From: a virus
DNA: 64,000 bases
Strand: one strand, 5' to 3'
IMG/VR virus record: IMGVR_UViG_3300042565_001021
Coordinates: 62,001 to 126,000 of that record
Position numbers and translations under genes: made by a program. The notes beneath the pieces are model-generated. The model was not told the DNA's origin. It saw nothing but the letters and a program-made list of their open reading frames with translations, and searched no databases. Positions 1 through 64,000 of the stretch are shown piece after piece (the stretch's first letter is position 1; every line of letters starts with the position of its first letter).

Positions 1-60
1 ACGCCAGTTCTTGTATTCCTTAAGTGCCATAATGCCTTCTGCCGGTTTTTGTGCTTCCAT
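1..60 (-). CDS. Partial hypothetical protein (N-terminus only)
   Basis: The first 20 codons of a minus-strand gene run off the left edge of the window. The ATG at 58-60 overlaps the stop of the upstream gene (TAATG) and has a GAGGAA ribosome binding site inside that gene's last codons. The visible N-terminus (MEAQKPAEGIMALKEY) is not recognised. Confidence 0.6.
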   Translation of the reverse strand, partial: MEAQKPAEGIMALKEYKNWR

Positions 61-404
61 TAAACGGTTTCCTCTTTATCAAAAAGTGTAATTGTGCCGC
101 CGCCTACTTGTACGACGTGGACAGTCTTTCCTTTAAATCTTTCTATTAGATCAGCCACTAACTCACGTTGACTAGTGTGCTGCGTTACAAACTTACCGGT
201 GCGATGATTAAACACTAACTGGACCTCTTGTTCTTTATGCTTTACAGTTTCGATTCGTATAATTACATTTTCGTCGAGGACACGCTGAATGATCTCGAGC
301 TGACGATACTTGGCATACAGCATCAAAAACTTGTACAAGCCAAGTATCGGAAGATAACAGAGCGCGCCAATAAGTAGCGCAGTAAGAATAAAGTTTAAGT
401 CCAT
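60..404 (-). CDS. Small membrane-anchored hypothetical protein
   Basis: 114 residues, starting at ATG 402-404, which has a GAGGAA ribosome binding site 6-7 bases upstream. A longer in-frame extension exists but would run far into the upstream gene, so I reject it. Residues 4-30 form one hydrophobic membrane segment (FILTALLIGALC), followed by a charged basic/acidic domain that is probably cytoplasmic. The gene overlaps the end of its upstream neighbour by 10 bases, as in a translationally coupled operon. Function unknown. Confidence 0.7.
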   Translation of the reverse strand: MDLNFILTALLIGALCYLPILGLYKFLMLYAKYRQLEIIQRVLDENVIIRIETVKHKEQEVQLVFNHRTGKFVTQHTSQRELVADLIERFKGKTVHVVQVGGGTITLFDKEETV

Positions 405-1252
405 AGTGAATTCCTCATTTTGACAAGACGGATTAGCATTTCGGTGTCTTCCTTCTCCCATTGTTCTTCCAGAGAGTCTCGTAATTCCGACAGTCGATTG
501 TATTCTCGCTGTTCTGCCGGAGTCATTTTGCTCTTGCCAGATATTCCGAGCCACCCGGCAAAATCATGGTCTTCATCTTTATACTTAGCACTCATCTTCT
601 CCCAGAACTGATCAAACCCGCTTGCTGACCACGGATCGCCACGCCGAGGACGAATAGTTTTCCACCATACATACAGCTCCATCTTTTCCTTAGCGGACTG
701 CGCCTGATGTGGAGAAGCGTGCCAGTTGGGATCGTTTGGGTCTGGAATGTCAAGCGTCATTTCCCACCGTAAGTGATCAACTCCTGCCTGAGGGCAGCGC
801 CAAGTTAATCCCCAGCGAAACCATCTGGACCTAGCATACCAAGGCACCAGATACTTAGACATATCTGCATTATCTCTCCACATAATGTGGCTGTGTGCTT
901 CTTCGATCTCGATGAAATCAACGAAGGAATCGAAGCAGCTAAACAGCATACGCTCAGAATACTCGTGCCACTTACCTACGCTGAGAGTGGAATTCAGACG
1001 GTGAGTACCACCACGCCAGTTGCTAACAAAGTAACGGACTTCGTCGAGGTGATCGATTGTGTTCTCAGGAATCTTCTCGAGCCAGTCCGGGATAGTTTCA
1101 GTGAAGAGCCAACCGATAGGGTGAGCAGCCTTGGTTTCCTTCTTCCACTTGCTCCAGCCGTTTAACGGCAAGGCAATAGGTCGTTCAAACTTGAACACCT
1201 TTTCGCGAATCCAGTCAACTATCCTTGACCCCGAGTAATGCCTGTTAGCCAC
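395..1252 (-). CDS. Conserved phage hypothetical protein, 285 aa
   Basis: Starts with GTG at 1250-1252, five bases after an AAAGGA ribosome binding site. The protein is rich in Trp and His (HSHIMWRDNAD; LVPWYARSRWFRWG) and ends in a charged helix (residues about 245-280). It resembles a hypothetical protein type common in large phages, but I cannot assign a function. It is the first gene after the promoter at 1281-1310 and couples to the small membrane gene downstream. Confidence 0.7.
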   Translation of the reverse strand: MANRHYSGSRIVDWIREKVFKFERPIALPLNGWSKWKKETKAAHPIGWLFTETIPDWLEKIPENTIDHLDEVRYFVSNWRGGTHRLNSTLSVGKWHEYSERMLFSCFDSFVDFIEIEEAHSHIMWRDNADMSKYLVPWYARSRWFRWGLTWRCPQAGVDHLRWEMTLDIPDPNDPNWHASPHQAQSAKEKMELYVWWKTIRPRRGDPWSASGFDQFWEKMSAKYKDEDHDFAGWLGISGKSKMTPAEQREYNRLSELRDSLEEQWEKEDTEMLIRLVKMRNSLWT

Positions 1253-1280
1253 TATGTTCCTTTAAAGGTATTTATTGTTT

Positions 1281-1310
1281 ATAATACGCTCAAACTTGGT
1301 TTTTTGTCAA
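1281..1310 (-). promoter_or_regulatory. Sigma70-type promoter
   Basis: On the minus strand TTGACA (1305-1310) and TATTAT (1281-1286) are separated by 18 bases, in the gap between the genes at 1322 and 1252. A late-promoter-like AATAAATA lies just downstream at 1269-1276, so the 285-residue gene may be transcribed both early and late. Confidence 0.6.
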
Positions 1311-1321
1311 CCGTTTTGGAT

Positions 1322-1702
1322 TCAGTTTAATAGCGTTGATCGGTGCTTGCGGATACGCTCGAAAACATCAACTAAGAGGTCATTTGGCGATACGTCGATT
1401 CCGTAGTTTTCGTTTATTGTGCGCACCATTACAACTTTGCCAAGGGCGTAATGCTGTTCTAGCGTTAGCTTTTCGATCTCTTCGGAATCCGGCATGCCGC
1501 ATCCTGAAAAGTCGGCTAGGCTTGACTCGTCACTGATGAAGCACTCGTCGTAGTTAATCTTAAAAATCTTCTGTAGGAACTCACGAGCGATCTCCTCGTA
1601 GTCTTCTACGTCGTCTGACGATGCGTACACGATCTTGCCTTCCGCAGCAGCCTTGCGGATCTTTGCTTCTGCGTCTTCTGGGGTGAGCTTTTTCTTTGCC
1701 AT
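1322..1702 (-). CDS. Hypothetical acidic protein, 126 aa
   Basis: The start at ATG 1700-1702 (MAKKKLTPED) is preferred over an upstream ATG because it follows a GAGAGGA ribosome binding site and avoids overlap with the upstream gene. The N-terminus is basic and the body acidic (SSDDVEDYEEIA). No domain is recognised. It is the last gene before the promoter gap at 1253-1321. Confidence 0.65.
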   Translation of the reverse strand: MAKKKLTPEDAEAKIRKAAAEGKIVYASSDDVEDYEEIAREFLQKIFKINYDECFISDESSLADFSGCGMPDSEEIEKLTLEQHYALGKVVMVRTINENYGIDVSPNDLLVDVFERIRKHRSTLLN

Positions 1703-1703
1703 A

Positions 1704-1973
1704 TTAGTATCCTCTCCTCCGTTTAACAAATTCTTCCACGTTTTTCTGGTTTATTTGAAGCAGAGCAAAGTCATAGCCACCGCCAAATAACGTTGCTGTT
1801 TCCTTTAGGTCTCGCATCGCCCATTCCATTGCAGTGCTAGGAAACAGTCCCATGCCAACATTGGGATTAGAATCGTCGGCGTATAGATAGCCTAACGCTT
1901 TATCAGCAACCCATTGTTCCATGTCATTCAATGTTGGCATTTGTGTATCGTTCCAGTATGTCTGCCATATCAA
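1704..1973 (-). CDS. Hypothetical protein sharing a segment with the (K/R)W family
   Basis: Up to 89 residues. Starts at 1973, 1940 or 1922 are possible, none with a strong ribosome binding site. The N-terminal segment DTQMPTLNDMEQW is identical, also at the DNA level, to part of the (K/R)W-family gene at 37767-37961. The C-terminus (EEFVKRRRGY) lacks the family ending. It overlaps the upstream gene. It may be a chimera formed by recombination with a family member, or a divergent member. Confidence 0.5.
   Translation of the reverse strand: MIWQTYWNDTQMPTLNDMEQWVADKALGYLYADDSNPNVGMGLFPSTAMEWAMRDLKETATLFGGGYDFALLQINQKNVEEFVKRRRGY
1911..1950. repeat. 40-bp perfect dispersed repeat, copy 1
   Basis: Forty bases are identical to 37863-37902 in the same orientation. 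Both copies encode the same reading frame (MPTLNDMEQW). The flanking sequence differs at once on both sides. Confidence 0.85.
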
Positions 1974-2280
1974 CTTGCTTCATCGTAACATCGTCGCTGT
2001 TTTGCTCTACGAACCCGGCGTAAACGCTTTGCGTGTAACCGCTAAAACGTTCAACCACTTTGCCGCAGTTGTAAACGCTGCCGCTGTCACCGTGAATCTC
2101 GTAGTAGTCACCCTTATCGACGATTTGCTTTATGCCGCTGTTCATCTGCCAGGAGTCGCTACCAGCGAACCCGCCATACCAGCCAGCTAAGACACGGTGG
2201 TAATGGCCATTGTTAGCAGCCTCTACTTTCTTGCCAGAAAACTCAACGATTACCCAAACGTCTGGATTGTATTCGCTCAT
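1924..2280 (-). CDS. Hypothetical protein, 118 aa
   Basis: ATG at 2278-2280. The protein is rich in Gly, Ser and aromatic residues (AGWYGGFAGSDSWQMNSG) and has no recognised catalytic motif. It is separated by one base from the end of the upstream gene at 2282 and its 3' end overlaps the next gene, so it belongs to the 1704-2865 run. Confidence 0.65.
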   Translation of the reverse strand: MSEYNPDVWVIVEFSGKKVEAANNGHYHRVLAGWYGGFAGSDSWQMNSGIKQIVDKGDYYEIHGDSGSVYNCGKVVERFSGYTQSVYAGFVEQNSDDVTMKQVDMADILERYTNANIE

Positions 2281-2281
2281 G

Positions 2282-2620
2282 TTAGTGCTTCTTCTTTAAC
2301 AGGTAAAATTCTTTCGCTTTAAGCAGCAAGTCTTTCATCCCTTCGTCGGTCGCTGCCATCCGGTTCATTTCTACAAACTGCGTGGGAGTGATCAAGTCTC
2401 CGTCATATGGAATGCCCATATTAGAACCTCGTATCATCAATGCCATTTTAGCTTTAGTTAGATCGTCGGTCAAGCATTCTTTAAACCACGTGAAATCTCG
2501 CTCTCTCCAGGAAATAGGACTGGAGCCAAATTCCAGAAAGTCATATTTCTTAAATAGCCAGAAGCCACGAGTTCTGCGAACTGCGTATACGCTGTCGATT
2601 ACTACCAGCTCAACTTTCAT
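2282..2620 (-). CDS. Hypothetical protein, 112 aa
   Basis: ATG at 2618-2620 overlaps the stop of the upstream gene by four bases (ATGA), implying coupled translation. The N-terminal half has alternating hydrophobic residues (VELVVIDSVYAV) that look like beta strands, and the C-terminus is lysine-rich. Not recognised. Confidence 0.65.
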   Translation of the reverse strand: MKVELVVIDSVYAVRRTRGFWLFKKYDFLEFGSSPISWRERDFTWFKECLTDDLTKAKMALMIRGSNMGIPYDGDLITPTQFVEMNRMAATDEGMKDLLLKAKEFYLLKKKH

Positions 2621-2865
2621 TCTTTCACTCCGAAATGCTTACGCAATGCTTCAAGGTAGTTATCGGTGCCCATAACTTTATTACCGTTGTCAATGGCCGA
2701 ATAAACGTTAGCGCATTCAATCACAATAAGCTCAGCGAACTGTTCGACCGCTGCGTCAAACTCGATAACGTCGTCGTCGTTAAGTTGATGACAGAACGCC
2801 CTGTACCGGTCATACAGCTCGGCTAAGTCAGTTTTTACTGCTAGGTCAATCACTCGTTGGTTCAT
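2617..2865 (-). CDS. FAELIVxEC-family small protein, copy 1
   Basis: 82 residues with core FAELIVIECANVY and the ending FGVKE. The same core and ending occur in the proteins at 4848-5075 and 56387-56650, so the phage has three paralogues. This is a common small hypothetical family of large phages with no known function. Its start overlaps the end of the RNA ligase C-terminal half by four bases. Confidence 0.65.
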   Translation of the reverse strand: MNQRVIDLAVKTDLAELYDRYRAFCHQLNDDDVIEFDAAVEQFAELIVIECANVYSAIDNGNKVMGTDNYLEALRKHFGVKE

Positions 2866-3455
2866 TCTTCTACTCCTTGTTCAATCCAGTGACAGTTAAA
2901 CAGCCAGCGCACTTCATCAACCTTAGTCTGAGTCGAGCACGACTTTGCGATTGCACCCTTTACTAACTCGTAGGTGTTTTCCTTCTGATCAAACATCTTG
3001 TACAGGAAACGCTGATACTTTTCTTCCTGCTTCTGTACAAACTCAACCGCGTAGATCTTACGGTCAACATCGAGCTTTGCTTTTGCAGCAGCAATACGCA
3101 GATCAATTAAGGTCAGCGAAGTATCACGAACACCGTTCCAGAACTTGTTTTCAAATTCCTCAAAACGTGCCAAGTCCTTAGCGTCCAGGAAAGTACGCAC
3201 GTCGTCGGCCTGCTCGTTAGCGATGATCTCGATCACGTTCTTTTCGCGGCCGATCATGTCCTTGGCCTTGTGCTTGATCATATAGTCTTCGCTTTTACAC
3301 TTTACGCGATGGCCAGAATCCCATGCAACAACAAATCCCTCTTCGCCTATTAGGCCACGCACAAAGGAAATGAACTCCTGTGGATCTGCCACAGAGTTAT
3401 GCGATTTAACTGTAGGAATGTTAAACTCGCGAATCTTATCTTGAAGTATTGTCAT
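2862..3455 (-). CDS. RNA ligase 1, C-terminal half (split gene)
   Basis: 197 residues that align with the C-terminal part of T4 RNA ligase 1: nucleotidyltransferase motif IV (EEGFVV, residues 38-43), motif V (VKCKSEDY, 51-58, with Lys52 and Lys54), and the later DRKIYAVEF segment matching T4 DRKTYAMEA. The lysine-adenylation half lies at 4260-4847, beyond a GIY-YIG cassette. The half has its own promoter (3465-3493) and ATG but no visible ribosome binding site, so the mRNA would be nearly leaderless. The two chains could assemble into one ligase that repairs nicked RNA such as cleaved tRNA. Confidence 0.75.
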   Translation of the reverse strand: MTILQDKIREFNIPTVKSHNSVADPQEFISFVRGLIGEEGFVVAWDSGHRVKCKSEDYMIKHKAKDMIGREKNVIEIIANEQADDVRTFLDAKDLARFEEFENKFWNGVRDTSLTLIDLRIAAAKAKLDVDRKIYAVEFVQKQEEKYQRFLYKMFDQKENTYELVKGAIAKSCSTQTKVDEVRWLFNCHWIEQGVEE

Positions 3456-3464
3456 AGTGTTACT

Positions 3465-3493
3465 ATTATACTACCAAAAAGAATAAATGTCAA
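3465..3493 (-). promoter_or_regulatory. Sigma70-type promoter giving a near-leaderless mRNA
   Basis: TTGACA (3488-3493), a 17-base spacer and TATAAT (3465-3470) point toward the RNA ligase C-terminal half. Only nine bases separate the -10 element from the ATG at 3455, leaving room for a leader of about two bases. Confidence 0.75.
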
Positions 3494-3507
3494 GAAATAT
3501 TTTATAG

Positions 3508-3551
3508 GATAAATAATAGTGCGGGCCGCGATACTTGTAATATCCGCCCGC
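3508..3551 (+). promoter_or_regulatory. Late promoter plus two-tier hairpin leader of endonuclease cassette 1
   Basis: GATAAATA (3508-3515) matches the T4 late promoter core at seven of eight positions. A hairpin follows at once: outer stem GCGGGC (3521-3526) with GCCCGC (3546-3551), inner stem GATA (3530-3533) with TATC (3541-3544). The same layout with different paired bases precedes the cassettes at 32727, 43392 and 51302. Confidence 0.7.
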
Positions 3552-3574
3552 TCTAGACGAACCAGGAGGCTCAT

Positions 3575-4312
3575 ATGTCCAGCAACGATATTTATCAGCT
3601 GTATTACACATACCAACTAATTGATCCACGATCAAACTTACCATTTTACATTGGCTTCGCAAAAGATCCGCTGCGACCATATGATCATTTAGCGCAGTGT
3701 AAGAATTGGTTAGCAGGTAAGAAAGTTCCTCATCCAAACTATATCAAAATGGCCAAAATAAGAGACATTCTTAGTGAGGGTTACGAGTTCAAATTTGAAA
3801 TTATTTACAAAAGTTACGATCCAAATCAAGCATACGACAAAGAAACTGAGTTAATAACAAAGTATGGAAGACAAGACTTAAAGACAGGATTCTTATCTAA
3901 TATGAATGCTGGAGGCCGCGGCTGTCTAAATCCAAGTGACGAAGTAAGAAAGAAAATAAGTGACGGAAACTGCGGCACATTAGTTGAACGATGGGGCAAG
4001 GAACGAGCAGAGAAACAACTGGCGTTTCTTCGCAAACAACCCAAAGAAGTGATGGCAGAGCGCGGAATGAGAGGCGCTAAACACATCATTGACAACGGTT
4101 GGTCCAAAGAAACATTATCTAAAAGAAGTAAGTCAAGATTGCTAAACACGGTTAAACGCATCCAAAACCATTATCACCAGCCATACACCGAAGAGTTACG
4201 CATACAAGCAAGAAAAGACAAGGTTGCCTTTGTTGATAAGACAGCCTTGTCTAATTATGTCACAGAGGAAGATATTCGCCAGTTATCATATGACGGCAAG
4301 CCAACAGAGTAA
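3575..4312 (+). CDS. GIY-YIG homing endonuclease, cassette 1
   Basis: 245 residues. The N-terminal GIY-YIG nuclease core is visible as YQLYYTYQL...LPFYIGFAKD (about residues 7-32), followed by ETELITKYG around residue 91 with the catalytic-type Glu, and a DNA-binding part with SDEVRKKIS. It starts at ATG after AGGAGG. It lies antisense inside an RNA ligase gene and its 3' end overlaps the N-terminal half by 53 bases. It carries its own late promoter and leader. Free-standing endonucleases of this kind cut an uninterrupted allele and spread by recombination. Confidence 0.8.
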   Translation: MSSNDIYQLYYTYQLIDPRSNLPFYIGFAKDPLRPYDHLAQCKNWLAGKKVPHPNYIKMAKIRDILSEGYEFKFEIIYKSYDPNQAYDKETELITKYGRQDLKTGFLSNMNAGGRGCLNPSDEVRKKISDGNCGTLVERWGKERAEKQLAFLRKQPKEVMAERGMRGAKHIIDNGWSKETLSKRSKSRLLNTVKRIQNHYHQPYTEELRIQARKDKVAFVDKTALSNYVTEEDIRQLSYDGKPTE

Positions 4313-4847
4313 GCATGGGCTTATCGTAGTGAATCACAATCCGGTTATCAGGCGCTGTGTATTCAAATACCGGAGTGATTCCGTTTTCAATACACCAAGT
4401 CGAAAACGCCAGATACTCTGGATGAGCAGCAATAAACGGTTCCGCTTGAAGCGCAACATCAGTTAGTCCCATCTTCGTCCCAAAGCGAACCTTACCTTCA
4501 ACCATAAATGGTGACAGAAAAGAACCGTCAAGCTTGGTATAAACAGTATGCGGCTCAGAGAAATCAACATTCGCTAACTGCGTTTCTTCTTTCTCCATCA
4601 AGTTGAAAAATTTATGAAGAGGGCGACGAAGAATCTCACCAGTAGAAGAGCGGAAGATCATGCCGCGCAGTTCGCGCAGGATAGCGTGAGCTTCGTTTTC
4701 AACAGGAGGAAAGGTATCCGCCATCTGTACCACGTAGTTGATGACTGTGTAATCACCGTCCTTTACCGCGACAATGAACTCAGGCTTATCCGCAATCAGC
4801 GGCAATACCTGCGAAATGTTTGTGATCAACGGAAATTCATACTTCAT
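4260..4847 (-). CDS. RNA ligase 1, N-terminal half (split gene)
   Basis: 195 residues with the adenylation motif KLDGS (nucleophile Lys105), the RELRGMIF segment (58-65) and EYTAPDNRIV, all aligning with T4 RNA ligase 1. The reading frame stops after ITGEYLPL, the place where T4 continues toward motif IV, and the remainder resumes at 3455. Summed lengths suggest no coding sequence was lost. It follows the FAELIVxEC gene at 4848 without a gap. Confidence 0.8.
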   Translation of the reverse strand: MKYEFPLITNISQVLPLIADKPEFIVAVKDGDYTVINYVVQMADTFPPVENEAHAILRELRGMIFRSSTGEILRRPLHKFFNLMEKEETQLANVDFSEPHTVYTKLDGSFLSPFMVEGKVRFGTKMGLTDVALQAEPFIAAHPEYLAFSTWCIENGITPVFEYTAPDNRIVIHYDKPMLTLLACRHMITGEYLPL

Positions 4848-5075
4848 TTACTTTACTCCAAAGTGGTCTTTTATGTTTTTATCTACCCAGGCCAGCGTTC
4901 GTCCGACCTCGGTTCCTTCGTGCGGTGAAGGATTAGTGTACATCAAACATTCTTTCACAATCAGCTCTGCGAACTTTTCTGCGAACACACCCAATGATCC
5001 TTTACCGGACTCGTCGGCATGCTCGCTTGCGTATTGAAATGCTTCTGCTGCTAATGTGTCGATTCGATCGTTCAT
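4848..5075 (-). CDS. FAELIVxEC-family small protein, copy 2
   Basis: 75 residues with FAEKFAELIVKEC (residues 31-43) and the ending IKDHFGVK. It is paralogous to the genes at 2617 and 56387. Its ATG overlaps the upstream stop by four bases. Together with copy 1 it flanks the split RNA ligase gene on both sides. Confidence 0.7.
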   Translation of the reverse strand: MNDRIDTLAAEAFQYASEHADESGKGSLGVFAEKFAELIVKECLMYTNPSPHEGTEVGRTLAWVDKNIKDHFGVK

Positions 5076-5278
5076 TTTAATCCTTTCTTTCTTCGTTCGG
5101 CCTGTAATCTCAGTGTTTCTGCTGTTTGTGCTTGATTAAATTTTTGTTGTGCGTCTGCCCAGGCGTCTATCGCTTTCTCATAATCAGGACCGTCGGACGG
5201 ACTGATTTTCTTTACTGCTTTATAAGCCAAGACAACTTCTTTGTAGGCTGCTGCTACCGCAGGATCTTCGAATTTCAT
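5072..5278 (-). CDS. Small helical hypothetical protein, 68 aa
   Basis: Charged, Ala/Lys-rich protein (ADAQQKFNQAQTAETLRLQA) predicted to form helices, perhaps a coiled coil. ATG at 5276-5278 follows GGAGTTAAGG, which also ends the upstream frameshifted (K/R)W-family gene. Function unknown. Confidence 0.6.
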   Translation of the reverse strand: MKFEDPAVAAAYKEVVLAYKAVKKISPSDGPDYEKAIDAWADAQQKFNQAQTAETLRLQAERRKKGLK

Positions 5279-5282
5279 AACC

Positions 5283-5448
5283 TTAACTCCATTTTAGCGC
5301 GAAAGCCGCAGCGTCTTTGTCATCGTCAAATGCTATCCAGTCTTCAAACCCTTGTCCAAATACAACCTTGCCTTTACAGTTGTCATTTTATCCAGTCGCA
5401 CATCGCATCAAAGTCGACCTTGCTGTAATCGTAATCGATGACGTACAC
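5283..5448 (-). pseudogene. (K/R)W-family gene with a frameshift
   Basis: Reading from GTG 5446-5448, the frame gives VYVIDYDYSKVDFDAMCDWIK and stops at TGA (5383-5385). Skipping one base there (AAA T GAC) continues into CKGKVVFGQGFEDW and the canonical family ending DAAAFALKWS, with the stop at 5283. Both parts match family features (DAMCDW, then DDDKDAAAFALKW). It is either a decayed member or one that needs +1 frameshifting at the UGA-C stop. An AAGGCGAG ribosome binding site precedes the GTG. Confidence 0.6.
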
Positions 5449-5449
5449 G

Positions 5450-5866
5450 TTAGCTCGCCTTACAGCCAAGTGCCTTCAATGCGTTGACGAATTCTCTGCG
5501 GTTAGCCTTGTTCATCACAGGAAGTTTCTCAACGTGTAACGAGGTCGCTCCGGTGACCCACCGGCAACGATCGCAGGCGTCTTTTGCGTCCTTCAGACCG
5601 TAGCCCGTGTATTGACGCACAGTTTTAATCACTTCAACATACATTGGCACATTTGCGTCAATCAGTCGCACATCGCCGAGATGCGTCCCGGTCATCATAG
5701 TAAAGAAAACCGCGCCCTTGAAATCCTGACCGACAGTGGTGGCAATCGTGCCCCACATTTCCATGCCGGCTTCGGGCCCCCAGAGCTCAGTAATTGTCCG
5801 CATGAAGTCTGTTCCGGACACAATCAGATCTTCTTGCTGCTCAGATGTTAGTGTATTGTAGTCCAA
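5450..5866 (-). CDS. Protein with ribosomal L7/L12 C-terminal-like domain
   Basis: 138 residues. Residues 76-100 (YVEVIKTVRQYTGYGLKDAKDA, split here as VIKTVRQYTG and YGLKDAKDA) match the bacterial L7/L12 C-terminal domain (VIKxVRxxTGLGLKEAKxxV), and the last helix (FVNALKALGCKAS) fits its end. In ribosomes this domain recruits translation GTPases. The N-terminal 70 residues are not the usual L7/L12 dimerisation domain. It is the first gene after the promoter at 5899-5927. The domain call rests on the motif by eye. Confidence 0.65.
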   Translation of the reverse strand: MDYNTLTSEQQEDLIVSGTDFMRTITELWGPEAGMEMWGTIATTVGQDFKGAVFFTMMTGTHLGDVRLIDANVPMYVEVIKTVRQYTGYGLKDAKDACDRCRWVTGATSLHVEKLPVMNKANRREFVNALKALGCKAS

Positions 5867-5898
5867 TGTATCACTCCAGAATGCTATTTAATGCGACT

Positions 5899-5927
5899 AT
5901 TATAGCATCATTTGTAACCAAAGTCAA
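5899..5927 (-). promoter_or_regulatory. Sigma70-type promoter
   Basis: TTGACT (5922-5927), 17 bases, TATAAT (5899-5904), lying over the 3' end of the gene at 5908 and pointing toward the L7/L12-like gene. Confidence 0.75.
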
Positions 5928-6168
5928 CCGAATATATTTGCCGGTACGGAAACACCCTAACAGTGGTGCCGAGCTTTAACGCTAAAAATGTACCTAATGC
6001 TTCATCTTCGCAGTATAGGTCAATATTGGTTCCGGTGGAGCGAACCTCCCATCCTGCTCCTCCAATGGCAATATTTCTATTAGATGGCAACCAGTATCGT
6101 TGCTCGGAGATGTTGTCGTTACACCAGCTAACTACATTCTGAACCTTGTTACCTATTATTACGCCCAT
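5908..6168 (-). CDS. (K/R)W-family related protein, divergent ending
   Basis: 86 residues from ATG 6166-6168, which is nested in the Lys-Trp codons (AAATGG) ending the upstream family member. It keeps the family core VVSWCNDN but ends in TFLALKLG plus a 15-residue tail instead of LKW. It is the last member of the first array. Confidence 0.6.
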   Translation of the reverse strand: MGVIIGNKVQNVVSWCNDNISEQRYWLPSNRNIAIGGAGWEVRSTGTNIDLYCEDEALGTFLALKLGTTVRVFPYRQIYSVDFGYK

Positions 6169-6473
6169 TTTAGTTTCAATAGCGTCATTACCTCTTCGGA
6201 AACGTCGTACCACACACCTTTCACTTGCCGAACAATGAAGTAATCTTTATCTTCTACAAATGTTGCTCGTATCCATGTTAGCACTTTAGCATCGGCGGTA
6301 ATTGAATACATAGTCACACCGTCGACTACTGCCGATTCTAATACTGAATACATTTTTAATACCCCATACATCGGTTGAACTCCGACAATCTCGGCCGCAA
6401 TTAGATTAGGTACTATTCTTCGTATAAACGGAATCAGTACTTTTTGAAATTCTGTATGGTCTATCATAACCAT
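6159..6473 (-). CDS. (K/R)W-family mini-protein
   Basis: 104 residues ending EVMTLLKLKWA. Its start codon overlaps the end of the upstream member by 10 bases (ATG nested in AAA TGG). The N-terminal two thirds are unique to this copy. Function unknown. Confidence 0.65.
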   Translation of the reverse strand: MVMIDHTEFQKVLIPFIRRIVPNLIAAEIVGVQPMYGVLKMYSVLESAVVDGVTMYSITADAKVLTWIRATFVEDKDYFIVRQVKGVWYDVSEEVMTLLKLKWA

Positions 6474-6778
6474 TTTAATCTGAACATGAGCAGGTCTGCC
6501 TCATTGCGAAGAAAGATTCGGCAGTTTTTCTCACTGTGAGATATTCTCCAACGGTGCCTGCTGTGGTTACCGTCTGTCCCAAAGGCTTCTTTACACCAGG
6601 CTATTGCGTCGTGCCATTGCCTTAAAGGTATGTCAATTGCCCACTCGCCGTGGTAAGCTTTTCTTATCCAAATAGCATCAACAAGATACATCGAATCCAT
6701 CCCGTGGAGTACTTCGACGGTCCAGGTCCCTATAAGTTTTCGTGGACTGGCCTTAATCTGTGTCGTTGTTATTTCCAT
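6464..6778 (-). CDS. (K/R)W-family mini-protein
   Basis: 104 residues from ATG 6776-6778, one base after the upstream stop. It has the family features WHDAIAWCKEAFG and the ending NEADLLMFRLKWL. An in-frame extension upstream is rejected because it would run through the previous gene. Confidence 0.65.
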   Translation of the reverse strand: MEITTTQIKASPRKLIGTWTVEVLHGMDSMYLVDAIWIRKAYHGEWAIDIPLRQWHDAIAWCKEAFGTDGNHSRHRWRISHSEKNCRIFLRNEADLLMFRLKWL

Positions 6779-6779
6779 T

Positions 6780-7022
6780 TTACTTCCATCGTAGTGTAAA
6801 GTATGACGCGTCGGTTTCGTTTTCAAAAGCAAAGATCGAGTGCAGATAGAAGCCACGCAGGTTTTTTATCCTTGACTTAACTTTTCCGGTCTTGTGTTTT
6901 TCTACCCAGCGGACTAAGCTGCGATGTCGTAATGATCCTTCTGAGACCGGATCTAAGTTTGTGCGGTGTTCGATGGTAGCCAGGTGCCATCCGTTTCGAA
7001 GCGACTTGCGCAGCGATGCCAT
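6780..7022 (-). CDS. (K/R)W-family mini-protein
   Basis: 80 residues, basic N-terminus, ending FENETDASYFTLRWK, which matches the family ending (ExDAxxFxLRW). ATG one base after the stop of the gene at 7024. Confidence 0.65.
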   Translation of the reverse strand: MASLRKSLRNGWHLATIEHRTNLDPVSEGSLRHRSLVRWVEKHKTGKVKSRIKNLRGFYLHSIFAFENETDASYFTLRWK

Positions 7023-7023
7023 T

Positions 7024-7323
7024 TTATTCTGCCTTTCTTTCCCTGATCAAGAATTCAAACAGAGTTCCAATGAAAGCTTCTACTGTAGCCGGACCTGTTA
7101 CTTTTACGTGTGAATAGTCGAGGTTGTGACGCCTGAGAACGTGAATGATATAACTTTCAAACGAGATCCAGTGTCGTACCCAATCTTCCATGTCTTTAAA
7201 TGTATCTGTTCCGTCAAAGTCAATGTAGTATCGATCTTCAATACATCGTCCCGTCACCTTTATCTTTAACGGTGAGCAGTATTCAACTAGCGGTTGAATA
7301 ATAGAACTTACAGTATCATCCAT
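7024..7323 (-). CDS. Hypothetical protein within the (K/R)W array
   Basis: 99 residues. It sits in the array and overlaps its upstream neighbour (ATGGATGA), but the C-terminus (FLIRERKAE) lacks the family motif. It may be a divergent or truncated member. The central segment DTFKDMEDWVRHWI recalls the W-C helix of the family. Confidence 0.55.
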   Translation of the reverse strand: MDDTVSSIIQPLVEYCSPLKIKVTGRCIEDRYYIDFDGTDTFKDMEDWVRHWISFESYIIHVLRRHNLDYSHVKVTGPATVEAFIGTLFEFLIRERKAE

Positions 7324-7528
7324 TATGTTTCCATTTCAATGTAAAGAGCAATGCGTCTTGCTCGTTGCCAAATATGTATTCGTAAATGATGTCGTTAGTT
7401 ACGCTAACGTCGCTTACGTCAACTCCGTCTATAGTAATCAGATCAAGTTTAGAATCGTCAATGAATCTGCTCATTAAGTTAAGTTGTTCGTATGTTGGGT
7501 CTGCTATTAAAACCGTTTTCATTTCCAT
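7316..7528 (-). CDS. (K/R)W-family mini-protein
   Basis: 70 residues ending EQDALLFTLKWKHNG. The start ATG is nested in the AAATGG of the upstream member with a 10-base overlap (ATGGAAATGA). An alternative ATG lies two codons later. Confidence 0.65.
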   Translation of the reverse strand: MEMKTVLIADPTYEQLNLMSRFIDDSKLDLITIDGVDVSDVSVTNDIIYEYIFGNEQDALLFTLKWKHNG

Positions 7529-7734
7529 TTAAGCGAGATCCACGTGTAGGTCTCTTCCTCCATTTCGACCCAATATAGAATAGCCCCTGGACTAATAAAT
7601 ACCGGAATGCCGTATTCATTGATTAGCAGGTCTGTAAAGTCTCGAGAATTCAACGTGCCAAATTTGTGAGAAACCTTCGGAACAATCTCATTCATCAGTT
7701 TAGGAAATTGTCGTAGATCAACTTTCATAACCAC
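7519..7734 (-). CDS. (K/R)W-family mini-protein
   Basis: 71 residues ending YTWISLKWK. The start is a GTG nested in AAG TGG of the upstream gene, or the ATG two codons later (MKVDLRQ). Overlap of 10 bases. Confidence 0.6.
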   Translation of the reverse strand: MVMKVDLRQFPKLMNEIVPKVSHKFGTLNSRDFTDLLINEYGIPVFISPGAILYWVEMEEETYTWISLKWK

Positions 7735-7940
7735 TTCAGAGCAAATAGTGTTGCGTCTTTATCGTTTTCAAAAGTAAACTGTAGGTTCCCAAACATGCTG
7801 TACAGTTCCCACTTGAATGGGTTGTCTTCGTCTCGGGCATCTCTATGAAGCCAGCCGCCTTGACCAACGTTTTCTAGACACCATTGGATCATTTCTTCCT
7901 GTTTATGGTAATACTCTTTGTCAAGGTTAACGCTTTTCAT
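7725..7940 (-). CDS. (K/R)W-family mini-protein
   Basis: 71 residues with the typical W-C helix (QEEMIQWCLENVG) and ending ENDKDATLFALKWL. ATG follows GGAGTTAAG two bases after the upstream stop, so this member has its own ribosome binding site. Confidence 0.7.
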   Translation of the reverse strand: MKSVNLDKEYYHKQEEMIQWCLENVGQGGWLHRDARDEDNPFKWELYSMFGNLQFTFENDKDATLFALKWL

Positions 7941-7941
7941 C

Positions 7942-8151
7942 TTAACTCCACTTCAACGAAAAGAAAGAGGCATCGTCGGCGTATTCAAACAGCACAGATA
8001 ACCCAAATACTACACTTGGTTGGAACTCTACTTCGCCCCTTGAATTTTTCTTACACCACTTAACCATCTCGGTTGTCTCGTCGAGGTACGGATTAGTAAG
8101 GTGTGGCAGTCGAACCACGGAAGAATTTGCGTACAATCGCCCCATGCCCAT
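7942..8151 (-). CDS. (K/R)W-family mini-protein, first of array 1
   Basis: 69 residues with ETTEMVKWCKKNSRG and ending EYADDASFFSLKWS. It begins one base into the stop of the membrane gene upstream. In transcription order it is the first clear member of array 1. Confidence 0.65.
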   Translation of the reverse strand: MGMGRLYANSSVVRLPHLTNPYLDETTEMVKWCKKNSRGEVEFQPSVVFGLSVLFEYADDASFFSLKWS

Positions 8152-8390
8152 TATACGCCCACCCTATTAACGATTCCGTAGATGTTAGCTAACATGAAGT
8201 AAGAGTTAACTATTAGCACCGAACGAAGCGATTCAGACGCTTCGGACTTTACGATGAGCCATATAGATGCGCCGCAGCCGACGCAGAAGAAGCAGTAACC
8301 TATCAACTGTATCTCAACCTGCGCAGTAGCCACTAACGCGGCGCCGACAATGTTACCGATCAGCGCCAACGCATCCATTAGCTTTTTCAC
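8151..8390 (-). CDS. Small integral membrane protein
   Basis: 79 residues with about three hydrophobic segments (IGNIVGAALVATA, LIGYCFFCVGCGASIWLIV, VLIVNSYFMLANIYGIV). The size and hydropathy resemble short transporter-like phage proteins, but no transporter motif is clear. It overlaps the upstream stop by four bases. Confidence 0.65.
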   Translation of the reverse strand: MKKLMDALALIGNIVGAALVATAQVEIQLIGYCFFCVGCGASIWLIVKSEASESLRSVLIVNSYFMLANIYGIVNRVGV

Positions 8391-8629
8391 TCTTTGCCTT
8401 CCCTTGCTACAAACAGAACACAGCCAAAGTTCCAGCGTGTTAGTATCTTGTGTTCTTTGTCGGAGCCATCGACGATGACCTTCGAAATGTACCTGTCGTC
8501 TGACGACGCGGAGCTAGGTCGCTGCTTGCCCGAGATCAGCGTGTGTTTGCAGTAATTGACATTGCCGGCATCATATGGAAAGCCACTGCCGTCGCCGTCA
8601 CCCCAGAACTTACAACGAGAGCATTTCAT
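8387..8629 (-). CDS. Small Cys-rich protein
   Basis: 80 residues starting MKCSRCKFWGDG. The CxxC at residues 3-6, a Cys-His pair near residue 27 (NYCKHTLI) and a later Cys could form a zinc site. ATGA overlap with the upstream gene. Function unknown. Confidence 0.6.
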   Translation of the reverse strand: MKCSRCKFWGDGDGSGFPYDAGNVNYCKHTLISGKQRPSSASSDDRYISKVIVDGSDKEHKILTRWNFGCVLFVAREGKE

Positions 8630-8913
8630 GTTTCTTGCCTTCCTTTAAATTTTAAGAAAAGTGCTGTTAAAAGAGGATCGTCTGACGGAAGATGAATCGT
8701 TATATACCGAGACCCAGTTGACTCTTGTACAAAGTCTCTTACGTCTTTATGAAACAATTTTACCAGCGTCTTTTCGTTACAGACCGCGAATACAAAATCT
8801 GCGCCCTGGGACGGATCGTCTAGTGCTGCCATTCTAATCCTTATGTGAGAAAGGTACTCGCTCAATGAGCAGTTTTCCCATGTACGTAGATTTATCTTAC
8901 GCTTCCGCGACAT
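8626..8913 (-). CDS. Hypothetical protein, weakly (K/R)W-like
   Basis: 95 residues with a basic N-terminus (MSRKRKINLRTW). The ending DPLLTALFLKFKGRQET resembles a degraded family ending (LFLKF instead of LFALKW). Overlaps the upstream gene by 17 bases. Confidence 0.55.
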   Translation of the reverse strand: MSRKRKINLRTWENCSLSEYLSHIRIRMAALDDPSQGADFVFAVCNEKTLVKLFHKDVRDFVQESTGSRYITIHLPSDDPLLTALFLKFKGRQET

Positions 8914-9355
8914 ATTCTTCGGTAGGTGTTACGATGATAATCTTGCTAAAGCCCTCAAGTCGCGTAGGGCGAACGTATTCCTTGCCGAGGTCCTTAGTAA
9001 CAGCAGCAGGGATCTCGAATGCCACAGCCACTACATCGTAGCCAGCAGCGATTAGCAGATCAATCTTTGGCCTACGAGTCGTTAGCGTTAAGTTAGCCCG
9101 ATCCCATATCAAATGCCGATACATGTCGATCATGCTCTTAACTCGATCGTTGAACCAATGGCTGGCTGCGTCGATGTTTGCCCTGATTACGTCGCCAAAG
9201 GTTTTCTCTTCTGCCTTTATTTCGCTCTCAACAAGAGCGTCGGGCGCAAGGTGTACAAACTTCTTCTGTAAAAGATAAGGAGCAGACCAGCTTAGCTGGG
9301 CTGTACACGGAATGCCTACTAACAGGTAGGCAACTGGTTTAATGGTAGTATCCAT
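8897..9355 (-). CDS. Polynucleotide-kinase-like P-loop protein with a degenerate Walker A
   Basis: 152 residues. The order of segments fits phage AAA_33-type nucleotide kinases: beta strand AYLLVGIP at the N-terminus, IWDRANLTLTTRRPK in the middle, VVAVAFEIP, and LEGFSKIIIV near the end. The expected GxPGSGKST loop reads GIPCTAQLSW here, lacking the glycines and catalytic Lys, so it is probably a pseudokinase. The start MDTTIKP is chosen because the promoter at 9362-9390 puts transcription at this ATG. Confidence 0.55.
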   Translation of the reverse strand: MDTTIKPVAYLLVGIPCTAQLSWSAPYLLQKKFVHLAPDALVESEIKAEEKTFGDVIRANIDAASHWFNDRVKSMIDMYRHLIWDRANLTLTTRRPKIDLLIAAGYDVVAVAFEIPAAVTKDLGKEYVRPTRLEGFSKIIIVTPTEEYVAEA

Positions 9356-9361
9356 ACTAAC

Positions 9362-9390
9362 ACTATACACTCTTTCGAGGAGTGTGTCAA
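9362..9390 (-). promoter_or_regulatory. Sigma70-type promoter for a leaderless mRNA
   Basis: TTGACA (9385-9390), 17 bases, TATAGT (9362-9367). Exactly six bases separate the -10 element from the ATG at 9353-9355, so the predicted start of transcription is the start codon itself. Confidence 0.75.
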
Positions 9391-9399
9391 CCAGTATTT

Positions 9400-9801
9400 T
9401 TACGGGTTTTTATCGTTTTCGGGATCGGTACAAAGTGCTTCGAGTAGCTTGTAATGGTTGTAAGACTCTTTGAGCGCAGCAAACTTTTCGAGCTTCTTTG
9501 GGTCTGGTATTAGGATGGCCAACCGCTCTTGCATAACCTTCATAGTCAGCATCATCTCTTTTACGCTCACACCATCTACTTCAACATCATCAGCTTGCAT
9601 TGTTCCGTGCACTACCAGCCCTGGGTTAGTTGCTCCGGTGACGTTTACTGTCGATCCAGCCCAAGTCGGCATAGAACCGGTGGTAGTCAGAGTTGTGTAG
9701 GTATTGTTGTTGGCGCCATACGTTGGAGAAATGGTATAAACGGTTCCGGATGCAGCAGTTATTGAGCCCGTATTAGGCCATTGGATATTGTTAGATGACA
9801 T
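9400..9801 (-). CDS. Virion structural protein (fibre or neck-like)
   Basis: 133 residues. A Ser/Thr/Gly-rich beta part (TYTTLTTTGSMPTWAGSTVNV) is followed by HGTMQADDVEVDGVSVKEMM and a helical tail with KLEKFAALKESYNHYKLLEAL. This combination is typical of small structural proteins of T4-like environmental phages. ATG at 9799-9801 with a short gap to the gene at 9823. Probably late. Confidence 0.5.
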   Translation of the reverse strand: MSSNNIQWPNTGSITAASGTVYTISPTYGANNNTYTTLTTTGSMPTWAGSTVNVTGATNPGLVVHGTMQADDVEVDGVSVKEMMLTMKVMQERLAILIPDPKKLEKFAALKESYNHYKLLEALCTDPENDKNP

Positions 9802-9822
9802 AGTAAAATTACTTATGCCAGC

Positions 9823-10440
9823 TTAATGCCGCACCTCGTAAACTACTTCAAAATCTTCGCATTCCAAAAACATCTGGGGTGTTGGTTTTGGATTTTCGGA
9901 TACCATTTTTTCGAAAGATCTAAATCTGGTCTGATAATCATCAAGACCCCGTAAGGCACCGCGAATTAGCTCAACGCAACTGAGTGCCGAATCACTTGTT
10001 AAATCAAACAATGTATCGTATGGACGACCCAGATACCCTTTAGCCTGGTCCATAATCTGCGCCCAATGGTCGAGTGTGAGAGACTTTGGTTTTAGCAGGG
10101 CAACTGATCCACATTGGCCATTAAATACTTGGGCAAAGGTTGAGTAATGAACTCCTGAACGGGTAGCTTCGATCATTCGAAAGTCTGCGTCAGACCGAAC
10201 TTCGTCTTCTGTGTTCATTAGGACGTGACTGTAGTAGCCGCGCCTTCTAGTCTGTATCCAATGCGCTATAGCGATCGCGTAGGTCGAAAGGTGCCCGTTT
10301 TGTCTTGTGAGGACAATGTAGTAGCTATCAACTAACATTCCTCTAACTGTTTCAATTTCTGTTTCAGTAAGAACCTTATCGGTTTTCCACGAAATAGATC
10401 CTACCCAAGTTACGATTTTACTTATTAAAGATGAAAACAT
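9823..10440 (-). CDS. Permuted papain-like / NlpC-type peptidase or amidase
   Basis: 205 residues. YYSHVLM (about residue 70) provides a His, and ALSCVELIRGAL (about 155-166) a Cys-containing helix after YDTLFDLTSD. The His-before-Cys order fits YiiX/YaeF-type permuted papain-fold enzymes, which cleave amide bonds in peptides or lipids. It is driven by the late promoter at 10461-10468 with a hairpin around its ribosome binding site, so it may be a virion or lysis-stage enzyme. Confidence 0.55.
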   Translation of the reverse strand: MFSSLISKIVTWVGSISWKTDKVLTETEIETVRGMLVDSYYIVLTRQNGHLSTYAIAIAHWIQTRRRGYYSHVLMNTEDEVRSDADFRMIEATRSGVHYSTFAQVFNGQCGSVALLKPKSLTLDHWAQIMDQAKGYLGRPYDTLFDLTSDSALSCVELIRGALRGLDDYQTRFRSFEKMVSENPKPTPQMFLECEDFEVVYEVRH

Positions 10441-10468
10441 AGTTACTTCTCCGTCTGTAACTATTTAC
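10441..10468 (-). promoter_or_regulatory. Late promoter with hairpin framing the ribosome binding site
   Basis: On the minus strand GTAAATAG (10461-10468) is followed by AGTTAC, a ten-base loop containing GGAG, and GTAACT, ending right at the ATG of the 9823-10440 gene. The arms are 10457-10462 and 10441-10446. The same layout is at 52271-52297. Confidence 0.6.
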
Positions 10469-10481
10469 CGAAAAGCTAGTC

Positions 10482-10515
10482 AAAAAAATAGAGCCACTTA
10501 ATTCGCGGCTCTATT
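10482..10515 (-). terminator. Rho-independent terminator
   Basis: Nine-base arms AATAGAGCC and GGCTCTATT (10487-10495, 10507-10515) with a run of T on the minus strand. It ends the phosphoesterase transcript before the late promoter of the next gene. Confidence 0.85.
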
Positions 10516-10518
10516 TTG

Positions 10519-11355
10519 TTACAGGATGAAATGCGCGTCTGGATTCCAGCCAGTCATTTCGGTACCGTAGCTGCTTTGGTAGCCACGTGGGTTACACAGA
10601 ACGCGGGTGTAATCGCCAACCATGTAATCCATAACCGAATGTACGTGCCCGTGGATCCAATACTTGATGCGCGGGTTGTCTAGAATGAAATCATCCAACC
10701 GGCTGTGGTAGCCACCGTTCATCAGGAACTGGTCTCTATACCTGTTATCAACGCTCTGTCCAGTTGGCGCGTGGTGCGTAATCATAACCACCGTCTTGTC
10801 GATGTTGTGCGGGTTGTCCAGAATAATCTTGAAGTACTGGAGCGAGCGAACATGCTCGTTAATCGCATCGTGCGGCGTAAAACGAACATACTCGGTTGGC
10901 GTCCGAATCTTCTTAATCACCTCGAAGTCGTTCATACCGTGCTTAACGGCATGCACGGTAAGCGGATCACCACGGTTCATATCGGTCCAAAGTGTAGCAC
11001 CGACGAACAGCACGTTGTCCAGTTCGAAGCAATCATTTTCCATGATGCGGAAATTGTCCGGCAGCTCCTTGCGCATACGAGCATGGGTCTTTTCAAACGC
11101 CATGCGGTAATGCTCGTGGTTGCCAGCAATCATAAGGACATGCTGATACTTCTTCTCGCACTCCTCAATGAAGAATTGGTTGATCCGGCCCTTGTTGCTG
11201 ATCTTAATTCCGGTGCCGTGCTGATCGGGCTCGTACTTCTTCATCTCCTTTGCTTCGCAAGTATCGCCTGCAAGGATAAGAATGTCGCCGCCAGGCAGCG
11301 TTGGGTTAGTCTTCCCAACGTCCAAATGTAGATCTGAGCAATAATTGATTTTCAT
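10519..11355 (-). CDS. Calcineurin-like metallophosphoesterase
   Basis: 278 residues with the full set of family motifs: SDLHLD (Asp8, His10), GD (Asp31), GNHEH near residue 87, THHAP near residue 193, and HGHVH near 235. These bind two metal ions to hydrolyse phosphoesters; the substrate is unknown. The start MKINYC is chosen because the promoter's -10 ends seven bases upstream; a longer frame would begin inside the promoter. Flanked by a promoter and a strong terminator, so it is a single-gene unit. Confidence 0.85.
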   Translation of the reverse strand: MKINYCSDLHLDVGKTNPTLPGGDILILAGDTCEAKEMKKYEPDQHGTGIKISNKGRINQFFIEECEKKYQHVLMIAGNHEHYRMAFEKTHARMRKELPDNFRIMENDCFELDNVLFVGATLWTDMNRGDPLTVHAVKHGMNDFEVIKKIRTPTEYVRFTPHDAINEHVRSLQYFKIILDNPHNIDKTVVMITHHAPTGQSVDNRYRDQFLMNGGYHSRLDDFILDNPRIKYWIHGHVHSVMDYMVGDYTRVLCNPRGYQSSYGTEMTGWNPDAHFIL

Positions 11356-11362
11356 AGCCTTA

Positions 11363-11391
11363 ATTATACTATCTTTTTTGGTTTTTGTCAA
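11363..11391 (-). promoter_or_regulatory. Sigma70-type promoter for a leaderless mRNA
   Basis: TTGACA (11386-11391), 17 bases, TATAAT (11363-11368), then seven bases to the ATG at 11353-11355. No ribosome binding site fits, so the phosphoesterase is probably translated from a leaderless message. Confidence 0.8.
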
Positions 11392-11393
11392 CC

Positions 11394-11420
11394 AAAAATA
11401 AGGGCGTTGCCGCCCTTATT
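11394..11420 (-). terminator. Rho-independent terminator
   Basis: Perfect ten-base arms (11397-11406 and 11411-11420, AATAAGGGCG with CGCCCTTATT) and a four-base loop, followed on the minus strand by a T run. It ends the 11449-11691 gene directly upstream of the next promoter. Confidence 0.85.
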
Positions 11421-11448
11421 TTAAGCTTCGATTGTTTAATCCTAAAGA

Positions 11449-11691
11449 TTATAGATCGTAGTGAGCGCGTGAACCGAGCTGATCGCGAGCAGTCATACGG
11501 AATGCGCCTGCTCCACGATAGTTCTTGCGGCTTAGAACATTGAGACCAACCTGACGTAGCTCATGAATGCGAGCACGTAGGTTCTTAATGCCAAACTGTG
11601 AACGTGCCTGAGCAACGGTTAATTCACGGCCTGTACCACGCAGATACTCTTGTAAAAACTCGTTTTGGGTCATGTTGTTATTTCTTACCAT
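11449..11691 (-). CDS. Small helix-turn-helix-like protein
   Basis: 80 residues. LTVAQARSQFGIKNLRARIHEL (split as LTVAQARSQF and GIKNLRARIHEL, residues 24-45) looks like a winged or simple helix-turn-helix, followed by a basic GAGAFRMTARDQ segment. AGGAG lies upstream of ATG 11691. It is expressed from a late promoter (11730-11737) and closed by a terminator, so it is a single late unit and may bind DNA in the virion or late in infection. Confidence 0.5.
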   Translation of the reverse strand: MVRNNNMTQNEFLQEYLRGTGRELTVAQARSQFGIKNLRARIHELRQVGLNVLSRKNYRGAGAFRMTARDQLGSRAHYDL

Positions 11692-11712
11692 CTTTTAGTT
11701 CTCCTATATAGT

Positions 11713-11737
11713 TGCTGCTTATTCAGCAGCATTTATA
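11713..11737 (-). promoter_or_regulatory. Late promoter followed by a 7-bp hairpin
   Basis: TATAAATG (11730-11737, minus strand) runs directly into TGCTGCT, five bases, AGCAGCA (11725-11731 and 11713-11719). The hairpin would be at the 5' end of the late transcript, ahead of the AGGAG site. Confidence 0.7.
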
Positions 11738-11884
11738 CATTATGCGCTATTGCCGTTGCATAGTGCAAAACATTTGGTTAAATCAGTTTGGTTAGATCGC
11801 CCAAATCATTTGTTAACTTTTTTCATTATAAGGCGTTATTTGTATGTAGGCCTACAAACTTACACTAACCTTAAGGAAACCAAA

Positions 11885-12157
11885 ATGAACAAGATTATGA
11901 TTGTTTTACTTGCTGCTGTTTCTATGTCCGCTTTTGCTGCTGATGCTGCTAAGGCACCTGCTGCTCCTGCTGTTGCTGCTGCTCCTGCTGTTGCTGCTGC
12001 TCCTGCTGTTGCTGCTGCTCCTGCTGCTAAGGCAGAAGCACCAAAGGCTAAGGCAAAGCCTGCTAAAAGCAAAAAGGCAGCAAAGAAGCCAGCAGCAAAA
12101 ACTCCTGCTCCTGCTCCTGCTCCTGCCGCAGCGCCCGCCGCTGTTCCTGCTAAGTAA
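11885..12157 (+). CDS. Exported Ala/Pro/Lys-rich repeat protein
   Basis: 90 residues. A clear signal peptide (MNKIMIVLLAAVSMSAFAA, cleavage after AFA) is followed by three copies of PAVAAA, a Lys/Ala stretch (KAKAKPAKSKKAAKKPAAK) and a Pro/Ala tail. AAGGAAA lies ahead of the ATG. The composition resembles bacterial periplasmic acid-shock-like proteins, suggesting capture from a host. It is a lone plus-strand gene among minus-strand genes and ends at a bidirectional terminator. Function is inferred only as periplasmic. Confidence 0.65.
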   Translation: MNKIMIVLLAAVSMSAFAADAAKAPAAPAVAAAPAVAAAPAVAAAPAAKAEAPKAKAKPAKSKKAAKKPAAKTPAPAPAPAAAPAAVPAK

Positions 12158-12311
12158 TATTGAAGAAGAATTCTACGAAGACGATGACTTACTGCATGTC
12201 AATAACACACATCAAGCCAGAGTCAAGGATGACCTCAGCAACAAGGTTAAACTTAGATTGTTGATGGCACGTAGATTAGCATTACAGGCGTATGACAAAA
12301 CATGGACCTAA
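12158..12311 (+). other. Possible coding remnant without an ATG
   Basis: The frame reads IEEEFYEDDDLLHVNNT and ends in a basic helix KVKLRLLMARRLALQAYDK just before the terminator. It looks protein-like but has no ATG or GTG upstream of residue 37 outside the low-complexity frame. It could start at ATT, or be the tail of a gene cut by insertion of the repeat protein. Confidence 0.25.
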
Positions 12312-12326
12312 GGGTCCATGTTTTTT
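12299..12326. terminator. Bidirectional terminator
   Basis: Ten-base arms AACATGGACC and GGTCCATGTT with a four-base loop and a T run on the plus strand and a shorter one on the minus strand. It separates the plus-strand gene from the converging minus-strand gene at 12325. Confidence 0.85.
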
Positions 12327-12570
12327 ATCTGACGAATTTGCTTTGTAAGACAAGGAAAATAATTTCGGCTTCGGTTGGCTCGGCGTTAAGAAGTTTAATA
12401 AACCTTACCTTTTGCTTACAATTAGAATCTTCTTCAAAAATTAAATTAGAAGAATATTGAAGCATCAGAGGAATTCGATCACGATCTGTAAAACTATAAA
12501 TTCCGGCAGGATAAAAGTTATTGCCAAGAGGACCAGTATAAGTAGCCTGTACGGTTCTAACGTAGATCAT
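12325..12570 (-). CDS. Hypothetical protein, weakly (K/R)W-like
   Basis: 81 residues. The middle (AGIYSFTDRDRIPLML) is not recognised; the end (EPTEAEIIFLVLQSKFVR) recalls the family ending without the Lys-Trp. ATGA overlap with the upstream gene. Confidence 0.55.
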   Translation of the reverse strand: MIYVRTVQATYTGPLGNNFYPAGIYSFTDRDRIPLMLQYSSNLIFEEDSNCKQKVRFIKLLNAEPTEAEIIFLVLQSKFVR

Positions 12571-12779
12571 ACCTTCGTTAGCGTAAATGTTCCGTCGCCG
12601 TTATCTGACCAGTTAATGTCGTCGCCTTCTTGCCAACCAACTCGTTCCATCATGTCGAGCGGAAAGATCAGATAGCATTCACCGTCGGCATCTTCTTGAA
12701 CTGTTGCTGTCCAAGTTTTTGGTCCGTCTTCGAGAATGTCCCACACCTTTTGTTGGTCGTTAAGCATTTGGTCGGCCAT
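12567..12779 (-). CDS. AbrB/MazE-like small protein
   Basis: 70 residues. The C-terminal half (LIFPLDMMERVGWQEGDDINW, split as LIFPLDMMERVGW and QEGDDINW, then DNGDGTFTLTK) matches the swapped-hairpin AbrB/SpoVT fold found in DNA-binding antitoxins and in many phage proteins. It could be a DNA-binding regulator; there is no toxin partner next to it. Confidence 0.5.
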   Translation of the reverse strand: MADQMLNDQQKVWDILEDGPKTWTATVQEDADGECYLIFPLDMMERVGWQEGDDINWSDNGDGTFTLTKV

Positions 12780-13011
12780 TTTGCTCTTTCTTTAAAGCAT
12801 CCCAGGTTGCGCACTTAGAAATAACTTCTCCTAGTTCTGGTGCCATGTTGAGATTGAATACTTGTTGTTCAAATGGCTGCTTATATACCAGGGCATCTGA
12901 CCCAGGCATAAAGAACTTAACTACGCCAGTTAGATACATTGTGTTCCGTTTGAAGTCCATGCTCAATGATAGAACTTCTACTACAGACTTGAGCTCAAAA
13001 CTAACTTCCAT
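12760..13011 (-). CDS. Hypothetical protein, 83 aa
   Basis: The beta-rich N-terminal two thirds (NTMYLTGVVKFFMPGS) are followed by a short helix. Overlaps the AbrB-like gene by 20 bases. Not recognised. Confidence 0.55.
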   Translation of the reverse strand: MEVSFELKSVVEVLSLSMDFKRNTMYLTGVVKFFMPGSDALVYKQPFEQQVFNLNMAPELGEVISKCATWDALKKEQNGRPNA

Positions 13012-13012
13012 G

Positions 13013-13156
13013 TTATTTGTCCCATTCGATTTGGCAAAAGGTTACGGCAAGGGCCTGTAACATAAGACAAAGCGCAGTCGGAATCCATCCACCGTATGCT
13101 AACACTATCAAAGAAACAATAGCATTACATAGGTACGCATAATACAGAGGCCTCAT
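13013..13156 (-). CDS. Small membrane protein, 47 aa
   Basis: Start ATG 13154-13156 with GGGAGA upstream and an ATGA overlap with the preceding gene. Two hydrophobic stretches (AIVSLIVLAYGGW and ALCLMLQALAVTF) make a likely helical hairpin in the membrane; it ends EWDK. Confidence 0.55.
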   Translation of the reverse strand: MRPLYYAYLCNAIVSLIVLAYGGWIPTALCLMLQALAVTFCQIEWDK

Positions 13157-13431
13157 TTCTTTATCTCCCATTCGTATGGTTCGCGTTCTTCTTCGTGGCT
13201 CTCGCTTAGGTCAATCCAGGTCCGTTCTCCTGCCGGATGACCCATCGTAAATTCAAGCAGCTTGTCTTCGCGGTAAGCGCGACGGATATATTCGTGGCCG
13301 CCATCTACGCTTAGGTTACCGCACTTGCATGTTCGGAAATCGTGACCATACAGTGATTCAATGATGTCTCCACACAGCAGACACTGAGCCTTGTTTACAG
13401 TAACGACAGTACGGTAGAACTTATTCTCCAT
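13153..13431 (-). CDS. Zinc-ribbon phage protein
   Basis: 92 residues. CLLCGDIIES (Cys17, Cys20) and CKCGNLSVDGG (Cys34, Cys36) form a four-Cys zinc ribbon, followed by YIRRAYR. This small conserved phage family has no known activity; the zinc site may bind nucleic acid. Confidence 0.65.
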   Translation of the reverse strand: MENKFYRTVVTVNKAQCLLCGDIIESLYGHDFRTCKCGNLSVDGGHEYIRRAYREDKLLEFTMGHPAGERTWIDLSESHEEEREPYEWEIKK

Positions 13432-13433
13432 TT

Positions 13434-14786
13434 TTACATCCCCCTGAATACTTTACCGGAAATTCCCGTGGTACCGTCGGTTACAACAATACGGAACATT
13501 TCGAGATCTTCAAACTTGAAGGCTGTCGTAGTTACACGATCGCGCCGTTCTTGCCTGCCGTAGATCGAACCACTGTATGATGTAGTATGCTTGATCTTTA
13601 CCTTGTTGTCAACCAGCATATCTTCGATCTCGGCTAGGGTTGCGTCGTAATCATATTGGCAAGTTACGTCGTTATACTTCCCGTTGTCGCCACGCATCGC
13701 AATATACATCTTTCCATCGTGCCTAGCAATGATTGGGTCAGTGCTGTAAGAACCCACCCGTGGCCACATCGGTCCTACAATCTTCTCGCCGAGCGGTTCC
13801 AGCGTTGTGGTTATCTTGCTCATATCGATCTTAGTCGGAGACACAAGGATTACGTTGCCTACGTCGTCAATACCAACGTCCCGGCTAAGCTCAGCAGTTA
13901 CGGTCTTTGCTACCTCCAGCTTAGACAACGGGGTAGGAATCTTGTCAAGGATCGCTACCACCTTAGGTGAAGCGAGCGTAAAATACTGACCACCGTTAGC
14001 AGATTTGAACAAGTACTTGTCTGTCTGCTTGGTGTTGAATCTGTGAACTCCGGTGCCATAGGTGTAATAACGACTGCGACCGTCTTTAATCTCTTCTTCG
14101 TCAACCTCAAGGAAGAAGTACTTGCCCATGTAATAACATGTTTCGTATTTCCCGGCAATCTTGCTTGAGAGGAGCTCAATCTTGTCGCCTGGGTTGATAT
14201 CCTTTAGCGAAATCTTCGTGTTTACCTTCGTTGTCATTGCCGTGGCAGCGATAAACGGTTCAGAGGTCTCCGGTAGAAGGATGTTGTTTGCACCTTGCCG
14301 GCCCCAAACGCACTTGCCCTGGATAACGCCATTCACTATTGTGGAGCAGGAGAGCACACTCGCGAAGTTCTCGCTGCTGATCTCAAGATCGAAACCACGC
14401 GGGTCAGTAATGCGCCATTTCACATTACCGCCGCCGCCCCAGCCATAACGGCGAACTGACTTAGCAATCTGGAAGCCTTCGACTGGCACGTTGTCAAGGA
14501 TGCGCGGGTAGCAGTTAGCGATGAACAGCATACTGGCATCCCAATGCGTCACATTTGCTCCGTATCCACGATCGCCACCGCCTGTCACTGTGACATCATC
14601 GTCTTCGTTGATTTCTACTTTAACGCCGTGGCCATAAGCCCAGCTGTCTTGCGTTGATTTTCGTTTTTCAAACGCAGCGTCTTTCGTGTAAGGCGAAGCA
14701 AAGCCGAGTAGGCCATCTTCGTTGTTTGCGTCACCACGGTATTGAACGGTGGTGTAAAGCTTACGCGGAATAGTAGTTGTAACCAT
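13434..14786 (-). CDS. Large hypothetical protein, 450 aa
   Basis: A soluble, beta-rich protein without a signal peptide. Notable stretches are GGGDRGYGANVTHWD, GWGGGGNVKWRITDPRG and YSGSIYGRQERRDRV. AGAGGATAAT precedes ATG 14786. No domain is recognised; it is probably an early cytoplasmic protein because no late promoter is close. The largest unexplained gene between the ligase and the phosphoesterase. Confidence 0.65.
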   Translation of the reverse strand: MVTTTIPRKLYTTVQYRGDANNEDGLLGFASPYTKDAAFEKRKSTQDSWAYGHGVKVEINEDDDVTVTGGGDRGYGANVTHWDASMLFIANCYPRILDNVPVEGFQIAKSVRRYGWGGGGNVKWRITDPRGFDLEISSENFASVLSCSTIVNGVIQGKCVWGRQGANNILLPETSEPFIAATAMTTKVNTKISLKDINPGDKIELLSSKIAGKYETCYYMGKYFFLEVDEEEIKDGRSRYYTYGTGVHRFNTKQTDKYLFKSANGGQYFTLASPKVVAILDKIPTPLSKLEVAKTVTAELSRDVGIDDVGNVILVSPTKIDMSKITTTLEPLGEKIVGPMWPRVGSYSTDPIIARHDGKMYIAMRGDNGKYNDVTCQYDYDATLAEIEDMLVDNKVKIKHTTSYSGSIYGRQERRDRVTTTAFKFEDLEMFRIVVTDGTTGISGKVFRGM

Positions 14787-14838
14787 ATTATCCTCTAATT
14801 AAAAGTATATTAAATATTAACACATTAATTTACAATAG

Positions 14839-14892
14839 TCACTCCCACGCTTGTTCTTTTGTAAGAGCTGGTCTTTCGTATGGTCTGGCCAA
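14839..14892 (-). CDS. Possible 17-aa peptide
   Basis: TTG at 14890-14892 follows GGAGAG inside the upstream gene's last codons and opens a short frame (ARPYERPALTKEQAWE) that ends at 14839. The spacing and codon sense suggest expression, but so short a frame may be chance. Confidence 0.25.
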   Translation of the reverse strand: MARPYERPALTKEQAWE

Positions 14893-14893
14893 T

Positions 14894-15160
14894 TTACCAC
14901 TCTCCTGTTTTACGTGTGATTTTGTTGATCCGTTCTTGAAGGTCGATTACGTGAGCCCGTTGGGCGCGACATTCATCTTCAAGGTCAATGATTCTTTGCC
15001 GCAAGCGTTCAATCGTACCTGCTGCTTCGTCGCACGTATCCGAAATTCGGTCAGGCTTGCCATCCTTAGTGCGGCCGATCTTACGCCGGATCTCTGACCG
15101 CAGTTTTAGTTTTTCGAGGATGTCTTGCTCCTCGAATGGTTTTTCATTCTTTGCCGTCAT
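14894..15160 (-). CDS. Coiled-coil hypothetical protein
   Basis: 88 residues, highly charged, with heptad-like helices (TIERLRQRIIDLEDECRAQR; HVIDLQERINKI). Overlaps the upstream gene by 17 bases. It may be an oligomerising adaptor; function unknown. Confidence 0.6.
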   Translation of the reverse strand: MTAKNEKPFEEQDILEKLKLRSEIRRKIGRTKDGKPDRISDTCDEAAGTIERLRQRIIDLEDECRAQRAHVIDLQERINKITRKTGEW

Positions 15161-15434
15161 ACACTTCCCAGTCGTGCTTCCTACAGTCCCAATGGCGGTG
15201 ATCGTAAATCTTAGCGTTCAACGTGTAGCCAAACAGATTGATTTCAAACGACGGGCCTGCGTGGTCACTGCCTTTCCAGTTGAGATCAACCGCAAGCTCG
15301 AGCACGTTGTAAGCGTAGCGAGAGAACTGAACCTCCCACGACTTGTTTTCGCAGATTGGTCCAGTAGTACAACCGAGATTCTCAAACTCGCCGTGCTTGA
15401 ACGGATTACGGATAGCAAACCAGATATTAATCAT
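15144..15434 (-). CDS. Conserved phage hypothetical protein, 96 aa
   Basis: It contains GPSFEINLFGYTL and YDHRHWD, features of a widespread small phage protein family that is beta-rich and of unknown function. ATG at 15432-15434. Confidence 0.65.
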   Translation of the reverse strand: MINIWFAIRNPFKHGEFENLGCTTGPICENKSWEVQFSRYAYNVLELAVDLNWKGSDHAGPSFEINLFGYTLNAKIYDHRHWDCRKHDWEVYDGKE

Positions 15435-15446
15435 CCTTGGAACCCC

Positions 15447-15626
15447 TTAATAATTAATTCGCGCACGTTTTTCTTCCTTTGTTCTGTAGTCGAACCGGTG
15501 GCGTTTGCCGACCAGCCTGTAGAATTTCTTGTCCATTTTCTTGCCCAGCCACAACAGTGACAGGACAGTAACAGCGCCGATAGCAATGTCAGTTAGTGTT
15601 CTTTCAGTTGTTTGCTTTTTAGCCAT
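15447..15626 (-). CDS. Single-pass membrane protein, 59 aa
   Basis: ATG at 15624-15626 overlaps the upstream stop (TAATG). Residues 12-28 (TDIAIGAVTVLSLLWLG) span the membrane, and the rest is strongly basic (KKMDKKFYRLVGKRHRF), so the C-terminus is probably cytoplasmic. Confidence 0.6.
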   Translation of the reverse strand: MAKKQTTERTLTDIAIGAVTVLSLLWLGKKMDKKFYRLVGKRHRFDYRTKEEKRARINY

Positions 15627-15850
15627 TACAGCTTTTCTCCTGGAGTTATGTCAGCCCACTTCTTCCCGATGCGCCACGCTGACTCCGGAATAAACATTAT
15701 CGTTGAACCCAATCCTACTGCCATCGGGTTTGCCTTTTGCTCAGCGGCGTTGCTTACCTTTGCCGCTTCTTTTGCCTTTTGAAAAGTAGCAAGGTCCGGA
15801 AACCCAAACTCCTCAAAGTTCGTCCCGTCCAGTTTTCCTAAGTATTTCAC
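15626..15850 (-). CDS. Hypothetical protein, 74 aa
   Basis: ATG overlaps the ligase stop by four bases. No motif is recognised; the end reads AWRIGKKWADITPGEKL, similar to the very end of the ligase (GFAKGEKL). Confidence 0.6.
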   Translation of the reverse strand: MKYLGKLDGTNFEEFGFPDLATFQKAKEAAKVSNAAEQKANPMAVGLGSTIMFIPESAWRIGKKWADITPGEKL

Positions 15851-17256
15851 AGTTTCTCTCCCTTAGCAAAGCCGCGCCACGTCTTGAAGCGCGGGAACCT
15901 CATGCTCCAGTAATCGTTGTCGTCGGACTTAGTCAGCGCGTCTGCGCGGATCTCGCCAATGTCGCCAACGCAGCTCGGGCCGTTCGGCACTTCCGTTATC
16001 GTCTCCCACTTGCCCTTTACCTTCTTCTGCCAGGTAACCGGCTTGCCAGTGAAGTTCGCCCAAATCTGCGCACGTTGTTGAATGCTGTAACCACCACCGC
16101 AGGTGACCTTTACCTTCTTGCTGTCAACCACGCCTTCGAACACGATCGCGCCCATTGTGCCTTTGAACTTGCTGTCGGGCTTGCCTTCTTCGACATCGAC
16201 CGCAGTAAGCGACTCTTCGATGAACGGCTTCATCTTCATCCAGTTCAGCGAACGCTTACACTCGTACAGCGCCTCCGGATCCTTCAGCATAATGCCTTCG
16301 TACTTGCCCAGGAGCGCCAGTGCGTTGATTTCTAGCAACCGCGCCTTGCCTTCCTTAGTGTCCAGATCCACAAGTTCGGTGCCTACAACCGTTACGTTGG
16401 GCAGCTTGTCGCAGAATATGTTGGTGGACCAGTATATCAACGAAGCCGTGCGCGCCGCCTGCTTCTCGGTACTCTTGCCAGCTAAGAACTCGCTGAGTGG
16501 AAGGAAGTCAAACAAGTTGAGCACCGTGTCGTCTGCTTGGACGTCGGTCTTGCGCTTCGCTTGCTTCATCAAGTCCTGGAAGCTAGCGGACATCACTTCG
16601 CCGTCGAACACCATTGGATATCGGAGTTGCGACGCAATTGTCGCAAACTGCGATTTGATCTTTTCGAAGTTGAACAGCTCTTTGCCGTTGCGCGAATACT
16701 GGTTCACCTTGCCGTCGGGATAAACGATTGTGATGCAGCGCATGCCGTCAAGCTTGACGTCGATAATTTTCTTGCCGCACAGCAATTCCTCGGCTACGTT
16801 GCCTTCGTCGTCCACGCAGTCCTTAGCGAGCTGCACTTCGAACACCGGAATTGCGTATTTGGGGAAATCTTTTTCGCACACCTTGTTAACTGTGCTTTCG
16901 CTGAAGCCCGCCTTGAGGTCCTTTATAAGCACCAGGCGGTACCAGCCGTTCCATTCTTCGGTCGTTGCCAGTGCCATTGCTGCGCCAATTGCGTCCTGCG
17001 CAGCGTCACCAGTCAGCTTGCGCTCAGCAAGTTCCTGACACAGGTTGAAAAACATAGCAGGCGCAAGTCCAGGGCCGCTCTTCTTGCTTTCGGGCACCTT
17101 CTTCACTCCCAGTGTCAGCATCGGATCATACGCAATGCGAATGCCCCGGAACAGGTCATCATTGCCTGCTATGGCTTCTTGGAGCAGGAAGGTTTGTTTG
17201 GCCAGCTTTGAGTCGTTTGCTGTAATCTTCGCTAGCACAGTCCAGGGTTTGTTCAT
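15847..17256 (-). CDS. ATP-dependent DNA ligase
   Basis: 469 residues from ATG 17254-17256 (MNKPWTV) with AAGGA upstream. Motif I is KLDGMR with the adenylated Lys168; FDGEVMS (motif III-like), EGIMLKDPEALY (motif IV) and WMKMKPF (motif V) follow in order, then an OB-fold part with GTMGAIVFEG. It has an N-terminal helical domain as in T4 ligase. It seals nicks in phage DNA during replication and repair. It has its own early promoter at 17282-17310. Confidence 0.9.
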   Translation of the reverse strand: MNKPWTVLAKITANDSKLAKQTFLLQEAIAGNDDLFRGIRIAYDPMLTLGVKKVPESKKSGPGLAPAMFFNLCQELAERKLTGDAAQDAIGAAMALATTEEWNGWYRLVLIKDLKAGFSESTVNKVCEKDFPKYAIPVFEVQLAKDCVDDEGNVAEELLCGKKIIDVKLDGMRCITIVYPDGKVNQYSRNGKELFNFEKIKSQFATIASQLRYPMVFDGEVMSASFQDLMKQAKRKTDVQADDTVLNLFDFLPLSEFLAGKSTEKQAARTASLIYWSTNIFCDKLPNVTVVGTELVDLDTKEGKARLLEINALALLGKYEGIMLKDPEALYECKRSLNWMKMKPFIEESLTAVDVEEGKPDSKFKGTMGAIVFEGVVDSKKVKVTCGGGYSIQQRAQIWANFTGKPVTWQKKVKGKWETITEVPNGPSCVGDIGEIRADALTKSDDNDYWSMRFPRFKTWRGFAKGEKL

Positions 17257-17281
17257 GTCGTAGTCCTTATTTAATAAAGCT

Positions 17282-17310
17282 ATTATACAGCCAAACGGCT
17301 CAAATGTCAA
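17282..17310 (-). promoter_or_regulatory. Sigma70-type promoter of the ligase operon
   Basis: TTGACA (17305-17310), 17 bases, TATAAT (17282-17287), then AGCTTTATTxAATAA, a leader shared with the promoters at 20410, 36876 and 55593. Confidence 0.8.
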
Positions 17311-17620
17311 CCACTGTTTTCTTCATTATTCCGCCATATTTTAGCAAGAATATCGTTTCGTCTGCTGGGTTATTCCAGCAGCCATGGAGGTTGATGTTAG
17401 ACTTTAAAACTTCTGTAACCAAATTGAAGCACGTCATGTGATCGTATACGTCTAGGTGCCTACACTTCCTAACCATAAACTTCTTGCGTATTAAGTTGTA
17501 GGCGATAATCGTATCGGCTCTTCCTATAATGTTTAGGTGGCGTATTACAGGAGTAGGCAGCGGATCACCTCTGGGATAAGAAGCAAAAACAAGATACTCC
17601 TCGTCACGCCAGACTAACAT
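17300..17620 (-). CDS. Hypothetical protein with (K/R)W-like ending
   Basis: 106 residues. The segment NPADETIFLLKYGG near the C-terminus resembles the family ending with Tyr for Trp and a 10-residue tail. It overlaps the upstream gene by 17 bases and its own end covers the ligase promoter. Confidence 0.55.
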   Translation of the reverse strand: MLVWRDEEYLVFASYPRGDPLPTPVIRHLNIIGRADTIIAYNLIRKKFMVRKCRHLDVYDHMTCFNLVTEVLKSNINLHGCWNNPADETIFLLKYGGIMKKTVVDI

Positions 17621-17984
17621 GGTTATTCTCTTTCAGCAGGTCGAATACGTGCTGCTTGGCTGCGGTGATTGCAGCTTGCATGAATACTACGTGTAGCAAA
17701 AAGACTGTGCCAATTACAAACCAACCTTGCCAAACAAATATTAAAAGGCAGGCGGTGTCAAAAGTAACGTCGATTATCCGCCAATACTTAGGAGGTAATG
17801 TTTCTGGTTTAGCCGCCAACGCTTTCCACACTGCCGGGACCAACGCCGCGCAGGAGACAATAAACAAAAACCAAACGTAAAACATAACCAAGTTAGCTGC
17901 ACCTTGGACTTGTTCGGCGAACGCAAAATACATCGCAGTTGCGAACAAGCCGTTGGTGCCAGACCAGTAAAAGAATCGTTTCAT
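17604..17984 (-). CDS. Four-helix membrane protein
   Basis: 126 residues with hydrophobic segments around residues 8-22, 34-52, 77-90 and 92-108. Basic loops (LAAKPETLPPKYWR) face the cytoplasm by the positive-inside rule. No family is recognised. Confidence 0.6.
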   Translation of the reverse strand: MKRFFYWSGTNGLFATAMYFAFAEQVQGAANLVMFYVWFLFIVSCAALVPAVWKALAAKPETLPPKYWRIIDVTFDTACLLIFVWQGWFVIGTVFLLHVVFMQAAITAAKQHVFDLLKENNHVSLA

Positions 17985-18142
17985 TTTGTTACTCCTGTAT
18001 CTTTTCGTCCTTGTTTCCGACCTGCGTCGTATGCTGACTTCACTATGCGTTGAAGCAAAGACAAGTCTGCCGGGTTGCTAAAAAATCTATTAGCGAGCTT
18101 GTGGTAAAGGACACTGCCAACCAACCAATCCGAAAAGTTCAT
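17981..18142 (-). CDS. Small hypothetical protein, 53 aa
   Basis: ATG 18140-18142 follows TGGAGGC; a longer ATG-less extension is rejected. It is a basic protein with KSAYDAGRKQGRKD at the end. ATGA overlap with the next gene. Confidence 0.55.
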   Translation of the reverse strand: MNFSDWLVGSVLYHKLANRFFSNPADLSLLQRIVKSAYDAGRKQGRKDTGVTK

Positions 18143-18465
18143 ATTGCCTCCACATGTTTGCACTTGCTGCGGAACGTAAATCCCTGGCAGGTACAGGTTT
18201 TGTTTACAGGATCAACGTAATACGTTTCGCCCTTGCTGCCTTTAACAGTTACGAGCGTAGGATCCGTCTCGACCACTCTCGCCTCGAAAAGGTTTTGCAC
18301 CTTCTCAAACTTGCGGCCGCGCTTGTCGATTTGCATCGGCTTGGTGAAGTAGGTAACCTCGCCTTTGAAGTTACAAAATGCGAAGCACTTGTCACCTTCA
18401 AGCAGATAAACGCCGGTCGGAGTAGCGTCTTTCCATTGCGTGATTTCGCGGAATGCTTCGGCCAT
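18139..18465 (-). CDS. SWIM-type zinc-finger protein
   Basis: 108 residues. The C-terminal NKTCTCQGFTFRSKCKHVEAI (split as NKTCTCQGF and SKCKHVEA) is the CxC...CxH pattern of SWIM zinc fingers, which bind nucleic acid or protein. The first 70 residues are a small beta domain. ATGA-type overlap with the next gene. Confidence 0.7.
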   Translation of the reverse strand: MAEAFREITQWKDATPTGVYLLEGDKCFAFCNFKGEVTYFTKPMQIDKRGRKFEKVQNLFEARVVETDPTLVTVKGSKGETYYVDPVNKTCTCQGFTFRSKCKHVEAI

Positions 18466-18466
18466 T

Positions 18467-18691
18467 TTATTTTGCCTTAAAGGAACTACACTTACCAGTT
18501 AAATTCAAGCAAACAAGATTCTTGCGATTCTTGTCGCACTCCAGATACGTCCAAAACTTCTCTGGATCCGGGACCTTAGGTAACAAACTAACATCACCTT
18601 TGTATGTTCCCGACCAGTCGCGAAAAGCATACCCGTCGGCATATTTCCGAACACCGAACTGGCAATCATCGCAGGATACCAGATTAGCCAT
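18467..18691 (-). CDS. Cys-rich small protein
   Basis: 74 residues with CDDC near the start, a single Cys (LECDKN) and a Cys pair near the end (VCLNLTGKC). The spacing suggests a zinc-binding or disulphide protein. Overlaps the upstream gene by eight bases. Confidence 0.6.
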   Translation of the reverse strand: MANLVSCDDCQFGVRKYADGYAFRDWSGTYKGDVSLLPKVPDPEKFWTYLECDKNRKNLVCLNLTGKCSSFKAK

Positions 18692-18899
18692 TTTGGAAAA
18701 CTCCGTACTTGAGAAGCATCATCGCGTATGCTCCTGGGTTGTTAGGTTCTTTGTAGCAGTTGTGACTAATTAGATCGTAGCAGCTCGAGCAAAAGAATCC
18801 AGTAATGCCAAAGTAATCACGGCATGACCACCATTGGCTACCGCGTACATACCGGTTCGGCTTGCCGCAGTGGGTACAGGTCTCAGCCATATATGCCAT
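18684..18899 (-). CDS. Zinc-finger-like small protein
   Basis: 71 residues with CTHCGKPNRY and CSSCYDLISHNC, two CxxC knuckles that fit a treble-clef-like site. It ends GAYAMMLLKYGVFQNG, weakly like the (K/R)W ending. The start ATG (18897-18899) lies in the end of the upstream gene; a second ATG is three codons on. Confidence 0.6.
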   Translation of the reverse strand: MAYMAETCTHCGKPNRYVRGSQWWSCRDYFGITGFFCSSCYDLISHNCYKEPNNPGAYAMMLLKYGVFQNG

Positions 18900-19068
18900 A
18901 TCCTAAAAATCCAAACCCAGCAAAGCCGATGACCAAAAGCTTTTGCCGGAAGTATCGTGGCGTGCCGCGTGGCGCCGGAGTAATCTGGTTAACAATTTCG
19001 TCGCCTATTAGGAGCACAATAGAAAGTGTTACAAGGAAAGCGCCGAAGATAATAAGACCGGTTTTCAT
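18883..19068 (-). CDS. Small membrane protein, 61 aa
   Basis: Start ATG 19066-19068. Two membrane helices (GLIIFGAFLVTLSIVLLIG and LLVIGFAGFGFLGYGIYG) enclose a basic loop. The longer upstream frame is the neighbouring gene read out of phase and is rejected. Confidence 0.6.
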   Translation of the reverse strand: MKTGLIIFGAFLVTLSIVLLIGDEIVNQITPAPRGTPRYFRQKLLVIGFAGFGFLGYGIYG

Positions 19069-19070
19069 TT

Positions 19071-19310
19071 TTACACCTTTACTGGAGCAGTGGTTGTAGG
19101 AGTAAGCTCGACTTCGCCAACGAAGTAATCGCTCTGACTTCTCTTTTCGAGCCTCTTCAGTTCCTTTGCTTTCTTCTCTGCAAACGAAAACGTGGCCCAT
19201 GTCATGGCAAGTTCGGGCGCCGGATACCAACACCCGGTAGATTCGCGATATTCAGTAACTCCGGTTGGCCGCACGACGCGGTAAATGTAAAAACGGCGAT
19301 GTGTGTTCAT
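19071..19310 (-). CDS. Hypothetical protein, 79 aa
   Basis: The N-terminal beta segment (RRFYIYRVVRPTG) is followed by a Lys/Glu-rich helix (FAEKKAKELKRLEKR). ATGA overlap with the membrane gene upstream. Not recognised. Confidence 0.6.
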   Translation of the reverse strand: MNTHRRFYIYRVVRPTGVTEYRESTGCWYPAPELAMTWATFSFAEKKAKELKRLEKRSQSDYFVGEVELTPTTTAPVKV

Positions 19311-19495
19311 TTTTTGCTCAATTGCCCTTCGCGGTAAGAAACCAGGATTACCAATGCGGTGAACACTGGGCTATATCCTATCCACAGTAAGCTCATTCTC
19401 TCAACTGCATCGGGTTGATCGACATACTGCGCAAAGATAGCGACAGCAAGTAACACCCACGGCATAAAAATTGCTGCTAGTGCAGGGGCTCTCAT
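19307..19495 (-). CDS. Two-helix membrane protein, 62 aa
   Basis: Hydrophobic segments at residues 6-23 (LAAIFMPWVLLAVAIFAQ) and 35-53 (SLLWIGYSPVFTALVILVS), ending in a short basic tail. Overlaps the Tat-signal gene upstream by four bases. Confidence 0.6.
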   Translation of the reverse strand: MRAPALAAIFMPWVLLAVAIFAQYVDQPDAVERMSLLWIGYSPVFTALVILVSYREGQLSKK

Positions 19496-19938
19496 GTTAA
19501 ATACGATGCAGCAAGGACCACTTTTCCGTGGGTGTTAGCGAACCAAATGAAGTTTGACATGTAGCTCGGGTTTATAGGAAACTGGTCAAATTTCAGTGCC
19601 ATCCTCAGTAGCGACACAGTGAACAGTTCTTCTGCTATGACGGGCGGCAACTTAGTTGCTTTCAACATCAGTTCCTCGCCCGGCATATTAAGCAATGCCC
19701 AGACAGCGGCGTTATTTTCTTCAGTGACCTCCGGAACGCGGAAGTTCTCTTTCAGATGCGCTAGGACGAGGTCAAACTTTTTTGTGGCCTCAGCCTTATC
19801 GGTTATCCCGCGGCAGTCCTCGTACAGTTCCAGGGCGCGGGCATACTTATCAACCTGCCCGATGTTTGCGAATGCTGCCGGAGTTGCCGCAGCAGCCGCG
19901 AGCGCAGCAAGTGATTTTAGAAATCCACGACGGTCCAT
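19492..19938 (-). CDS. Protein with a twin-arginine (Tat) signal peptide
   Basis: 148 residues starting MDRRGFLKSLAALAAAAA. RRGFLK fits the Tat consensus, followed by a weakly hydrophobic Ala-rich stretch and an AFA cleavage site at about residue 24. The mature part (helical, EDCRGITDKAEATKKFD) is not recognised. It would be exported folded into the periplasm, which is rare for phage proteins. Gene order places it with other membrane and envelope genes (17.6-19.5 kb). Confidence 0.65.
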   Translation of the reverse strand: MDRRGFLKSLAALAAAAATPAAFANIGQVDKYARALELYEDCRGITDKAEATKKFDLVLAHLKENFRVPEVTEENNAAVWALLNMPGEELMLKATKLPPVIAEELFTVSLLRMALKFDQFPINPSYMSNFIWFANTHGKVVLAASYLT

Positions 19939-19965
19939 GTTTGGCTCCTGTTGTGTTTTGGTAGC

Positions 19966-20376
19966 TTAGGCAACAGCGCCAGCAGCAACAGCCGACTTGG
20001 TCGACACTGTGGAAAGCTTGTATTTCTTTTTGGCGCCCCAGGTCTGCTCCACGATGAACGGATACTTGTGTGCCTTGGCATTGTAGCCAACCACCTTCAC
20101 GCGGCCCAGCGACGGCACCACGTAAATCTTGTTCTCGTCGAACGCATTGCCCAGGATGTACTTGTAACGGCCCAGCGCCGCTTCCTTGGGACTCACCGGA
20201 GCAGACGCGCCAGTGGCGCCGCGCGCCACCCCTTCGATCTTGCAGCGGGCGGTCGTAGCGTCGTAGCGGATAATGCCAACTGTGAAATCCACGCCAGTTT
20301 TGGCAGCAACAAGGGCCAGCGCAGCTTCCAGTTCTTTGCGCAGGTTAGCAACAGCAGGCTTGGAAAGTGTGGTCAT
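19966..20376 (-). CDS. Hypothetical protein, 136 aa
   Basis: An N-terminal helix (NLRKELEAALALVAAKTG) is followed by a beta domain with KVVGYNAKAHKYPFIVE, which resembles small phage proteins of the transcription-unit type seen in large phages. It is the first gene after the promoter at 20410-20437. Confidence 0.6.
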   Translation of the reverse strand: MTTLSKPAVANLRKELEAALALVAAKTGVDFTVGIIRYDATTARCKIEGVARGATGASAPVSPKEAALGRYKYILGNAFDENKIYVVPSLGRVKVVGYNAKAHKYPFIVEQTWGAKKKYKLSTVSTKSAVAAGAVA

Positions 20377-20409
20377 TTGCTTTACTCCGTGTTGTTATTC
20401 AATAAAGCT

Positions 20410-20437
20410 ATTATACGCTCTTTTACCAAAAAGTCAA
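20410..20437 (-). promoter_or_regulatory. Sigma70-type promoter module
   Basis: TTGACT (20432-20437), 16 bases, TATAAT (20410-20415), then AGCTTTATTGAATAAC and CGGAG. Nearly identical to the modules at 36876, 55593 and 55794 (plus strand). Confidence 0.8.
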
Positions 20438-20465
20438 CCAAAATCTGCGAATTTTAGCCAAAAAA

Positions 20466-20504
20466 TTAGGCCCAACTAAATCAATGACTTAGCGGACCTA
20501 ATTC
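20466..20504. promoter_or_regulatory. Hairpin with TAAGTCATTGATTTA motif in its loop
   Basis: Arms ATTAGGCCC and GGACCTAAT (one mismatch) enclose the 15-base motif TAAATCAATGACTTA at 20477-20491. It could be the terminator of the 20521 gene and also an upstream operator for the promoter at 20410. Confidence 0.5.
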
Positions 20505-20520
20505 TGCGTGTGAAGCGAGG

Positions 20521-20979
20521 TTACTTTGCTGATTCTGCGGCGCGAGCTTGAAGTTCAGCCATAATGTCTTCGGCGCTCTTGGTTGTGGAAGCGGACTTGG
20601 AAGCCGGCTTCTTTGCTGCGGCCTTCGCAGTAGGCTTTGCTGTAACTTTGGCCTTTGCTGCTTTTGCTTTTGGTGCTACGGCCTTCTTCTCAGTTCCGGT
20701 CTTGAGGACCTTGGTCTTTGCGGCCTTTACAACTTTTGTGCCGCTGTACTTCTCATCTGCCTCATCCAGGGCAGCTTTGTATTCCGGGCTTTGGGCCAGG
20801 TCAGTAGTAAGCAAATACTTGACTACTTCGGGCTTGTCCATCTCTGACGGTAGCTCGACTAGGTTGATGTCCGTATGCCCGTTCTTGTCCAAAATCTTAA
20901 CACGGGTCATATCATTCGCAAAACGAACTTTCACTTCACCCTTGTGCTTCGAAACACCTGCTACTTTAAATCCTGCCAT
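20521..20979 (-). CDS. Protein with a histone-H1-like basic tail
   Basis: 152 residues. Residues 1-80 form a folded domain (FKVAGVSKHKGEVKVRF). Residues 85-138 are Lys/Ala/Pro-rich (AAKAKVTAKPTAKAAAKKPA), like bacterial and eukaryotic H1 tails that bind DNA or RNA. It ends in a short acidic helix. GAAGGAGAA precedes the ATG. It may bind phage or host DNA early in infection. Confidence 0.6.
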   Translation of the reverse strand: MAGFKVAGVSKHKGEVKVRFANDMTRVKILDKNGHTDINLVELPSEMDKPEVVKYLLTTDLAQSPEYKAALDEADEKYSGTKVVKAAKTKVLKTGTEKKAVAPKAKAAKAKVTAKPTAKAAAKKPASKSASTTKSAEDIMAELQARAAESAK

Positions 20980-21036
20980 TTGTGATTCTCCTTCTGTTGG
21001 TGGTTAGATACTGCTGTTTTCAAAACTTATAAAACT

Positions 21037-21065
21037 ACTATACACGGTTTTGGATCGGATAGCAA
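21037..21065 (-). promoter_or_regulatory. Sigma70-type promoter
   Basis: TTGCTA (21060-21065), 17 bases, TATAGT (21037-21042), followed by a leader of about 50 bases to the H1-like gene. Confidence 0.65.
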
Positions 21066-21097
21066 CCGAATTTTGGGGTCAATTTAACCAAAAACTT

Positions 21098-21667
21098 TCA
21101 ATTGAATCCGCCGAATGCTTTAACCGTTAGCACGACTATGATTGCTCCGAGCACCCACTTGTTAATCACAAGCATCGTTAAGAACTCGATGAAATTAACA
21201 CGCTCACCAACATGCAATTCTCTTCGACTAACTTCACTTCTCGAGTTCTTGCGTAGCGTGGTTCCTAACGACGAGTTTGGATTATCCCAAACATCTGCCA
21301 TGTGTCGGGCATCGTCGCCCCTGCTAACTAACTCCAGAGCAGCTTCAAACTTGATACCGTTTTGCTTTGCCAGATCAATTGCGCGAACTGCTTTGTTCAG
21401 GCTTGTTAGGAACAGAACCTCCTCTGCGACTTCAACCGGAAGACCTGCTCGAGTACCGTCACGCGAATCCATTACTAATGTGTTGAGGAAAGAATCGAGT
21501 TCTTGTGTTCCCCAGGTACCGCAGATCTTTGCTTGAAGGATTGGCATGCGCTCAAGCTCGGCAGTGACCAAAATCAATTCTGGGACCGTAGCTGGAACCT
21601 CGTCGAGATCAATCAGCTTGAACTCCGCAAAAGAAACTTTCTCTGGTGGAGTGTCTTTAAGACTCAT
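21098..21667 (-). CDS. Tail-anchored membrane protein, 189 aa
   Basis: Start MSLKDTPPEK at 21665-21667 overlaps the upstream stop by four bases. The soluble helical domain is followed by one C-terminal membrane helix (KWVLGAIIVVLTVKAFGG). Function unknown. Confidence 0.6.
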   Translation of the reverse strand: MSLKDTPPEKVSFAEFKLIDLDEVPATVPELILVTAELERMPILQAKICGTWGTQELDSFLNTLVMDSRDGTRAGLPVEVAEEVLFLTSLNKAVRAIDLAKQNGIKFEAALELVSRGDDARHMADVWDNPNSSLGTTLRKNSRSEVSRRELHVGERVNFIEFLTMLVINKWVLGAIIVVLTVKAFGGFN

Positions 21668-21963
21668 TCTTTTCCGCCGAGGGATTTCCACACTTGCGAC
21701 TTTTCATACGCGATCCTGCGCTTGCGGCGTTCCCACATGTCGTACAGAGTAACTACGCCTAAGAACCCGCCGGCGCCAACTGCTGCAAAAGCAATGATAC
21801 CGAGAAAGATAACTAAGCCGACGTAGAAAGGTAGCAACACTAGCCACCAAGACCACGTCGCAATTGTCCCAATCTCAAAAATTTTACATAAGACGAAGAT
21901 AATGCCGAGCAAGCCAAGCCAGCTGCCGATTCCTACGTTAACAGTTGCTTTTTCTTCGCTCAT
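21664..21963 (-). CDS. Small membrane protein, 99 aa
   Basis: Three hydrophobic segments between residues 12 and 72 (GSWLGLLGIIFVLCKIFE; TWSWWLVLLPFYVGLVIFLG; FAAVGAGGFLGVVTLY) and a basic C-terminus (WERRKRRIAYEK). Confidence 0.6.
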   Translation of the reverse strand: MSEEKATVNVGIGSWLGLLGIIFVLCKIFEIGTIATWSWWLVLLPFYVGLVIFLGIIAFAAVGAGGFLGVVTLYDMWERRKRRIAYEKSQVWKSLGGKE

Positions 21964-22335
21964 TTAATAAATGCACCCATGATATTCGTCTTCGATGACA
22001 GCACCAGTCTTCTTACACCATGCCATCATTTGCTTGATGCTGACAAAATCTTTTCCGCAAGCAAATAGTGCTCGGTCATTGTCCCAGCTACCACAGGTGA
22101 CATGACAAACTCGGCCACCTTCGCTATATTGATCGTCAGGATCAAACCAATCGCCTGCTTGCTGTTCAGCAAACGCCTCGTCGGTCAATCTCTCAGCAGC
22201 TAGCCCATTACCATCGGTAAAGTCTGGCGGATCACTGTTGATCCATTCCCATAGCGCAGGCCCAACGAGTTTGGTATAAGTGTCTCCTTGACCTTCAAGG
22301 ACAATAAGGTAGACCGGCTTCTCTTTTTTAGCCAT
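21964..22335 (-). CDS. Hypothetical protein, 123 aa
   Basis: Start MAKKEKPVYL (22333-22335); the upstream in-frame hydrophobic extension belongs to another frame of the previous gene. It contains an SIKQMMAWCKKTG helix like that of the (K/R)W family but ends in EYHGCIY. Confidence 0.55.
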   Translation of the reverse strand: MAKKEKPVYLIVLEGQGDTYTKLVGPALWEWINSDPPDFTDGNGLAAERLTDEAFAEQQAGDWFDPDDQYSEGGRVCHVTCGSWDNDRALFACGKDFVSIKQMMAWCKKTGAVIEDEYHGCIY

Positions 22336-22621
22336 TTTGTTTATCCTTTGCAAGAATACAAGTGCCACGAATATAAACGCCGCCTGCCCCGCTGCGAGTA
22401 TTAGCTGTAACACCTTGCGACCAGAGGATGAACTCTATTGCCTCAATCTCGCTTTGTGTCGGTTTGCTGCGCAAAGTGACGTACCTCTTCCCAACATCTT
22501 TGCCACCACGTTGCCCCACCGGACAGTCAGTATACGAATGCGAACCTACGCGAGACATGACGCGCTTAACTGCGGCACGAAACTGCTTGGTCGTTGCGTA
22601 TGGGCGATTAAGGATATCCAT
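22328..22621 (-). CDS. Hypothetical protein, 97 aa
   Basis: Start MDILNRP (22619-22621) behind AAGGT. A basic N-terminus (FRAAVKRVMSRVG) precedes a beta part (KRYVTLRSKPTQSEI). Overlaps the downstream gene by eight bases. Confidence 0.55.
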   Translation of the reverse strand: MDILNRPYATTKQFRAAVKRVMSRVGSHSYTDCPVGQRGGKDVGKRYVTLRSKPTQSEIEAIEFILWSQGVTANTRSGAGGVYIRGTCILAKDKQNG

Positions 22622-22625
22622 TGTT

Positions 22626-22925
22626 TTACCTTGGAGGTTGACTGATGGAGTCTTTCTTCGTCTCAACTACAGAACAGTTAACGTAGGTGTCGCCAACTTT
22701 CGCAATGCCCACTCGAGAACAATCCTGGACGATGGTGCTGGCGCTAAAGTGCGAGCCAATGGTTGCGCCAATGACGCCGACGATGGCGATCTCCGCCGCA
22801 ATCGTAACGACGGAGATACACATGCGCTGGATTTTGTCAATGACGATTTTTGTTTTTGGCTCAGGCGGGTTTGGTAGCGCCGCGCTGGCCATTGTTGGTA
22901 GGGTGTCGCCGTCTTTATCACCCAT
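22626..22925 (-). CDS. Single-pass membrane protein, 99 aa
   Basis: An acidic/Pro N-terminus, then one membrane helix (CISVVTIAAEIAIVGVIGA, about residues 36-54) and an external part with two Cys (QDCSRVG, VNCSVV) that could pair in the periplasm. Confidence 0.55.
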   Translation of the reverse strand: MGDKDGDTLPTMASAALPNPPEPKTKIVIDKIQRMCISVVTIAAEIAIVGVIGATIGSHFSASTIVQDCSRVGIAKVGDTYVNCSVVETKKDSISQPPR

Positions 22926-23049
22926 TCTCAGTCACCCGCACTTTGAAGCCCAGGTCCTGCATTTCGTCAGCGAACGCTTGGCCAACAGCCTCGTCGTCGA
23001 AGTCTTGTTCGTCGATGATCACAGTGCCGGAATATACGAGTACAGTCAT
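22918..23049 (-). CDS. Small acidic protein, 43 aa
   Basis: ATG 23047-23049 with AAAAGGAG upstream. The frame MTVLVYSGTVIIDEQDF continues to FKVRVTENG and overlaps the next gene. A good ribosome binding site and coupled end support expression. Confidence 0.55.
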   Translation of the reverse strand: MTVLVYSGTVIIDEQDFDDEAVGQAFADEMQDLGFKVRVTENG

Positions 23050-23067
23050 TTGTGTTTCTCCTTTTAG

Positions 23068-23247
23068 TTAACGTCCGTTTGCTTTTTTGAAAGCGTCAAT
23101 CCAATCTTGCGGGACGACCCATACTTGAAACTCGCTGCGCGGTACGCCCAGCACATCCATTAACCGCATCTTAAACGAACCCCAACCATGGCGATCCCAT
23201 CCTGGAATGTGCTTGACTGCGGCTACGGTTGCTCGAATGTGTTTCAT
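23068..23247 (-). CDS. Small hypothetical protein, 59 aa
   Basis: Start MKHIRAT at 23245-23247, just after the promoter leader (TAGGACGG). The middle (GWGSFKMRLMDVLGVPRSE) and WIDAFKKANGR ending are not recognised. Confidence 0.55.
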   Translation of the reverse strand: MKHIRATVAAVKHIPGWDRHGWGSFKMRLMDVLGVPRSEFQVWVVPQDWIDAFKKANGR

Positions 23248-23272
23248 GTCCGTCCTACGATTCAATAAAGCA

Positions 23273-23300
23273 ATTATACAGCCTTTTAAAGAAAAGTCAA
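23273..23300 (-). promoter_or_regulatory. Sigma70-type promoter module
   Basis: TTGACT (23295-23300), 16 bases, TATAAT (23273-23278) and the shared leader GCTTTATTGAAT. It starts the early operon 23247-21098. Confidence 0.8.
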
Positions 23301-23307
23301 CCGGAAT

Positions 23308-23335
23308 CTTAGGTTAAACCTAAGTCATTGATTTA
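23308..23335. promoter_or_regulatory. 8-bp palindrome joined to the TAAGTCATTGATTTA motif
   Basis: CTTAGGTT (23308-23315) and AACCTAAG (23317-23324) are perfectly complementary around one base, and the motif occupies 23321-23335. It sits 20 bases upstream of the promoter's -35 and just after the stop of the late operon, so it may be a terminator and an operator at once. Confidence 0.5.
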
Positions 23336-24559
23336 ATAGCGTAATCCAGCCATTTCTTCTATGTATTCGCGGAGTTCTTTGTCGATGGCTGGCTTGGCAA
23401 TGATGTTCCAAATGCGATCTTGCACTTCGTATCTCAAATCCATCGAGTCATACAGCGTATCTTTTTCTGCTATGTCTTCGAAGTCCATGTTCATGCTGCC
23501 CAACCAATCGCCTATTATAAACTGTACGTCGGTATCATCTAAGTCCTCGCCTGCTAAGAACATGTCAGAATCTAGGCCGGCTATAATCGCATCGGTTAGT
23601 CCTTGCCCGTCTCGAAGAAGTGCGTTATGTACTAGCGTAGATAACTTTCGAGGAATATGACCGTTGGATTGTTTTGCTAACGTGCGATAAATCGCATCGC
23701 TTACTTTCAACACTAAGTTCCTGTTACTAACTGACCGTAAAATTGTCTCAGCCATACTATGTTTAAGGTTCTCGAAGTCTTCGGCGAATTCTTCGGCACC
23801 AACTACAAACTCAACTACGTTGTTTGCTAATGCCTCGTTCATAAACAGATCAACCACTTGCGGGAACCTTCGTAGTAACGGGTCTAACTTAATAGGTATG
23901 TCCTGTATGTCCATAAACTGTCTGGCGCGGAAATGGAACTGGTACTTTTCTCCAGGACTAACAGGTGCCTTAGGTAAAAGGATGTATAAGTTTCCTTCCT
24001 TGTTGTAACGCTCAAACATGTTATTATTCTTTGCTGCCGTACACCAAGTTGTACCTTGCCCGTAATACTTCGCTGCTTCTACGTTCAGTATATGCAGGAT
24101 CCGTAAAGTGTCGTCGTCGAGCACTACGTTTACTTGTCCTTTATCTACTACGACATCTTGCGGTTCAGGATAAGTAGCAACGGTTTGCTCAAAGTCTTGC
24201 ATTGACCTGAACCGGTTGATATCTCTGTGCTCTGGCTTGAGTTGCTGCTTAGTCTTTAGCTTGTGGAACCGCTCTAACGCAGATGCGCCGCGTGATTCAA
24301 AGTCTTCGTACTTAGTAACGACGCCAAGTTGAGCAGCATAGGTTTTACATAACCACTGGGTGTATTCTTTGTGCGGGGTTGGATCCATTTCCTCGAAACC
24401 CCCAAGCAACCAGTTTATGTCGATTTCCGTTTTATTTAATTCGTCTTGTTGATCGTAAATTGATCGATCCTTTTTAGCAACCGCGAGAAGCTTTTCACCA
24501 AAGTTTTGTGCTGTGGTTTGACGATTGTACTCTACCAGGAATTCTACTGCTCTTACCAT
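23333..24559 (-). CDS. Putative capsid-packaged protein with a GTTWCTA domain
   Basis: 408 residues from ATG 24557-24559 (MVRAVEFLVE), nested in the Trp codon ending the upstream gene. The N-terminus fits the M-x-R/K-A-x-E-F-x-x-E tag of this operon, with LVE as the likely cleavage site. The core YYGQGTTWCTAAKNNN...YNKEGNLYILLPK is a domain seen in other large phages with unknown function. It is the last of thirteen genes in the late operon. Confidence 0.65.
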   Translation of the reverse strand: MVRAVEFLVEYNRQTTAQNFGEKLLAVAKKDRSIYDQQDELNKTEIDINWLLGGFEEMDPTPHKEYTQWLCKTYAAQLGVVTKYEDFESRGASALERFHKLKTKQQLKPEHRDINRFRSMQDFEQTVATYPEPQDVVVDKGQVNVVLDDDTLRILHILNVEAAKYYGQGTTWCTAAKNNNMFERYNKEGNLYILLPKAPVSPGEKYQFHFRARQFMDIQDIPIKLDPLLRRFPQVVDLFMNEALANNVVEFVVGAEEFAEDFENLKHSMAETILRSVSNRNLVLKVSDAIYRTLAKQSNGHIPRKLSTLVHNALLRDGQGLTDAIIAGLDSDMFLAGEDLDDTDVQFIIGDWLGSMNMDFEDIAEKDTLYDSMDLRYEVQDRIWNIIAKPAIDKELREYIEEMAGLRY

Positions 24560-24978
24560 CGCGCCGCTGCCTTTACAAGTTCTATACTTAGTGGTTCTAC
24601 GCTTACTATTTGATCGGGAGTTACCCAGCCTTTCTTCTTTAGCCATTTGCCTTCGTTGCTTGCTTGTGACAACGGATCTGAATCATCTACTTCCCACGTA
24701 TTTATATCGTCGTTAAACGATACGATAGAGACAATGCCCGAGCCCATCTTCTTAGCTAATTCCCATTCCCACTTTGCTGCCCAGCGTGTTGCGTCCTTCT
24801 TGGATGTCATAGCAAAGATCTCGCCAATGTTGCCATACTGGCCGCCTGCTGCTTTAACAAAATTAGTAGGGTTAGCACCAGTAATCCCTTTAGCTTGGAT
24901 TTTTGAAACTGTTACAGTTCTAGTAACGTGATACAAAGTTGCCCCGGTTGATTCAGTTATAAACTCTTTAGCTTTCAT
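24553..24978 (-). CDS. Putative packaged protein, ADP-ribosyltransferase-like
   Basis: 141 residues starting MKAKEFITESTG (GGAGG six bases upstream). After the tag, LYHVTRTVTVSKIQAKGI is an opening like those of ADP-ribosyltransferase-fold proteins (LYHxT...I...G), followed by FAMTSKKDATRWAAKW. Catalytic residues cannot be fixed by eye, so the fold call is weak. Cleavage after FITE would free the domain in the capsid. Confidence 0.5.
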   Translation of the reverse strand: MKAKEFITESTGATLYHVTRTVTVSKIQAKGITGANPTNFVKAAGGQYGNIGEIFAMTSKKDATRWAAKWEWELAKKMGSGIVSIVSFNDDINTWEVDDSDPLSQASNEGKWLKKKGWVTPDQIVSVEPLSIELVKAAARW

Positions 24979-25829
24979 TACCATCCTCCCGGCGGCTCTG
25001 CAGGCAACCCTGCCCCTTTAAGGTCAGAAGCAGAAACTTTTGCTCCACCAGGTGGTGAAACCGGTTTTGGTTCTTTAACTCCGTTCTTCGAATCTACAAA
25101 TCGTTTCCATAAGCTCTTCTCTATTGCTATACACTTCCCACTAAACCATACCTCGTTTTTCATAGGGTGGTTTAAAGCAAAAGACTTGATAGTTTTAATT
25201 TGCATGCCTGTCCTGTCAGGAGCCATGCCTCTGTTTAAGACATCAATGAAATCCTCTGACCCAACTTTTCCGTTTGACAGATACCGTAACTCTTTTTCTA
25301 CTCTTGGCATCTTTACTGCTTTGACAAACTCAGCGTATGAAGTGTCGGGTAAGTACAGATAGTTTCTACACATGTCAGCGATGCCTTCAAACGTGGTGTG
25401 AATGTTAGGTTCAAACTCTGGCAAATGCGCCTTCACTTCCCATATGTCTTTCTCTGGACAAATGCCTATCCTTGTTCCGTTGAACGGAAATAAAGCATAT
25501 AAAGATCCACCAAATGCGTTAGCATACGTCCGATCACTTGTAGCAATTAAGCTCTTGCTACGCTTTGGCCAAAGTGCGTAATTAGGACTATTGTCCATCA
25601 ATAGCGTATAGTGATTAGAAGTGTTCTGTGACTTGCGCTCGCTGTTTGTTGTATCAATGAACACTAACGGTTCTTGGTGGTCTTTCATTGAACGCCAGAT
25701 CGGATTCTCTAACATAGGCAGAGCTTCTGTACAGTGAGCGTTCAGCAGCTCCATAGCCTTCTCTAGCTGAAGGTTCTCAGCCTGGTATGGGGTAACCGCG
25801 GCTTCAACAGTAAATTCTTTTGCTCTCAT
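24978..25829 (-). CDS. Putative packaged protein, ADP-ribosyltransferase-like (Alt-like)
   Basis: 283 residues starting MRAKEFTVEAAV. IWRSMKDH (about residue 44) could be the first Arg motif, and WPKRSKSLIATSDRTYANAF (about 85-104) the Ser-Thr-Ser-like strand, followed by GGSLYALFPFNGTRIGIC, a combination typical of phage ADP-ribosyltransferase-like proteins. The C-terminal tail is Pro/Gly-rich. T4 Alt, which is packaged and injected, is the functional precedent. ATG two bases after the upstream stop. Confidence 0.5.
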   Translation of the reverse strand: MRAKEFTVEAAVTPYQAENLQLEKAMELLNAHCTEALPMLENPIWRSMKDHQEPLVFIDTTNSERKSQNTSNHYTLLMDNSPNYALWPKRSKSLIATSDRTYANAFGGSLYALFPFNGTRIGICPEKDIWEVKAHLPEFEPNIHTTFEGIADMCRNYLYLPDTSYAEFVKAVKMPRVEKELRYLSNGKVGSEDFIDVLNRGMAPDRTGMQIKTIKSFALNHPMKNEVWFSGKCIAIEKSLWKRFVDSKNGVKEPKPVSPPGGAKVSASDLKGAGLPAEPPGGW

Positions 25830-25831
25830 GA

Positions 25832-26461
25832 TTACTCGAATGTCACCCAAGGATCGGCAGCTATTATAGTCCCGTCTGCTCTCATTAACCAATTCTCAGA
25901 ATGTAGGTCAAGAATGATTTCTGTTAGGTTATGCGCATCAGCATACACTTGCGCAGCTTTATAAAGAAATGTTGTTGCTTCTAATATTCCGCTTACGGTG
26001 TTTGCACCAGTAAGCTTACTGTCAAGTAATACCTGTTCTAATCTATTAGATTCGTAACCTAAACCGTGTCCTTCGCACTTGACTGAGTTGGCGACATCCC
26101 ATAATACATTTGCGAGATAGTCGTTGTTAAGAGGATACAATCGTTCAATTCTGATTTGTAACACTTCCTCTGCGTCTACGTCTATACCATGTATAACCGG
26201 AAAATGTTTACTTTTGTACCCGTGGTCTACACAGAAGTGCACAAATGCCAAAGATGCTTTATGAACTCCTTTATCGGAGCCACCGAACCCGCCGCCTACG
26301 ACTTTAACGACAGTATCAGGGTCAGAAAAATGATTCCACACTGTGGCTGTGTATCCTTTGCCAACTTGGTTCCATCCAGACTGCTTACGAATTTCATCGT
26401 TAACGAATCCTGGGTCAAGCTCGTTTAGCTGTTCGTTCTCGAATAGTTCAGTTAGAAACAT
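25832..26461 (-). CDS. Putative packaged kinase-like protein
   Basis: 209 residues starting MFLTELFENE, close to the T4 Alt N-terminus (MELITELFDE), with LTE as possible cleavage site. The kinase fold is indicated by GKGYTATVW (Gly-rich loop, about 34-42), TVVKVVG (ATP-binding Lys), RIERLYPL (hinge) and DLHSENWLMRADG...DPW (catalytic Asp/Asn and metal-binding Asp, about 185-205). The substrate is unknown. Paralogous to 27017-27868, 57956-58729 and the end of 58726-59907. Confidence 0.6.
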   Translation of the reverse strand: MFLTELFENEQLNELDPGFVNDEIRKQSGWNQVGKGYTATVWNHFSDPDTVVKVVGGGFGGSDKGVHKASLAFVHFCVDHGYKSKHFPVIHGIDVDAEEVLQIRIERLYPLNNDYLANVLWDVANSVKCEGHGLGYESNRLEQVLLDSKLTGANTVSGILEATTFLYKAAQVYADAHNLTEIILDLHSENWLMRADGTIIAADPWVTFE

Positions 26462-26468
26462 AATATTC

Positions 26469-27017
26469 TCATAATGTGAACAGTGGACCTTGGATAAACC
26501 AGGTCTCTGTCCTTTCTTTAATCATTCCGTTGCGTAAAGCTTCGATGACGTCGGGTGTAAAGTCTCGATTCCGCCAACCTGATATTATCAGATGTGTTTC
26601 GACCGGAGCGTTACCTTCGAGCTCTAACTGGGCATTCATTCGGTGTCTACCTTCGTGCCCAGTTACCCAAGCCGGGAGAATAAACTTTCCGTTCTCCCAT
26701 TCTTCGTCTACGCTTATGTATAGTGTTGGTGCGCCGAAGCTTCCTCCGGTTCGAGCATGATTTTTCATTTTTTCAATGCTGCTTCTTGCTGAGTCGTCAA
26801 CGGTCAAGTTGCTTGCTAAATTTAAGAACTTGCTTGGCTTCATCATCACCCGCAGGCCCATGTAATCGATTTCTTGGTTGTTAGGCGTCTGGCCCCAACC
26901 TGATTGGTTATCAATGTTTAGCTCAGTAATTCTTGTCAACTCTTCAGACAACACCTTATCGACTTCTTTCTGAAGAATATCAAATACCGTTTCGTTAATG
27001 AATTCTTGTGCTCTCAT
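26469..27017 (-). CDS. Putative packaged ParB/sulfiredoxin-like protein
   Basis: 182 residues starting MRAQEFINETVF. FILPAWVTGHEGRHRMNAQL (about 118-137) resembles the GxHRxxA motif of ParB-like or sulfiredoxin-like folds, which bind nucleotides. The first 40 residues after the tag are a charged helix. ATG overlaps the upstream kinase-like gene's stop. Confidence 0.5.
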   Translation of the reverse strand: MRAQEFINETVFDILQKEVDKVLSEELTRITELNIDNQSGWGQTPNNQEIDYMGLRVMMKPSKFLNLASNLTVDDSARSSIEKMKNHARTGGSFGAPTLYISVDEEWENGKFILPAWVTGHEGRHRMNAQLELEGNAPVETHLIISGWRNRDFTPDVIEALRNGMIKERTETWFIQGPLFTL

Positions 27018-27868
27018 TAGTCGTTCGCTCCTGGCGCCCACATATCTCCGTTAGGCTTAAAGCTAGTGCTGTTGCTGTTCGATCCGCTCTTATCAATTCC
27101 TGGGCGGGCTCCCCTCTCGTCGCTAGAGACGACCTTGTCACCGCTAACATCGCTGCTCCGTTCGTCTCGTTCGTCTGAGTAAAAATATCCTTGCTCGTCA
27201 CTGAATACCTGATCTGCTTCGGAATACCACGGGTCAGCAGCTATGATAGTTCCGTTTGGCCTCATTAACCAGTTGCCGCCGTGCAAATCTATCCAGCCTT
27301 CGTTTATATTGTGAGCTTCCAAATAAACTGGTAAGGCCTTGCTCAAATACTTAATAGCTTCGACTATCTCGTCGACGTTATTGTTCTCTTTCATGCCCTG
27401 TATTCCTGAATACTTCATTGCTGACAGCAATTCGATTTTCGATTTAGTTAATGCTGCGCCGCCGGTAACAGCATTAGCTAATCTGCTTAGACCGCTCCTT
27501 ACGTCACCGCTACTAATAGGAAGCAACTTCTCCATTCTGATCTGTAATACTTCGGCGTCGTCTATGTTTATTCCGTGAACGATAGGATAGTGCTTACTCG
27601 TGTGTCCGTGATCAACTAGAAAGTGAATAAACGCTAAAGTAATATTTCGATAGCCACCTTGCGCTTCGTAGTCTCCACCACCGACTACTTTAACTACGGT
27701 GTCTGGTTCTTGATAGTGTTGCCAAACTGACGCAGTAGCACCTTGTCCTAGCTTATCCCAGGCTCGTAAGTTTTTAAACTTACCTTGTGATTGCTGCTTG
27801 ATAACCTGGTTAACATAATCCGGGGCAAGTTCGGTTAGTTCAGTGTCAAATAATTCAGTTAGGAACAT
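27017..27868 (-). CDS. Putative packaged kinase-like protein with a disordered tail
   Basis: 283 residues starting MFLTELFDTELTE. GQGATASVWQHY, TVVKVVGGG, RMEKLLPI and DLHGGNWLMRPNG...DPWYSE mark the kinase fold as in 25832-26461. The last 65 residues are Ser/Asp/Arg-rich and disordered (SDERDERSSDVSGDK), possibly a target-binding or autophosphorylated tail. A GTAAATAC late-promoter-like sequence sits right before its ATG. Confidence 0.6.
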   Translation of the reverse strand: MFLTELFDTELTELAPDYVNQVIKQQSQGKFKNLRAWDKLGQGATASVWQHYQEPDTVVKVVGGGDYEAQGGYRNITLAFIHFLVDHGHTSKHYPIVHGINIDDAEVLQIRMEKLLPISSGDVRSGLSRLANAVTGGAALTKSKIELLSAMKYSGIQGMKENNNVDEIVEAIKYLSKALPVYLEAHNINEGWIDLHGGNWLMRPNGTIIAADPWYSEADQVFSDEQGYFYSDERDERSSDVSGDKVVSSDERGARPGIDKSGSNSNSTSFKPNGDMWAPGAND

Positions 27869-27877
27869 AGTTAGTAT

Positions 27878-28822
27878 TTACCTGTCGAACAATGCTGCGA
27901 TTTCTGCGGATTTCTTAGCTAACATCTCTTTAGTGTACTTTGCCTTCTCTATTGCCGCAGGGGTTTCTGCTTTGGCGAACTTACTGCTATTTATCGCTGT
28001 GTTGATTTTACCTAAGTAGATTTCTTTTACTCTCGGAATAAGTTCTTCTTTGCCTACGCTCTGTAAGATGCCTTTAATACTGTCGATCATATCGGCTACG
28101 CGGACTTCTCCGCCTACTAACCCGGGATACTGCTTAACTAACGGAGATGGTGTTCCTCCGAAAAACTTAACTATGTCAAGTGCCCAGGTCTTTGGGTTGT
28201 TAGTGACTGTCTTTAGGTCAACATCCTTAACTGTGCGGAACGGGACGAATGTGCCATTTTGGAATTTTGCTTGAACTCCGTGGCCGCCGCCGATGCTCAG
28301 ATTGAGGACTTCACCGAGCGACGAGTAAAGTGAGTTTGCTAACACACCTTTCATGTTCCACTCTGGCCGTAGTGCGTTAGTCCAGTCTTTATTCTCGTAG
28401 TAAGATGTGATTAGGTCGATCTGAACATAATCGTTTCCTATCTTTAGGATAACATTAACGCCGTTGTCTGAAGAAAAAGCAGAGGTTGAATCGCAAAACT
28501 CTTTAATAGCGTCGTTGTAGATCTTAAGGTTTGCGTTATTTGTGGTTCCTTCAATGCGTGGGATATGGAACTGGACATCAACGTCGCCATACTCTTTGTC
28601 TGGCTGTTGAACTAAGTCCCGTTCGTAGTATGTTGCGCTGCCACCCGGTGCCGATATCTCTGTTGGTCCTAATCCTTTTGTCTTTAGGAAGTTGTTCAAG
28701 GCGGGAATAAACTGAGTAGTTAATACCTTCATACATTGCTGAACGAGCCGTGGGGTAATAACTGTGTTTTGTGTTAGTGTCGATGCCCATCCACCTTCTA
28801 AAATAATTTCGTTAATTTTCAT
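27878..28822 (-). CDS. Putative packaged nucleotidyltransferase-like protein
   Basis: 314 residues starting MKINEIILEGGW, with ILE as the possible cleavage site. GGSATYYERDL (about 60-70), GDVDVQFHIP (about 78-87) and VQIDLI form the GS...DxD...D pattern of the nucleotidyltransferase fold. Such enzymes add nucleotides to tRNA, DNA or proteins; the substrate is unknown. ATGA overlap with the upstream gene. Confidence 0.55.
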   Translation of the reverse strand: MKINEIILEGGWASTLTQNTVITPRLVQQCMKVLTTQFIPALNNFLKTKGLGPTEISAPGGSATYYERDLVQQPDKEYGDVDVQFHIPRIEGTTNNANLKIYNDAIKEFCDSTSAFSSDNGVNVILKIGNDYVQIDLITSYYENKDWTNALRPEWNMKGVLANSLYSSLGEVLNLSIGGGHGVQAKFQNGTFVPFRTVKDVDLKTVTNNPKTWALDIVKFFGGTPSPLVKQYPGLVGGEVRVADMIDSIKGILQSVGKEELIPRVKEIYLGKINTAINSSKFAKAETPAAIEKAKYTKEMLAKKSAEIAALFDR

Positions 28823-29604
28823 AATATGTTCTTATCCCCAATAAACCAGGTTGTATTCATAAGATTTTCACTCATTTCCTTATTAGTTTTTAGATGTCGA
28901 GTCATCTTACTTTCAATGAATATTTCGCTTGGTCCTGCTTTTTCATATGCTGCTTCATTCCATTCTTTTTCTAAAGAGTTGATATCCGGGAAATCACCGG
29001 TTTGATCAGTTAATGTTAATCCTCTACCTTTAGCTAAGATAAGTTTCTTAAGCCATGTAAATCCTTCAGGAGTTAACCCTTCATTTTTTGAGATTTGTAT
29101 TTTTACTACAGCTTTAAGACGATGTGTTACGCAGCCAATTAATGCAGTAACATAACCGGGACCATTAACAAAGTTCCTAATTCCTTTTAACTCATTTCCT
29201 TTTAGTATTACTAGTGCATCAATACTGTCATCACCAATGAACGAGTAGACATCTTGATCATTTATATTACAGTGATATACATCTTTACCATCTAAACTAT
29301 TTACAATTTGAGATTTAGTAATTATTTGATTTTTCATATCTTGAGTTATATCTAATGCAGAATGGGCGTAGTCAATTTCAGTTAACCCTTCTTCGTTTGT
29401 CATCAACTTTTTAACACGCGGCTTGAATAGCTGGACATCTCCCTTATCGGTCTTTAACACTGGCTGATTGTGCTTATCCTTCTTAAAGCCTTTGATCTCG
29501 GCAGGGCTGTTCTTAAATTTACCCTTCATTACAACATCCCCGGTTTCCAATTCCGGAGGTTGGTAGGTTTCTGCACCTTCTACAATAAACTCGTTTGCTC
29601 TCAT
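28819..29604 (-). CDS. Putative packaged protein, 261 aa
   Basis: Starts MRANEFIVEGAE. A small beta domain (GKFKNSPAEIKGFKKD, then KGDVQLFKPRVKKL) follows, a module also seen near the N-terminus of tagged proteins in other T4-like phages. The rest (AVVKIQISKNEGLTPEGF) is not recognised. A+T-rich compared with neighbours, suggesting separate acquisition. Confidence 0.55.
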   Translation of the reverse strand: MRANEFIVEGAETYQPPELETGDVVMKGKFKNSPAEIKGFKKDKHNQPVLKTDKGDVQLFKPRVKKLMTNEEGLTEIDYAHSALDITQDMKNQIITKSQIVNSLDGKDVYHCNINDQDVYSFIGDDSIDALVILKGNELKGIRNFVNGPGYVTALIGCVTHRLKAVVKIQISKNEGLTPEGFTWLKKLILAKGRGLTLTDQTGDFPDINSLEKEWNEAAYEKAGPSEIFIESKMTRHLKTNKEMSENLMNTTWFIGDKNIL

Positions 29605-30011
29605 TCTTTGTTGCCACCTTTATATAGATCAGCAATACCTTTGCCAAAGTCATTTCCGTTGTATATACGCATAGACGATGGGATAATATCGTTGCCTAAC
29701 TCTTTAGCAAAGACATACATCTCTTTCGCAATACCTTGTCGGCGATACTCTGGCTTTACTTCGACGAATACTGCTTCTAAGTTGTTGTCTGTCACTTTGT
29801 ATGTTACGTTGCCTACTTTGTTGCCTTTAGCAGTGAAGGCGTCAATGTGAAAGTTTTCGCTTGTATTAATCTTCTTAGTTGGCGAATACGGTAGCGGGCC
29901 GTGGTATGCTTTAAGCATATACTTGCCGCCGAGTATCTCTTTCGTCTTTTCAAACCCGCGGCGGAATACTTGCGGGTTGATGCTGTCAGTTATGAACTCA
30001 GATGATTTCAT
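29601..30011 (-). CDS. Putative packaged GNAT-like acetyltransferase
   Basis: 136 residues starting MKSSEFITDS. VEVKPEYRRQGIAKEMYVFA (about 95-114) matches GNAT motif A (V.P.yRgqGiG..L) that binds acetyl-CoA; here RRQGIA. The tag has Asp rather than Glu at the putative cleavage site (ITD), so processing is uncertain. Coupled by ATGA to its neighbours. Confidence 0.6.
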   Translation of the reverse strand: MKSSEFITDSINPQVFRRGFEKTKEILGGKYMLKAYHGPLPYSPTKKINTSENFHIDAFTAKGNKVGNVTYKVTDNNLEAVFVEVKPEYRRQGIAKEMYVFAKELGNDIIPSSMRIYNGNDFGKGIADLYKGGNKE

Positions 30012-30448
30012 TGCACTCCTTTAATTACTAATCGCCAATCACTAAATTTTAATCGCAACACAGTTAAGAACTGATCTTTATCTGACTCAGTCTGAAATAG
30101 TAAAGTGTTACTAAGCTTATCCCCACTAACTCGCTCACCGTCCGGAAATCGATATATCTGTCCTAAGTATTCAAAATAAAACATGTCAGTTTGATGATCT
30201 TGTAATACTACTGGACCAGAAAAGTGTTTCACTGATAATAATTTACCAAGAGGAATAACAAGAAAACTAACTGGAGAAACCTTTGCCCCGATCTGCGGTG
30301 TAACTTGTTGCTGTTGAGCCAAGAAACTTTGAAGAATCTTAAAATCATCATTATCCTCAAATAACTCAGGACGATCTAATAGCATAATACGGACATCCTC
30401 GTATTGCTCATCTAACACATCAATATAAGAGAACTCAGAGGATTTCAT
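30008..30448 (-). CDS. Hypothetical protein with a partial tag
   Basis: 146 residues starting MKSSEFSYID, keeping the first six tag residues but not the cleavage Glu. The C-terminus LFQTESDKDQFLTVLRLKFSDW recalls the (K/R)W-family ending (ESDKDQF...LRLKF). If it is packaged, the tag would not be removed in the usual way. Confidence 0.55.
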   Translation of the reverse strand: MKSSEFSYIDVLDEQYEDVRIMLLDRPELFEDNDDFKILQSFLAQQQQVTPQIGAKVSPVSFLVIPLGKLLSVKHFSGPVVLQDHQTDMFYFEYLGQIYRFPDGERVSGDKLSNTLLFQTESDKDQFLTVLRLKFSDWRLVIKGVQ

Positions 30449-30870
30449 ATTTGCTGTAACACCGGAATTGATGTTAACCCTAATTCAATAGCTCGTTGCA
30501 CACGGTGATTTCCGTCTATTATAAAACCATCTTTAGCTAATACCGGTGGAGTTTGAGTTAAACTTTGATAAGTAACATTTCTGGCGCGAGCCTGGTCCAT
30601 TTTAAATGGATCAGAGTTAATAATATCCGTCCCTGCTTCTTGATCGCTAAACGTTCTATATCGAGATGCTTCGTCAGAACTAATATTTGTTAATTTATAT
30701 TTGTGCTTAGAGATATACGTCCTATCACCTGCACCCAAATACATGTGCTCATCTAAATAATCTGCTACTACACTTCCGCGCACTATGTCACCAGGTTTGC
30801 CCCAAGCAAAGCCAACAACTCGCTTAATAAAGTCGATCAACCCCTCAGTTATGAATTCTGTCGACTTCAT
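30445..30870 (-). CDS. Putative packaged ParB-like protein
   Basis: 141 residues starting MKSTEFITEGLI. The C-terminal KDGFIIDGNHRVQRAIELG (about 116-134) is a clear ParB N-domain-like motif (DGxHR), a fold that binds or hydrolyses nucleotides and can cut DNA. The start is chosen at the tag; a six-codon extension upstream is less likely because of the TAATG junction. Confidence 0.6.
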   Translation of the reverse strand: MKSTEFITEGLIDFIKRVVGFAWGKPGDIVRGSVVADYLDEHMYLGAGDRTYISKHKYKLTNISSDEASRYRTFSDQEAGTDIINSDPFKMDQARARNVTYQSLTQTPPVLAKDGFIIDGNHRVQRAIELGLTSIPVLQQI

Positions 30871-31280
30871 TATCTCTTCCGTGTGCAAGCAGGGTGTGAA
30901 CCGTCACTCAATGATTTGCGGATTGCTTCGGAGTAGCGTGTCCATTTCGTTAGCTCTGCGTCGCTCAGTTCCATAAAGCGATTGTCCATCTCTACCCAGG
31001 CTTTTTCAATATCCGTTAATGGTTTGTTATACTGGTATTCGTGCTCGCGGATCTTATCTTCAGCGTTGATTGCTGCTGCGCGATGCTGTACAATACACTT
31101 CTTCGCTGCTTCGCTTGCTGCACCAGAATCAAAACGGTTCTTACCTTCAAAGCGTCCAATCTCTTTGCCATCAGCAGTAGCTACGAAGGTGTTCGTTAAA
31201 TCACCATCCTCGTCTTGGAGGCGGGTAATCTCATACTTTACCTTGCGAGCATCTTCTTTTAGGAATTCTTTGCTTAACAT
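30870..31280 (-). CDS. Putative packaged protein, 136 aa
   Basis: Starts MLSKEFLKEDAR, a variant tag with LKE as the cleavage motif. The rest is charged (GKEIGRFEGKNRFDSG) with a helical C-terminal half. No domain is recognised. The stop overlaps the next gene (TAATG). Confidence 0.55.
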   Translation of the reverse strand: MLSKEFLKEDARKVKYEITRLQDEDGDLTNTFVATADGKEIGRFEGKNRFDSGAASEAAKKCIVQHRAAAINAEDKIREHEYQYNKPLTDIEKAWVEMDNRFMELSDAELTKWTRYSEAIRKSLSDGSHPACTRKR

Positions 31281-31972
31281 TAAACGGTTTCTCCCCAGGC
31301 AGTCATTAAGTTAACCACCATGCTGTCATTGTTTGGTCCATACAAAGGGAGTAAATAAAAAGACTCAGCGTGTAGCATAACTTCGTTTTTACTTCTGACT
31401 GCTTCTTTAACTGCGCCGACTTGATAGTCCCCGTCATCAAGCATCCATTTAATGGCCCCTATTAGGTTACGGTTGTTAGTATCTCCAACCCAATAACTCT
31501 TGCTAAATCCCGCTGCGGCAACTACCTCGCTAGGATAATGGTTAAACAAGAACATGTCGAGATGCTCAGTAAGGTCAGATATCTCGGGCGACCAACAAGC
31601 AGTAAATTCTCCTCTTGGAATGACTAATAAAGGATTGCCGTAGTCTCTAGCCATACCTTGAGATCCGGTCGCAAACAAAGCATTACTTCTGAACTTTATG
31701 CCAGTCGTTTCCTCGAAATATGCGTCGGCAATCTGATGAATAGCAAGGGGAGTATCTTTTGGCTTTCTGTTGACCGGGCACATGAGCACAGTGACTTGGT
31801 CAACACCCCTTCTTCCGTGATATAAGTCGTGCCTGTATAAGTCAAAGTCGATGGACTTTAGGTAAGGTTGACACTCGCTTTTTAGTACCTCAGCAAAACG
31901 GCGGAATTCCGGGGAGATAACAATTTCTTTCCCGGCTACAGTTACTTCAGTTATAAATTCAGAGCTTTTCAC
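31280..31972 (-). CDS. Putative packaged protein, ADP-ribosyltransferase-like
   Basis: 230 residues starting MKSSEFITEVTV, first gene of the thirteen-gene late operon. LYHGRRGVDQV (about residue 51) fits a first ART motif, and KFRSNALFATGSQGMARDYG (about 94-113) fits the Ser-x-Ser strand plus A..YG. VIPRGEFTACWSPEISDL follows. This order is typical of Alt-type ADP-ribosyltransferase-like phage proteins; the catalytic Glu is not certain. Confidence 0.55.
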   Translation of the reverse strand: MKSSEFITEVTVAGKEIVISPEFRRFAEVLKSECQPYLKSIDFDLYRHDLYHGRRGVDQVTVLMCPVNRKPKDTPLAIHQIADAYFEETTGIKFRSNALFATGSQGMARDYGNPLLVIPRGEFTACWSPEISDLTEHLDMFLFNHYPSEVVAAAGFSKSYWVGDTNNRNLIGAIKWMLDDGDYQVGAVKEAVRSKNEVMLHAESFYLLPLYGPNNDSMVVNLMTAWGETV

Positions 31973-31973
31973 T

Positions 31974-32004
31974 ACTCGACATCCTTGGACATCGAGTATT
32001 TATC
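31974..32004 (-). promoter_or_regulatory. Late promoter and hairpin of the packaged-effector operon
   Basis: GATAAATA (31997-32004, minus strand) is followed at once by a hairpin with arms at 31991-31997 and 31974-31980 (outer ACTCGA with TCGAGT, inner TCC with GGA, two mismatches between). It precedes thirteen overlapping tagged genes with no later strong promoter seen. Confidence 0.65.
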
Positions 32005-32007
32005 TGT

Positions 32008-32595
32008 TTAGCGTCGAGTAATGATTTCGTCCACTAAGCCAAAGTCCAGGGCTTCTTGTGCGGACATGAAATTATCACGCTCCATGGCAGCAGCAAATTC
32101 GTCAAACGTCTTGCCTTTGCTATTGTGATCAACGTAGATCTGCGTAAGAACCTTCTTCATTTTGAGGATTTCTTCGACCTGAATAAGCATGTCCGTTGCT
32201 TGACCACGTGCACCACCGCTAGGTTGGTGAATCATGTGTCGTGCATACGGGAGGATCATGCGCTTACCTTTCGCGCCTGCTTGAGCAAGCAACGAACCCA
32301 TGCTACAGGCCTGACCCATTACGATAGTGCGAACGTCACACTTTACGAATTGCATGGTATCGTAGATGGCCATACCTGCCGTTACGATGCCGCCCGGGGA
32401 GTTGATGTAAAAGATAATCTCTTTGTCTGCATCTTCTGCTTCAAGGAACAACATTTGCGCTACGACTACGCTAGACGACACCTCGTTTACGTCATCGTGA
32501 AGCATAACGATACGGTCTTTAAGCAAGCGACTGTAGATATCGTAGCTACGTTCGCCTTTAGCGGTTTGCTCGACTACCATTGGAATAAGGGACAC
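32008..32595 (-). CDS. clpP: ClpP serine protease subunit
   Basis: 195 residues, full length for a mature ClpP. The catalytic triad is Ser98 (GQACSMGS), His123 (HMIHQPSGG) and Asp174 (MERDNFMS). YINSPGG forms the substrate-stabilising turn. The start is GTG 32593-32595 with GAAAGGTAA upstream. ClpP forms a tetradecamer working with host ClpX or ClpA. The phage also encodes a ClpS-like adaptor (47408-47719). It has its own promoter. Confidence 0.92.
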
Positions 32596-32622
32596 GGGTT
32601 ACCTTTCAAATTGTTAAGTTAT

Positions 32623-32652
32623 ATACTAACATAACTGAATAGCAAAGGTCAA
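32623..32652 (-). promoter_or_regulatory. Sigma70-type promoter of clpP
   Basis: TTGACC (32647-32652), 18 bases, TAGTAT (32623-32628), with a leader of about 25 bases carrying the ribosome binding site. Confidence 0.6.
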
Positions 32653-32661
32653 TCTGTTTGG

Positions 32662-32704
32662 CATAAATAAAAGTGCAGTTCGCGATGTTGAAGCATCCAA
32701 CTGC
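32662..32704 (+). promoter_or_regulatory. Late promoter plus two-tier hairpin leader of endonuclease cassette 2
   Basis: CATAAATA (32662-32669), then outer stem GCAGTT/AACTGC (32675-32680, 32699-32704) and inner stem GATG/CATC (32684-32687, 32694-32697). Compared with cassette 1 the paired bases change together. Confidence 0.7.
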
Positions 32705-32726
32705 CCTAGACTAACCAGGAGGCTAT

Positions 32727-33275
32727 ATGTCCAGCAATAATACTTATTACGTTTACGCATATCTGCGCAATAAAGACTCAAAAACTGCTAAAGCAGGAAC
32801 ACCTTATTATATTGGCAAAGGATCAGGACGACGCGCCTGGGTAACCCATAAACATAAGACCCCGGTGCCGAAAGATAAAACGTTTATTGTTCTACTTGAA
32901 CAGAATTTAACTGAAGTCGGAGCATTAGCCTTAGAGAGGAGAATGATTGCTTGGCATGGAAGAAAAGATTTAGGAACAGGCATTCTATTAAATAGAACAG
33001 ACGGAGGAGACGGTTGTAGCGGAGTTATTATGTCTGAATTAACTAAAGAAAAACGTAATGCTGCGCAAAGAGGAAAGAAGTTGTCAGAAGAACATAAGAG
33101 AAAAATATCTGTCGGTTCAAAATCAAGACCGCCTATATCCGAAGAAACGAGAGAAAAATTTAGGCTACGAAACAAAAACCGGGCGCCGATGACAGCTGAA
33201 GAGAGGGTAAAATTATCAATTGCAGTAACGCAGTCATGGGCAAGAAGAAAATTACTTAAATCTTCTGCCGCTTAA
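32727..33275 (+). CDS. GIY-YIG homing endonuclease, cassette 2
   Basis: 182 residues. TYYVYAYL...GTPYYIGKGSGRRAW (about 5-37) is the GIY-YIG core, and LERRMIAWHGR carries the catalytic-type Glu. Three NUMOD3-like DNA-binding repeats follow (LSEEHKRKIS, ISEETREKFR, MTAEERVKLS). AGGAGG precedes the ATG. Inserted between clpP and a SprT-like gene, overlapping the latter's end by 20 bases. Confidence 0.85.
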   Translation: MSSNNTYYVYAYLRNKDSKTAKAGTPYYIGKGSGRRAWVTHKHKTPVPKDKTFIVLLEQNLTEVGALALERRMIAWHGRKDLGTGILLNRTDGGDGCSGVIMSELTKEKRNAAQRGKKLSEEHKRKISVGSKSRPPISEETREKFRLRNKNRAPMTAEERVKLSIAVTQSWARRKLLKSSAA

Positions 33276-33690
33276 TCCATTTGATTTCATCATATGTTGT
33301 TTTCAACGGAATACCAAAGCTTGCTAATTTCTTTCGAAATATGAAAAACGAAGGACCATGACTTAAGAGCGGAGCCCTACCTGAAGTTATTCTATCGGCG
33401 CCAAGGACCGACCATTGGTATTGATGGCACATTTCATGCGCTAGGATCATTATCATCCATTGAATACAGAAGAACCTGTAATTTAGCTTTATCTTCGTGT
33501 AATGCTTCGGCTCAGAAAAGCCTATACACATTCCCCACACGTTTAGGTTGCGTAGGTTGATGCTTGGGTGTTTTAACTTACCGTCGAATATATGGGTATT
33601 TAATAGATCGTATGCTTGGTGCACATCTTCTATTTTAGGCTGATACTTCTTCTTCCGCTGATAACGCTTACTAGGCAACGGAATCTTCAT
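33256..33690 (-). CDS. SprT-like zinc metalloprotease
   Basis: 144 residues from ATG 33688-33690 (a GTG ten codons upstream lies in a hairpin arm). LAHEMCHQYQW (about residue 83) is the HExxH zinc site, and SHGPSFFIF supplies a third ligand region. The first half (YDLLNTHIFDGKL) matches the SprT domain start. SprT-type proteases degrade proteins on DNA; the phage role is unknown. Confidence 0.7.
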   Translation of the reverse strand: MKIPLPSKRYQRKKKYQPKIEDVHQAYDLLNTHIFDGKLKHPSINLRNLNVWGMCIGFSEPKHYTKIKLNYRFFCIQWMIMILAHEMCHQYQWSVLGADRITSGRAPLLSHGPSFFIFRKKLASFGIPLKTTYDEIKWIKRQKI

Positions 33691-33713
33691 TAGTTCGATA
33701 AGGGAAGTAGAAG

Positions 33714-33737
33714 GAAGCACATGTTATTTAGTGCTTC
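33714..33737 (-). promoter_or_regulatory. 7-bp hairpin with a CTAAATAA late-promoter-like loop
   Basis: Arms GAAGCAC and GTGCTTC (perfect) enclose TAAATAACAT. On the minus strand CTAAATAA resembles the late promoter core, so transcription could start inside the hairpin, as at 44382-44429. It may instead end the gene at 33759. Confidence 0.4.
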
Positions 33738-33758
33738 GCTTCTACTATTTTGGAGTGG

Positions 33759-34211
33759 TTAATTCCAGATTTTTACTTGGTGCTTACACAGCAGACCGGT
33801 TGTGTCCGGAGTAACGTCAATCAATAACCCGGCCTCTTGGATTACATACGTTCCGTTGGACAGCTCAAGAAACTTGTACTTATCCAGCATATACCAGCCT
33901 GCGTCGTACCGCCCTTCGACAGGCGTATGCGCTGCAATATTGACGAAGTAGTTATTGGTCTTCTTGTCGTGGCAGGCGTCGGTAATTTCCCAGGTCCGAA
34001 GGAGAGCGTCGATGCATCGTCCGGTAACATCTTCGTAACTTGCGGCTGGTGCTGTGGCTACTTGTTCAACGGTTGCGACCTTTGGATCTTCTTTCTGAAG
34101 TTCAGACGCAAGCCAAAACCCTCCAGCAGTCACTGCGGCCGATACTGCAAAGACCGCAACTATTGTCAGTCCAATTCGGATTTTTCGGAAGTGTTCAGGG
34201 GGTATCATCAT
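33759..34211 (-). CDS. Membrane-anchored hypothetical protein, 150 aa
   Basis: One N-terminal membrane helix (IGLTIVAVFAVSAAVTAGGFW, split as IGLTIVAVFAV and SAAVTAGGFW, residues 13-33) and a periplasmic domain with four Cys (TGRCIDAL, DACHDKK, LLCKHQV). It may be a small envelope protein. Its start overlaps the upstream gene. Confidence 0.6.
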   Translation of the reverse strand: MMIPPEHFRKIRIGLTIVAVFAVSAAVTAGGFWLASELQKEDPKVATVEQVATAPAASYEDVTGRCIDALLRTWEITDACHDKKTNNYFVNIAAHTPVEGRYDAGWYMLDKYKFLELSNGTYVIQEAGLLIDVTPDTTGLLCKHQVKIWN

Positions 34212-34326
34212 TTGGTGGTTTCCTTTTGACAGCTTCTGCTACAAGAGAGACAACCGTCGGCGCCATAAGAAGCACACCGATCAGTATCCCGAGAAGCATA
34301 GCATTTTGTTCAGTGAGTTCACACAT
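34195..34326 (-). CDS. Small membrane protein, 43 aa
   Basis: Start MCELTEQNAM (34324-34326) nested in the end of the gene at 34319. Residues 10-31 form a membrane helix (MLLGILIGVLLMAPTVVSLV) with a charged tail. Confidence 0.5.
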   Translation of the reverse strand: MCELTEQNAMLLGILIGVLLMAPTVVSLVAEAVKRKPPNDDTP

Positions 34327-34537
34327 CGTCGTCACTTCTTTCCACAATGAAGTTTGCGGTGGTTTGGACGATGTAATCAACTTCTTCGAACTCCACGTCT
34401 GGACGCTTGGAAAGCACGAATGCCTTCCTGGCATCACGAGTGGCGCGATCAAGGAAGACTTCGCACGGAGTGTAAAACACGCTCCAGCCCTCCCTGCTAC
34501 CGTCGTCCTCGTCGTAATACAACAGGAAGACGTCCAT
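34319..34537 (-). CDS. Hypothetical acidic protein, 72 aa
   Basis: Begins with a beta segment (MDVFLLYYDEDDGS) and has a basic helix (DRATRDARKAFVLSKRP), ending ERSDDDV. Not recognised. Confidence 0.55.
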   Translation of the reverse strand: MDVFLLYYDEDDGSREGWSVFYTPCEVFLDRATRDARKAFVLSKRPDVEFEEVDYIVQTTANFIVERSDDDV

Positions 34538-34540
34538 TGA

Positions 34541-34738
34541 TTACCCCTTTACCTTGTAAGGCACGGAGGTCTTCACGACCTGCTTGATGGCTTCAAGCGC
34601 CATCTCGTACGAGGCAGCGGGCACCTCGGCAATCACATACGACGCAGCTTTCTGCGTGTTGTATTGCAGTTCATAAACGGCCTTGGTAGCGGCCACCGTT
34701 ACTGCTTCGTTCAAAACTACTGCTTGGGCTTTTGCCAT
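34541..34738 (-). CDS. Hypothetical Ala-rich protein, 65 aa
   Basis: ATG 34736-34738 with a GGAG site. Ala/Val-rich (VTVAATKAVYELQYNT) with alternating hydrophobic positions. Function unknown. Confidence 0.55.
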   Translation of the reverse strand: MAKAQAVVLNEAVTVAATKAVYELQYNTQKAASYVIAEVPAASYEMALEAIKQVVKTSVPYKVKG

Positions 34739-34775
34739 TTTTACTACTCCTTATTGTGCTACGGTTGAAAAACTT

Positions 34776-35036
34776 TTAGCCTTGATCCTTTTGTGCGTTA
34801 GGTTTAAGTTGCGGCTCCATTTTGATGTCGAGCTCGCGGATAGTTTCGCTTGGAAGCCAAATGCCACTCGGCACTTTTACCTGACACCCTTGCATCGGTC
34901 CCCAGCGCACAGGCAGTCCGCTGTCTTCCCACTTGCTTTGGCATTCCCACTTGGCCATTCCGTACACAAACAGGATCATAGCAGGCAGTAGAAGAATTAA
35001 AAGAATGAGCCACACGTCGCCTTTTTGCTTTTTCAT
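34776..35036 (-). CDS. Single-pass membrane protein, 86 aa
   Basis: Residues 9-27 (WLILLILLLPAMILFVYG) cross the membrane. The outer part has CQSKWEDSGLPVRWGPMQGC, two Cys likely to form a disulphide, followed by a Pro-rich end. A small conserved phage type. ATGA overlap with the upstream gene. Confidence 0.65.
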   Translation of the reverse strand: MKKQKGDVWLILLILLLPAMILFVYGMAKWECQSKWEDSGLPVRWGPMQGCQVKVPSGIWLPSETIRELDIKMEPQLKPNAQKDQG

Positions 35037-35353
35037 TTGTCCTCCACTGTGGTTAAAACTGCTCTGTCGTCTTCGACAGTTATTTCGTAGGTGTAGTCAC
35101 CTTCGTCGCTCGGATGGCACAGGTAAATGTCGCCAGCGCCTTCTTTGAAGTTAGCAATCACTTGCGCGGCCAAGCAGTCCAGACCGTTAGCAAACTCGCC
35201 ATCGGGCATCGTCATAGGAATTCCTTGGCCGATTGTGAAATACTTGAGATAATTTTCTAGTGTTTCTTTGAAGTCGGCTCCGTCGCAATGCTTGTAGAAA
35301 GCATACAGCGGTTTTCCTGCTTCGACAAAGCGGACCACGCAGCAGGTGCTCAT
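35033..35353 (-). CDS. Hypothetical protein, 106 aa
   Basis: Start MSTCCVVRFVEAG at 35351-35353 with GAGGGA upstream. AFYKHCDGADFKETLENYL and DIYLCHPSDEGDYTYEI are features of a small phage family of unknown function, possibly a two-strand alpha/beta fold. Confidence 0.6.
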   Translation of the reverse strand: MSTCCVVRFVEAGKPLYAFYKHCDGADFKETLENYLKYFTIGQGIPMTMPDGEFANGLDCLAAQVIANFKEGAGDIYLCHPSDEGDYTYEITVEDDRAVLTTVEDK

Positions 35354-35354
35354 G

Positions 35355-35483
35355 CTATTCGATCCCTCGTTGTGCGTTGTGCTTCTGACGTGCGCGAGTC
35401 GCAAACTTGCCGCGCTTGACTTTGTGCTGGCCAGCGCCGCAGGTCTTTGCGTTCTTTGCGACGAAATTGCGTTGCTTAATCAT
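35355..35483 (-). CDS. Small very basic protein, 42 aa
   Basis: Start MIKQRNFVAKNAK (35481-35483), GAAGA upstream. About a third Lys/Arg (QHKVKRGKFATRARQKH), with one Cys. It may bind nucleic acid. Confidence 0.5.
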   Translation of the reverse strand: MIKQRNFVAKNAKTCGAGQHKVKRGKFATRARQKHNAQRGIE

Positions 35484-35538
35484 TTTTGTCTTCTTCACTT
35501 TAGTCTTTGTCGGGGACGGTTTCCGCCATAACTCTTGC

Positions 35539-35697
35539 CTACTGCCCAGGTGCGTATACTGTACGCTGAGGTCCTGCGTCGCTGTCGATCCCGTACAGGA
35601 TGTTAAGAACCCCGTAATCAGTGTTGATGTCGTCAACGTTCTCAATGACGTCGTAGCGAGCATCGTGCGGCTTTGAGATTCTAACTGTGGTCGCCAA
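35539..35697 (-). CDS. Small hypothetical protein, 52 aa
   Basis: A TTG start (35695-35697) directly after the upstream stop, with AAGGTGA seven bases before it. The frame ATTVRISKPHDARYDVIE continues to QRTVYAPGQ. Good coding sense and packing support it. Confidence 0.5.
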   Translation of the reverse strand: MATTVRISKPHDARYDVIENVDDINTDYGVLNILYGIDSDAGPQRTVYAPGQ

Positions 35698-35907
35698 TTA
35701 CTTCACCTTTACCACGTAACCGTTTTCGATAGTGGCCTCGGCGTACCAGCTGTGGGCCTGCGGATAGTGCGGCCCTTCCAGGCATACTGTGCCTTGCTTG
35801 GGTTCGTTGCCGCCGAATGGCCCTGGTTGATAGATGCGGACCTTCTCGCCTGCGGCAACAGCTTCCTTCAGCGCCTTCTTCGTTTTGAAATTCGTTGTCG
35901 TGTACAT
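35698..35907 (-). CDS. Conserved phage small protein, 69 aa
   Basis: Start MYTTTNFKTK (35905-35907), GGAG upstream. FKTKKALKEAVAAGEKVRIYQP and a Gly/Pro-rich beta part (FGGNEPKQGTVCLEGPHYP) mark a family common in phages with no known role. Confidence 0.6.
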   Translation of the reverse strand: MYTTTNFKTKKALKEAVAAGEKVRIYQPGPFGGNEPKQGTVCLEGPHYPQAHSWYAEATIENGYVVKVK

Positions 35908-35909
35908 AT

Positions 35910-36200
35910 TTACATGCTCCAGTAAAGGTTGGTCGAAGGATCGCAAGGACCGCCTTGATCAGACCTGCGGATGAGCACCGGCTTGCCGCTCATCATGTTT
36001 GTCACTGTGACCAGCGGATCGTGTTTCATCGAAAAGTCTTCGTAGGTCATCACAACCCACTGCGCGGTGTTGCCGTATTCCTTGTTCAAACGTGCCGCTA
36101 CGCCTTTCGCGCCGCGTTCGGTGTCGTAGGAGGCCGAACCGTATTTGCCGGGCTTGCGGTAAAGTCGCTCAGTTCCGACATTCATTATCACGTAACTCAT
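35910..36200 (-). CDS. Conserved phage small protein, 96 aa
   Basis: Start MSYVIMNVGTERL (36198-36200), GGAGC upstream. The YxTERGAKGVAARLNKEYG segment resembles a small phage family that ends after a signature about access to host functions I cannot name. First gene after the promoter at 36232-36260. Confidence 0.55.
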   Translation of the reverse strand: MSYVIMNVGTERLYRKPGKYGSASYDTERGAKGVAARLNKEYGNTAQWVVMTYEDFSMKHDPLVTVTNMMSGKPVLIRRSDQGGPCDPSTNLYWSM

Positions 36201-36231
36201 TTGTTGCTCCGTTTTGTTAGCGTATGAGCGT

Positions 36232-36260
36232 ATTATACAGCCATTTCGCTCAAAGGTCAA
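36232..36260 (-). promoter_or_regulatory. Sigma70-type promoter module, variant B
   Basis: TTGACC (36255-36260), 17 bases, TATAAT (36232-36237), then ACGCTCATACGCTAAC and GGAGCAACAAATG. Almost identical over about 60 bases to 55123-55151 with its leader. Confidence 0.8.
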
Positions 36261-36263
36261 CCA

Positions 36264-36452
36264 TTATTTGCAAGTAGCAACCTTGCCGTCGGGCATGTAT
36301 TTTACAGTGACACCAGACGTGAATTGGAGATACAGAACGCCATCCACGCATGTCTGCGTTCCGCCGCCAGTTATAGCGGAGATATTGCGATCAACGACGC
36401 CGCAGGCAGACAGTGACAGGACAGCAGCAAGGATAAGGAGTGTGGTTTTCAT
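36264..36452 (-). CDS. Small lipoprotein
   Basis: 62 residues with a lipoprotein signal (MKTTLLILAAVLSLSAC; lipobox LSAC at 14-17). The mature part is a 45-residue beta domain with two further Cys. Anchored in the host envelope after lipidation of Cys17. It may act in exclusion or lysis. Confidence 0.65.
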   Translation of the reverse strand: MKTTLLILAAVLSLSACGVVDRNISAITGGGTQTCVDGVLYLQFTSGVTVKYMPDGKVATCK

Positions 36453-36464
36453 TTTGTTTCCTTT

Positions 36465-36842
36465 TTAGAGGTACATCATTTCTTCGGAGTTGCGCTTGGC
36501 AGTGGCCGCAGCGTCAAAGTCCCAGTTCCTCCAGCAAAACGCATTCAGGTCCAGCCTGTGCGTCCGTGCCATCCTGGAGCCCGGGTACGCAACAATGGTC
36601 ACGCACTTCTCAGTGATTTTGGTGATCGTCCCGGTGTAGGACAAGTTGTAGGAATCGTATTCGGCTTCGTCGCCGACGCGCAGGGTGACGCCTTGCTTGA
36701 TGCTGCCGTCTTTTTGCGCTTTGTGGATTGTGATGCTGTCGTAACCGCCTTTGACGAACTTGCCAAAGTAAGCCTGGTATTCGGTGGGGGAAGCAGGATA
36801 AATCGTGCCGTGGAATTTGCGGGCTTTGGACATGACGATCAT
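36465..36842 (-). CDS. Hypothetical protein, 125 aa
   Basis: Start ATG 36840-36842 after ACGGAG. A beta-rich domain (EYDSYNLSYTGTITKITEKC) precedes RMARTHRLDLNAFCWRNW. First gene after the promoter at 36876-36903. Confidence 0.6.
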   Translation of the reverse strand: MIVMSKARKFHGTIYPASPTEYQAYFGKFVKGGYDSITIHKAQKDGSIKQGVTLRVGDEAEYDSYNLSYTGTITKITEKCVTIVAYPGSRMARTHRLDLNAFCWRNWDFDAAATAKRNSEEMMYL

Positions 36843-36875
36843 TTGCTTTTCTCCGTTACGTTATTCAATAAAGCT

Positions 36876-36903
36876 ATTATACGCTCTTTTTAGGAAAAGT
36901 CAA
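36876..36903 (-). promoter_or_regulatory. Sigma70-type promoter module, variant A
   Basis: TTGACT (36898-36903), 16 bases, TATAAT (36876-36881), leader AGCTTTATTGAATAACG and CGGAG, as at 20410, 55593 and 55794. Confidence 0.8.
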
Positions 36904-36921
36904 CCGAAATCTTAGGCGTTG

Positions 36922-36935
36922 TAAGTCATTGATTA
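36922..36935. promoter_or_regulatory. TAAGTCATTGATT motif upstream of a promoter
   Basis: The 14-base motif lies 18 bases upstream of the -35 at 36898-36903 and spans the stop codon of the gene at 36926. See the copies at 20477, 23321 and 55672-55767. Confidence 0.5.
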
Positions 36936-37072
36936 CCTTCGGGTTTTATGTCTTTAAGATTGACCCATTTGTCACCTATTAGTATCTCAATGTCTCCGTT
37001 TTGGTACAAACGGAACACTCCGAGGTCAGTGACGCGCTCAGTATATGGCGGCGGAGTAGTCTGGTCTGGCAT
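36926..37072 (-). CDS. Small hypothetical protein, 48 aa
   Basis: Start MPDQTTPPPYT (37070-37072). The end GDKWVNLKDIKPEGNQ follows a beta hairpin (VFRLYQNGDIEILIG). No ribosome binding site; GTAAATAT just upstream looks like a late promoter close to the ATG, so it may be a leaderless late gene. The structure resembles small fibre-associated peptides. Confidence 0.5.
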   Translation of the reverse strand: MPDQTTPPPYTERVTDLGVFRLYQNGDIEILIGDKWVNLKDIKPEGNQ

Positions 37073-37120
37073 TGAAATATTTACGCCAGATTGCTGTAGA
37101 AAAAAGCTGAGCGTTAACTC

Positions 37121-37147
37121 AAAAGAAAAGCCCGTCAACCGGGCTTT
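37121..37147 (-). terminator. Rho-independent terminator
   Basis: Eight-base arms AAAGCCCG and CGGGCTTT (37140-37147 and 37127-37134), five-base loop, then a T-rich tail on the minus strand. It ends the structural gene at 37172. Confidence 0.85.
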
Positions 37148-37171
37148 CCTGTATTACTGCCTGTTAAAGCA

Positions 37172-37657
37172 TTAGGCTCCGCTGTAATCGATCGGAGGAG
37201 TAGCTGGTCCAGGAACCATAACAACAGTCTTAACGACCTTTGTTCCAGTTGAGTTAAACTTCTTGCCTGGTGGCACAAGAGCTTCGTCGAACGGGTAGAA
37301 CGTCGAAGTTGCGTTATCTGTTGCTGCGCCTTCTTGTGTTCCGTTGTTGTAAGTCTTGCCGTCTTCCTTAAACATAACCTTTAGGTCATAAGCAGGATCG
37401 GTATTTGCGATGTCTCCGGTGTCGCCAACGCGGGACGGTGCTGCTGCCGCTGAGTCTAAAGCTACAACCTTAACGATTGTGGAATCGCCCAAATCTACAG
37501 TTGCACCTGCTGCAACAGTTACTTCGTCGAATGGGTAAAAAGTTGATGTCGCGTTATCGACTGCTGTCCCTTCTTGAGTACCGTTGTTGTAGGTCTTGCC
37601 TTCGATCTTGAACATTACCTTTTCTGGTCCTGCGCTTCCATTTGTGTATGAGCTCAT
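37172..37657 (-). CDS. Virion-type protein with an internal duplication
   Basis: 161 residues made of two homologous halves. KVMFKIEGKTYNNGTQEG (about residue 14) recurs as KVMFKEDGKTYNNGTQEG (about 92), each followed by DNATSTFYPFDE. The beta-rich, Thr/Gly composition and the nearby late-promoter-like CTAAATAA (37696-37703) suggest a capsid decoration or fibre protein. It has AGGAG before the ATG and a strong terminator after it. Confidence 0.6.
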   Translation of the reverse strand: MSSYTNGSAGPEKVMFKIEGKTYNNGTQEGTAVDNATSTFYPFDEVTVAAGATVDLGDSTIVKVVALDSAAAAPSRVGDTGDIANTDPAYDLKVMFKEDGKTYNNGTQEGAATDNATSTFYPFDEALVPPGKKFNSTGTKVVKTVVMVPGPATPPIDYSGA

Positions 37658-37766
37658 TTCTTAATTCTCCTATAGTTGTCTATTACGACATACAATTATT
37701 TAGTCTAAGTTAACAACAACTATTATTTTTCTACCTTTTTTGAGGAGAAATATGCGTATATTTTGA

Positions 37767-37961
37767 TTACAGCCATTTTAGCTTAAACATTAGGAATTCT
37801 GCTTCGGTTTTGAACGCAAAGTTTCGCATACCAACTCGCTTCCCAGATTGAGTAGCCGTACACCATTGTTCCATGTCATTCAATGTTGGCATTTGTGTAT
37901 CGGAAGTGTCTATTTTAACCATGATGTAGTTTTCGGTGTATGCTACTTCTTTAATTTTCAT
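37767..37961 (-). CDS. (K/R)W-family mini-protein, last of array 2
   Basis: 64 residues with LNDMEQWCTATQSG and ending KTEAEFLMFKLKWL. It contains the 40-bp repeat shared with 1911-1950. Start overlaps the upstream member by 11 bases. Confidence 0.7.
   Translation of the reverse strand: MKIKEVAYTENYIMVKIDTSDTQMPTLNDMEQWCTATQSGKRVGMRNFAFKTEAEFLMFKLKWL
37863..37902. repeat. 40-bp perfect dispersed repeat, copy 2
   Basis: Identical to 1911-1950. It covers the W-C helix segment of the (K/R)W-family gene at 37767-37961, which is in its proper context here, so this is probably the source copy. Confidence 0.85.
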
Positions 37962-38337
37962 TTTTGCCCGACCAAATTAAAGCAAACCATACAGCATCTT
38001 TTTCTTGCGTGAAGCTAAACGTAACAGGTGCCCATCCTACAGCCTTCCATGAGCGTTTGCTTTTGATGTTATGATAACACCAGTCAACCCGTGGGTCCAC
38101 ATCAGTTACATACTTTACCATTTTTGGCACTGTAATATGGTACTTCATTTTCTGCTCGGCCCAGGTCAGAGCAAACAAAACCGCGTCTGCTTCTTTATAG
38201 AACCAGAATCGCACTGGTTGATAACACGAGTAATCCCACTCGGCATAGTTCATTCGTTCAAGACACCAATGGATGCGCGGGTCCTGAGCTTCTAATCGAG
38301 TATCTGGCAAATCTATCATGTGGGAACACCTCTTCAT
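37951..38337 (-). CDS. Double-unit (K/R)W-family protein
   Basis: 128 residues from ATG 38335-38337 (MKRCSHMIDL). It contains two family units in one chain: DPRIHWCLERMN...KEADAVLFALTW and DPRVDWCYHNIK...EKDAVWFALIW. This looks like a fusion of two tandem genes by loss of a stop, and it shows the size of one unit, about 60 residues. Confidence 0.7.
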   Translation of the reverse strand: MKRCSHMIDLPDTRLEAQDPRIHWCLERMNYAEWDYSCYQPVRFWFYKEADAVLFALTWAEQKMKYHITVPKMVKYVTDVDPRVDWCYHNIKSKRSWKAVGWAPVTFSFTQEKDAVWFALIWSGKNEN

Positions 38338-38759
38338 GATCCACCCCACCGCAGCGCGAACCACATGAAATCTTTTTCGTCTTTGAACGCGAAGAACACG
38401 TAATCGAGGCCGCCGATATCGTTGAGGCAGTAACCGTTATATTCTGTTTTAATCACCCGGTGGACGTCATAGCGGTACTTGTGCTTTATATTTTCTTTAC
38501 ACCAGTTATCCATTTCATCTAATGCTTGTAACCAGTCGCCGTACTTTGTCCAAATGTCTCCGAGCGGATCTTCAAACGTGCGAACGTAAGGATACCCCTC
38601 ATACCAATTTGTAATTTGGGTTGCTCGGTAAATGACATCGGGGTCAAACCTACGTGCGTATTCCTCTTCGGACTCGCACCCGTTCTTTTTTAGAAACCTT
38701 TTTCGTTTCTTCTCGTGATATTTTTTCGAGAGAGTTTCAAAGTAACCTTTTAAGACCAT
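38334..38759 (-). CDS. Long (K/R)W-family protein
   Basis: 141 residues. A basic N-terminal extension (KKYHEKKRKRFLKKNG) precedes the family core ALDEMDNWCKEN and the ending DEKDFMWFALRWGGS. The start ATG is nested in AAATGG of the upstream member (10-base overlap). Confidence 0.7.
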   Translation of the reverse strand: MVLKGYFETLSKKYHEKKRKRFLKKNGCESEEEYARRFDPDVIYRATQITNWYEGYPYVRTFEDPLGDIWTKYGDWLQALDEMDNWCKENIKHKYRYDVHRVIKTEYNGYCLNDIGGLDYVFFAFKDEKDFMWFALRWGGS

Positions 38760-39016
38760 TTTAGAGAAAACATGATTAGTTGCTGCTCGTCAACGAAACG
38801 AATCATAGCCTTTTTATTCAACTTAACGATTTCTGCTCCGCCGTATTCTTCAAATAGCCAATCTCGAAAAGCTTTTCCTTCACCGTAATTAGAAGGAATA
38901 TAGTACCTACCTATACCTAATCCGTGCGGCGGATCTATGTTGCGACTCTCGTACCAATGGAGCAGCACCTTTGCGCCGATAGGGTTATACGGTATCATTG
39001 AATATTTTACGACCAT
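38750..39016 (-). CDS. (K/R)W-family mini-protein
   Basis: 88 residues ending DEQQLIMFSLKWS. Start nested in CGATGG of the upstream member with a 10-base overlap. The N-terminal half is unique (GIGRYYIPSNYGEG). Confidence 0.65.
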   Translation of the reverse strand: MVVKYSMIPYNPIGAKVLLHWYESRNIDPPHGLGIGRYYIPSNYGEGKAFRDWLFEEYGGAEIVKLNKKAMIRFVDEQQLIMFSLKWS

Positions 39017-39222
39017 CGCAGTAGAAACAGCATACGTTCTTTGTCATCACGAAATCTAAATGCGTTAAACGAGAGTCTTACTCCGCAGTCGTTTTCTTTA
39101 CACCAAATTTCAAGCTCGTCAAGCATAGTGCTCATTCGCACAGCTCTATCGCCTGCTACAGCAAACACAGAGATCTCAGAAACTCCGAGAGTGACAAACT
39201 CTAATTTTTTGCCGAACGACAT
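39007..39222 (-). CDS. (K/R)W-family mini-protein
   Basis: 71 residues with LDELEIWCKENDCG and ending RDDKERMLFLLRWS. It follows the zinc-finger gene by one base. Confidence 0.7.
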   Translation of the reverse strand: MSFGKKLEFVTLGVSEISVFAVAGDRAVRMSTMLDELEIWCKENDCGVRLSFNAFRFRDDKERMLFLLRWS

Positions 39223-39223
39223 T

Positions 39224-39511
39224 TTAGTGTAGCGTGTGAGTTTTATACCCTTGAATCAGCACCTGGAGTCTCAGAAGCTCAGCTGTTACCTCGGGCGCAA
39301 GAGAAGCAATGGTTGCCTCGTGGATCCGAATCGCTTTCATGTTCTCGTCAAACTCGAGAAATGCCCCGCAGTAAAAGCACAGCGAAACATCGCCTGGTGC
39401 TGGGCCGCCCTGGCCTTCTTGCGAAGGAGAAGCAGCATCCAGCATTGATTCACAGCAAGGGCAAGTGACCTCTGGCAATAATGTTACTTCTGGTTCAAAA
39501 GACGAAGTCAT
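39224..39511 (-). CDS. Zinc-binding phage protein
   Basis: 95 residues. CPCCESMLD (Cys17, Cys19, Cys20) and CFYCGAFLEFD (about 46-56) form a zinc ribbon, followed by a helical part rich in Ala/Glu/Leu. A common small phage type, function unknown. It overlaps the end of the AAA+ gene by 17 bases. Confidence 0.65.
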   Translation of the reverse strand: MTSSFEPEVTLLPEVTCPCCESMLDAASPSQEGQGGPAPGDVSLCFYCGAFLEFDENMKAIRIHEATIASLAPEVTAELLRLQVLIQGYKTHTLH

Positions 39512-40616
39512 GGTATTTGCTCTTTTGCTTGGTAAAGGTAACAGTTGCGCCTTTGTCGTTGGAGTAAGTAAACGCTCCGGTTGCTGCGTCGATCTTCTTC
39601 AGATTCAGGTAAGTGAATTGGAAGTTTGCGCCTTCTGCGGGCAGCTTCGGATCTGTTGTAGATTTAGCAACAGCGGTGGCACCTTGAACCGATGGAGCAT
39701 CTTCGTCGTCATCAGTACCGTAGTAGTTGATGTGGAAGCGATCCTTGGATAGCGGGTTGCTTTCCATAGTCTTCGGGTGGTAAATCCCTTCCGGTACATC
39801 GATACCGTTGATCTTCATTGTGATGTCGTAAACGCCGCCGTCGTCGGACTGTGGCTTTGCGTTCAGCATCTTCATTGCTTCTTGTGCTGTTTCACCGTAG
39901 CGGTTCATTTCTTCAACAAGCGACTTCAGCATGTCGAAGTTGAATGCGCTGAACATAGAGCTAATGCGGCAGATGTTTTCGATCTGCTCTTTGTTCTTGA
40001 GGTTCTCTTCGCAGTATTCGGTAATGAATTCAGTTTCGAGTCCGTGGAAATCAAGCATGTAAAAGATTCGACCTGGACGGTTGCGCATGTGGGAATCAAT
40101 GCGCCACTTGTCGTTACAGGTGAGCACGAACAGTTTTTTACTTGGGAATACGCCGTCGAGCAGTGTCAGGATAGCGGATTGTTCGTCGGCGTCGTAGACC
40201 TTTTCGAACTCGTCGAACAGGATCATACAAGGCTGTTGAATGCTTTGGATTAGTGTGTTGAACTTTTCGCCGTTCCATGCGGTGTTGATGATAATAGTTG
40301 GCATGTCTTGCGCAGCACAAGCGATAGAAAGAGACTTTGCGAGCAGCGTCTTGCCGGAACCTTTTTCGCCTGTTAGCAGAACACCGGTCGTCGCTGGCCG
40401 GTCGTTGAATGTGTTCATGATGCGTTCTGTGTGACGCAGGGTGTCGCCGTACACTTTGTGCTTCAGTTCGAAGTCGTCAATGGACTCGAAGTAGAAGTTT
40501 TCGTACTGGTCCATTTTAATTGTGTAGTTGCCGGGAGGCAGGGCCGGAGTTAGGTTTAGAACCTCGTCGTCATAAGGAACAAAAGTGTTTCCGGATTTCC
40601 TAAATTGGGTAGCCAT
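39495..40616 (-). CDS. AAA+ ATPase
   Basis: 373 residues. Walker A GEKGSGKT (83-90), Walker B MILFDEFEKV (131-140), sensor-1-like LTCNDK (about 165-170) and NRPGRIFY (179-186) with arginine-finger candidates. The first 60 residues (YTIKMDQYENFYFESIDDFE) and the last 110 are specific to this protein. It probably remodels or disassembles a protein complex. It sits between two blocks of (K/R)W genes behind its own promoter. Confidence 0.85.
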   Translation of the reverse strand: MATQFRKSGNTFVPYDDEVLNLTPALPPGNYTIKMDQYENFYFESIDDFELKHKVYGDTLRHTERIMNTFNDRPATTGVLLTGEKGSGKTLLAKSLSIACAAQDMPTIIINTAWNGEKFNTLIQSIQQPCMILFDEFEKVYDADEQSAILTLLDGVFPSKKLFVLTCNDKWRIDSHMRNRPGRIFYMLDFHGLETEFITEYCEENLKNKEQIENICRISSMFSAFNFDMLKSLVEEMNRYGETAQEAMKMLNAKPQSDDGGVYDITMKINGIDVPEGIYHPKTMESNPLSKDRFHINYYGTDDDEDAPSVQGATAVAKSTTDPKLPAEGANFQFTYLNLKKIDAATGAFTYSNDKGATVTFTKQKSKYHDFVF

Positions 40617-40642
40617 TTGTCGCTTTCTTTAAATGATAAAAC

Positions 40643-40671
40643 ATTATATGCTACTTTGTGTTTTTGAGCAA
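40643..40671 (-). promoter_or_regulatory. Sigma70-type promoter of the AAA+ gene
   Basis: TTGCTC (40666-40671), 17 bases, TATAAT (40643-40648), leader of about 25 bases to ATG 40616. Confidence 0.65.
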
Positions 40672-40680
40672 GTATTTTGG

Positions 40681-40938
40681 TTATCGCGGTCCGGTGCTTC
40701 CCGTTCCTGTATCAAATGGCCATCTGGCTCGGGGAGCTTTATCTAACAAGTGCCCAGCAAGTAACAGGAACCAAGCTAAATCTTTTTCATTCGCAAAATA
40801 AAACTCGTCGTTGTTTGTCCTTGACCAACGGACATATTCTAAGCCAAAATGATCCTGGCAGATTTTAGTCACTTCGAAAAAGTGCGCCCCGTAAGTGTTT
40901 GGCGCTTTGAACCAGTGTTCGAAAATTACTTCTTTCAT
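40681..40938 (-). CDS. (K/R)W-family related protein, divergent ending
   Basis: 85 residues. FYFANEKDLAWFLLLAGHL matches the family ending up to the last residues, then a Pro/Arg-rich tail replaces LKW. ATGA overlap with the next upstream member. Confidence 0.6.
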   Translation of the reverse strand: MKEVIFEHWFKAPNTYGAHFFEVTKICQDHFGLEYVRWSRTNNDEFYFANEKDLAWFLLLAGHLLDKAPRARWPFDTGTGSTGPR

Positions 40939-41261
40939 TTCTTTAGCGGAATGTAAGGAGCGTAGAATGCTGCTCCCTCATAACCAACCATTAAAGAAGA
41001 CGTGTTGGACAGATGGCTACCTGTCAGGGCAAACCAGGTTATGTCCTTCTTGTAGCGAAACTGGAGAACACCACCAAATGTTAGCCTCCAGTTGCCGTGG
41101 TTGTCTCTTGTCTTTTTAGTAGCGTGGTTGTAGGATGTGCTGTGCTCTGGTCCAAAATGCTGAGTACATAACTGCCGTACTTCCTCACGCTTGTACGAGT
41201 ACCTGCCTTCAGCTTCGTACCATGATACTTTAGTTTTAGTTTTCTTGCTCATTATGACCAC
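40935..41261 (-). CDS. (K/R)W-family related protein, divergent ending
   Basis: 108 residues with VRQLCTQHFG and FRYKKDITWFALTGSHL, then a 25-residue tail. The start is a GTG nested in AGG TGG, or the ATG three codons later (MSKKTK). Confidence 0.6.
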   Translation of the reverse strand: MVIMSKKTKTKVSWYEAEGRYSYKREEVRQLCTQHFGPEHSTSYNHATKKTRDNHGNWRLTFGGVLQFRYKKDITWFALTGSHLSNTSSLMVGYEGAAFYAPYIPLKK

Positions 41262-41479
41262 CTCAGCAAAAACATTTCACGATCCTCGTCGCGCTCAAAG
41301 TATATCTGACCAAAAATGTTGTCAAAGAAATAACTTCCTATGCCTTCATATTCTTCTAACCAGTCCAACTGCCGCAAGACATTCTCGTCTTTTCTCGGAT
41401 CCCATAATGCTGCCCCGCTGTTAATAACAGGTTGCCAGTCGGTGCCTATCATTCCGTTTAGTTCTCGTCTCATGACCAT
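41252..41479 (-). CDS. (K/R)W-family mini-protein
   Basis: 75 residues ending ERDEDREMFLLRWS. ETNGMIGT-like N-terminus (RRELNGMIGTDW) shared with the next gene (RETNGMIGTEW), so the two are a recent tandem duplicate. Start nested in AAATGG. Confidence 0.7.
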   Translation of the reverse strand: MVMRRELNGMIGTDWQPVINSGAALWDPRKDENVLRQLDWLEEYEGIGSYFFDNIFGQIYFERDEDREMFLLRWS

Positions 41480-41715
41480 TTCAGTAAAAACATTTCACGA
41501 TCTTCGTCGCGTTCAAAGTAATACAGCTTGAAATGCGGATCGGAATAGTATTTTCCTAACCCTTCATACTCAGCTAGCCATATTTCAATCTGAATACCTT
41601 CAAACGAAATTCCGCTAAGATAGTCAAAGTCAATTAGCTCTCTTTCGAGATTCACGCACTGCCACTCGGTGCCAATCATCCCGTTAGTTTCGCGTTCCAC
41701 TGCTACTCCAACCAT
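41470..41715 (-). CDS. (K/R)W-family mini-protein
   Basis: 81 residues ending ERDEDREMFLLKWS, the closest paralogue of 41252-41479. Start nested in CTATGG of the upstream gene. Confidence 0.7.
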   Translation of the reverse strand: MVGVAVERETNGMIGTEWQCVNLERELIDFDYLSGISFEGIQIEIWLAEYEGLGKYYSDPHFKLYYFERDEDREMFLLKWS

Positions 41716-41939
41716 AGTAATGAAAACATCATAGCATCCTTTTCGTCAGCAAAGTAATAAGTGGTTATCCAGTCCTCTTTGTTGCGTGACGCCGATTCAT
41801 TGACGACAAACTTACCCCTGCCCACTACGTTACAAGCCCAGGCATATCTATCTTTAGGAGCACCTGGACCAGATCGTTTGCCAGAGTTCCCTTGAAGTTT
41901 TACCGGGTAAGGAAATTCAACTTTCATGTATTTCCCCAT
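41703..41939 (-). CDS. (K/R)W-family mini-protein
   Basis: 78 residues with DRYAWACNVVG and ending FADEKDAMMFSLLWLE. Start nested in AAATGG (MGKYMK) or the ATG three codons on. Confidence 0.7.
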   Translation of the reverse strand: MGKYMKVEFPYPVKLQGNSGKRSGPGAPKDRYAWACNVVGRGKFVVNESASRNKEDWITTYYFADEKDAMMFSLLWLE

Positions 41940-42145
41940 TTAAGAGCAAACATAACAGCGTCTTTCTCTTGTTGGAACAAGTATTCGCTGCGACAAAACC
42001 CTCCGGAAACACAGTCCCACTCTACTTCTTTTTTACCTAAGTGTTTCCTAGCCCAGGCAATCCGCTCCGATCCAATCCGCCCGTTTTTAACTATAATAGA
42101 GAACGGATAATAAGTTTTTTGTTTAAGAGTTGTCATTATGCCCAC
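41924..42145 (-). CDS. (K/R)W-family mini-protein
   Basis: 73 residues with SERIAWARKHLGKK and ending QQEKDAVMFALKWGNT. GTG nested in AGG TGG, or ATG three codons on (MTTLKQK). Confidence 0.7.
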   Translation of the reverse strand: MGIMTTLKQKTYYPFSIIVKNGRIGSERIAWARKHLGKKEVEWDCVSGGFCRSEYLFQQEKDAVMFALKWGNT

Positions 42146-42336
42146 CTCAACGCAAACAGCACGGCATCTTGTTCGTTGTAGAATACAAATGTTTTGTTAG
42201 CATCAAAATACCACGTAGACGGCGACGGCCGTCCAAACTGATCAAACGCCCAAGCCCAGCATTCTAAAATACCGTCTCTCTCGCGATACATGCGGCGTTT
42301 CTCATCGCTTATAGTAAATTTATTCATTTTACCCAC
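42136..42336 (-). CDS. (K/R)W-family mini-protein
   Basis: 66 residues, among the shortest members: LECWAWAFDQFG, then NEQDAVLFALRWA. GTG nested in AGG TGG or ATG at MNKFT. Confidence 0.7.
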   Translation of the reverse strand: MGKMNKFTISDEKRRMYRERDGILECWAWAFDQFGRPSPSTWYFDANKTFVFYNEQDAVLFALRWA

Positions 42337-42533
42337 CTTAACGCAAACAGCATGGCGTCTTTCTCATCTCTAAACGCATAAAGTCCAGAATAACAACACT
42401 TCCATCGTTCGGGCACGTCGCCGAACATTTCCATCGTCCACTTTATTCTTTCTTGGTCTGGATTCGTATCGCAGTGAACAGCGTAAGGAAACTTAAAACT
42501 GTCTGGAAGAAGGTCGAGTTCGTCAGTTTTCAT
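42324..42533 (-). CDS. (K/R)W-family mini-protein
   Basis: 69 residues with QERIKWTMEMFGD and ending RDEKDAMLFALRWVK. ATGA overlap with the upstream member. Confidence 0.7.
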   Translation of the reverse strand: MKTDELDLLPDSFKFPYAVHCDTNPDQERIKWTMEMFGDVPERWKCCYSGLYAFRDEKDAMLFALRWVK

Positions 42534-42754
42534 TTAACCCACCTCAGAGCGAACAGAACAGCGTCTGATTCTTTTTCAAAGGAAAACGTAAGTGGCCCGT
42601 ATCCTGTGTCTTCGTCTTCATGGGTGCTAGTCATTCGTCCGGTTATGTTCTTTGCTACCCAGCAAGCAGACCCTTGCATAACGCATTCGGTCCAGTTGTC
42701 AACAATGACGTTATACGGATACGGTGCCCATGGCAATTTTCTGTTCACAGCCAT
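42530..42754 (-). CDS. (K/R)W-family mini-protein, first of array 2
   Basis: 74 residues with ECVMQGSACWVAKNI and ending EKESDAVLFALRWVK. It overlaps the end of the TOPRIM gene by 10 bases, so the array is transcribed from that gene's promoter at 43288-43316. Confidence 0.7.
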   Translation of the reverse strand: MAVNRKLPWAPYPYNVIVDNWTECVMQGSACWVAKNITGRMTSTHEDEDTGYGPLTFSFEKESDAVLFALRWVK

Positions 42755-43281
42755 TTTGCGAACAGCTCCTTAAATTCTTCTTCGGTTAGGTCACCTACGT
42801 CCTTGCCTTCCGGCAGGAACACGCATTCAGCACCGTACTTAGCAAGCTTCTTACCTGCTGCGTCGCCCTGAACACAAGCTACCTTCCGCTGCGGCATCCC
42901 CATCAGCCAACCAGTTAGATGCTTTGGGTTGTTGCCCATTACAGCAACAGCAGGCAGACCGTGCCAGTGTAGCCGAGCAGCGTCAAACACGCCTTCGGTC
43001 AGGAACAGAAACTTGTCCGTCCAGCGTACAGTTTCGAGACCCCACACAGCCAGGTGAGCGTCTTTGCTTGCGCAAGGCTTGGTTACCCAGCTAAAGTATT
43101 TCTGTAGCTTTGGGTCGCCTACTTCCTTCTTAGGCTGTGACGGAGAATACGTCTGAAACCCAACTGCCTGCCCAGATAAATTCCATAACATCACAGTCAT
43201 CATTTTATCTGTCACCGTAAGGCTACTATACCGCTGCGGGTCAAAATAACGACTACGTAGATGAGTTAGCATTTTATCCAT
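42745..43281 (-). CDS. TOPRIM-domain primase-like protein
   Basis: 178 residues from ATG 43279-43281, six bases after the -10 box. FLFLTEGVFDAARLHWHGL (about 91-109) has the conserved Glu of TOPRIM, AVMGNN follows, and ACVQGDAAGKKLAKYG supplies the later acidic residue (DxD reduced to GDAAG). A longer DnaG or T7 gp4-like primase has an extra zinc-binding domain and helicase; here only the TOPRIM half remains, so it may be a primase subunit or act on nucleic acid otherwise. Confidence 0.6.
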   Translation of the reverse strand: MDKMLTHLRSRYFDPQRYSSLTVTDKMMTVMLWNLSGQAVGFQTYSPSQPKKEVGDPKLQKYFSWVTKPCASKDAHLAVWGLETVRWTDKFLFLTEGVFDAARLHWHGLPAVAVMGNNPKHLTGWLMGMPQRKVACVQGDAAGKKLAKYGAECVFLPEGKDVGDLTEEEFKELFAKWL

Positions 43282-43287
43282 GTTTGT

Positions 43288-43316
43288 ATTATACATGAAA
43301 ATTTACTAAATGTCAA
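43288..43316 (-). promoter_or_regulatory. Sigma70-type promoter for a leaderless mRNA
   Basis: TTGACA (43311-43316), 17 bases, TATAAT (43288-43293), then six bases to the ATG. It drives the TOPRIM gene and (K/R)W array 2. Confidence 0.8.
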
Positions 43317-43324
43317 CCAAAAAA

Positions 43325-43366
43325 GATAAATAAGTGTGGACCACGGAGTTCGCCGCTCCCGCCCAC
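43325..43366 (+). promoter_or_regulatory. Late promoter plus two-tier hairpin leader of endonuclease cassette 3
   Basis: GATAAATA (43325-43332), outer stem GTGG/CCAC (43336-43339, 43363-43366) and inner stem GGAG/CTCC (43345-43348, 43356-43359). The sequence differs from the other three leaders but the pairing layout is the same. Confidence 0.6.
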
Positions 43367-43391
43367 TCTAACGCTATAAGGAGCAATCAGC

Positions 43392-44009
43392 ATGTATATT
43401 TATACTTCAGAACAAGTAAGACCATATGTTTATATGGGAATTCATAAAGTAACCGGTGAGATTTACATAGGTTATCGTGAAGCAAACTCAACTCCGTCAC
43501 ACCTTGATATCTTCGAATATCGGACTTCGTCTAAGATAGTTAAACCGAAGTTTGATGATTATACCTGGTATATAGTAGCAGAGTTCATAACAGGTGATGC
43601 GGCTTATGACTTTGAACAACAATTGATATTTGAAAATTGGGATAGTCCTCTTCTGTTAAACAGAAGCTGTCAATTTGGTCATCAGAAAAGATTTAAGTGT
43701 TCAAATAAAGGAAGAAAACAATCAGACAGTCATATCGCAAAGCTGACTGAGATTCGTAAAAATAGGACACTTCCGGCTGATTTCGGCGCAAAGGTCTCGG
43801 CTGGTCTCAAAGGAAAACCGAAATCCGAAGAGCATAAGATAAAAACAGGTAATGCCTTTCGAGGGATCCCTCGAACTGAAGAAACTAAGCAAAAAATTAA
43901 AGAGAAAAGAGCTCTTCAGGTAATAACACATGAATCAAGAATTAAAGCCGCAGCGACCCGAGCAAGAAACTTAGCATTGAAAAGTCAACCAAAAGAAATG
44001 GGCCCATAA
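43392..44009 (+). CDS. GIY-YIG homing endonuclease, cassette 3
   Basis: 205 residues. RPYVYMGIHKVTGEIYIGYRE (split as RPYVYMGIHKVT and GEIYIGYRE, about 9-29) is the nuclease core; FEQQLIFENW carries the Glu. NUMOD3-like repeats follow (QSDSHIAKLTEIR, KSEEHKIKTG, RTEETKQKIK). Placed in the gap upstream of the TOPRIM promoter, in the same antisense orientation as the other cassettes. Confidence 0.8.
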   Translation: MYIYTSEQVRPYVYMGIHKVTGEIYIGYREANSTPSHLDIFEYRTSSKIVKPKFDDYTWYIVAEFITGDAAYDFEQQLIFENWDSPLLLNRSCQFGHQKRFKCSNKGRKQSDSHIAKLTEIRKNRTLPADFGAKVSAGLKGKPKSEEHKIKTGNAFRGIPRTEETKQKIKEKRALQVITHESRIKAAATRARNLALKSQPKEMGP

Positions 44010-44043
44010 AGAGCCCATTGCTTGGGAGGTGCGTTGTTGCTTA

Positions 44044-44262
44044 TTAGGCTGCGATTTTCCAGTTCTTCTGAACTTCGGCTGTGATCTTATCAAAGCCCGA
44101 AGCGTAAATGTCAGCTAGGTTACACTGAAGGTTGATTGCTTGCGCAAGTGCGTCCTTCACTTCAACGTTAGGAACATAGCTAAGGCCTAGCGTTGCGACA
44201 CGGCGGGATTGCTCGATCATTTCTGCTGCGGTCATAGTTGCGATTTTTGTAATATCAAACAT
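44044..44262 (-). CDS. Small helical protein, 72 aa
   Basis: AAAAGGAG before ATG 44262. All-helical, phasin-like look (MIEQSRRVATLGLSYVPN; ASGFDKITAEVQKNWKIAA) but too short for a confident call. It follows a 29-residue peptide gene and a long inverted repeat with a late promoter, so it is probably late. Confidence 0.55.
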   Translation of the reverse strand: MFDITKIATMTAAEMIEQSRRVATLGLSYVPNVEVKDALAQAINLQCNLADIYASGFDKITAEVQKNWKIAA

Positions 44263-44280
44263 TTGTAAATCTCCTTTTAG

Positions 44281-44370
44281 TTAGATGTAGTAGCATTCTG
44301 CGAACCTACGGGTGGATCGACTATCAAACTTTGACAGCCAAACCAAAAGCTTCTCAATACGGTTATACAT
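44281..44370 (-). CDS. 29-aa peptide
   Basis: ATG 44368-44370 with AGGAG nine bases upstream, right after the inverted repeat. The frame reads MYNRIEKLLVWLSKFDSRST and ends RRFAECYYI. Basic and amphipathic. The strong ribosome binding site supports translation. Confidence 0.45.
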   Translation of the reverse strand: MYNRIEKLLVWLSKFDSRSTRRFAECYYI

Positions 44371-44381
44371 TTTGTAACTCC

Positions 44382-44429
44382 TATGCTGTGGTGCACAATA
44401 TTATTTAGCTTTTTGTGCACCACAGCATA
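44382..44429 (-). promoter_or_regulatory. 17-bp perfect inverted repeat with a late promoter in the loop
   Basis: Arms 44382-44398 and 44413-44429 pair perfectly (TATGCTGTGGTGCACAA with its complement). The 14-base loop holds GCTAAATA (44402-44409, minus strand), a late-promoter-like core. Read-through RNA from the tail-fibre gene would fold the whole hairpin; late RNA starting in the loop would lack one arm. Confidence 0.65.
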
Positions 44430-44458
44430 TTTTTGCTACCGTTTTTGAAGGATTTTGA

Positions 44459-45472
44459 TTAGCTAACCAGCGGGCCGTCGACCCACCTTGCCCCCCCGAG
44501 CGAAACCCAAAAGATCGGGTGCCCAATTTGCGGGTTGCTGTTGAACAGGATTAGCCCAGGTTTTTCGTTATGTGTTGGGCGGGTTGCTGTGCTACCGATT
44601 TGAGTGTCCCCTACATTGAGGCGATCCACGGTTACTGAGCCATCTATTTCTAAGGTCAAGTTTTCTTTGTTATTTGCGCTTAAAACTACTCGTTGCTCGC
44701 GTAAAGAGCCTACAACCGAGACGTCTTTTCGCAGTTTTCGCACCGTAACTTCACAGCCGTCGTCCCAGACTGATAGAGCACAAGACGGTTCTTCTGTGTT
44801 AATTCCAACTCGTCCATTCTGGACATAAAGAGAGTTATTTGCTAAAGACGTTGCTCCGCGCACAATTAATTCGCGTAGCTCTCCTAAACGTTGTAAGTTT
44901 GAATCGGTAATAGAACGGCCGATCCTGTTTCCAACTATAACTTCTTTACCGTTTAATGTAAGTTTAGAAGTGTCGATTCCTTCTTTTTGGACCTGATCAA
45001 ATAACAGGTTAGCATACTGTAAGAAGAACTCTTTATCCATCGATAACTTTAGCAAGCCCGCGGCGTGTTGGACTAGGTCTTTGTAAAACGGTGAGTCAGA
45101 TGGGATTTCGCCAGTTAGGATTAAGTCTCCATCGACTGTTAGGTTGCCCTTAACTTCGACACTAGATACTACCAGGTTATTTTCTACTACTGTGTTATCG
45201 TCGAGAATAGTTATACGGCAGTCAGTGGCATCGTCTTGAATTCCTGTACTACCAAAGTTCTTAATAATCCCGCCAATGATACGATCGCCGGATAGCATCA
45301 CTGAGTCTAGTTTAACGAGCCTTGAAACTTCTTTTACAACAGTTTCGTTCAGATCAATTTGACCAAGCTTACGCATCACGTCAGCTTGTACTTGTTTTGC
45401 TATTTGTTCTTGTAGCTTAGTTACAAACGATCCGGTTAGTTCGGCGGCGATTTCGTCTATTTTAGAACTCAC
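44459..45472 (-). CDS. Tail-fibre or baseplate-wedge-type structural protein
   Basis: 337 residues. A helical N-terminus (residues 1-60) leads to repeated beta-strand segments (VVSSVEVKGNLTVDGDLILTG) and RVGINTEEPSCALSVWDDG, a ph fragment typical of T4-like phage fibre proteins. It ends VSLGGARWVDGPLVS. Four-base overlap with the gene at 45469. It is a late structural gene. Confidence 0.65.
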   Translation of the reverse strand: MSSKIDEIAAELTGSFVTKLQEQIAKQVQADVMRKLGQIDLNETVVKEVSRLVKLDSVMLSGDRIIGGIIKNFGSTGIQDDATDCRITILDDNTVVENNLVVSSVEVKGNLTVDGDLILTGEIPSDSPFYKDLVQHAAGLLKLSMDKEFFLQYANLLFDQVQKEGIDTSKLTLNGKEVIVGNRIGRSITDSNLQRLGELRELIVRGATSLANNSLYVQNGRVGINTEEPSCALSVWDDGCEVTVRKLRKDVSVVGSLREQRVVLSANNKENLTLEIDGSVTVDRLNVGDTQIGSTATRPTHNEKPGLILFNSNPQIGHPIFWVSLGGARWVDGPLVS

Positions 45473-45786
45473 TGCGCTGTATCCTTGATTCTACTTTCTA
45501 TAATTTCGTAAAAGGAATCTAGCTCGCCACCAAACTTTCCTTTAAGGTGCGCAATGCCTTCTGCGACAGTAACGTAATCTTGTCTATTCCAAGCGTCAAC
45601 TAGTGCCTGATGAATGCGAGAATAACGCTCTATGTCAGGCATCTCTCCTAACGCAATAGCTTCTGCTGGTACTACGCAGAATGCTGTTACTGGATCTCTA
45701 TCCTCGACTTGGAAGGTTTCAAGTTCTAAAACACTGTGTCGGTTTCTTAGCTCTTCAGCTACATCTCTACCAAATATAATATGCAT
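45469..45786 (-). CDS. Conserved T4-like phage protein, 105 aa
   Basis: Starts MHIIFGRDVAEELRNRHSVL, with TAFCVVPAEAI and HLKGKFGGELDSFYE. This conserved small protein usually lies next to fibre or structural genes of T4-like phages; function unknown. AATAAATA stands just before the ATG without a ribosome binding site, so it may be leaderless and late. Confidence 0.6.
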   Translation of the reverse strand: MHIIFGRDVAEELRNRHSVLELETFQVEDRDPVTAFCVVPAEAIALGEMPDIERYSRIHQALVDAWNRQDYVTVAEGIAHLKGKFGGELDSFYEIIESRIKDTAQ

Positions 45787-45798
45787 ACAACTATTTAT

Positions 45799-46386
45799 TC
45801 ACTGTTTCAGCTGCTGAAATTTTTCCATAAACAGTTTGTAAGAGGTAAGGGAATCGAGCGGAGCATTAAAGCTCTGTAGTCGCTCTAAGGAAACTTCGGG
45901 CATGTCTGGCCAATGCTTGCCACGACTTGGCATGAACGCATGGGCTTCAATCTTTTGTGCTATCTTGTCGGCTTTCTTAATAAGAGCCTCTTCTTCGGGC
46001 GTTGGAGGTTCTAAGGTCATAGCCTTGTAAACGGCAGTCATCAGCCCGGCTTCAATCTGCTTAATAATAGGTCGAAGCTTAGGAATGCGTTTCACTGGGC
46101 TTGGCCAGTCCCCAGTGTAAATCTCTGCTGCGTCGTGTAACAATGCCAGCAATATAACTCGGGCTGAATCTTTAGTCAATCCGTAATACCGGTCATGCTC
46201 AAGTAACGCGGCAACCTCGTCGGCAACAAACATTGAGTGTTGGGCAACATTATACGCGACTACAGTGATTGTATGACCACAGAACCGAGGCATGCGCGAT
46301 AGTCCCCAGGCGATATCCTCGATATTAATTGTGCTTGGGTCAGGGTTCTCTAAGTCGACGAGTTGCCCCGTTACTGTTTCAAGCAT
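45799..46386 (-). CDS. HD-domain phosphohydrolase (YfbR-type nucleotidase-like)
   Basis: 195 residues. His50 (NVAQHSM), His84-Asp85 (LLHDAAEIYTGD) and the later LIKKADKIAQKIEAHAF supply the HD metal site, and GDWPSPVK matches the 5'-deoxynucleotidase type. It probably hydrolyses nucleotide monophosphates, shaping dNTP pools. It lies upstream of the fibre gene cluster with a short gap. Confidence 0.75.
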   Translation of the reverse strand: MLETVTGQLVDLENPDPSTINIEDIAWGLSRMPRFCGHTITVVAYNVAQHSMFVADEVAALLEHDRYYGLTKDSARVILLALLHDAAEIYTGDWPSPVKRIPKLRPIIKQIEAGLMTAVYKAMTLEPPTPEEEALIKKADKIAQKIEAHAFMPSRGKHWPDMPEVSLERLQSFNAPLDSLTSYKLFMEKFQQLKQ

Positions 46387-46387
46387 A

Positions 46388-46876
46388 TCATCTAGCCAAG
46401 CCGCAAGATTTTATCATAGTGATTAGCTGATGTGTCGGAGTGTCTGCTCCATACGTAATAACTTCGTATTTGCCTTCTTCGTTATAGTAGAAGGCATCCT
46501 CAGGACTAAAGCCTGCCTCGGCTAAATCTGTTTTAACCGCAGTTTTGTAATCCATTGCTCCCCAAATGCGCTCCGGCAGGACGATCCCGCAACAAGTGAC
46601 CAACCCATTTAACGAGTCGGCGTCTTCAGCAAACGACCCTGTTGGGAATTCTCTCTCGAGGGTTAGCCTGGCAAGTTTCTCTAGGATGTCTACGCTTGCG
46701 CCACCGTTTAAGATGATAAGTGTCTTGTCTTTAGTTGCCCATTCGTGTAACATAGTTTTCTGCGTATCAGTCTGCCAATTGTCAGTAAACATGTTAGCGA
46801 CTAAGTGAGCAGTCTGTACGCCTTGTTGAATAGACGACAGGTAAAAGTTTACGAACGAGTATAGTCGGTAGTTCAT
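46388..46876 (-). CDS. Possible peptidyl-tRNA hydrolase 2-like protein
   Basis: 162 residues from ATG 46874-46876 (MNYRLYSFVNFYLSS). GVQTAHLVANMF near the N-terminus resembles the GK.AAQ..HA helix of PTH2, and WATKDKTLIILNGG and GLVTCCGIVLPERIW would fit the following strands. Length and order fit but the catalytic Lys is not clear. Coupled by ATGA to the exonuclease upstream. Confidence 0.35.
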   Translation of the reverse strand: MNYRLYSFVNFYLSSIQQGVQTAHLVANMFTDNWQTDTQKTMLHEWATKDKTLIILNGGASVDILEKLARLTLEREFPTGSFAEDADSLNGLVTCCGIVLPERIWGAMDYKTAVKTDLAEAGFSPEDAFYYNEEGKYEVITYGADTPTHQLITMIKSCGLAR

Positions 46877-47406
46877 TTCTTCTTTACCCCGCATTGTTTG
46901 TAGATTGCCTGAACGCCTTTTGCTTGCGAATAGGCATCAGCTAACGCATTGTGCGCTTGAGAGTTGCTTGTCTTGAAGGAATAGTCGCCCATGTCGCCTA
47001 CTGTGCGGCTGTCACGGATTCTCCAGTATTCCCACGGACACGGCTTGCCAAGCTGCTTATACATGTGCTGAAGAATAAGGATGTCGAACAAAGGTCCTTG
47101 TGCCCAAATCTTGTCAGCACCTACAATGTAGCGGCTAATCTGATTAGTGAACTCATCCATACTGATCCGGCCGTCCTCCCCCATGGCTTCATCTTGTGCG
47201 GCTTGTGGCTGTCGCATCCACCAGTCCATTGTGCTCGGATCAACGACCCGGCCGCGTTCAGTTTGCTCTTCTACGTCGACGCGGATATATAACGGCATGT
47301 TCGGTTCCGCATCGCTGTACGGATCAAACTTTACCGCACCGAAGGTGAGAACTACTGCGTCCTCACCTGTTGCGCAGGTTTCAAGGTCTAACATGAGTTG
47401 AGCCAT
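46873..47406 (-). CDS. DEDD-type 3'-5' exonuclease
   Basis: 177 residues. MLDLET (Asp7, Glu9) is exo motif I, STMDWWMRQPQ and WAQGPLFDILIL (about 105-116) cover motif II, and HNALADAYSQA motif III. It belongs to the family of Rv2179c/DexA-like exonucleases, which trim RNA or DNA. It shares its transcript with the PTH2-like and HD proteins. Confidence 0.75.
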   Translation of the reverse strand: MAQLMLDLETCATGEDAVVLTFGAVKFDPYSDAEPNMPLYIRVDVEEQTERGRVVDPSTMDWWMRQPQAAQDEAMGEDGRISMDEFTNQISRYIVGADKIWAQGPLFDILILQHMYKQLGKPCPWEYWRIRDSRTVGDMGDYSFKTSNSQAHNALADAYSQAKGVQAIYKQCGVKKK

Positions 47407-47407
47407 C

Positions 47408-47719
47408 TTAGATTACCGGCTCCAATCTCACCAAAAGTGGAAATCCATTGTTGCGAGCAAGCATCGTTACTTCAACGCCTTTTTGCTCTGCTAGCTCATA
47501 CGGCAGAACAGCAACTACAGCAGATCCGTCAACGTGGATCTTTTCGCAAATATCAGCGGCTGACTCTGGAGAATGATCGAATACCTCGACCAGGCTCATA
47601 ACTACGAATTCCATTGTCGTAGTTTCGTCGTTGATGTAGATGACGTTAAACAAGGGAGGCGGCTTTAAATCTAGCTTCGGCTTAATTTTTTCTTTAATTC
47701 CAATGTCGGCGTGTGCCAT
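47408..47719 (-). CDS. clpS: ClpS-like adaptor protein
   Basis: 103 residues. PPLFNVIYINDETTTMEFVV (21-40) matches the ClpS core (YxVxLxNDDxTTMEFVV), followed by HVDGSAVVAVLPYELAEQKG and LARNNGFPLLVRLEPVI. The N-terminal tail is disordered, as in ClpS. ClpS binds host ClpA and delivers N-degron substrates to ClpP. The phage encodes ClpP as well, 15 kb away. Confidence 0.85.
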   Translation of the reverse strand: MAHADIGIKEKIKPKLDLKPPPLFNVIYINDETTTMEFVVMSLVEVFDHSPESAADICEKIHVDGSAVVAVLPYELAEQKGVEVTMLARNNGFPLLVRLEPVI

Positions 47720-47750
47720 TTTGTGTTACCTGTTTTGTGAGGTGAAGGTA

Positions 47751-47990
47751 TTACAGTATGCTACAGATAAGGCGTAAAGCTTTGACTGCGGTTTCAAGGA
47801 GCCGCTTCTGCGCGTCTGTCTCGGCTGCGTCTTGGAGCTTTTTTAAGTCTAGCAGTTGATCGCTTAGGTTCTTGAATTCTTCTTCGTTAATCTGATTAGA
47901 GTTCAGTAGCGTCTTGTATCTGCTAACTCGAGCAGCGAGCTCTGCCACTTGTCTGTCTTCGTGGTTTAGAAGTTCGTTAAGGTTCATCAT
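47751..47990 (-). CDS. Small coiled-coil protein, 79 aa
   Basis: Start MMNLNELL (47988-47990), GGAG upstream. A helical charged protein (NQINEEEFKNLSDQLLDLKK) of a type common in T4-like phages, function unknown. Separated from the ClpS gene by 31 bases. Confidence 0.6.
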   Translation of the reverse strand: MMNLNELLNHEDRQVAELAARVSRYKTLLNSNQINEEEFKNLSDQLLDLKKLQDAAETDAQKRLLETAVKALRLICSIL

Positions 47991-47991
47991 T

Positions 47992-48378
47992 TTAATTGTG
48001 ACTCCTTGCTCCGAGAGCATATAGAATAGTGCTGGCTGCGGTTCTCATGTTCTCAGCTGACTCTTTACAATAAACTACGCTGCCGCCTACCTTAAATCGC
48101 AACACCAAGCCTGCCATAGTCGAAGCGAACTCTTTTGATACTTCGTCTGGACGATGACCTGCGTAGATAACCGCAGTGTTCGACAGTTGCCGCATTACTT
48201 CGTGCTCTGCTCGTTCCTTGTTAGTATCTCCGCAAGCACCGTTGAGCTTAACTGCGCGATCAGACATAGACACATAGGTCATGTATTCTTGGTTGTCGAA
48301 CCTAGCAGTAAATGCTCCACACCCTGCCAGGGCAGTAACTACGGCCATAGCCGTAAGTAACTTGATATATGGTTTCAC
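47992..48378 (-). CDS. Lipoprotein, 128 aa
   Basis: GTG start after AAGGAG. Signal with lipobox LAGC at residues 17-20 (VVTALAGCGAF). The mature domain is helical, with two more Cys pairs. It is likely in the inner or outer membrane. First gene of a transcript from the promoter at 48398-48426. Confidence 0.7.
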   Translation of the reverse strand: MKPYIKLLTAMAVVTALAGCGAFTARFDNQEYMTYVSMSDRAVKLNGACGDTNKERAEHEVMRQLSNTAVIYAGHRPDEVSKEFASTMAGLVLRFKVGGSVVYCKESAENMRTAASTILYALGARSHN

Positions 48379-48397
48379 CTAATTCTCCTTATATAAC

Positions 48398-48426
48398 ATA
48401 CTACGGGATTTGCCGTAGTAAGTCAA
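48398..48426 (-). promoter_or_regulatory. Sigma70-type promoter
   Basis: TTGACT (48421-48426), 17 bases, TAGTAT (48398-48403). The spacer holds an inverted repeat (CTACGG/CCGTAG), a possible operator. Confidence 0.7.
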
Positions 48427-48435
48427 TCTTTTTGG

Positions 48436-48454
48436 TTAATATTTCTGTTTTGGT
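48436..48454. repeat. 19-bp direct repeat, left copy
   Basis: TTAATATTTCTGTTTTGGT is repeated exactly at 49041-49059. The two copies bracket the tagged gene 48454-49041; the right copy is the last codons and stop of the bS21 gene. Confidence 0.85.
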
Positions 48455-49041
48455 TATATCTCTTCAAACAAGGTCTCAGCATACCAAACCCACCCTTGGC
48501 CACGATTATTTACATCTTCTGAAAAGTAATTCTTACCTGGACCCAACTTAGTTGATTCGAACATGTAACATAAGTCTGGATCATTGATCGGCTCTACTAG
48601 CTTGGTCTTTTCTCCAGTTATCTTATTCAATACAGACGGAGTAGCCATTCCATATTTTCCTAACGAATTGATTAACTCTTGCCCTCCGGCGAAAATAGCT
48701 CCATCTGCTATAACTGGATCCTTAGCAAATTCTTTAACTGCGTAGAGTAACCATTTAATCGCTGAAGTTTTTCTAAAGGTTGGAACTATGTAAATTAGAT
48801 CAATATGAGAATAAATGTTGCCTAGTAGCCTGTCTCGACTAATCTTAACAAACCCTATTAACAATGCCTGATCTTTTTTAAGAATCAAGTATTTGTCTTT
48901 TTCCCAAAGCGATAATGTTTCTGAGACCTCAGTTATTTTTACAGCATCGTCTATCTCGGCATTGATGAACTGATGATCTACTTTATCATCTGGAAATTCC
49001 CCGAACTGCGTTGCTTCGGGCGTAAACTCATTCGACTTCAT
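48454..49041 (-). CDS. Putative packaged GNAT-like protein, inserted cassette
   Basis: 195 residues starting MKSNEFTPEATQ, an outlying copy of the tag of the 23-32 kb operon (TPE as the cleavage site). FVKISRDRLLGNIYSHIDLIYIVPTFR (split as FVKISRDRLLG and IDLIYIVPTFR) and KTSAIKWLLYAVKEFA look like GNAT motif A without a clear acetyl-CoA loop. It lies between 19-bp repeats, suggesting insertion at the end of the bS21 gene. Confidence 0.6.
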   Translation of the reverse strand: MKSNEFTPEATQFGEFPDDKVDHQFINAEIDDAVKITEVSETLSLWEKDKYLILKKDQALLIGFVKISRDRLLGNIYSHIDLIYIVPTFRKTSAIKWLLYAVKEFAKDPVIADGAIFAGGQELINSLGKYGMATPSVLNKITGEKTKLVEPINDPDLCYMFESTKLGPGKNYFSEDVNNRGQGWVWYAETLFEEI

Positions 49042-49059
49042 TAATATTTCTGTTTTGGT
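49041..49059. repeat. 19-bp direct repeat, right copy
   Basis: Second copy of the repeat at 48436-48454. It encodes the C-terminal PKQKY and the stop of the bS21-like gene on the minus strand. Confidence 0.85.
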
Positions 49060-49286
49060 AAAGAATCGCCTGCCAACTTACGTTCCCAACGCTTCTTAGC
49101 TTGGCTAGCAGCCCGCTTTCTTTTGGTCGTCGGTTTTTCGTAAGACTCGCGCTCGCGCAGTTCAATCATTAAACCGCTGTCTTGTATCTTGTTTCTAAAC
49201 TTGCGCATTGCTGCTTCAAACTTGCCTTCAGCGACATACACCTTCGATCCTGGCGCCATCGGCGGCACATAGTTATTTTGAGACAT
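49041..49286 (-). CDS. Ribosomal protein bS21 homologue
   Basis: 81 residues. KFEAAMRKFRNKIQDSGLM (22-40) and ERESYEKPTTKRKRAASQAK match bacterial S21 (F..ALRRFKR...G...E.RRREFYEKPT..RKRK...A.KR). The N-terminal 15 residues (MSQNNYVPPMAPGSK) are an extension. bS21 sits near the anti-Shine-Dalgarno end of 16S rRNA and affects mRNA choice; phage copies could replace the host protein. The stop codon overlaps the next gene's start. Confidence 0.85.
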   Translation of the reverse strand: MSQNNYVPPMAPGSKVYVAEGKFEAAMRKFRNKIQDSGLMIELRERESYEKPTTKRKRAASQAKKRWERKLAGDSLPKQKY

Positions 49287-49656
49287 TCTTATCCTTTAAG
49301 GTAAATTGCGCGAAAAAATCTATCGGCTTTTCAATTTTGTTATTATTCATTATAAACTTCTTTTGACCATAATAAAAGTTTTTTGGGTTAACTACTAGCC
49401 GGTCTTTTATCTCGCTGCAAACAGTATTTACGGTGTTCACTATAACCGTGTTAGATTTCTCAACCACTTTGTTTAGCCATTCTTCGTCGTTCATCTCTGC
49501 CCGATAAAGATACACGTTGAACTGGCGTTCCGAATACTGTAAGAAAAGTGCTAAGTCGTCAACTTCTTCCAATGTAGGGTCGATGACGACTACACTATAC
49601 GCTCGTCCTTTTACAACATCAGGTGGAGTAACTAATTTACTTAGGCGTTTGTTCAT
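49273..49656 (-). CDS. Hypothetical protein, 127 aa
   Basis: A Rossmann-like N-terminus (AYSVVVIDPTLEEVDDLALF, then NTVIVNTVNTVCSEI) with a lysine-rich C-terminal end (GQKKFIMNNNKIEK). Similar small phage proteins lie next to the membrane coiled-coil gene as here. Overlaps its upstream gene by 20 bases. Confidence 0.6.
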   Translation of the reverse strand: MNKRLSKLVTPPDVVKGRAYSVVVIDPTLEEVDDLALFLQYSERQFNVYLYRAEMNDEEWLNKVVEKSNTVIVNTVNTVCSEIKDRLVVNPKNFYYGQKKFIMNNNKIEKPIDFFAQFTLKDKNVSK

Positions 49657-51229
49657 TTAAATACGCTGCGATCTGATCTTGTTCAGTTTGACTAAGATCG
49701 TCAATGTCGTACTCTCCGCTTTCGACTTTAGAAAGCAAAAGCTTGATATACTCTTTATCGTAAGCATAAGTGTCAGTAACGTTTTTATCAACCTGGAACC
49801 AGTTTTCACCGCTCCATTTAAATAATGTGCTAGGAACCATATCAACACGCAAGAACAAGTCTCCGGCCTCAGGATCTTTCGGGAATGTTACTCCAAAGTG
49901 GGCATTACCTCCCTTAGGGAAATTTTCAGGTAATCCTTCTAACGGTGGAAGAACTATTTTATGCTTTGCTGGAAACTGCGGCAGTGGCTGAGGATCCGCA
50001 CTTACAGTAAGGCTGGTCACCTCGGGCGTTTGTTCGTCTGTCGGGAGCGTTTCCAGCAAATTCGCTGCGTTGTTTTGAATAATAGCCGAAATCTCTTTAC
50101 TTTCTCCAGGTTGTTCAAGGATAAGCTCTACTGCTTTTTCTAAATCTCCGTTAAGACGCGCAATTTCTGCGTCACGAGCTGCTATTGCTTCCTCGGCCTT
50201 TTGCTGCTCTACTGCCTGTTCAGCAGCAATCTGAATAATCTCTGCTTGCCGGGCCTGCTCTGCCTCTGCGGCACACTCGGCTCGGGTTGCTGCGATTGCT
50301 TCTTCAACAAGCTTTAGCATCTCATCTTCGGATGGGGAAGGAATAGGTTCCGGTGGTAGCATGAGAGCAACAGGAACAGAATCCGCCTGAGCCTGTAATG
50401 CTGCTAGCTCTGCTGCCTCTTTTGTTTCTTCGATCTGCTCAATTATTTCGTCGTGCTTCTTTTTACGCCTATCAAGCTTAGACCAGTCAATAGACGAGGT
50501 TGCTGCTAGGATTAGAACAATGGCAAGTGGATCAAACACAAACACAATGATTATGATTACCCACCGAACGGCCGATTCTAATAGATTATGATCAGGGTTG
50601 TCGCCGTAAATTAGCGCAGCCACGTACCTAATAGGCCCGACCTCCGCTTCTACTTTACGGAACTGACTTGCGACTGGCGCTCGTTCTTCTTGTAGTTTCG
50701 TGATTGTCTTTTGCGCGGCATCAATGTCTTTCTGTAATGCTGCGCGTTCTTTAGCTTGCGACCTGCGCAAGTTAGCTGACCTAGTAGCACCGGTGTCATC
50801 GGTCGTTCTGGCCATTGTTTGATCAACTGCGCTGTCAAGCTGAACTAGTGCCTTACGCGCCGAGGCGATGTTGTCTTTTTGTGTTAGTATCTTCTCATCG
50901 TATAACGCAACTTGGGCCTGTATGTCACCAGACGGCACAGCTTGTTCTAAGTGGGCTTTTGAAAGGAATCCGAAGATACCCATTGAGGTAATGAACATCA
51001 ACACGCCAACAGCAACCGTTAGATAGGATTTGATTTTCCAATCGGCACGTGACCAGTTGTAGTGTAACCAAACTGTAGAAACAACTTTGCCGAGTTCTAA
51101 TGCTATTCCCATAACGATAATAGGAATAACAGCCGCGGCAAAGATTGCTGTGAGACCGACTACTGAATACCAAGCGGCAATGAAAGATATCGAAAGAGCC
51201 GTTAAAAGAGTTATAAGACCTAGAATCAA
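49637..51229 (-). CDS. Large membrane coiled-coil protein
   Basis: 530 residues from TTG 51227-51229, which follows GGAG by eight bases. Four membrane segments (to about residue 95, and around 220-245) alternate with coiled coils (ARKALVQLDSAVD; ERAALQKDIDAAQKTITKLQ). A long Ala/Glu-rich helix (EQQKAEEAIAARDAEIARLN) precedes a C-terminal domain with FKWSGENWFQVDKNVTD. This type is common in T4-like phages; its function is unknown. The longest frame would begin inside the endonuclease leader. Confidence 0.65.
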   Translation of the reverse strand: MILGLITLLTALSISFIAAWYSVVGLTAIFAAAVIPIIVMGIALELGKVVSTVWLHYNWSRADWKIKSYLTVAVGVLMFITSMGIFGFLSKAHLEQAVPSGDIQAQVALYDEKILTQKDNIASARKALVQLDSAVDQTMARTTDDTGATRSANLRRSQAKERAALQKDIDAAQKTITKLQEERAPVASQFRKVEAEVGPIRYVAALIYGDNPDHNLLESAVRWVIIIIVFVFDPLAIVLILAATSSIDWSKLDRRKKKHDEIIEQIEETKEAAELAALQAQADSVPVALMLPPEPIPSPSEDEMLKLVEEAIAATRAECAAEAEQARQAEIIQIAAEQAVEQQKAEEAIAARDAEIARLNGDLEKAVELILEQPGESKEISAIIQNNAANLLETLPTDEQTPEVTSLTVSADPQPLPQFPAKHKIVLPPLEGLPENFPKGGNAHFGVTFPKDPEAGDLFLRVDMVPSTLFKWSGENWFQVDKNVTDTYAYDKEYIKLLLSKVESGEYDIDDLSQTEQDQIAAYLNEQTPK

Positions 51230-51247
51230 AAGTAATGCTCCAAAAAA

Positions 51248-51290
51248 GATAAATAATAGTGCAGTTCGCGATACGCAAATATCCAACTGC
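51248..51290 (+). promoter_or_regulatory. Late promoter plus two-tier hairpin leader of endonuclease cassette 4
   Basis: GATAAATA (51248-51255), outer stem GCAGTT/AACTGC (51261-51266, 51285-51290), inner stem GATA/TATC (51270-51273, 51280-51283). It lies about 18 bases from the likely start of the membrane gene on the other strand. Confidence 0.7.
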
Positions 51291-51301
51291 CTTAGTCATC
51301 C

Positions 51302-51880
51302 TTGGGAGGATATATGACCAACACTACTATTTATGATAACACTACTGCCACAAAAACACAAGAGTTTAAGCCAACTTACCTATACATAAAACAGCATAAT
51401 GTTACCGGATTGAAGTATTTCGGTAAAACCATTAGTAGCGATCCTGTTAAATATAAAGGTTCTGGGTTAATGTGGAAAAGACACCTTAAGAAACACGGAA
51501 ATAACGTTACAACTACTTGGTTGAGGTTGTTTACTGATCAAAAAGAGTTAACTGAATTTGCTCTCGACTTTTCAAAAGAAAATAACATTATCGAATCCAA
51601 GGAATGGGCAAACTTATTATTTGAAGATGGAGTTGCCGGCGGGTTTGGTGGTCATACTATTAAAGGTAGAAAGTTAGGTCCTATGTCTGAAGAACATAAA
51701 AGAGCACTATCTATTGCTAATCGTGGAAAAGGTCGCCCACCTATTTCAGAAGAAACCAGAGTTAAAATGTCAGCAGCAAGAAAAGGGAAGCCGGCTGCAA
51801 ATGCCGGAAAGAAGCACTCCGAAGAAGCCAGGCGCAAAATATCTGAGGCCAGAAAAAGATACCTTAGTAAGGTCTTATAA
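51302..51880 (+). CDS. GIY-YIG homing endonuclease, cassette 4
   Basis: 192 residues from ATG 51314 region (MTNTTIYDN; GGGAGG upstream) or the upstream in-frame start. PTYLYIKQHNVTGLKYFGKT (split as PTYLYIKQHNV and TGLKYFGKT) is the nuclease core, here with KYFGKT for YIG. NUMOD3-like repeats MSEEHKRALS, ISEETRVKMS and HSEEARRKIS follow. Same leader as cassettes 1 and 2. Confidence 0.8.
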   Translation: MGGYMTNTTIYDNTTATKTQEFKPTYLYIKQHNVTGLKYFGKTISSDPVKYKGSGLMWKRHLKKHGNNVTTTWLRLFTDQKELTEFALDFSKENNIIESKEWANLLFEDGVAGGFGGHTIKGRKLGPMSEEHKRALSIANRGKGRPPISEETRVKMSAARKGKPAANAGKKHSEEARRKISEARKRYLSKVL

Positions 51881-51916
51881 TTTCCGGGGGCGACCGTAAC
51901 TCAAATATTACGGCGA

Positions 51917-52270
51917 TTATACCTGCCAAGGTCTACCAAGAGTAGGAGCAACCAAACCGGTGTTTAGCACGTTGAGTGGGCGGTGGTCGTAGTTGGTTGG
52001 CCAAACTGGTTCGGCCGCAGCAGTTGTTCCGGCGACCGTGCACTTGTAGTAATGACCGTTTGATGGTACTCGGACATACTCGTTTAACAGGTATGCTGTA
52101 GAGACTTTCCAATCTCTAAAAGTAGTAGGGACGAATACTTGAAACTGCCAGGTTGTGCCTCCGCTAACTACCATAGGTAGGGCTGCTGATCGTGCGGCAT
52201 CAGCCAAAGCCAACTTAGCTGTCCTGCGGTCTGCTTTGTCGACGAGATGAGAAATTCCGTTGCTTGACAT
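51917..52270 (-). CDS. Virion protein with a carbohydrate-binding-like module
   Basis: 117 residues. The N-terminal helix (DKADRRTAKLALADAAR) is followed by WKVSTAYLLNEYVRVPSNGHYY, which matches the W.....Y..G..V...G..Y.. pattern of chitin-binding type-3-like modules, and ends in PTLGRPWQV. It probably sits on a fibre or capsid. Expressed from a late promoter with a hairpin around its ribosome binding site. Confidence 0.6.
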   Translation of the reverse strand: MSSNGISHLVDKADRRTAKLALADAARSAALPMVVSGGTTWQFQVFVPTTFRDWKVSTAYLLNEYVRVPSNGHYYKCTVAGTTAAAEPVWPTNYDHRPLNVLNTGLVAPTLGRPWQV

Positions 52271-52297
52271 ACTGTAAGTCTCCTTACAGTATTTATC
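52271..52297 (-). promoter_or_regulatory. Late promoter with 8-bp hairpin framing the ribosome binding site
   Basis: GATAAATA (52290-52297, minus strand) is followed by ACTGTAAG, GAGA, CTTACAGT, ending right before the ATG at 52270. AAGGAG is in the stem and loop of the hairpin. Confidence 0.7.
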
Positions 52298-52316
52298 CTG
52301 ACGGAAGAGTTACTGC

Positions 52317-52493
52317 TTAGTTCGCGCGGAGTTGTTCGATTTCGACATAGGCGCACTTGCGCACGTTAACCGCTTCGATTACAGCGTCGTCGAACGGATT
52401 GTCGTATATGGAGATCAAGTCCTGATACAGTTCCATGATCTCAGCCTCATCAACGTTGGCGTCAGTGATCTGGTGTATGAGTTTGTGTGCCAT
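52317..52493 (-). CDS. Small acidic protein, 58 aa
   Basis: ATG 52491-52493 with CCGGAG upstream. The frame MAHKLIHQITDANVDEAEIM continues to EIEQLRAN. Helical, not recognised. It is the only gene of the promoter at 52528-52556. Confidence 0.6.
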   Translation of the reverse strand: MAHKLIHQITDANVDEAEIMELYQDLISIYDNPFDDAVIEAVNVRKCAYVEIEQLRAN

Positions 52494-52527
52494 TTTGGAT
52501 CTCCGGTTGTTTTCTTACTATGAATAC

Positions 52528-52556
52528 ATTATACTACCATTTGCCAAAAAGGTCAA
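52528..52556 (-). promoter_or_regulatory. Sigma70-type promoter
   Basis: TTGACC (52551-52556), 17 bases, TATAAT (52528-52533). A late-promoter-like CTAAATAC lies 20 bases upstream. Confidence 0.75.
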
Positions 52557-52592
52557 CTGGTATTTTACGCTAGTATTTAGCTGAAAATCCCT

Positions 52593-52898
52593 TTATTTGC
52601 GCTGAGTTAGCACGATCATCATCTGTAACTTGCTGGCTTTATCGAGCATTCCATTAATGTAGTCGCCCCATTCTCTTTCTAGGCGCTTACGCTTTTCCTT
52701 TACAGCAGGAGGTCCAGGACGATGTAACATGTTACAATACCTTGTCCAATGATGTAGGTGCTCGACGTCAATGCGAAACAGAATGGCTTGAACCTTTCTG
52801 TAATCTTCGTATGCGTCTTGATCGTAAATTGGACCAGCAAGTGAGAACATTGTTTTCACGTGCGGCCATTCTCGAGGATGATTGATGTAACGTTCCAC
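52593..52898 (-). CDS. Hypothetical basic protein, 101 aa
   Basis: Helical, with His- and Arg-rich middle (VEHLHHWTRYCNMLHRPGP) and a basic segment (KEKRKRLEREWG). Not recognised. Starts two bases after the stop of the gene at 52901. Confidence 0.55.
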   Translation of the reverse strand: MERYINHPREWPHVKTMFSLAGPIYDQDAYEDYRKVQAILFRIDVEHLHHWTRYCNMLHRPGPPAVKEKRKRLEREWGDYINGMLDKASKLQMMIVLTQRK

Positions 52899-52900
52899 GT

Positions 52901-53227
52901 TTACTTGATCTTGTTAGCCAGGATACCGAACGTCAAGTACTTCTCAACGTCATCTTTGAAATACGGAAATATCGAGAACAGCTGGAATGCGTCGACCTCG
53001 GTATACTTGCCACGATTCGCAGCATCCTTCGACCGCATTACCTTGTCTTGCTCGTTTTGTCCGGCCCACCCTTTGCCGTACCGCTTGAACTGGAGCGTCT
53101 TACCGCGAGCACCCCAACCTGCGTAATAAACGCCGTCGACCTCGAACGCAGTCCACACCTTGTCGTGCTTGCTGCCGTCGCGATCAGTCTTGTTACACCA
53201 GCCAATGAATCGATAGTTGATTTCCAT
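52901..53227 (-). CDS. Possible WGR-like protein, 108 aa
   Basis: DKVWTAFEVDGVYYAGWGARGKTLQFKRYG (split as DKVWTAFEVDGVYY and AGWGARGKTLQFKRYG) has the Trp-Gly-Arg-like strand turn of WGR domains; the rest is helical (FQLFSIFPYFKDDVEKYL). WGR domains bind nucleic acid. The match is short and uncertain. Confidence 0.45.
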   Translation of the reverse strand: MEINYRFIGWCNKTDRDGSKHDKVWTAFEVDGVYYAGWGARGKTLQFKRYGKGWAGQNEQDKVMRSKDAANRGKYTEVDAFQLFSIFPYFKDDVEKYLTFGILANKIK

Positions 53228-53238
53228 GTTACTTTCTT

Positions 53239-53418
53239 TTAAAAGTTATTGTTGACGAGGTCCTGGATATTCCGCAATGCTAGCGAAGCGTCGCTGCTGT
53301 TGCGTGACATCCTGCCCCATTCGCACCAAGCGTTAATTCGAACGTTGATGTTCTCTTCGGTGTCCTCGGCTATTTCACGCAGCCCAAGGAAAATCGCTTT
53401 TTGTTCGGTCATTCCCAT
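53239..53418 (-). CDS. Small hypothetical protein, 59 aa
   Basis: ATG 53416-53418 (MGMTEQKAIFLGLREIAED), stop 53239. A helical protein with WCEWGRMSRN in the middle. No overlapping gene in other frames; weak ribosome binding site. Confidence 0.5.
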   Translation of the reverse strand: MGMTEQKAIFLGLREIAEDTEENINVRINAWCEWGRMSRNSSDASLALRNIQDLVNNNF

Positions 53419-53430
53419 GTTAGTTCATCC

Positions 53431-53643
53431 TCACTTCGGGGCCTTATACGGAGTAAAGTCCCCGAATTCTTTATCGAGCGCACCATTAACGTAGCCGCGC
53501 AGTCCGTAGGTCATGTTAAGTGACTTGTACCACTTCTCCTCTTTACACCGAGCCGCCCACCACTTGTCATAGGCTGCTTGACTGTCGTAGAGCTTGTGTT
53601 TGCTCTTTGAGCCGTAAAAGTAAATTTCGATCTTGTAGCTCAT
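53431..53643 (-). CDS. Hypothetical protein, 70 aa
   Basis: Start MSYKIEIYFYGSK (53641-53643), overlapping the upstream stop by four bases. Aromatic-rich (DKWWAARCKEEKWYKSL). Not recognised. Confidence 0.55.
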   Translation of the reverse strand: MSYKIEIYFYGSKSKHKLYDSQAAYDKWWAARCKEEKWYKSLNMTYGLRGYVNGALDKEFGDFTPYKAPK

Positions 53644-53801
53644 TCTGGGACGCACCTAGCAGTAGGAACAGCAAGGAGGCGTTTTGCTTCTTCACACGCT
53701 GCCGGCGAGCTAAACTCTCCAACGTTTACCCATCCTGTGTGAACAGAATACCGCTCAGCAGCAAGAACCTGCCAAATAAACAGAATCGTAATCGTTGTCA
53801 T
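53640..53801 (-). CDS. Small possibly exported protein, 53 aa
   Basis: ATG 53799-53801, ATGA overlap with the upstream gene. The hydrophobic N-terminus (TITILFIWQVLAAERYS) may be a signal or anchor, followed by two Cys (AACEEAKR, ARCVPE) that could form a disulphide. Confidence 0.55.
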   Translation of the reverse strand: MTTITILFIWQVLAAERYSVHTGWVNVGEFSSPAACEEAKRLLAVPTARCVPE

Positions 53802-54133
53802 AGTTTCACTCCGAGTGCCTTGATTTCATCCGGGTCAAGCTTGGAAAGTGCCCGCGCCTTTAATTCTTCCTTGCGACGTTTGGCTTCTTCTCGTTGTGCG
53901 TGTCGTTCTGCGCGGGCTTGGGCCTCGGCCGCAGCTTTCGCATCGGCTTCTTTATGCTTCTTCCACCAGTTGCGCACTTCCTCGTCGCCGAGCAGAATAA
54001 AGTCTTCAACTCCTTGGCGTTCGAGCTCTTGCATTGCTTTACAGGCAATACGAGCAAGGCGATCGATTTGTTCTTGGTCAGCAGCCGATCGTTGGCTACT
54101 AGGAAAGTCATCTTCGTAACTTCTGCAAGGCAT
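53798..54133 (-). CDS. Conserved phage coiled-coil protein, 111 aa
   Basis: IACKAMQELERQG, then WWKKHKEADAKAAAEAQARA and a basic end (SKLDPDEIKALGVKL). The pattern is a common small phage family of unknown function. First gene of the promoter at 54170-54198. Confidence 0.6.
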   Translation of the reverse strand: MPCRSYEDDFPSSQRSAADQEQIDRLARIACKAMQELERQGVEDFILLGDEEVRNWWKKHKEADAKAAAEAQARAERHAQREEAKRRKEELKARALSKLDPDEIKALGVKL

Positions 54134-54169
54134 GATGTTTTTCGATTCTGTTTTGTTAGCGTGTTTTAC

Positions 54170-54198
54170 ATTATACGCTGAAGTTGGTTAAAGGTCAA
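54170..54198 (-). promoter_or_regulatory. Sigma70-type promoter
   Basis: TTGACC (54193-54198), 17 bases, TATAAT (54170-54175), and a leader with GCTAAC as in the variant B modules. Confidence 0.75.
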
Positions 54199-54204
54199 CC
54201 AAAT

Positions 54205-54381
54205 TCATTTCATCAACCCACACGGGTCAGAAATCTTTGCGTTGGAAGCCGCAGTCTTCGCCCAGTTCTGCACAAACGCCTGGGCGTCGGCGAGCTCTTT
54301 GGTTTCTTGCGCAGTAAGCTTCCAGACTTTCTTGCGTTCGGTAAGCTTCAGGCAGGTTGCAGCAGCGGTCATAATGTCCAT
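54205..54381 (-). CDS. Small hypothetical protein, 58 aa
   Basis: ATG 54379-54381, one base from the upstream stop. The frame MDIMTAAATCLKLTERKK continues to AKISDPCGLMK. Helical, Lys/Ala-rich. Confidence 0.5.
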   Translation of the reverse strand: MDIMTAAATCLKLTERKKVWKLTAQETKELADAQAFVQNWAKTAASNAKISDPCGLMK

Positions 54382-54579
54382 TTAATGGCCTTTCCTTTCG
54401 GCTAGCACTTTCTTGAATGCCTTATTCGTCAGGTTAAACACTTTCTGGGAATCTGTTTCGTAAATGAACGCAACTAGGTCAAAGTCCATCCCGTAGAACG
54501 GGCTATTCATCGAACCGGACATGTGGTTATGGTAGGCGTCTTCCGCCATCCGTTCAATTACGTGGCTTATGAGTTTCAT
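54382..54579 (-). CDS. Hypothetical protein, 65 aa
   Basis: A helix (ISHVIERMAEDAYHNHM) then FDLVAFIYETDSQKVFNL. It follows the larger gene upstream by one base. Not recognised. Confidence 0.55.
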   Translation of the reverse strand: MKLISHVIERMAEDAYHNHMSGSMNSPFYGMDFDLVAFIYETDSQKVFNLTNKAFKKVLAERKGH

Positions 54580-54580
54580 T

Positions 54581-55090
54581 TTATCCCTCGTTCTGCATTG
54601 CGTTGATCATGTGCTGACGCGCAGGATTCTCCATCGCGCAGCGGGCCACGAACTTGTTCAGCTCGTCGGTGCGCGTCTGTTCGGCGTCGCCCTCGGCTTC
54701 CATGCGCTGCATTTCGCGCTCCGCGTTCATCGCCTCCGCGGCGTTGCCGACATCAACCGCAGGAGCAGCGACCGGAGCAGCCTTAGCTTTCGCTTCAGCA
54801 GCCAGGGCCAGTTGCTTCCAGTACACGCCGATGCGCATGTTACCGCACTTCATCGGCTTGCGCCAGTAAGCGATCTGCTTGGCAGTCAAGTAGCCTTTGC
54901 GCAGGTAGAACTGCGCCATCGAAGTGCCCATCCGCGCATGGCACGGGCGGAAACCTTCGCCGTTCAAGTATTTGGTGTTTTCTTGCGCCTGCTCGTCACG
55001 CGTCTGATGCTCGTTCAGGACGACCAGCGCCCTTGCTACGGCCTTGTCGTTCTCGCGCAGTAGCTTGCACAAGGTGTCTTTGTTAAGCAT
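54581..55090 (-). CDS. Conserved phage protein, 169 aa
   Basis: ALVVLNEHQTRDEQAQENTKY, GFRPCHARMGTSMAQFYL and YLTAKQIAYWRKPM are signatures of a small domain found in many phages, of unknown function. The C-terminal half is a charged helix rich in Glu/Ala. First gene of the promoter at 55123-55151. Confidence 0.6.
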   Translation of the reverse strand: MLNKDTLCKLLRENDKAVARALVVLNEHQTRDEQAQENTKYLNGEGFRPCHARMGTSMAQFYLRKGYLTAKQIAYWRKPMKCGNMRIGVYWKQLALAAEAKAKAAPVAAPAVDVGNAAEAMNAEREMQRMEAEGDAEQTRTDELNKFVARCAMENPARQHMINAMQNEG

Positions 55091-55122
55091 TTTGTTGCTC
55101 CGTATCGTTAGCGTATGAGCGT

Positions 55123-55151
55123 ATTATACAGCCATTTTGCCAAAAGGTCAA
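55123..55151 (-). promoter_or_regulatory. Sigma70-type promoter module, variant B
   Basis: TTGACC (55146-55151), 17 bases, TATAAT (55123-55128). Its leader GCTCATACGCTAAC...GGAGCAACAAAATG repeats that of 36232-36260. Confidence 0.8.
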
Positions 55152-55402
55152 CCTTTTTCTTCCTCGAACATTTCGACTGGAAACAGGTATCCGTGCACCG
55201 GTACATGGCGGACACGCTTGGCGCTAAAGTAGCAAACCTCCGGGAAGTACGAGCGAAAGACGGACTGCATGATGTAGGTCGCTTCGACGCCGTAGCGCCG
55301 CAGAATCTCGGCGCGTTTGAAATATTCTTTGTCCCACCATGCGCCCGTGCGTGGCACTTGCATGTCACGCAGGATTTGCGGCTTCGGAGTGTACTTGAAC
55401 AT
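55148..55402 (-). CDS. Hypothetical protein, 84 aa
   Basis: Start MFKYTPKPQIL (55400-55402). AWWDKEYFKRAEILRRYG and the basic YFSAKRVRHVPVHGYLF. Its 3' end lies over the next promoter. Not recognised. Confidence 0.55.
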   Translation of the reverse strand: MFKYTPKPQILRDMQVPRTGAWWDKEYFKRAEILRRYGVEATYIMQSVFRSYFPEVCYFSAKRVRHVPVHGYLFPVEMFEEEKG

Positions 55403-55404
55403 TC

Positions 55405-55560
55405 TTAGCAGCGGGCAGTGAGTTGCTTGGGCGCTGCGAAAGTGGTGTTGCAAACGGTAACCTTCACGCCTTCAGCGTTGAAGTAGGAAGTGTATTTCGG
55501 GGCCTTTGCGGCTTTGGTAGCGCCCGGCTTTGTTAACTTCACTTCGCGCATCTTGGGCAT
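55405..55560 (-). CDS. Small basic protein, 51 aa
   Basis: ATG 55558-55560 after GGAGCAAC. The frame MPKMREVKLTKPGATKAAK continues to FAAPKQLTARC. The basic start may bind nucleic acid. First gene of the promoter at 55593-55620. Confidence 0.55.
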   Translation of the reverse strand: MPKMREVKLTKPGATKAAKAPKYTSYFNAEGVKVTVCNTTFAAPKQLTARC

Positions 55561-55592
55561 TTTGTTGCTCCGTTGTGTTATTCAATAAAGCT

Positions 55593-55620
55593 ATTATACA
55601 GCCTTTTACCAAAAAGTCAA
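55593..55620 (-). promoter_or_regulatory. Sigma70-type promoter module, variant A
   Basis: TTGACT (55615-55620), 16 bases, TATAAT (55593-55598), leader AGCTTTATTGAATAAC. Divergent from the plus-strand module at 55794, with which it shares almost the whole sequence. Confidence 0.8.
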
Positions 55621-55671
55621 CCAAAACTTGCGCAGTGTCAGAAGTGAATTCTCTTTAAAATCAACAACTTG

Positions 55672-55767
55672 TAAGTCATTGATTCTACACAGGGTAGCGA
55701 GTGCGGCGGAATAGGCGACGTAAGTCATTGATTTATATAGGCCAGATTTTTGTAAGTCATTGATTTA
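55672..55767 (+). promoter_or_regulatory. Divergent control region with three TAAGTCATTGATT motifs
   Basis: Between the two divergent promoters lie three direct copies, at 55672-55684, 55721-55735 and 55753-55767, the last two preceding TATA(T/A)AGGCCA. Nothing coding is visible from 55561 to 55855. The position between promoters suggests a regulator binding site. Confidence 0.6.
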
Positions 55768-55793
55768 TAAAGGCCATTTATCTCACGTTTTGG

Positions 55794-55821
55794 TTGACTT
55801 TTTGGCAAAAGAGCGTATAAT
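55794..55821 (+). promoter_or_regulatory. Sigma70-type promoter module, variant A, plus strand
   Basis: TTGACT (55794-55799), 16 bases, TATAAT (55816-55821), leader AGCTTTATTGAATAACG and CGGAG. It starts the plus-strand operon 55856-57934. Confidence 0.85.
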
Positions 55822-55855
55822 AGCTTTATTGAATAACGCAACGGAGTAAAAGCAA

Positions 55856-56170
55856 ATGGCAAGAGCACGTAAAGCCCGCAGCGACAGAAACCACATGCTG
55901 TATGTCTTGACTAACGTGGTTACTGGCGAGCAGTATGTGGGCCTCACAGTAGGCGACACGCAAAAGGCGCTTAAGGTTCGCGTTCAAAAACACATCCGCC
56001 GCGCACTGACAGAAGGCCGTAACTGGACACTGTGCAAAGCGATCCGCGAACACGGTGCTAAAAACTTTGAAATGGGCATCCTGCAAGTCGTGCGTGGTAA
56101 ATTACTAGCGCATCGTACAGAGCTCGAGATGATCCGCGTTAACAACCCTGCGCTGAACACCGCCAAGTAA
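55856..56170 (+). CDS. Stand-alone GIY-YIG domain protein
   Basis: 104 residues. MLYVLTNVVTGEQYVGLTVG (about 14-33) is the GIY-YIG core and HRTELEMIRVNNPALNT has the catalytic-type Glu. Unlike the four cassettes it has no late promoter, hairpin or NUMOD repeats; it starts an early operon with a CGGAG site. It may be a domesticated nuclease. Confidence 0.75.
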   Translation: MARARKARSDRNHMLYVLTNVVTGEQYVGLTVGDTQKALKVRVQKHIRRALTEGRNWTLCKAIREHGAKNFEMGILQVVRGKLLAHRTELEMIRVNNPALNTAK

Positions 56171-56181
56171 GGAGCAGCAAA

Positions 56182-56376
56182 ATGACAGACGTTACCAAAA
56201 TCGACTACCGCAGCTTGAGAATGCTGGGTACGGCACACCTGCGCAGCAACCTCGAAAACCTCGAAGCTGTGCTGGCCGAGGGCGAAAAGGTTGACATGCA
56301 ACTGGTACGCGAAACGCGCCTCGAGCTGCAACGGCGCAGAGACTACCCGCAGTTCAGAGCCCCGACACGTTTTTAA
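56182..56376 (+). CDS. Small hypothetical protein, 64 aa
   Basis: AAGGAG before the ATG. A helical, charged protein (LRSNLENLEAVLAEGEKVD; ETRLELQRRRDYP). Not recognised. Confidence 0.6.
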   Translation: MTDVTKIDYRSLRMLGTAHLRSNLENLEAVLAEGEKVDMQLVRETRLELQRRRDYPQFRAPTRF

Positions 56377-56386
56377 GGAGTTATCA

Positions 56387-56650
56387 ATGAATACTGCTAT
56401 ACGAGAGCTGGTTGTCAAGGCATTGCAAGAAGTTCCGTACGAAAAAATTCAACCGCCGCTTTCATCCTCGGTTGAATACGACGAAATTTACATACCGCTC
56501 GTATTCGCAGAAAAGTTCGCTGAGCTTATTGCCAGAGAATGTTTAGCTGTATGCGACAGCGTTGAAGCTGACGAAGAACTGCCCGGGTTGGGCAACGGTG
56601 CATTAGTTTGTGGCATCGAAATTCGAGCAAAGTTTGGGATTAAAGAATGA
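56387..56650 (+). CDS. FAELIVxEC-family small protein, copy 3
   Basis: 87 residues from ATG 56387 (AAGGAG upstream). FAEKFAELIARECLAVC and the ending IRAKFGIKE match the minus-strand copies at 2617 and 4848. It is the only copy on the plus strand. Confidence 0.7.
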   Translation: MNTAIRELVVKALQEVPYEKIQPPLSSSVEYDEIYIPLVFAEKFAELIARECLAVCDSVEADEELPGLGNGALVCGIEIRAKFGIKE

Positions 56651-56826
56651 ACGACACCAACAAGCCTCAAAAGGCAGAGAACGGCAAAAAGGTCGCAGTC
56701 CAAAAGTATGCGACTGATACCTGTAACCATTCGTTCAAGCTTGTTTATACAGCTCCGCACGGACGCTGGTCCGCTTACAAGTGCGAAGTGTGCGGTTTGC
56801 AAAAAATATTCGATACAGTGAGTTAA
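56647..56826 (+). CDS. Small zinc-ribbon-like protein, 59 aa
   Basis: ATGA overlap with the upstream gene. DTCNHSFKLVYTAPHG and KCEVCGLQKI give a CxH...CxxC pattern like small phage zinc ribbons. Confidence 0.65.
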   Translation: MNDTNKPQKAENGKKVAVQKYATDTCNHSFKLVYTAPHGRWSAYKCEVCGLQKIFDTVS

Positions 56827-56831
56827 GAAAA

Positions 56832-56999
56832 ATGACCACGTTGCGTGAAATCATCGAAGGGTTTGAATACGACTTGTCGGAATATGAAAGCCCGGGTGGT
56901 TACCAGGACGCGGAATACTATGTGCGTTGCCGGGCAAAGGCAGACCTGCTCGAAGACGTTATCCGCACGTTGAAGGATTTCGAAAAGGAACAGAAATGA
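56832..56999 (+). CDS. Small acidic protein, 55 aa
   Basis: Starts MTTLREIIEGFEYDLSEYES and ends in a helix (AKADLLEDVIRTLKDFEKEQ). ATGA overlap with the next gene. Not recognised. Confidence 0.55.
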   Translation: MTTLREIIEGFEYDLSEYESPGGYQDAEYYVRCRAKADLLEDVIRTLKDFEKEQK

Positions 57000-57355
57000 C
57001 AGTTCAAGACACAACCAGCCCGGCATATATGTATGCTCGGCGCAAAGAAAAGGAAGCAAAAATGACAACCAAGAGATACACAAACGACGCAAGCCACAGC
57101 CGGTTCTACGTGTTTCGGCACAAGACGGTCGACGGGGTGCAAACGATGGAACACGCTCACAACGACGGCGATCCCGAACATGACTTTGTTTGGAAGAACG
57201 GCTTCTTCACCGCAGAATTGTTTGACGAAGTTACTGCTGATCAAGTTGCTTTCAATGCTGCCCGCGTTGGCCGGGAATTGAAGGACGGCTTCACTTACTG
57301 TATAGGTAAGGTGTTCGTTGAAGTAGACGGGCATTTCCAGATCCAGGTGTTCTAA
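56996..57355 (+). CDS. Hypothetical protein, 119 aa
   Basis: ATG 56996 overlaps the upstream stop; a second ATG (MTTKRYTNDASH) lies 22 codons on with an AAGGAAG site and may be the true start. The rest (FFTAELFDEVTADQVAF) is not recognised. Confidence 0.55.
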   Translation: MTVQDTTSPAYMYARRKEKEAKMTTKRYTNDASHSRFYVFRHKTVDGVQTMEHAHNDGDPEHDFVWKNGFFTAELFDEVTADQVAFNAARVGRELKDGFTYCIGKVFVEVDGHFQIQVF

Positions 57356-57356
57356 C

Positions 57357-57521
57357 ATGAATATCTGGATCGTAGTAGCCGGCGTATGCATATTTATCAT
57401 CTCTGTCTTTATCTTTGGCTTCATTGTTGGGCGCGAGTACGAAAAAGATAAGCAGCCACCAGTAGCAAGCAAAAACGACAGAGATGACTTTAGTCAGTTT
57501 CCACCGAGGAGAAACCATTGA
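57357..57521 (+). CDS. Single-pass membrane protein, 54 aa
   Basis: ATG 57357. Residues 4-25 (WIVVAGVCIFIISVFIFGFI) cross the membrane, followed by a charged tail (REYEKDKQPP; DRDDFSQFPPRRNH). Its stop overlaps the next gene's TTG. Confidence 0.6.
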   Translation: MNIWIVVAGVCIFIISVFIFGFIVGREYEKDKQPPVASKNDRDDFSQFPPRRNH

Positions 57522-57934
57522 AAAAGCCAATCGGCGGATGCCGTACTGATGGACACAGCGGCTTGTGGTCAAACGTGGCTGCTAACGTAACTATTACACG
57601 ACTCGAAATACCGTACCTAGACGGAGAGTCGCTGTTAGATTCCCGTTTTGGCGAGCTGCGGGTGTATTTTGACGAGTCCTGGGATACGCACAACGACGGC
57701 CTGATCTACACTGACAAAACCTGGATAGCTGACTTCCGTGCTCTGCTCGTTAAGAAAGGCTTCTCAGCACGGGCCGCAGAGGCAATCGAATACAGCGAAG
57801 CAGGAATGCAAGGAGACGAATACGTTAGCTTAGACATTGGTGATCCGTTCATTATCGAATGCGATACATTTATCAACTTTACTAACGGCAACAAACCCAA
57901 AGGTGTTACTGTTGAGGTAACGGCGTTCGACTAA
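57518..57934 (+). CDS. Conserved phage protein, 138 aa
   Basis: A TTG start (57518-57520) after GAGGAG. LRVYFDESWDTHNDGLIYTD and YSEAGMQGDEYVSLDIGDPF are signatures of a small family widespread in phages, function unknown. Last gene of the early plus-strand operon. Confidence 0.65.
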   Translation: MKKPIGGCRTDGHSGLWSNVAANVTITRLEIPYLDGESLLDSRFGELRVYFDESWDTHNDGLIYTDKTWIADFRALLVKKGFSARAAEAIEYSEAGMQGDEYVSLDIGDPFIIECDTFINFTNGNKPKGVTVEVTAFD

Positions 57935-57943
57935 GCATCCAGA

Positions 57944-57951
57944 GATAAATA
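57944..57951 (+). promoter_or_regulatory. Late promoter next to a start codon
   Basis: GATAAATA ends four bases before the ATG at 57956. There is no ribosome binding site. Late transcription would start at or near the ATG, giving a leaderless message. Confidence 0.55.
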
Positions 57952-57955
57952 ATGA

Positions 57956-58729
57956 ATGCGAGCAAACGAATTCATCATTGAAGGTCCTGTAGCACCAGTT
58001 TCCCAGGACAAAGAACAAATATTTAAACAGGTCTGGAATCACGAATTTGAAGAGCCAGGCAACCTGTGGGACGATCACGGCTACGATCGCCCTGAGGATA
58101 TAGAAAACCCATTTACGATAGACAATAAGCTTAGGCACGTCGGTACTGGTGCCGAAGCGGCAGTAGTTCGCTACGACGACGCAAACTCAGTATTTAAAAT
58201 CATTGGTACTTATCAACAGCTTGGGCAAAATGCTCATCTCCAGTACCTGTTAGCAACTAAAAAGTATGCTGGGTCAAATCCTTACCTCCCAAGAATCCTA
58301 AGCTTTAACGAAGTCCCGCAGATTTCAGGTAAGAACAAAAGCGTAAAAGGGTATGCTGTCAGGATGGAACGTTTATTTCCTTTTGACACCTCTTACAAAG
58401 GTGCGGCTACTCCAGAAATGGAGATTATGCTACAGAAAATATTCGGACCCGACTTTGTATCATACATGGAAAACACTAACCATTTTACCCGATACATCAA
58501 ATACGCCATTAACGGAAAATTAGCTTACTTAGTAATTGATCCGCAGTTCAAACAAGCAGCAGAACTTATTATCGCAGTAGCAAAGCAGATGGATTCGCAA
58601 TACGATGTTGATACTCTAATAGACTTACACATCGGAAACATAATGATTCGCCCGACTAAGTTTGGACCACAGCTTGTATTGTCTGATCCGTTATATAACG
58701 GCGGCGAACACCTAAGAACATCATCATGA
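57956..58729 (+). CDS. Putative packaged kinase-like protein
   Basis: 257 residues starting MRANEFIIEGPV, a perfect copy of the 23-32 kb tag. The kinase fold shows as VGTGAEAAVVRYDD (Gly-rich loop, about 62), VFKIIG (Lys), AVRMERLFPF (hinge), and IDLHIGNIMIRP...LSDPL (catalytic loop and metal Asp, about 222-244). The only tagged gene on the plus strand, after its own late promoter. Coupled by ATGA to the next kinase-like gene. Confidence 0.65.
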   Translation: MRANEFIIEGPVAPVSQDKEQIFKQVWNHEFEEPGNLWDDHGYDRPEDIENPFTIDNKLRHVGTGAEAAVVRYDDANSVFKIIGTYQQLGQNAHLQYLLATKKYAGSNPYLPRILSFNEVPQISGKNKSVKGYAVRMERLFPFDTSYKGAATPEMEIMLQKIFGPDFVSYMENTNHFTRYIKYAINGKLAYLVIDPQFKQAAELIIAVAKQMDSQYDVDTLIDLHIGNIMIRPTKFGPQLVLSDPLYNGGEHLRTSS

Positions 58730-59907
58730 ATCTAAATCAAATCAGACCACAATTTGTTATCGTGATAGGAGGCGCGGGATCAGGCAAAAATTACTTTATT
58801 TCAAATGATCCTACCTACTCAAAGTTTTTACTCGTTGATGTAGATGCTATAAAAGGCGAGCTCGGTGTTGGCCCAGCTATTTCCGCAATTAAGCCAATGC
58901 TCGAAAAAGCCTTTGCCGAAAAGAAGAACGTAGCTCACCCAACAACTGGCACGAACCTAAAGGCACAGCAGAACAAGTTAGCTCTCGCACAAAGGAACGG
59001 ATACTCAACGACCATAGTATTAGTTGATACTCCAATTGACCAAGCAATAGCGCAAGTGCGGAAACGCTACAGAGAAGGCGGACACGACGTCGCGCTTGAC
59101 AAGATTGTTAGTTCAAACAAGTTAGCCCGAGAGAACTTCGAAGCTCTTAAAGGGTTAGCTGATAACGCAATTGTAACAGGTAACGAGACTAACGAAGCTG
59201 CTCTTCCGTATGCTGACCCGGCAGAGCAGGCCAAATACCAACGGGTGTGGCATGCCGACCGAATTTCGGACCCAGCTGATTTTTCATCCTCTTACTACAA
59301 TAAATCTAATCCGTTTCTGACTCCGGCGCACAGAAAGATTCACGACGACGGATACGAGCTACTAGGGTCGGGGGTAGAAGCAGTAGTTGTTCGCAAACCA
59401 GGTGACAACTCGGTTGTTAAGATATTCGGAACGGAGAAAGCAATTAGAGACTGCGCAGCTATGCAATACCTTTTACTGAGCCGAAAATACTCTAACGTTA
59501 ATCCTTACTTCCCTAAGATAACTTCAGTTCAACAAGTCAAAGCACCTGCAGCAGGTAACATAATGTTCGCTATTCATATGGAACATCTGACAGAGTCAAT
59601 GAGTGCAAACGGGTTTGATATAGAGGTAATTTTTAAAACAATCTTTACAGACCAATACTTAGAGCGATTTACAGGCGTTGCTTCTAAGGGTATCGCAACT
59701 CAATTAGCGTATGCTGTTAGTTCAGCTGTAGACGGGACCATACATCCTACTAAAATAAAAGACCGGAATTTCCTTAATGCTGCTGCGCTAATCAACAAAG
59801 TTTATAGAAAGAGTGACGCCGGAATCGACTTACACAGTGGTAACATTATGATTCGTTACTCTGACGTTGGTCCGCAGTTGGTAATTACCGATCCAGTAAT
59901 TGATTAG
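58726..59907 (+). CDS. P-loop NTPase fused to a kinase-like domain
   Basis: 393 residues. The N-terminal P-loop GGAGSGKNY (17-25) with LLVDVDAIKGEL and IVLVDTPIDQAI resembles zeta-toxin or AAA_33-type small-molecule kinases. The second half repeats the kinase-like fold: GSGVEAVVVRKPG (about 207), VVKIFG, IHMEHL and IDLHSGNIMIRY...ITDPV at the end. It has no tag. It is translated together with the tagged kinase and may be its partner. Confidence 0.65.
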   Translation: MNLNQIRPQFVIVIGGAGSGKNYFISNDPTYSKFLLVDVDAIKGELGVGPAISAIKPMLEKAFAEKKNVAHPTTGTNLKAQQNKLALAQRNGYSTTIVLVDTPIDQAIAQVRKRYREGGHDVALDKIVSSNKLARENFEALKGLADNAIVTGNETNEAALPYADPAEQAKYQRVWHADRISDPADFSSSYYNKSNPFLTPAHRKIHDDGYELLGSGVEAVVVRKPGDNSVVKIFGTEKAIRDCAAMQYLLLSRKYSNVNPYFPKITSVQQVKAPAAGNIMFAIHMEHLTESMSANGFDIEVIFKTIFTDQYLERFTGVASKGIATQLAYAVSSAVDGTIHPTKIKDRNFLNAAALINKVYRKSDAGIDLHSGNIMIRYSDVGPQLVITDPVID

Positions 59908-60131
59908 TGAATGGTGTGTTCGTAGATTTGGTTTGGGTGTTCGATACCAAACACCTTACAAATCTCTTTTACGGATTCCGGAAGTTCCATACAATGTTCA
60001 GGCATAAAGACGGACTTTAAGTTTCCGTCTGCGTCAAGAATGAACCCGTAGTCCTCAGAAGTAATCTCATCATCGTCTATTAGGTCTGCGTCGACTTCTT
60101 CAAACTCTACTGTTGCTGATTTGTTGGACAT
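59904..60131 (-). CDS. Small acidic protein, 75 aa
   Basis: Starts MSNKSATVEFEEVDADLIDD, with YGFILDADGNLKSVFMP, which resembles a small conserved phage family. Convergent with the plus-strand operon, overlapping by four bases. Confidence 0.6.
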   Translation of the reverse strand: MSNKSATVEFEEVDADLIDDDEITSEDYGFILDADGNLKSVFMPEHCMELPESVKEICKVFGIEHPNQIYEHTIH

Positions 60132-60774
60132 TGACTACTCCTTCGATAGTGATGAACCGCTTATAGTACTTTAGGACGTTCTCAAGAAGGTGCCTAACTA
60201 CTATGTGATTTGCTCCGAACGCTTCTACGTAAGACTTGTATAAAGCGGTCTTTACTACATTCTTTCCGGATATCTTCTCCGGACATTCCTTTAAGAAAAT
60301 CTCTGCTGCGATGCTGTATCCGTATGCTTCTATTTCGTCTGTGCTACCTAAATACTCTTGATTCTCGCGCAAGGCTTTGTCTTCTTTAGCACTAACAAAA
60401 AAGGTAGGTCCAAGATCAAAGTCTCTTGCCCTGTACTGCTCTTGGTGTACTAGTTCGTGTCCGATACATTCAACTACGCAAAGAGAAATAGACGGCCAGT
60501 CAATATCTTGGAATCGAATAGTTTTTTGTTTAGGTGAATATGTTACATAGATGCTAACTGATGGCAAACCTGCTTGATCCTCAAACGGATCATACAATCC
60601 GCCTATTACAATATCGTTCTTATCTACTTTGCTATCTCGTTTAGTAAACAAACGAATCTCGTCGGTGCCTACTACTTTGCGCATCTTTTTTGTTAACTCA
60701 GTGACAGCCATCCTGCTCGTCGTTAACGAACCTAATTCCAACATCTTAGCGTAGCTGTCACGAATTGGTATCAC
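60100..60774 (-). CDS. Zinc-metallopeptidase-like protein
   Basis: 224 residues from GTG 60772-60774. VECIGHELVHQEQYRARD (about 108-125) is an HExxH zinc site, and EIEAYGYSIAAE (about 150) supplies a Glu as the third ligand. Similar proteins are seen in large phages. The substrate is unknown. Confidence 0.6.
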   Translation of the reverse strand: MIPIRDSYAKMLELGSLTTSRMAVTELTKKMRKVVGTDEIRLFTKRDSKVDKNDIVIGGLYDPFEDQAGLPSVSIYVTYSPKQKTIRFQDIDWPSISLCVVECIGHELVHQEQYRARDFDLGPTFFVSAKEDKALRENQEYLGSTDEIEAYGYSIAAEIFLKECPEKISGKNVVKTALYKSYVEAFGANHIVVRHLLENVLKYYKRFITIEGVVNVQQISNSRV

Positions 60775-60782
60775 ATAATTAC

Positions 60783-61418
60783 TTATCTCTTTCTGTAAAA
60801 GATGTGGTCGTCAATTTGCGTAACGAAATGAAGTTGCTTACCCCAGGACGGAGAGACGTACGATGCGTGATAATTAGTAGCACCTTCAGTGATATCTACT
60901 ATCATTTCTTTCTTAGAAAGAAGTTCGGTTGCTGCTTTCACGCTTTGCGTCCAGGTAACGCTGTTCTTGTCAATACCTTTTCTGTTATCTTCGCAGAGCC
61001 ACGAGAACTGGCACACAGTCGTCTTCAGACTGTTTACCCCTTCATAAATAACACCACAGACGGTATTTGGGTAACCAGGTGCTTTCGCCCGGTTTAAGAC
61101 TACTTGGCCTACTGCCAGTTTCCCGACATAGCTTTGATTACCTGCCTCGTAGTAAATGTTCTCAGACATACACTTCAAGTCATCTTTCGGAACTTCGATT
61201 ACTTTCGGCTTGTTATCTGAAAACTGCTTTGTTACTGAGTCAATTTTGCTCTGTAACGATACTGATTCTAATAGTCGATTAAACGAGTAGCTAGTGCTTT
61301 GCGTAGTAGTCTCGATATAAGTTTTAATAGTGGCCTGCTTAGCCGACATCGAGAAAAATACAACTAACCAAACGAGTATTGCAAACGACAACTTTCCTTG
61401 GAATATACTTCGTTCCAT
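60783..61418 (-). CDS. SleB-like cell wall hydrolase
   Basis: 211 residues. An N-terminal signal or anchor (FAILVWLVVFFSMSA) is followed by a linker, then MSENIYYEAGNQSYVGKLAV (with the catalytic Glu) and VVLNRAKAPGYPNTVCGVIY, which match the SleB/CwlJ lytic transglycosylase fold that cuts peptidoglycan. GGAG before the ATG. A late promoter with hairpin precedes it, so it is an endolysin candidate with its own export signal. Confidence 0.8.
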   Translation of the reverse strand: MERSIFQGKLSFAILVWLVVFFSMSAKQATIKTYIETTTQSTSYSFNRLLESVSLQSKIDSVTKQFSDNKPKVIEVPKDDLKCMSENIYYEAGNQSYVGKLAVGQVVLNRAKAPGYPNTVCGVIYEGVNSLKTTVCQFSWLCEDNRKGIDKNSVTWTQSVKAATELLSKKEMIVDITEGATNYHASYVSPSWGKQLHFVTQIDDHIFYRKR

Positions 61419-61445
61419 GTTGGGTCTCCTTTTTGCGCTTCGTTT

Positions 61446-61473
61446 CAGGTATTTTAACCTGTTTGTTATTTAC
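61446..61473 (-). promoter_or_regulatory. Late promoter plus hairpin of the hydrolase
   Basis: GTAAATAA (61466-61473, minus strand) is followed after five bases by CAGGT, six bases, ACCTG (61457-61461, 61446-61450). Confidence 0.55.
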
Positions 61474-61537
61474 TTCATACAATCATATATTATAGTAGCA
61501 CATAACTACTAAATTACCTAGTATTTTGGCTAGGTAA

Positions 61538-62485
61538 CTACGACAACAACGGTGGTAAATTCTCTCCGTTTGCACCTCCGTGGCTATAAGGCGGGCCACC
61601 TGTGTAGGTCCACATTGTTTTCGCCCCACCTCTTGGCGCAGTTTTGTAAGATACGTGTACCCAGCCTACTCCGGATGATCCTGACCGTTCGTAAATTACT
61701 TGCGTAAATGGCAATCCGGAATCTACTATCCATTTGAACATTTCGATTGTTCCGTTTACGCTTCCTGCTACTTGTATATCGGCAGCAAGCCCAAGTCCGT
61801 GGTCGGTATTGCCTTTTCCTCCAGACACTGGTCGCCAGCCACTTGTGATCGAAAACTTATGTGCGGTGTATATCGGGTCTAATATCGCTGTGCACAACGA
61901 TGCCCAATTACAACAAATCTGCTTGGCTGTTAAACCGCGTTGAGCTACTGGAATACCTTTACAGTCAGCTAGTTTAAAATACTTACTAACCGGTATCCTT
62001 GTTTCCTGAGCAGTAATAACATCTGGAAACTGTTCGCACCCTACAGGGTCAGGAACAGGAGCAACTGGTGCGCCTGCTTGCGGTTCGGTACTCATCGCCG
62101 GTGATGCTACTTCTTCAGCGGCCGAAGCTTTAACTTGCGCTTCTGGCGTGTTATCGTACACGGTGGCCCCTCCTACTAGGTAAACTCCTGGTTCTACTAC
62201 TGCGAATACTGGAAATGGACTGTCTCCAACAAACACATTAGGTGAACCAGTAGTTGGGTGACCACAAGTTGCTACGTCACCCAATCGACTAGTTGGAATG
62301 CCATTTGTTATGACCACCGGAGATCCAGTAGCCATAACTGGAGATTGATGTTTTCCTTTTCCGTGCGGAGCAACTGGGTCTCCGATGCGAGCCTGCTGGG
62401 CTCCATTAGTGGTAACGTTCGACGATCCAACTAGGATTACACCACCAGCAACATCTATTCCTCTACGCGCAGCTCCTCTTGACAT
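61538..62485 (-). CDS. PAAR-domain protein with an M15 peptidase domain
   Basis: 315 residues. N-terminal PAAR repeats with Gly-rich turns (VAGGVILVGSSNVTTNG; GSPVVITNGIPTSRLGD) and metal-site His/Cys (CGHPTTGSPNVFV) form a spike tip; a linker leads to FSITSGWRPVSGGKGNTDHG (split as FSITSGWRP and KGNTDHGLGLAAD) and GWVHVSYK, the D-Ala-type peptidase M15 zinc site (His, Asp, His). It would sit on the tail tip and open peptidoglycan during injection. Start ATG 62483-62485 or TTG two codons before. Confidence 0.8.
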   Translation of the reverse strand: MSRGAARRGIDVAGGVILVGSSNVTTNGAQQARIGDPVAPHGKGKHQSPVMATGSPVVITNGIPTSRLGDVATCGHPTTGSPNVFVGDSPFPVFAVVEPGVYLVGGATVYDNTPEAQVKASAAEEVASPAMSTEPQAGAPVAPVPDPVGCEQFPDVITAQETRIPVSKYFKLADCKGIPVAQRGLTAKQICCNWASLCTAILDPIYTAHKFSITSGWRPVSGGKGNTDHGLGLAADIQVAGSVNGTIEMFKWIVDSGLPFTQVIYERSGSSGVGWVHVSYKTAPRGGAKTMWTYTGGPPYSHGGANGENLPPLLS

Positions 62486-62487
62486 GA

Positions 62488-63111
62488 TCAAGAGTAATCG
62501 TCGTAACTACTAACAGTCCCGCCGCTACTTACAATGTTTCCAATGTTACTATAATGTGAAGAGTCATATGGGAGAGGAGTAGGATCTGTCATTTCTGCCT
62601 CTACATCTGCTAGCTCTCCGGACTTTCGTAGTGCGTTTATCGTAGCAGCACGATCAAGAGCATAGATGTCACTGTTACTGCTTACTGTAACAATTCCATA
62701 ATCTTCGTTTGACGCTCTGTCTCGTATATCTTGTATATCTTTGCTTATCACTATTTGAGTACCGTGGATCAATGCTACGTTACTATTAAGCGACACAAAA
62801 TCACTGTGGATCAATGCTACGTTACTATTGAGTTGGGCGTCGGATAGTTCTTTAATTTTAGCAGACACTGACGCCGCAGCATTTTGATACGAAATAGCAT
62901 ATTCAAACTCACTACTAATAGAAGAACTAACTTCGCCAACATTGCCAATGTTAGCAAGGTTCCCTGTTACGTTAGCTAAAAACTGAAATTCGGATGAAAA
63001 CGTGTCCGGACCTATAACTGAGAAGGACGACGGGTTTCTGGCTATAGTGAATGTGCCAAACTCTGAAGTTATCGTTGCTATGTTTCCAAACTCGATATTT
63101 ACTAACGGCAT
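62488..63111 (-). CDS. Virion structural protein, Ser/Asn-rich
   Basis: 207 residues. Two 20-base-scale internal repeats (LNSNVALIHSDF; LNSNVALIHGTQ) and beta-rich Ser/Ile segments (ISSEFEYAISYQ). Driven by a perfect late promoter and adjacent to the spike gene, so it is probably a baseplate or fibre component. Confidence 0.6.
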   Translation of the reverse strand: MPLVNIEFGNIATITSEFGTFTIARNPSSFSVIGPDTFSSEFQFLANVTGNLANIGNVGEVSSSISSEFEYAISYQNAAASVSAKIKELSDAQLNSNVALIHSDFVSLNSNVALIHGTQIVISKDIQDIRDRASNEDYGIVTVSSNSDIYALDRAATINALRKSGELADVEAEMTDPTPLPYDSSHYSNIGNIVSSGGTVSSYDDYS

Positions 63112-63133
63112 TAATAGATTCCTCTAGACACTA

Positions 63134-63141
63134 TATTTATA
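63134..63141 (-). promoter_or_regulatory. Perfect T4-type late promoter TATAAATA
   Basis: TATAAATA followed by TAGTG and, 12 bases on, AGAGGAA before the ATG at 63111. The best late promoter in the window. Confidence 0.8.
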
Positions 63142-63451
63142 CGATAATGCCTGGCTTACGAACCGTTTGAATACCAGTTGTCTTCTCACGGTAATGGTCA
63201 GCTAACTGATCAACTGTTTCGCCGTGGAGCATAACATGCTTCTTGTCAAGACGAATGTTTTTTCCTGCCTCAACTGAGAACAAGGCCGGCATTAAAACTA
63301 TTCCGTTCTGTGACGGAACAATAGCTAACGGTGTAGTGATGGTAAAGCTATCCTCGTCGTCGCTAACCACCCTGGCTACAATCTCGTCTCCGTTTAAAAT
63401 TTTAAATGAGACTATCTTCTCTGCTTCATACTTTTGTTTTTCTACTAACAT
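63137..63451 (-). CDS. Sm-like small phage protein, 104 aa
   Basis: KIVSFKILNGDEIVARVVSDD and FTITTPLAIVPSQNGIVL have the strand pattern of Sm/Lsm folds (two Sm-like motifs, residues 12-50). This small family is found next to structural genes in T4-like phages. Overlaps the next upstream gene by seven bases. Confidence 0.6.
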   Translation of the reverse strand: MLVEKQKYEAEKIVSFKILNGDEIVARVVSDDEDSFTITTPLAIVPSQNGIVLMPALFSVEAGKNIRLDKKHVMLHGETVDQLADHYREKTTGIQTVRKPGIIV

Positions 63452-64000
63452 GGTTTTCCTTTATTTGGGTTATACCATAAGCCGGTATATGGCATTAAAA
63501 GTGAATCTTCATTCATTAAGTTCTGCGACGGATAATGATCATGTCTTTCTAGTATCCACATATATCTGTACAAGCTCGGGTCAGATTCATCTTCAGGGTA
63601 CATATCGACCCGAGTGACTGCTGGGTCAATGATACGTTCTGTCTTAGTATCAAACACCATTGGTTTCATGCCTAAGGCGGGCAACGTCTTAGTCCATAAT
63701 ACTCGACCTGCCCAAGATTGTTCGTTGTCACTTTGAATTGATTTAACGAATTTTTCCTTTACGTGCTTGTACAATTTTCCTGCCAGTTGCAATCCTTTAT
63801 ACGGGGAATAAGAAGCTACGTTCTTTGCCTGCCATACTTTACCGTTAATATGGGTAACAAAGGTCGCAATCGCAGCAATCTTCTTTTCGTCGTCAACTAA
63901 GATCAACGTTCTAACATTACCTTGTTCAGCATAGTACAAGATAAACTGTTCAAAGGATCCACGAGGAGAAGAGACAGCAAGACGCTTTTCAGCTTCGCTG
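63445..64000 (-). CDS. Hypothetical protein, 5' end outside the window
   Basis: The frame stays open to the window edge (SEAEKRLAVSSPRGSFEQF precedes the internal TTG at 63939), so the true start lies beyond base 64000. The visible 185 residues have GNAT-like features (LVDDEKKIAAIATFV, then YKGLQLAGKLYKHVKEK) but no clear acetyl-CoA loop. Confidence 0.6.
   Translation of the reverse strand, partial: SEAEKRLAVSSPRGSFEQFILYYAEQGNVRTLILVDDEKKIAAIATFVTHINGKVWQAKNVASYSPYKGLQLAGKLYKHVKEKFVKSIQSDNEQSWAGRVLWTKTLPALGMKPMVFDTKTERIIDPAVTRVDMYPEDESDPSLYRYMWILERHDHYPSQNLMNEDSLLMPYTGLWYNPNKGKPC

Follow-up and report, generated by a model that had tools for sequence, protein, structure and literature searches.

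Why do thirteen consecutive phage genes, several of them with quite different bodies, begin with nearly the same nine or ten residues? The genes lie on the minus strand at 23333-31972 of the window (the whole 64,000-nucleotide stretch of DNA that was analysed), which is part of a 155-kb record. This record covers part of the genome of a jumbo phage that is a relative of PA5oct; the DnaB helicases are 51% identical and gene order is broadly similar. A sequence-only reading had described these genes as a late operon of thirteen overlapping, tagged genes. All thirteen open reading frames (ORFs) were found and their tags confirmed. When tag starts are used, 9 of the 12 junctions overlap by 1-7 nt, but the other three are gaps of 2-9 nt, which makes "overlapping" almost correct. 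The tag begins at an ATG within the longest ORF in five genes (starts 30870, 27017, 25829, 24978 and 24559).

Gene 1 (31280-31972, tag MKSSEFITE) has an ADP-ribosyltransferase-like body and homologs in the same record (r137538 and r138250). Gene 3 (30445-30870, MKSTEFITE, within the longest ORF 30445-30888) has a ParB-like end (DGNHR), and gene 7 (27878-28822) has a tag of the EII type, MKINEIILE. The bodies of gene 2 (30870-31280, MLSKEFLKE) and gene 6 (28819-29604, MRANEFIVE) have no relative among the fetched loci. Two tags were said earlier to be altered, and they are: gene 4 (30008-30448) has a degenerate tag, MKSSEFSYID, with its first [LI]xE at residue 14 and no site at the usual cut place, and gene 5 (29601-30011, MKSSEFITD) has Asp for Glu at the cut position. 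Gene 4 is homologous to the gene at 27748-28209 of the record. Genes 8 (27017-27868) and 10 (25832-26461) share the Alt-like tag MFLTELF and a protein-kinase-like body. In gene 9 (26469-27017, MRAQEFINE, within the longest ORF 26469-27041) the tag is followed by 23 extra residues and then by ITE immediately before the conserved body. Gene 11 (24978-25829, MRAKEFTVE, within 24978-25892) belongs to an ADP-ribosyltransferase-like family (PHROG 12810). Gene 12 (24553-24978, MKAKEFITE, within 24553-24984) has an LYHVT-type body and a relative at locus L117 with an identical tag. Gene 13 (23333-24559, MVRAVEFLVE, within 23333-24646) is homologous to PA5oct 130473-131921.

The tag is found at gene starts far beyond chance. 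We examined the 798 start codons of the 260 ORFs in the 155-kb record, with 666 internal ATGs as control. The strict motif M[KR]xxE[FI]xxE occurs at candidate starts of 14 of the 260 ORFs, a wider motif at 19 ORF starts (one of which, 96040-96540 of the record, plus strand, is probably a false match), and M...[ED]LF, which resembles the Alt start, at four; none of the three occurs at an internal ATG. Tagged proteins number about 22-26 in the record, with 15 in the window and about eleven outside it. The set thus exceeds the original thirteen, and the two additional genes in the window are at 48454-49041 (minus strand, MKSNEFTPE, GNAT-like below threshold) and 57956-58729 (plus strand, MRANEFIIE), the latter with ATAAATA immediately upstream and a body that an iterated profile joins to the kinase-like family. 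The motif also begins a few structural- or replicative-looking proteins.

A single late promoter, as first proposed for the cluster, is plausible from the sequence. ATAAATA, which resembles a T4 late promoter, lies 31 nt upstream of gene 1 (31997-32003, minus strand), a weaker TAAATA is present within the cluster, and the exact T4 late promoter TATAAATA occurs in the window at chance level only. Of 149 minus-strand ORFs, 19 are preceded by ATAAATA, compared to 2.5 expected, although this sequence was picked post hoc among 7-mers.

The T4 starts to which the tag had been likened are as cited: in the T4 record, ipII and ipIII begin MKTYQEFIAE and Alt begins MELITELF; gp24 begins MAKINELLRE. In the cluster, residue 6 is Phe in 9 of the 13 tags, Leu in two and Ile in one, and MVRAVEFLVE has Phe at residue 7. 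[LI]xE occurs within 20 residues in 27 of 31 tagged proteins and in 24 of 152 other ORFs, a comparison that is partly circular because Glu helped choose the tags; the 31 proteins, also used for the codon and mass spectrometry (MS) comparisons, are a hand list that includes some odd tags. The exceptions in the cluster are 24978 (TVE) and 29601 (ITD). A comparison with capsid-protein cut sites was set aside: the early LLE of T4 gp23 resembles the tag, but the known cut of gp23 lies further on. Judged by its residues, the tag retains both elements known to function in capsid targeting in T4, namely the region around Phe and the cleavage site (I/L)xE. In T4, according to the available part of one report, residues 4 and 7 are needed for targeting and residues 8 and 10 for processing, and Asp at residue 10 stops processing and leaves targeting intact (PMC9026906). 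The Asp in the tag of gene 5 is at the corresponding place.

In our view, the tag is likely to be a capsid-targeting propeptide of the T4 type, carried by a large modular store of head-packaged, protease-trimmed cargo, much of it injected. All tagged genes, including the thirteen on their shared transcript, would be expressed late in infection. The leading residues of the tag (Lys/Arg followed by Phe, Ile or Leu) would bind each protein to the prohead core, and a gp21-type protease would cut after the Glu of (I/L)xE, leaving mature cargo free in the head. Much of this cargo would then enter the next host together with the DNA. Homology supports packaging, whereas core binding and cleavage of the tag are inferred; many of the proteins are probably injected, and some may have a structural role and not be effectors at all. 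The cargo could be a shifting repertoire of proteins that modify the host or counter its defences (ADP-ribosyltransferase-, kinase-, nucleotidyltransferase-, GNAT- and ParB-like), which a new gene might join by gaining the local tag.

The bodies behind the tag had been called unrelated domains. Distinct families are present, but the proteins at 25832 and 27017 are paralogs, and those at 31280 and 24978 belong to one family by iterated profile, with two further members elsewhere in the record. The functional guesses fared unevenly: that for the kinase-like bodies gained support, that for the ADP-ribosyltransferase-like bodies gained modest support, the GNAT- and ParB-like matches are below threshold, and the nucleotidyltransferase-like motif of gene 7 was seen by eye only. 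In the two kinase-like proteins and their relatives, the catalytic-loop DLHxxN and the following DP are nearly invariant over 10 rows, and the family has weak profile matches to the NleH1/NleH2 kinases (best E 0.0013) and PHROG 15752 (E 4e-4), supporting a kinase-like assignment. A modest fold match suggests that the bodies at 31280 and 24978 are ADP-ribosyltransferase-like. The predicted fold of 31280-31972 is confident over most of the body (pLDDT below 50 at residues 1-16); its best Foldseek match in the PDB has E 0.2. VIA-align gave 18 rows for this fold, all with Z below 8 (e.g., 2hw2, with Z 4.8 and 3.6 A across 90 residues), and 13 of them are ADP-ribosyltransferases; the highest-ranked, 2aua (with Z 6.3 and 3.8 A across 129 residues), is a protein of unknown function. 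A sequence profile built from the ADP-ribosyltransferase-like family alignment found no ADP-ribosyltransferase in the PDB, only a weak, unrelated match to aIF2-alpha (E 0.014). A YRG-type Arg is nearly invariant in the family (His in 31280), and a Glu in SxNE can be seen by eye in many rows; these residues may correspond to the Arg or His of the first ADP-ribosyltransferase motif and to its later Glu.

The remaining bodies gave weaker matches. The best Pfam GNAT match of 29601 (E 6.7e-5) scores 23.4 bits against a cut-off of 30, and its Acetyltransf_1 match scores 19.8 against 20.7, so that neither is over the cut-off. The ParB-like match of 30445 is also below the Pfam cut-off (ddrB-ParB, 13.8 vs 27.6 bits), and this protein matches PHROG 620 (E 6.9e-4); gene 9 has a ParB-like HEGRHRM motif by eye. 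Gene 7 has no confident library match, none of ten proteins exceeded an NCBIfam cut-off, alignments A5-A7 had no useful match in the PDB, and the AlphaFold model of 23333-24646 is poor (pLDDT 59).

Could the tagged proteins instead be structural parts of the head core or inner head, packaged and perhaps trimmed, and inactive in the host? Similar starts do occur in T4 gp24 and in the small genes after the portal (the T4 gp67 position) of PA5oct (MKINDIITE, marked as MS-detected) and Atu_ph07 (MKLTELF); the gene at this position in record G001 starts MLLREFVYF, without (I/L)xE. Among the families listed in a Pfam census of 96 tagged proteins, there is one match to a tail-sheath stabiliser and one to a connector, and the second tagged group of our record sits behind the helicase gene, in a region that encodes many MS-marked proteins in PA5oct. 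However, several bodies in the cluster are enzyme-like, vary between phages and form paralog arrays, unlike core parts, and we consider a purely structural role unlikely.

Virion data from PA5oct bear on packaging itself. The PA5oct homolog of gene 13 is annotated ESI-MS/MS, and three of four PA5oct homologs of tagged families are MS-detected (P 0.11). The tag alone is not significantly linked to virion detection in the PA5oct late region, where 89 genes are MS-marked and 170 are not: the strict pattern matches 6 of the 89 and 4 of the 170 (p 0.097), the loose pattern 6 and 11 (p 1.0), and the Alt-like tag one and none. One homolog without a tag (153120-153833) is still MS-detected, and an ADP-ribosyltransferase-like homolog in SCTP-2 also lacks the tag. 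The portion of the XacN1 virion data available to us provides no link between ORFs and tags.

A prohead protease had been expected outside the window. The 155-kb record has no S77 (gp21-type) protease, but relatives do: searches for the protease, portal and major capsid protein all gave matches in PA5oct and G001. S77 proteases are present in all six tested records longer than 160 kb (G001, PA5oct, Atu_ph07, SCTP-2, G019 and T4) and were seen in 3 of 25 environmental contigs. We do not count the missing protease against a capsid-targeting tag because the record also has no T4-type portal, and the PA5oct major capsid protein matches it over 40 residues only.

The motif was also sought, and found, at protein starts in other phages. 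The pattern scan gave at least 120 stretches, with 80 listed loci used in one analysis and L044-L163 in a family census. Among the matches listed in the census, 171 tagged ORFs (112 non-redundant; 96 of the 111 listed were aligned and scanned) fall into 78 single-linkage families; the census gives the best 25 of the 29 Pfam families and the best 25 of the 92 PHROG families. Relatives of one tagged DUF6267-type protein (from L092) occur in 466 phage records, mostly cyanophages, and Caulobacter phage CcrBL9 has a relative of 23333-24646. The cluster DNA did not match known phages, and protein searches with 27878-28822, 27017-27868 and a kinase-like protein from L134 gave no match.

This diversity bears on whether one packaged ancestor was duplicated, its bodies diverging past recognition as the tag was conserved. 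There are true paralogs within the set, and the array in Atu_ph07 is a single expanded family, but the bodies of the cluster represent separate families that have homologs of their own behind different tags, and the 78 families likewise argue against a common ancestor, making this origin very improbable. By sequence comparison, homologous bodies (ADP-ribosyltransferase-like, kinase-like and others) carry other dialects of the tag in other phages: MRAx[ED]F in L121; MKSxEF, MKANEF and MKINEII in L020; and M[KR]WxxL[TNI]E in 10 of 11 Atu_ph07 proteins. Tag similarity follows the locus, not the body, among 48 hand-picked proteins (13 from the cluster, 6 from the second group, 11 from L121, 7 from L020 and 11 from Atu_ph07; the odd-tag second-group genes 131365, 133762, 135669 and 138891 and L020 4776 were excluded). 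The effect is weak without Atu_ph07, when 94 of 1000 shuffles reach it. That constraints on DNA or translation (ribosome loading or a recombination site) preserve the motif, instead of a role as a peptide tag, as its place at the starts of tightly packed, overlapping genes might suggest, is hardly credible given that tag codons vary synonymously (e.g., five Ser codons) with residues kept, that most tags end in the prohead-protease motif (I/L)xE, and that dialects vary by phage as residue classes stay.

T4-style capsid targeting, as first suggested for this cluster, is well supported by the fit of the tag, the different dialects on the same bodies, the MS-annotated PA5oct homolog and the S77 protease in relatives. 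We also speculate, with somewhat more doubt than conviction, that an open "address code" is common to T4-like and jumbo phages, in which each phage matches its dialect of a short, cleavable head-targeting tag to its own prohead core and, by putting this tag on each of them, loads dozens of interchangeable injected effectors. If so, the injected effectors of thousands of phages never grown in culture would be readable from their tag dialects. Injected proteins are known for few phages, and proteins acting in the first minutes can decide whether bacterial defences work. A sequence rule for head-packaged cargo would provide a list of counter-defence candidates, including unannotated families, and would open cargo recognition by the head core to experimental study.

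Several known systems resemble this cluster. PA5oct (Arenbergviridae) is a close relative with homologs annotated ESI-MS/MS, but it has few clear tags, and no comparable cluster was seen after ClpP. Atu_ph07 has eleven ADP-ribosyltransferase-like genes arrayed close to the DnaB helicase, with bodies homologous by single linkage and a tag ending in LxE, but this array has its own dialect and one family only. In SPN3US and related giant phages, according to the accessible part of one report, the prohead protease cuts head proteins, many of which are ejected, as proposed here; several of their propeptides exceed 100 residues, and that part reports just one with a T4-like length (PMC5694885). Polyvalent proteins and MuF-fused effectors include head-packaged ADP-ribosyltransferases and other effectors, whose delivery, as far as the available text describes, depends on fusion to head proteins or large polypeptides and not on a short cleavable tag (PMC9503650). 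The closest parallel is T4 itself, with three internal proteins and Alt; each internal protein inhibits its own type IV restriction enzyme, distinct from those of the others, in the account available to us (PMC12373910). As in the gp21-processed IPI-IPIII and Alt, the tag is short and N-terminal, contains Phe, ends in (I/L)xE and precedes diverse bodies; Alt is an ADP-ribosyltransferase, and the cluster has ADP-ribosyltransferase-like bodies too. Unlike T4, our fragment lacks the protease, has some two dozen tagged proteins in a partial genome, thirteen of them in one cluster, includes kinase-like, nucleotidyltransferase-like and ParB-like bodies, and places Phe mostly at residue 6 and Glu at residue 9 (7 and 10 in T4). 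The concept is already in print for T4; the size of the set, the mix of cargo and the dialects look new.

Thirteen closely spaced genes on the minus strand, from window position 31972 to 23333, each encode a protein with a short N-terminal tag. ORF reading bore out the thirteen consecutive tagged genes described in the sequence-only reading, and the tags at 30008 and 29601, called partial or altered there, are both degenerate. The genes had also been described as overlapping, which holds at nine of the twelve junctions and fails at the rest. In five of the cluster genes the tag start is internal to the longest ORF, and the tag codons vary synonymously. The tag is not confined to the cluster. 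The 155,045-base record (window, 62001-126000) has 260 ORFs, and 14 of them match the strict motif M[KR]xxE[FI]xxE at a candidate start, whereas none of 666 internal ATGs does. Strict, wider and Alt-like (MFLTELF-type) forms together match 22 proteins by regex, with one doubtful plus-strand match dropped, and adding four degenerate or shifted tags (window 23333 and 30008, record 27748 and 139643) gives 26. A tagged gene at 57956-58729 overlaps by 4 nt a Zeta-toxin/AAA_33-like gene at 58726-59907 on the plus strand. IMG/VR contig 3300044950_000617 (56 kb) has 100% identity to four window proteins.

Compared with the capsid-targeting sequence (CTS) of T4, most tags in the record have the same residue classes shifted one residue earlier. 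In the T4 record, ipII and ipIII start MKTYQEFIAE, Alt starts MELITELF and gp24 starts MAKINELLRE. Mapping of the T4 CTS is reported to assign targeting mainly to residues 4 and 7 and processing to residues 8 and 10, with Asp at residue 10 blocking processing and not targeting (PMC9026906); the reported cleavage site of Alt is ITE-6 (PMC5694885). In gene 5 of the cluster (29601), Asp occupies the cut position. Gene 4 (30008) resembles T4 ipI, which starts MKTFKEFT and has its first [LI]xE only at residue 19, in that its first [LI]xE is late, at residue 14. Gene 9 (26469) has a second ITE directly before the conserved body, at the site of the only tag of its homologs. Of 27 cases listed, 16 have G, A, S, T or V immediately after the first [LI]xE.

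A single late promoter had been proposed for the cluster. ATAAATA was picked out for its high enrichment among 7-mers; 19 of 149 minus-strand ORFs with at least 100 residues have it in the 70 nt before their start (2.5 expected). In the cluster it precedes gene 1 (31280-31972), which makes the proposal plausible, and the stop before gene 8 (27017) is overlapped by a weaker TAAATA. Neither sequence precedes the other eleven genes.

The tag motif is also found in other phages, at protein starts followed by differing bodies, a search that the sequence-only reading had suggested. A DNA pattern encoding MKxxEFIxE gave at least 82 matches in IMG/VR among the 80 loci listed, a lower bound; a frame of at least 50 residues opens at 74 of these 82, upstream of 8 of the 82 the frame stays open for more than 60 codons, and the proteins that follow are very diverse. 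Testing 3837 start codons in the fetched loci, most of them selected by the pattern itself, gave 171 regex-tagged ORFs, which form 78 families by single linkage. Internal ATGs matched in 18 of 5385 cases, so about 13 of the 171 are expected by chance. Pfam matches to 96 of these ORFs include DUF6267, GNAT, chitinase, cytidylyltransferase, Zeta toxin and a polyvalent-protein domain; structural and replication proteins also appear, singly, and thus the motif is not perfectly specific. In one locus, L121, a stretch of roughly 7 kb has ten regex-tagged ORFs, of which nine start MRAx[ED]F and one MKASEF; homologs of 24978, 25832/27017, 26469, 27878 and 31280 are among the bodies. Kinase-like bodies in another, L020, carry MKANEFITE, MKINEIIAE and MRINEVITT, and the tag of their window counterparts is MFLTELF. 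Eleven genes near the helicase of phage Atu_ph07 belong by single linkage to the ADP-ribosyltransferase-like family, and ten of them start M[KR]WxxL[TNI]E; SCTP-2 has a relative of this family without a tag. The Atu_ph07 array (L164:11484-22592; 39.5-50.6 kb of the phage) is tandem and unannotated, and a 778-residue Atu_ph07 protein named "Zeta toxin domain-containing protein", matched in the search of predicted viral structures with the gene 1 model, has the same length as its first gene.

Tags go with the phage or locus more than with the body, in a comparison of 48 hand-picked proteins from hand-picked loci. Tags averaged a similarity of 16.2 between different bodies at one locus and 8.7 between different bodies at different loci; within a body family, tags from different loci averaged 4.5. 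The locus effect was reached by none of 300 shuffles; a body effect was absent (187 of 300 shuffles). The locus effect is inflated because the Atu_ph07 tags are shorter: without Atu_ph07 it is weak (reached by 94 of 1000 shuffles), and without the Alt-like and odd tags it is clear again (2 of 1000). A body effect is absent either way (731 and 374 of 1000, respectively).

Several bodies resemble known enzymes. The predicted model of gene 1 (pLDDT 81.6, with residues 1-16 below 50) has no confident Foldseek match in the PDB (best E 0.2). By VIA-align, 13 of 18 rows are ADP-ribosyltransferases, judged by title or known identity, with modest Z scores (4.8 for 2hw2), and the top row, 2aua (Z 6.3), is of unknown function. 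Among predicted viral structures the model has 28 matches at E <=0.001, and all those that name an organism come from Atu_ph07, Achromobacter phage Motura or uncultured phages. The kinase-like family (25832, 27017) keeps DLHxxN and DP, and its profile weakly matches NleH-type kinases in the PDB (E 0.0013). A fusion of a 26469-like body with a kinase-like body at locus L134 hints that the two might act jointly. For genes 28819, 29601, 30445 and 30870 the fetched loci yielded no relative.

By its DnaB helicase, the record is nearest to Pseudomonas jumbo phage PA5oct and related phages (51% identity), with Atu_ph07 next. The genes for helicase, RNR, ClpS, ClpP, DNA ligase, GroES-like, DnaJ and ClpA-like proteins follow, by eye, the PA5oct order except for a ClpP/ligase swap. 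The phage carries a proteostasis set of ClpP, ClpS, ClpA/B-like, DnaJ and GroES-like genes (window 32008-32595 and 47408-47719; L002:12124-14418, L002:14444-15343 and L003:9176-9562, in other stretches of the record). A full-length TctA transporter gene, unusual in a phage, lies at record 40206-41654 (L003:206-1654, minus strand; Pfam E 1.7e-83), and some 1 kb further downstream, also on the minus strand, is an ORF with a signal-peptide-like start and no Pfam match (L002:18274-19317). ORFs resembling GIY-YIG homing endonucleases by eye are scattered, mostly opposite in strand to their neighbours (window 3575-4312, 32727-33275, 43392-44009 and 51302-51880, all plus; L006:1467-2168). Read by eye, a small Ala/Pro/Lys-rich frame at window 11885-12157, plus strand, has AAPAV repeats and a signal-peptide-like start.

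The prohead protease gene was expected outside the window; none was found in the 155-kb record, although relatives have an S77 protease. Because the record yielded neither a T4-type portal nor an S77 protease, and matched the PA5oct major capsid protein over just 40 residues (a short ORF at window 6159-6473, minus strand; E 1.6e-6), the head region seems to be absent from it. Searches for portal, S77 protease and major capsid protein were all positive in PA5oct and in a 328-kb relative, G001. The protease is also present in Atu_ph07, SCTP-2, G019 (228 kb) and T4, which with PA5oct and G001 makes six of six tested records longer than 160 kb. Of 25 environmental contigs, three matched (G019, G024 and G028); among those that gave no match are three contigs, 116-155 kb long, that each have a single pattern match.

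Virion detection in PA5oct is taken from 'ESI-MS/MS' marks in its record; among the literature matches listed there was no PA5oct virion-proteome paper. Three of four homologs carry the mark (P 0.11): that of gene 13 (23333-24559), at PA5oct 130473-131921, and those of record genes 131365 and 138891. The unmarked one is a cytidylyltransferase match. The tag regex alone had no significant link to detection in PA5oct. A small gene after the portal starts MKINDIITE in PA5oct, where it is marked, MKLTELF in Atu_ph07, and MLLREFVYF, without (I/L)xE, in G001.

In reviews, T-even internal proteins are already described as diverse, with the CTS alone conserved (PMC3012670), and the CTS has been suggested as a possible route by which T4-like phages take various proteins into their heads (PMC9026906). 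Packaged ADP-ribosyltransferases have been broadly described (PMC9503650). Since the CTS concept is published, and none of the open-access papers among the matches listed deals with a large set of CTS-tagged proteins or with dialects of the tag in jumbo phages, we place the tagged proteins of this phage as a probable variant of the known CTS system.
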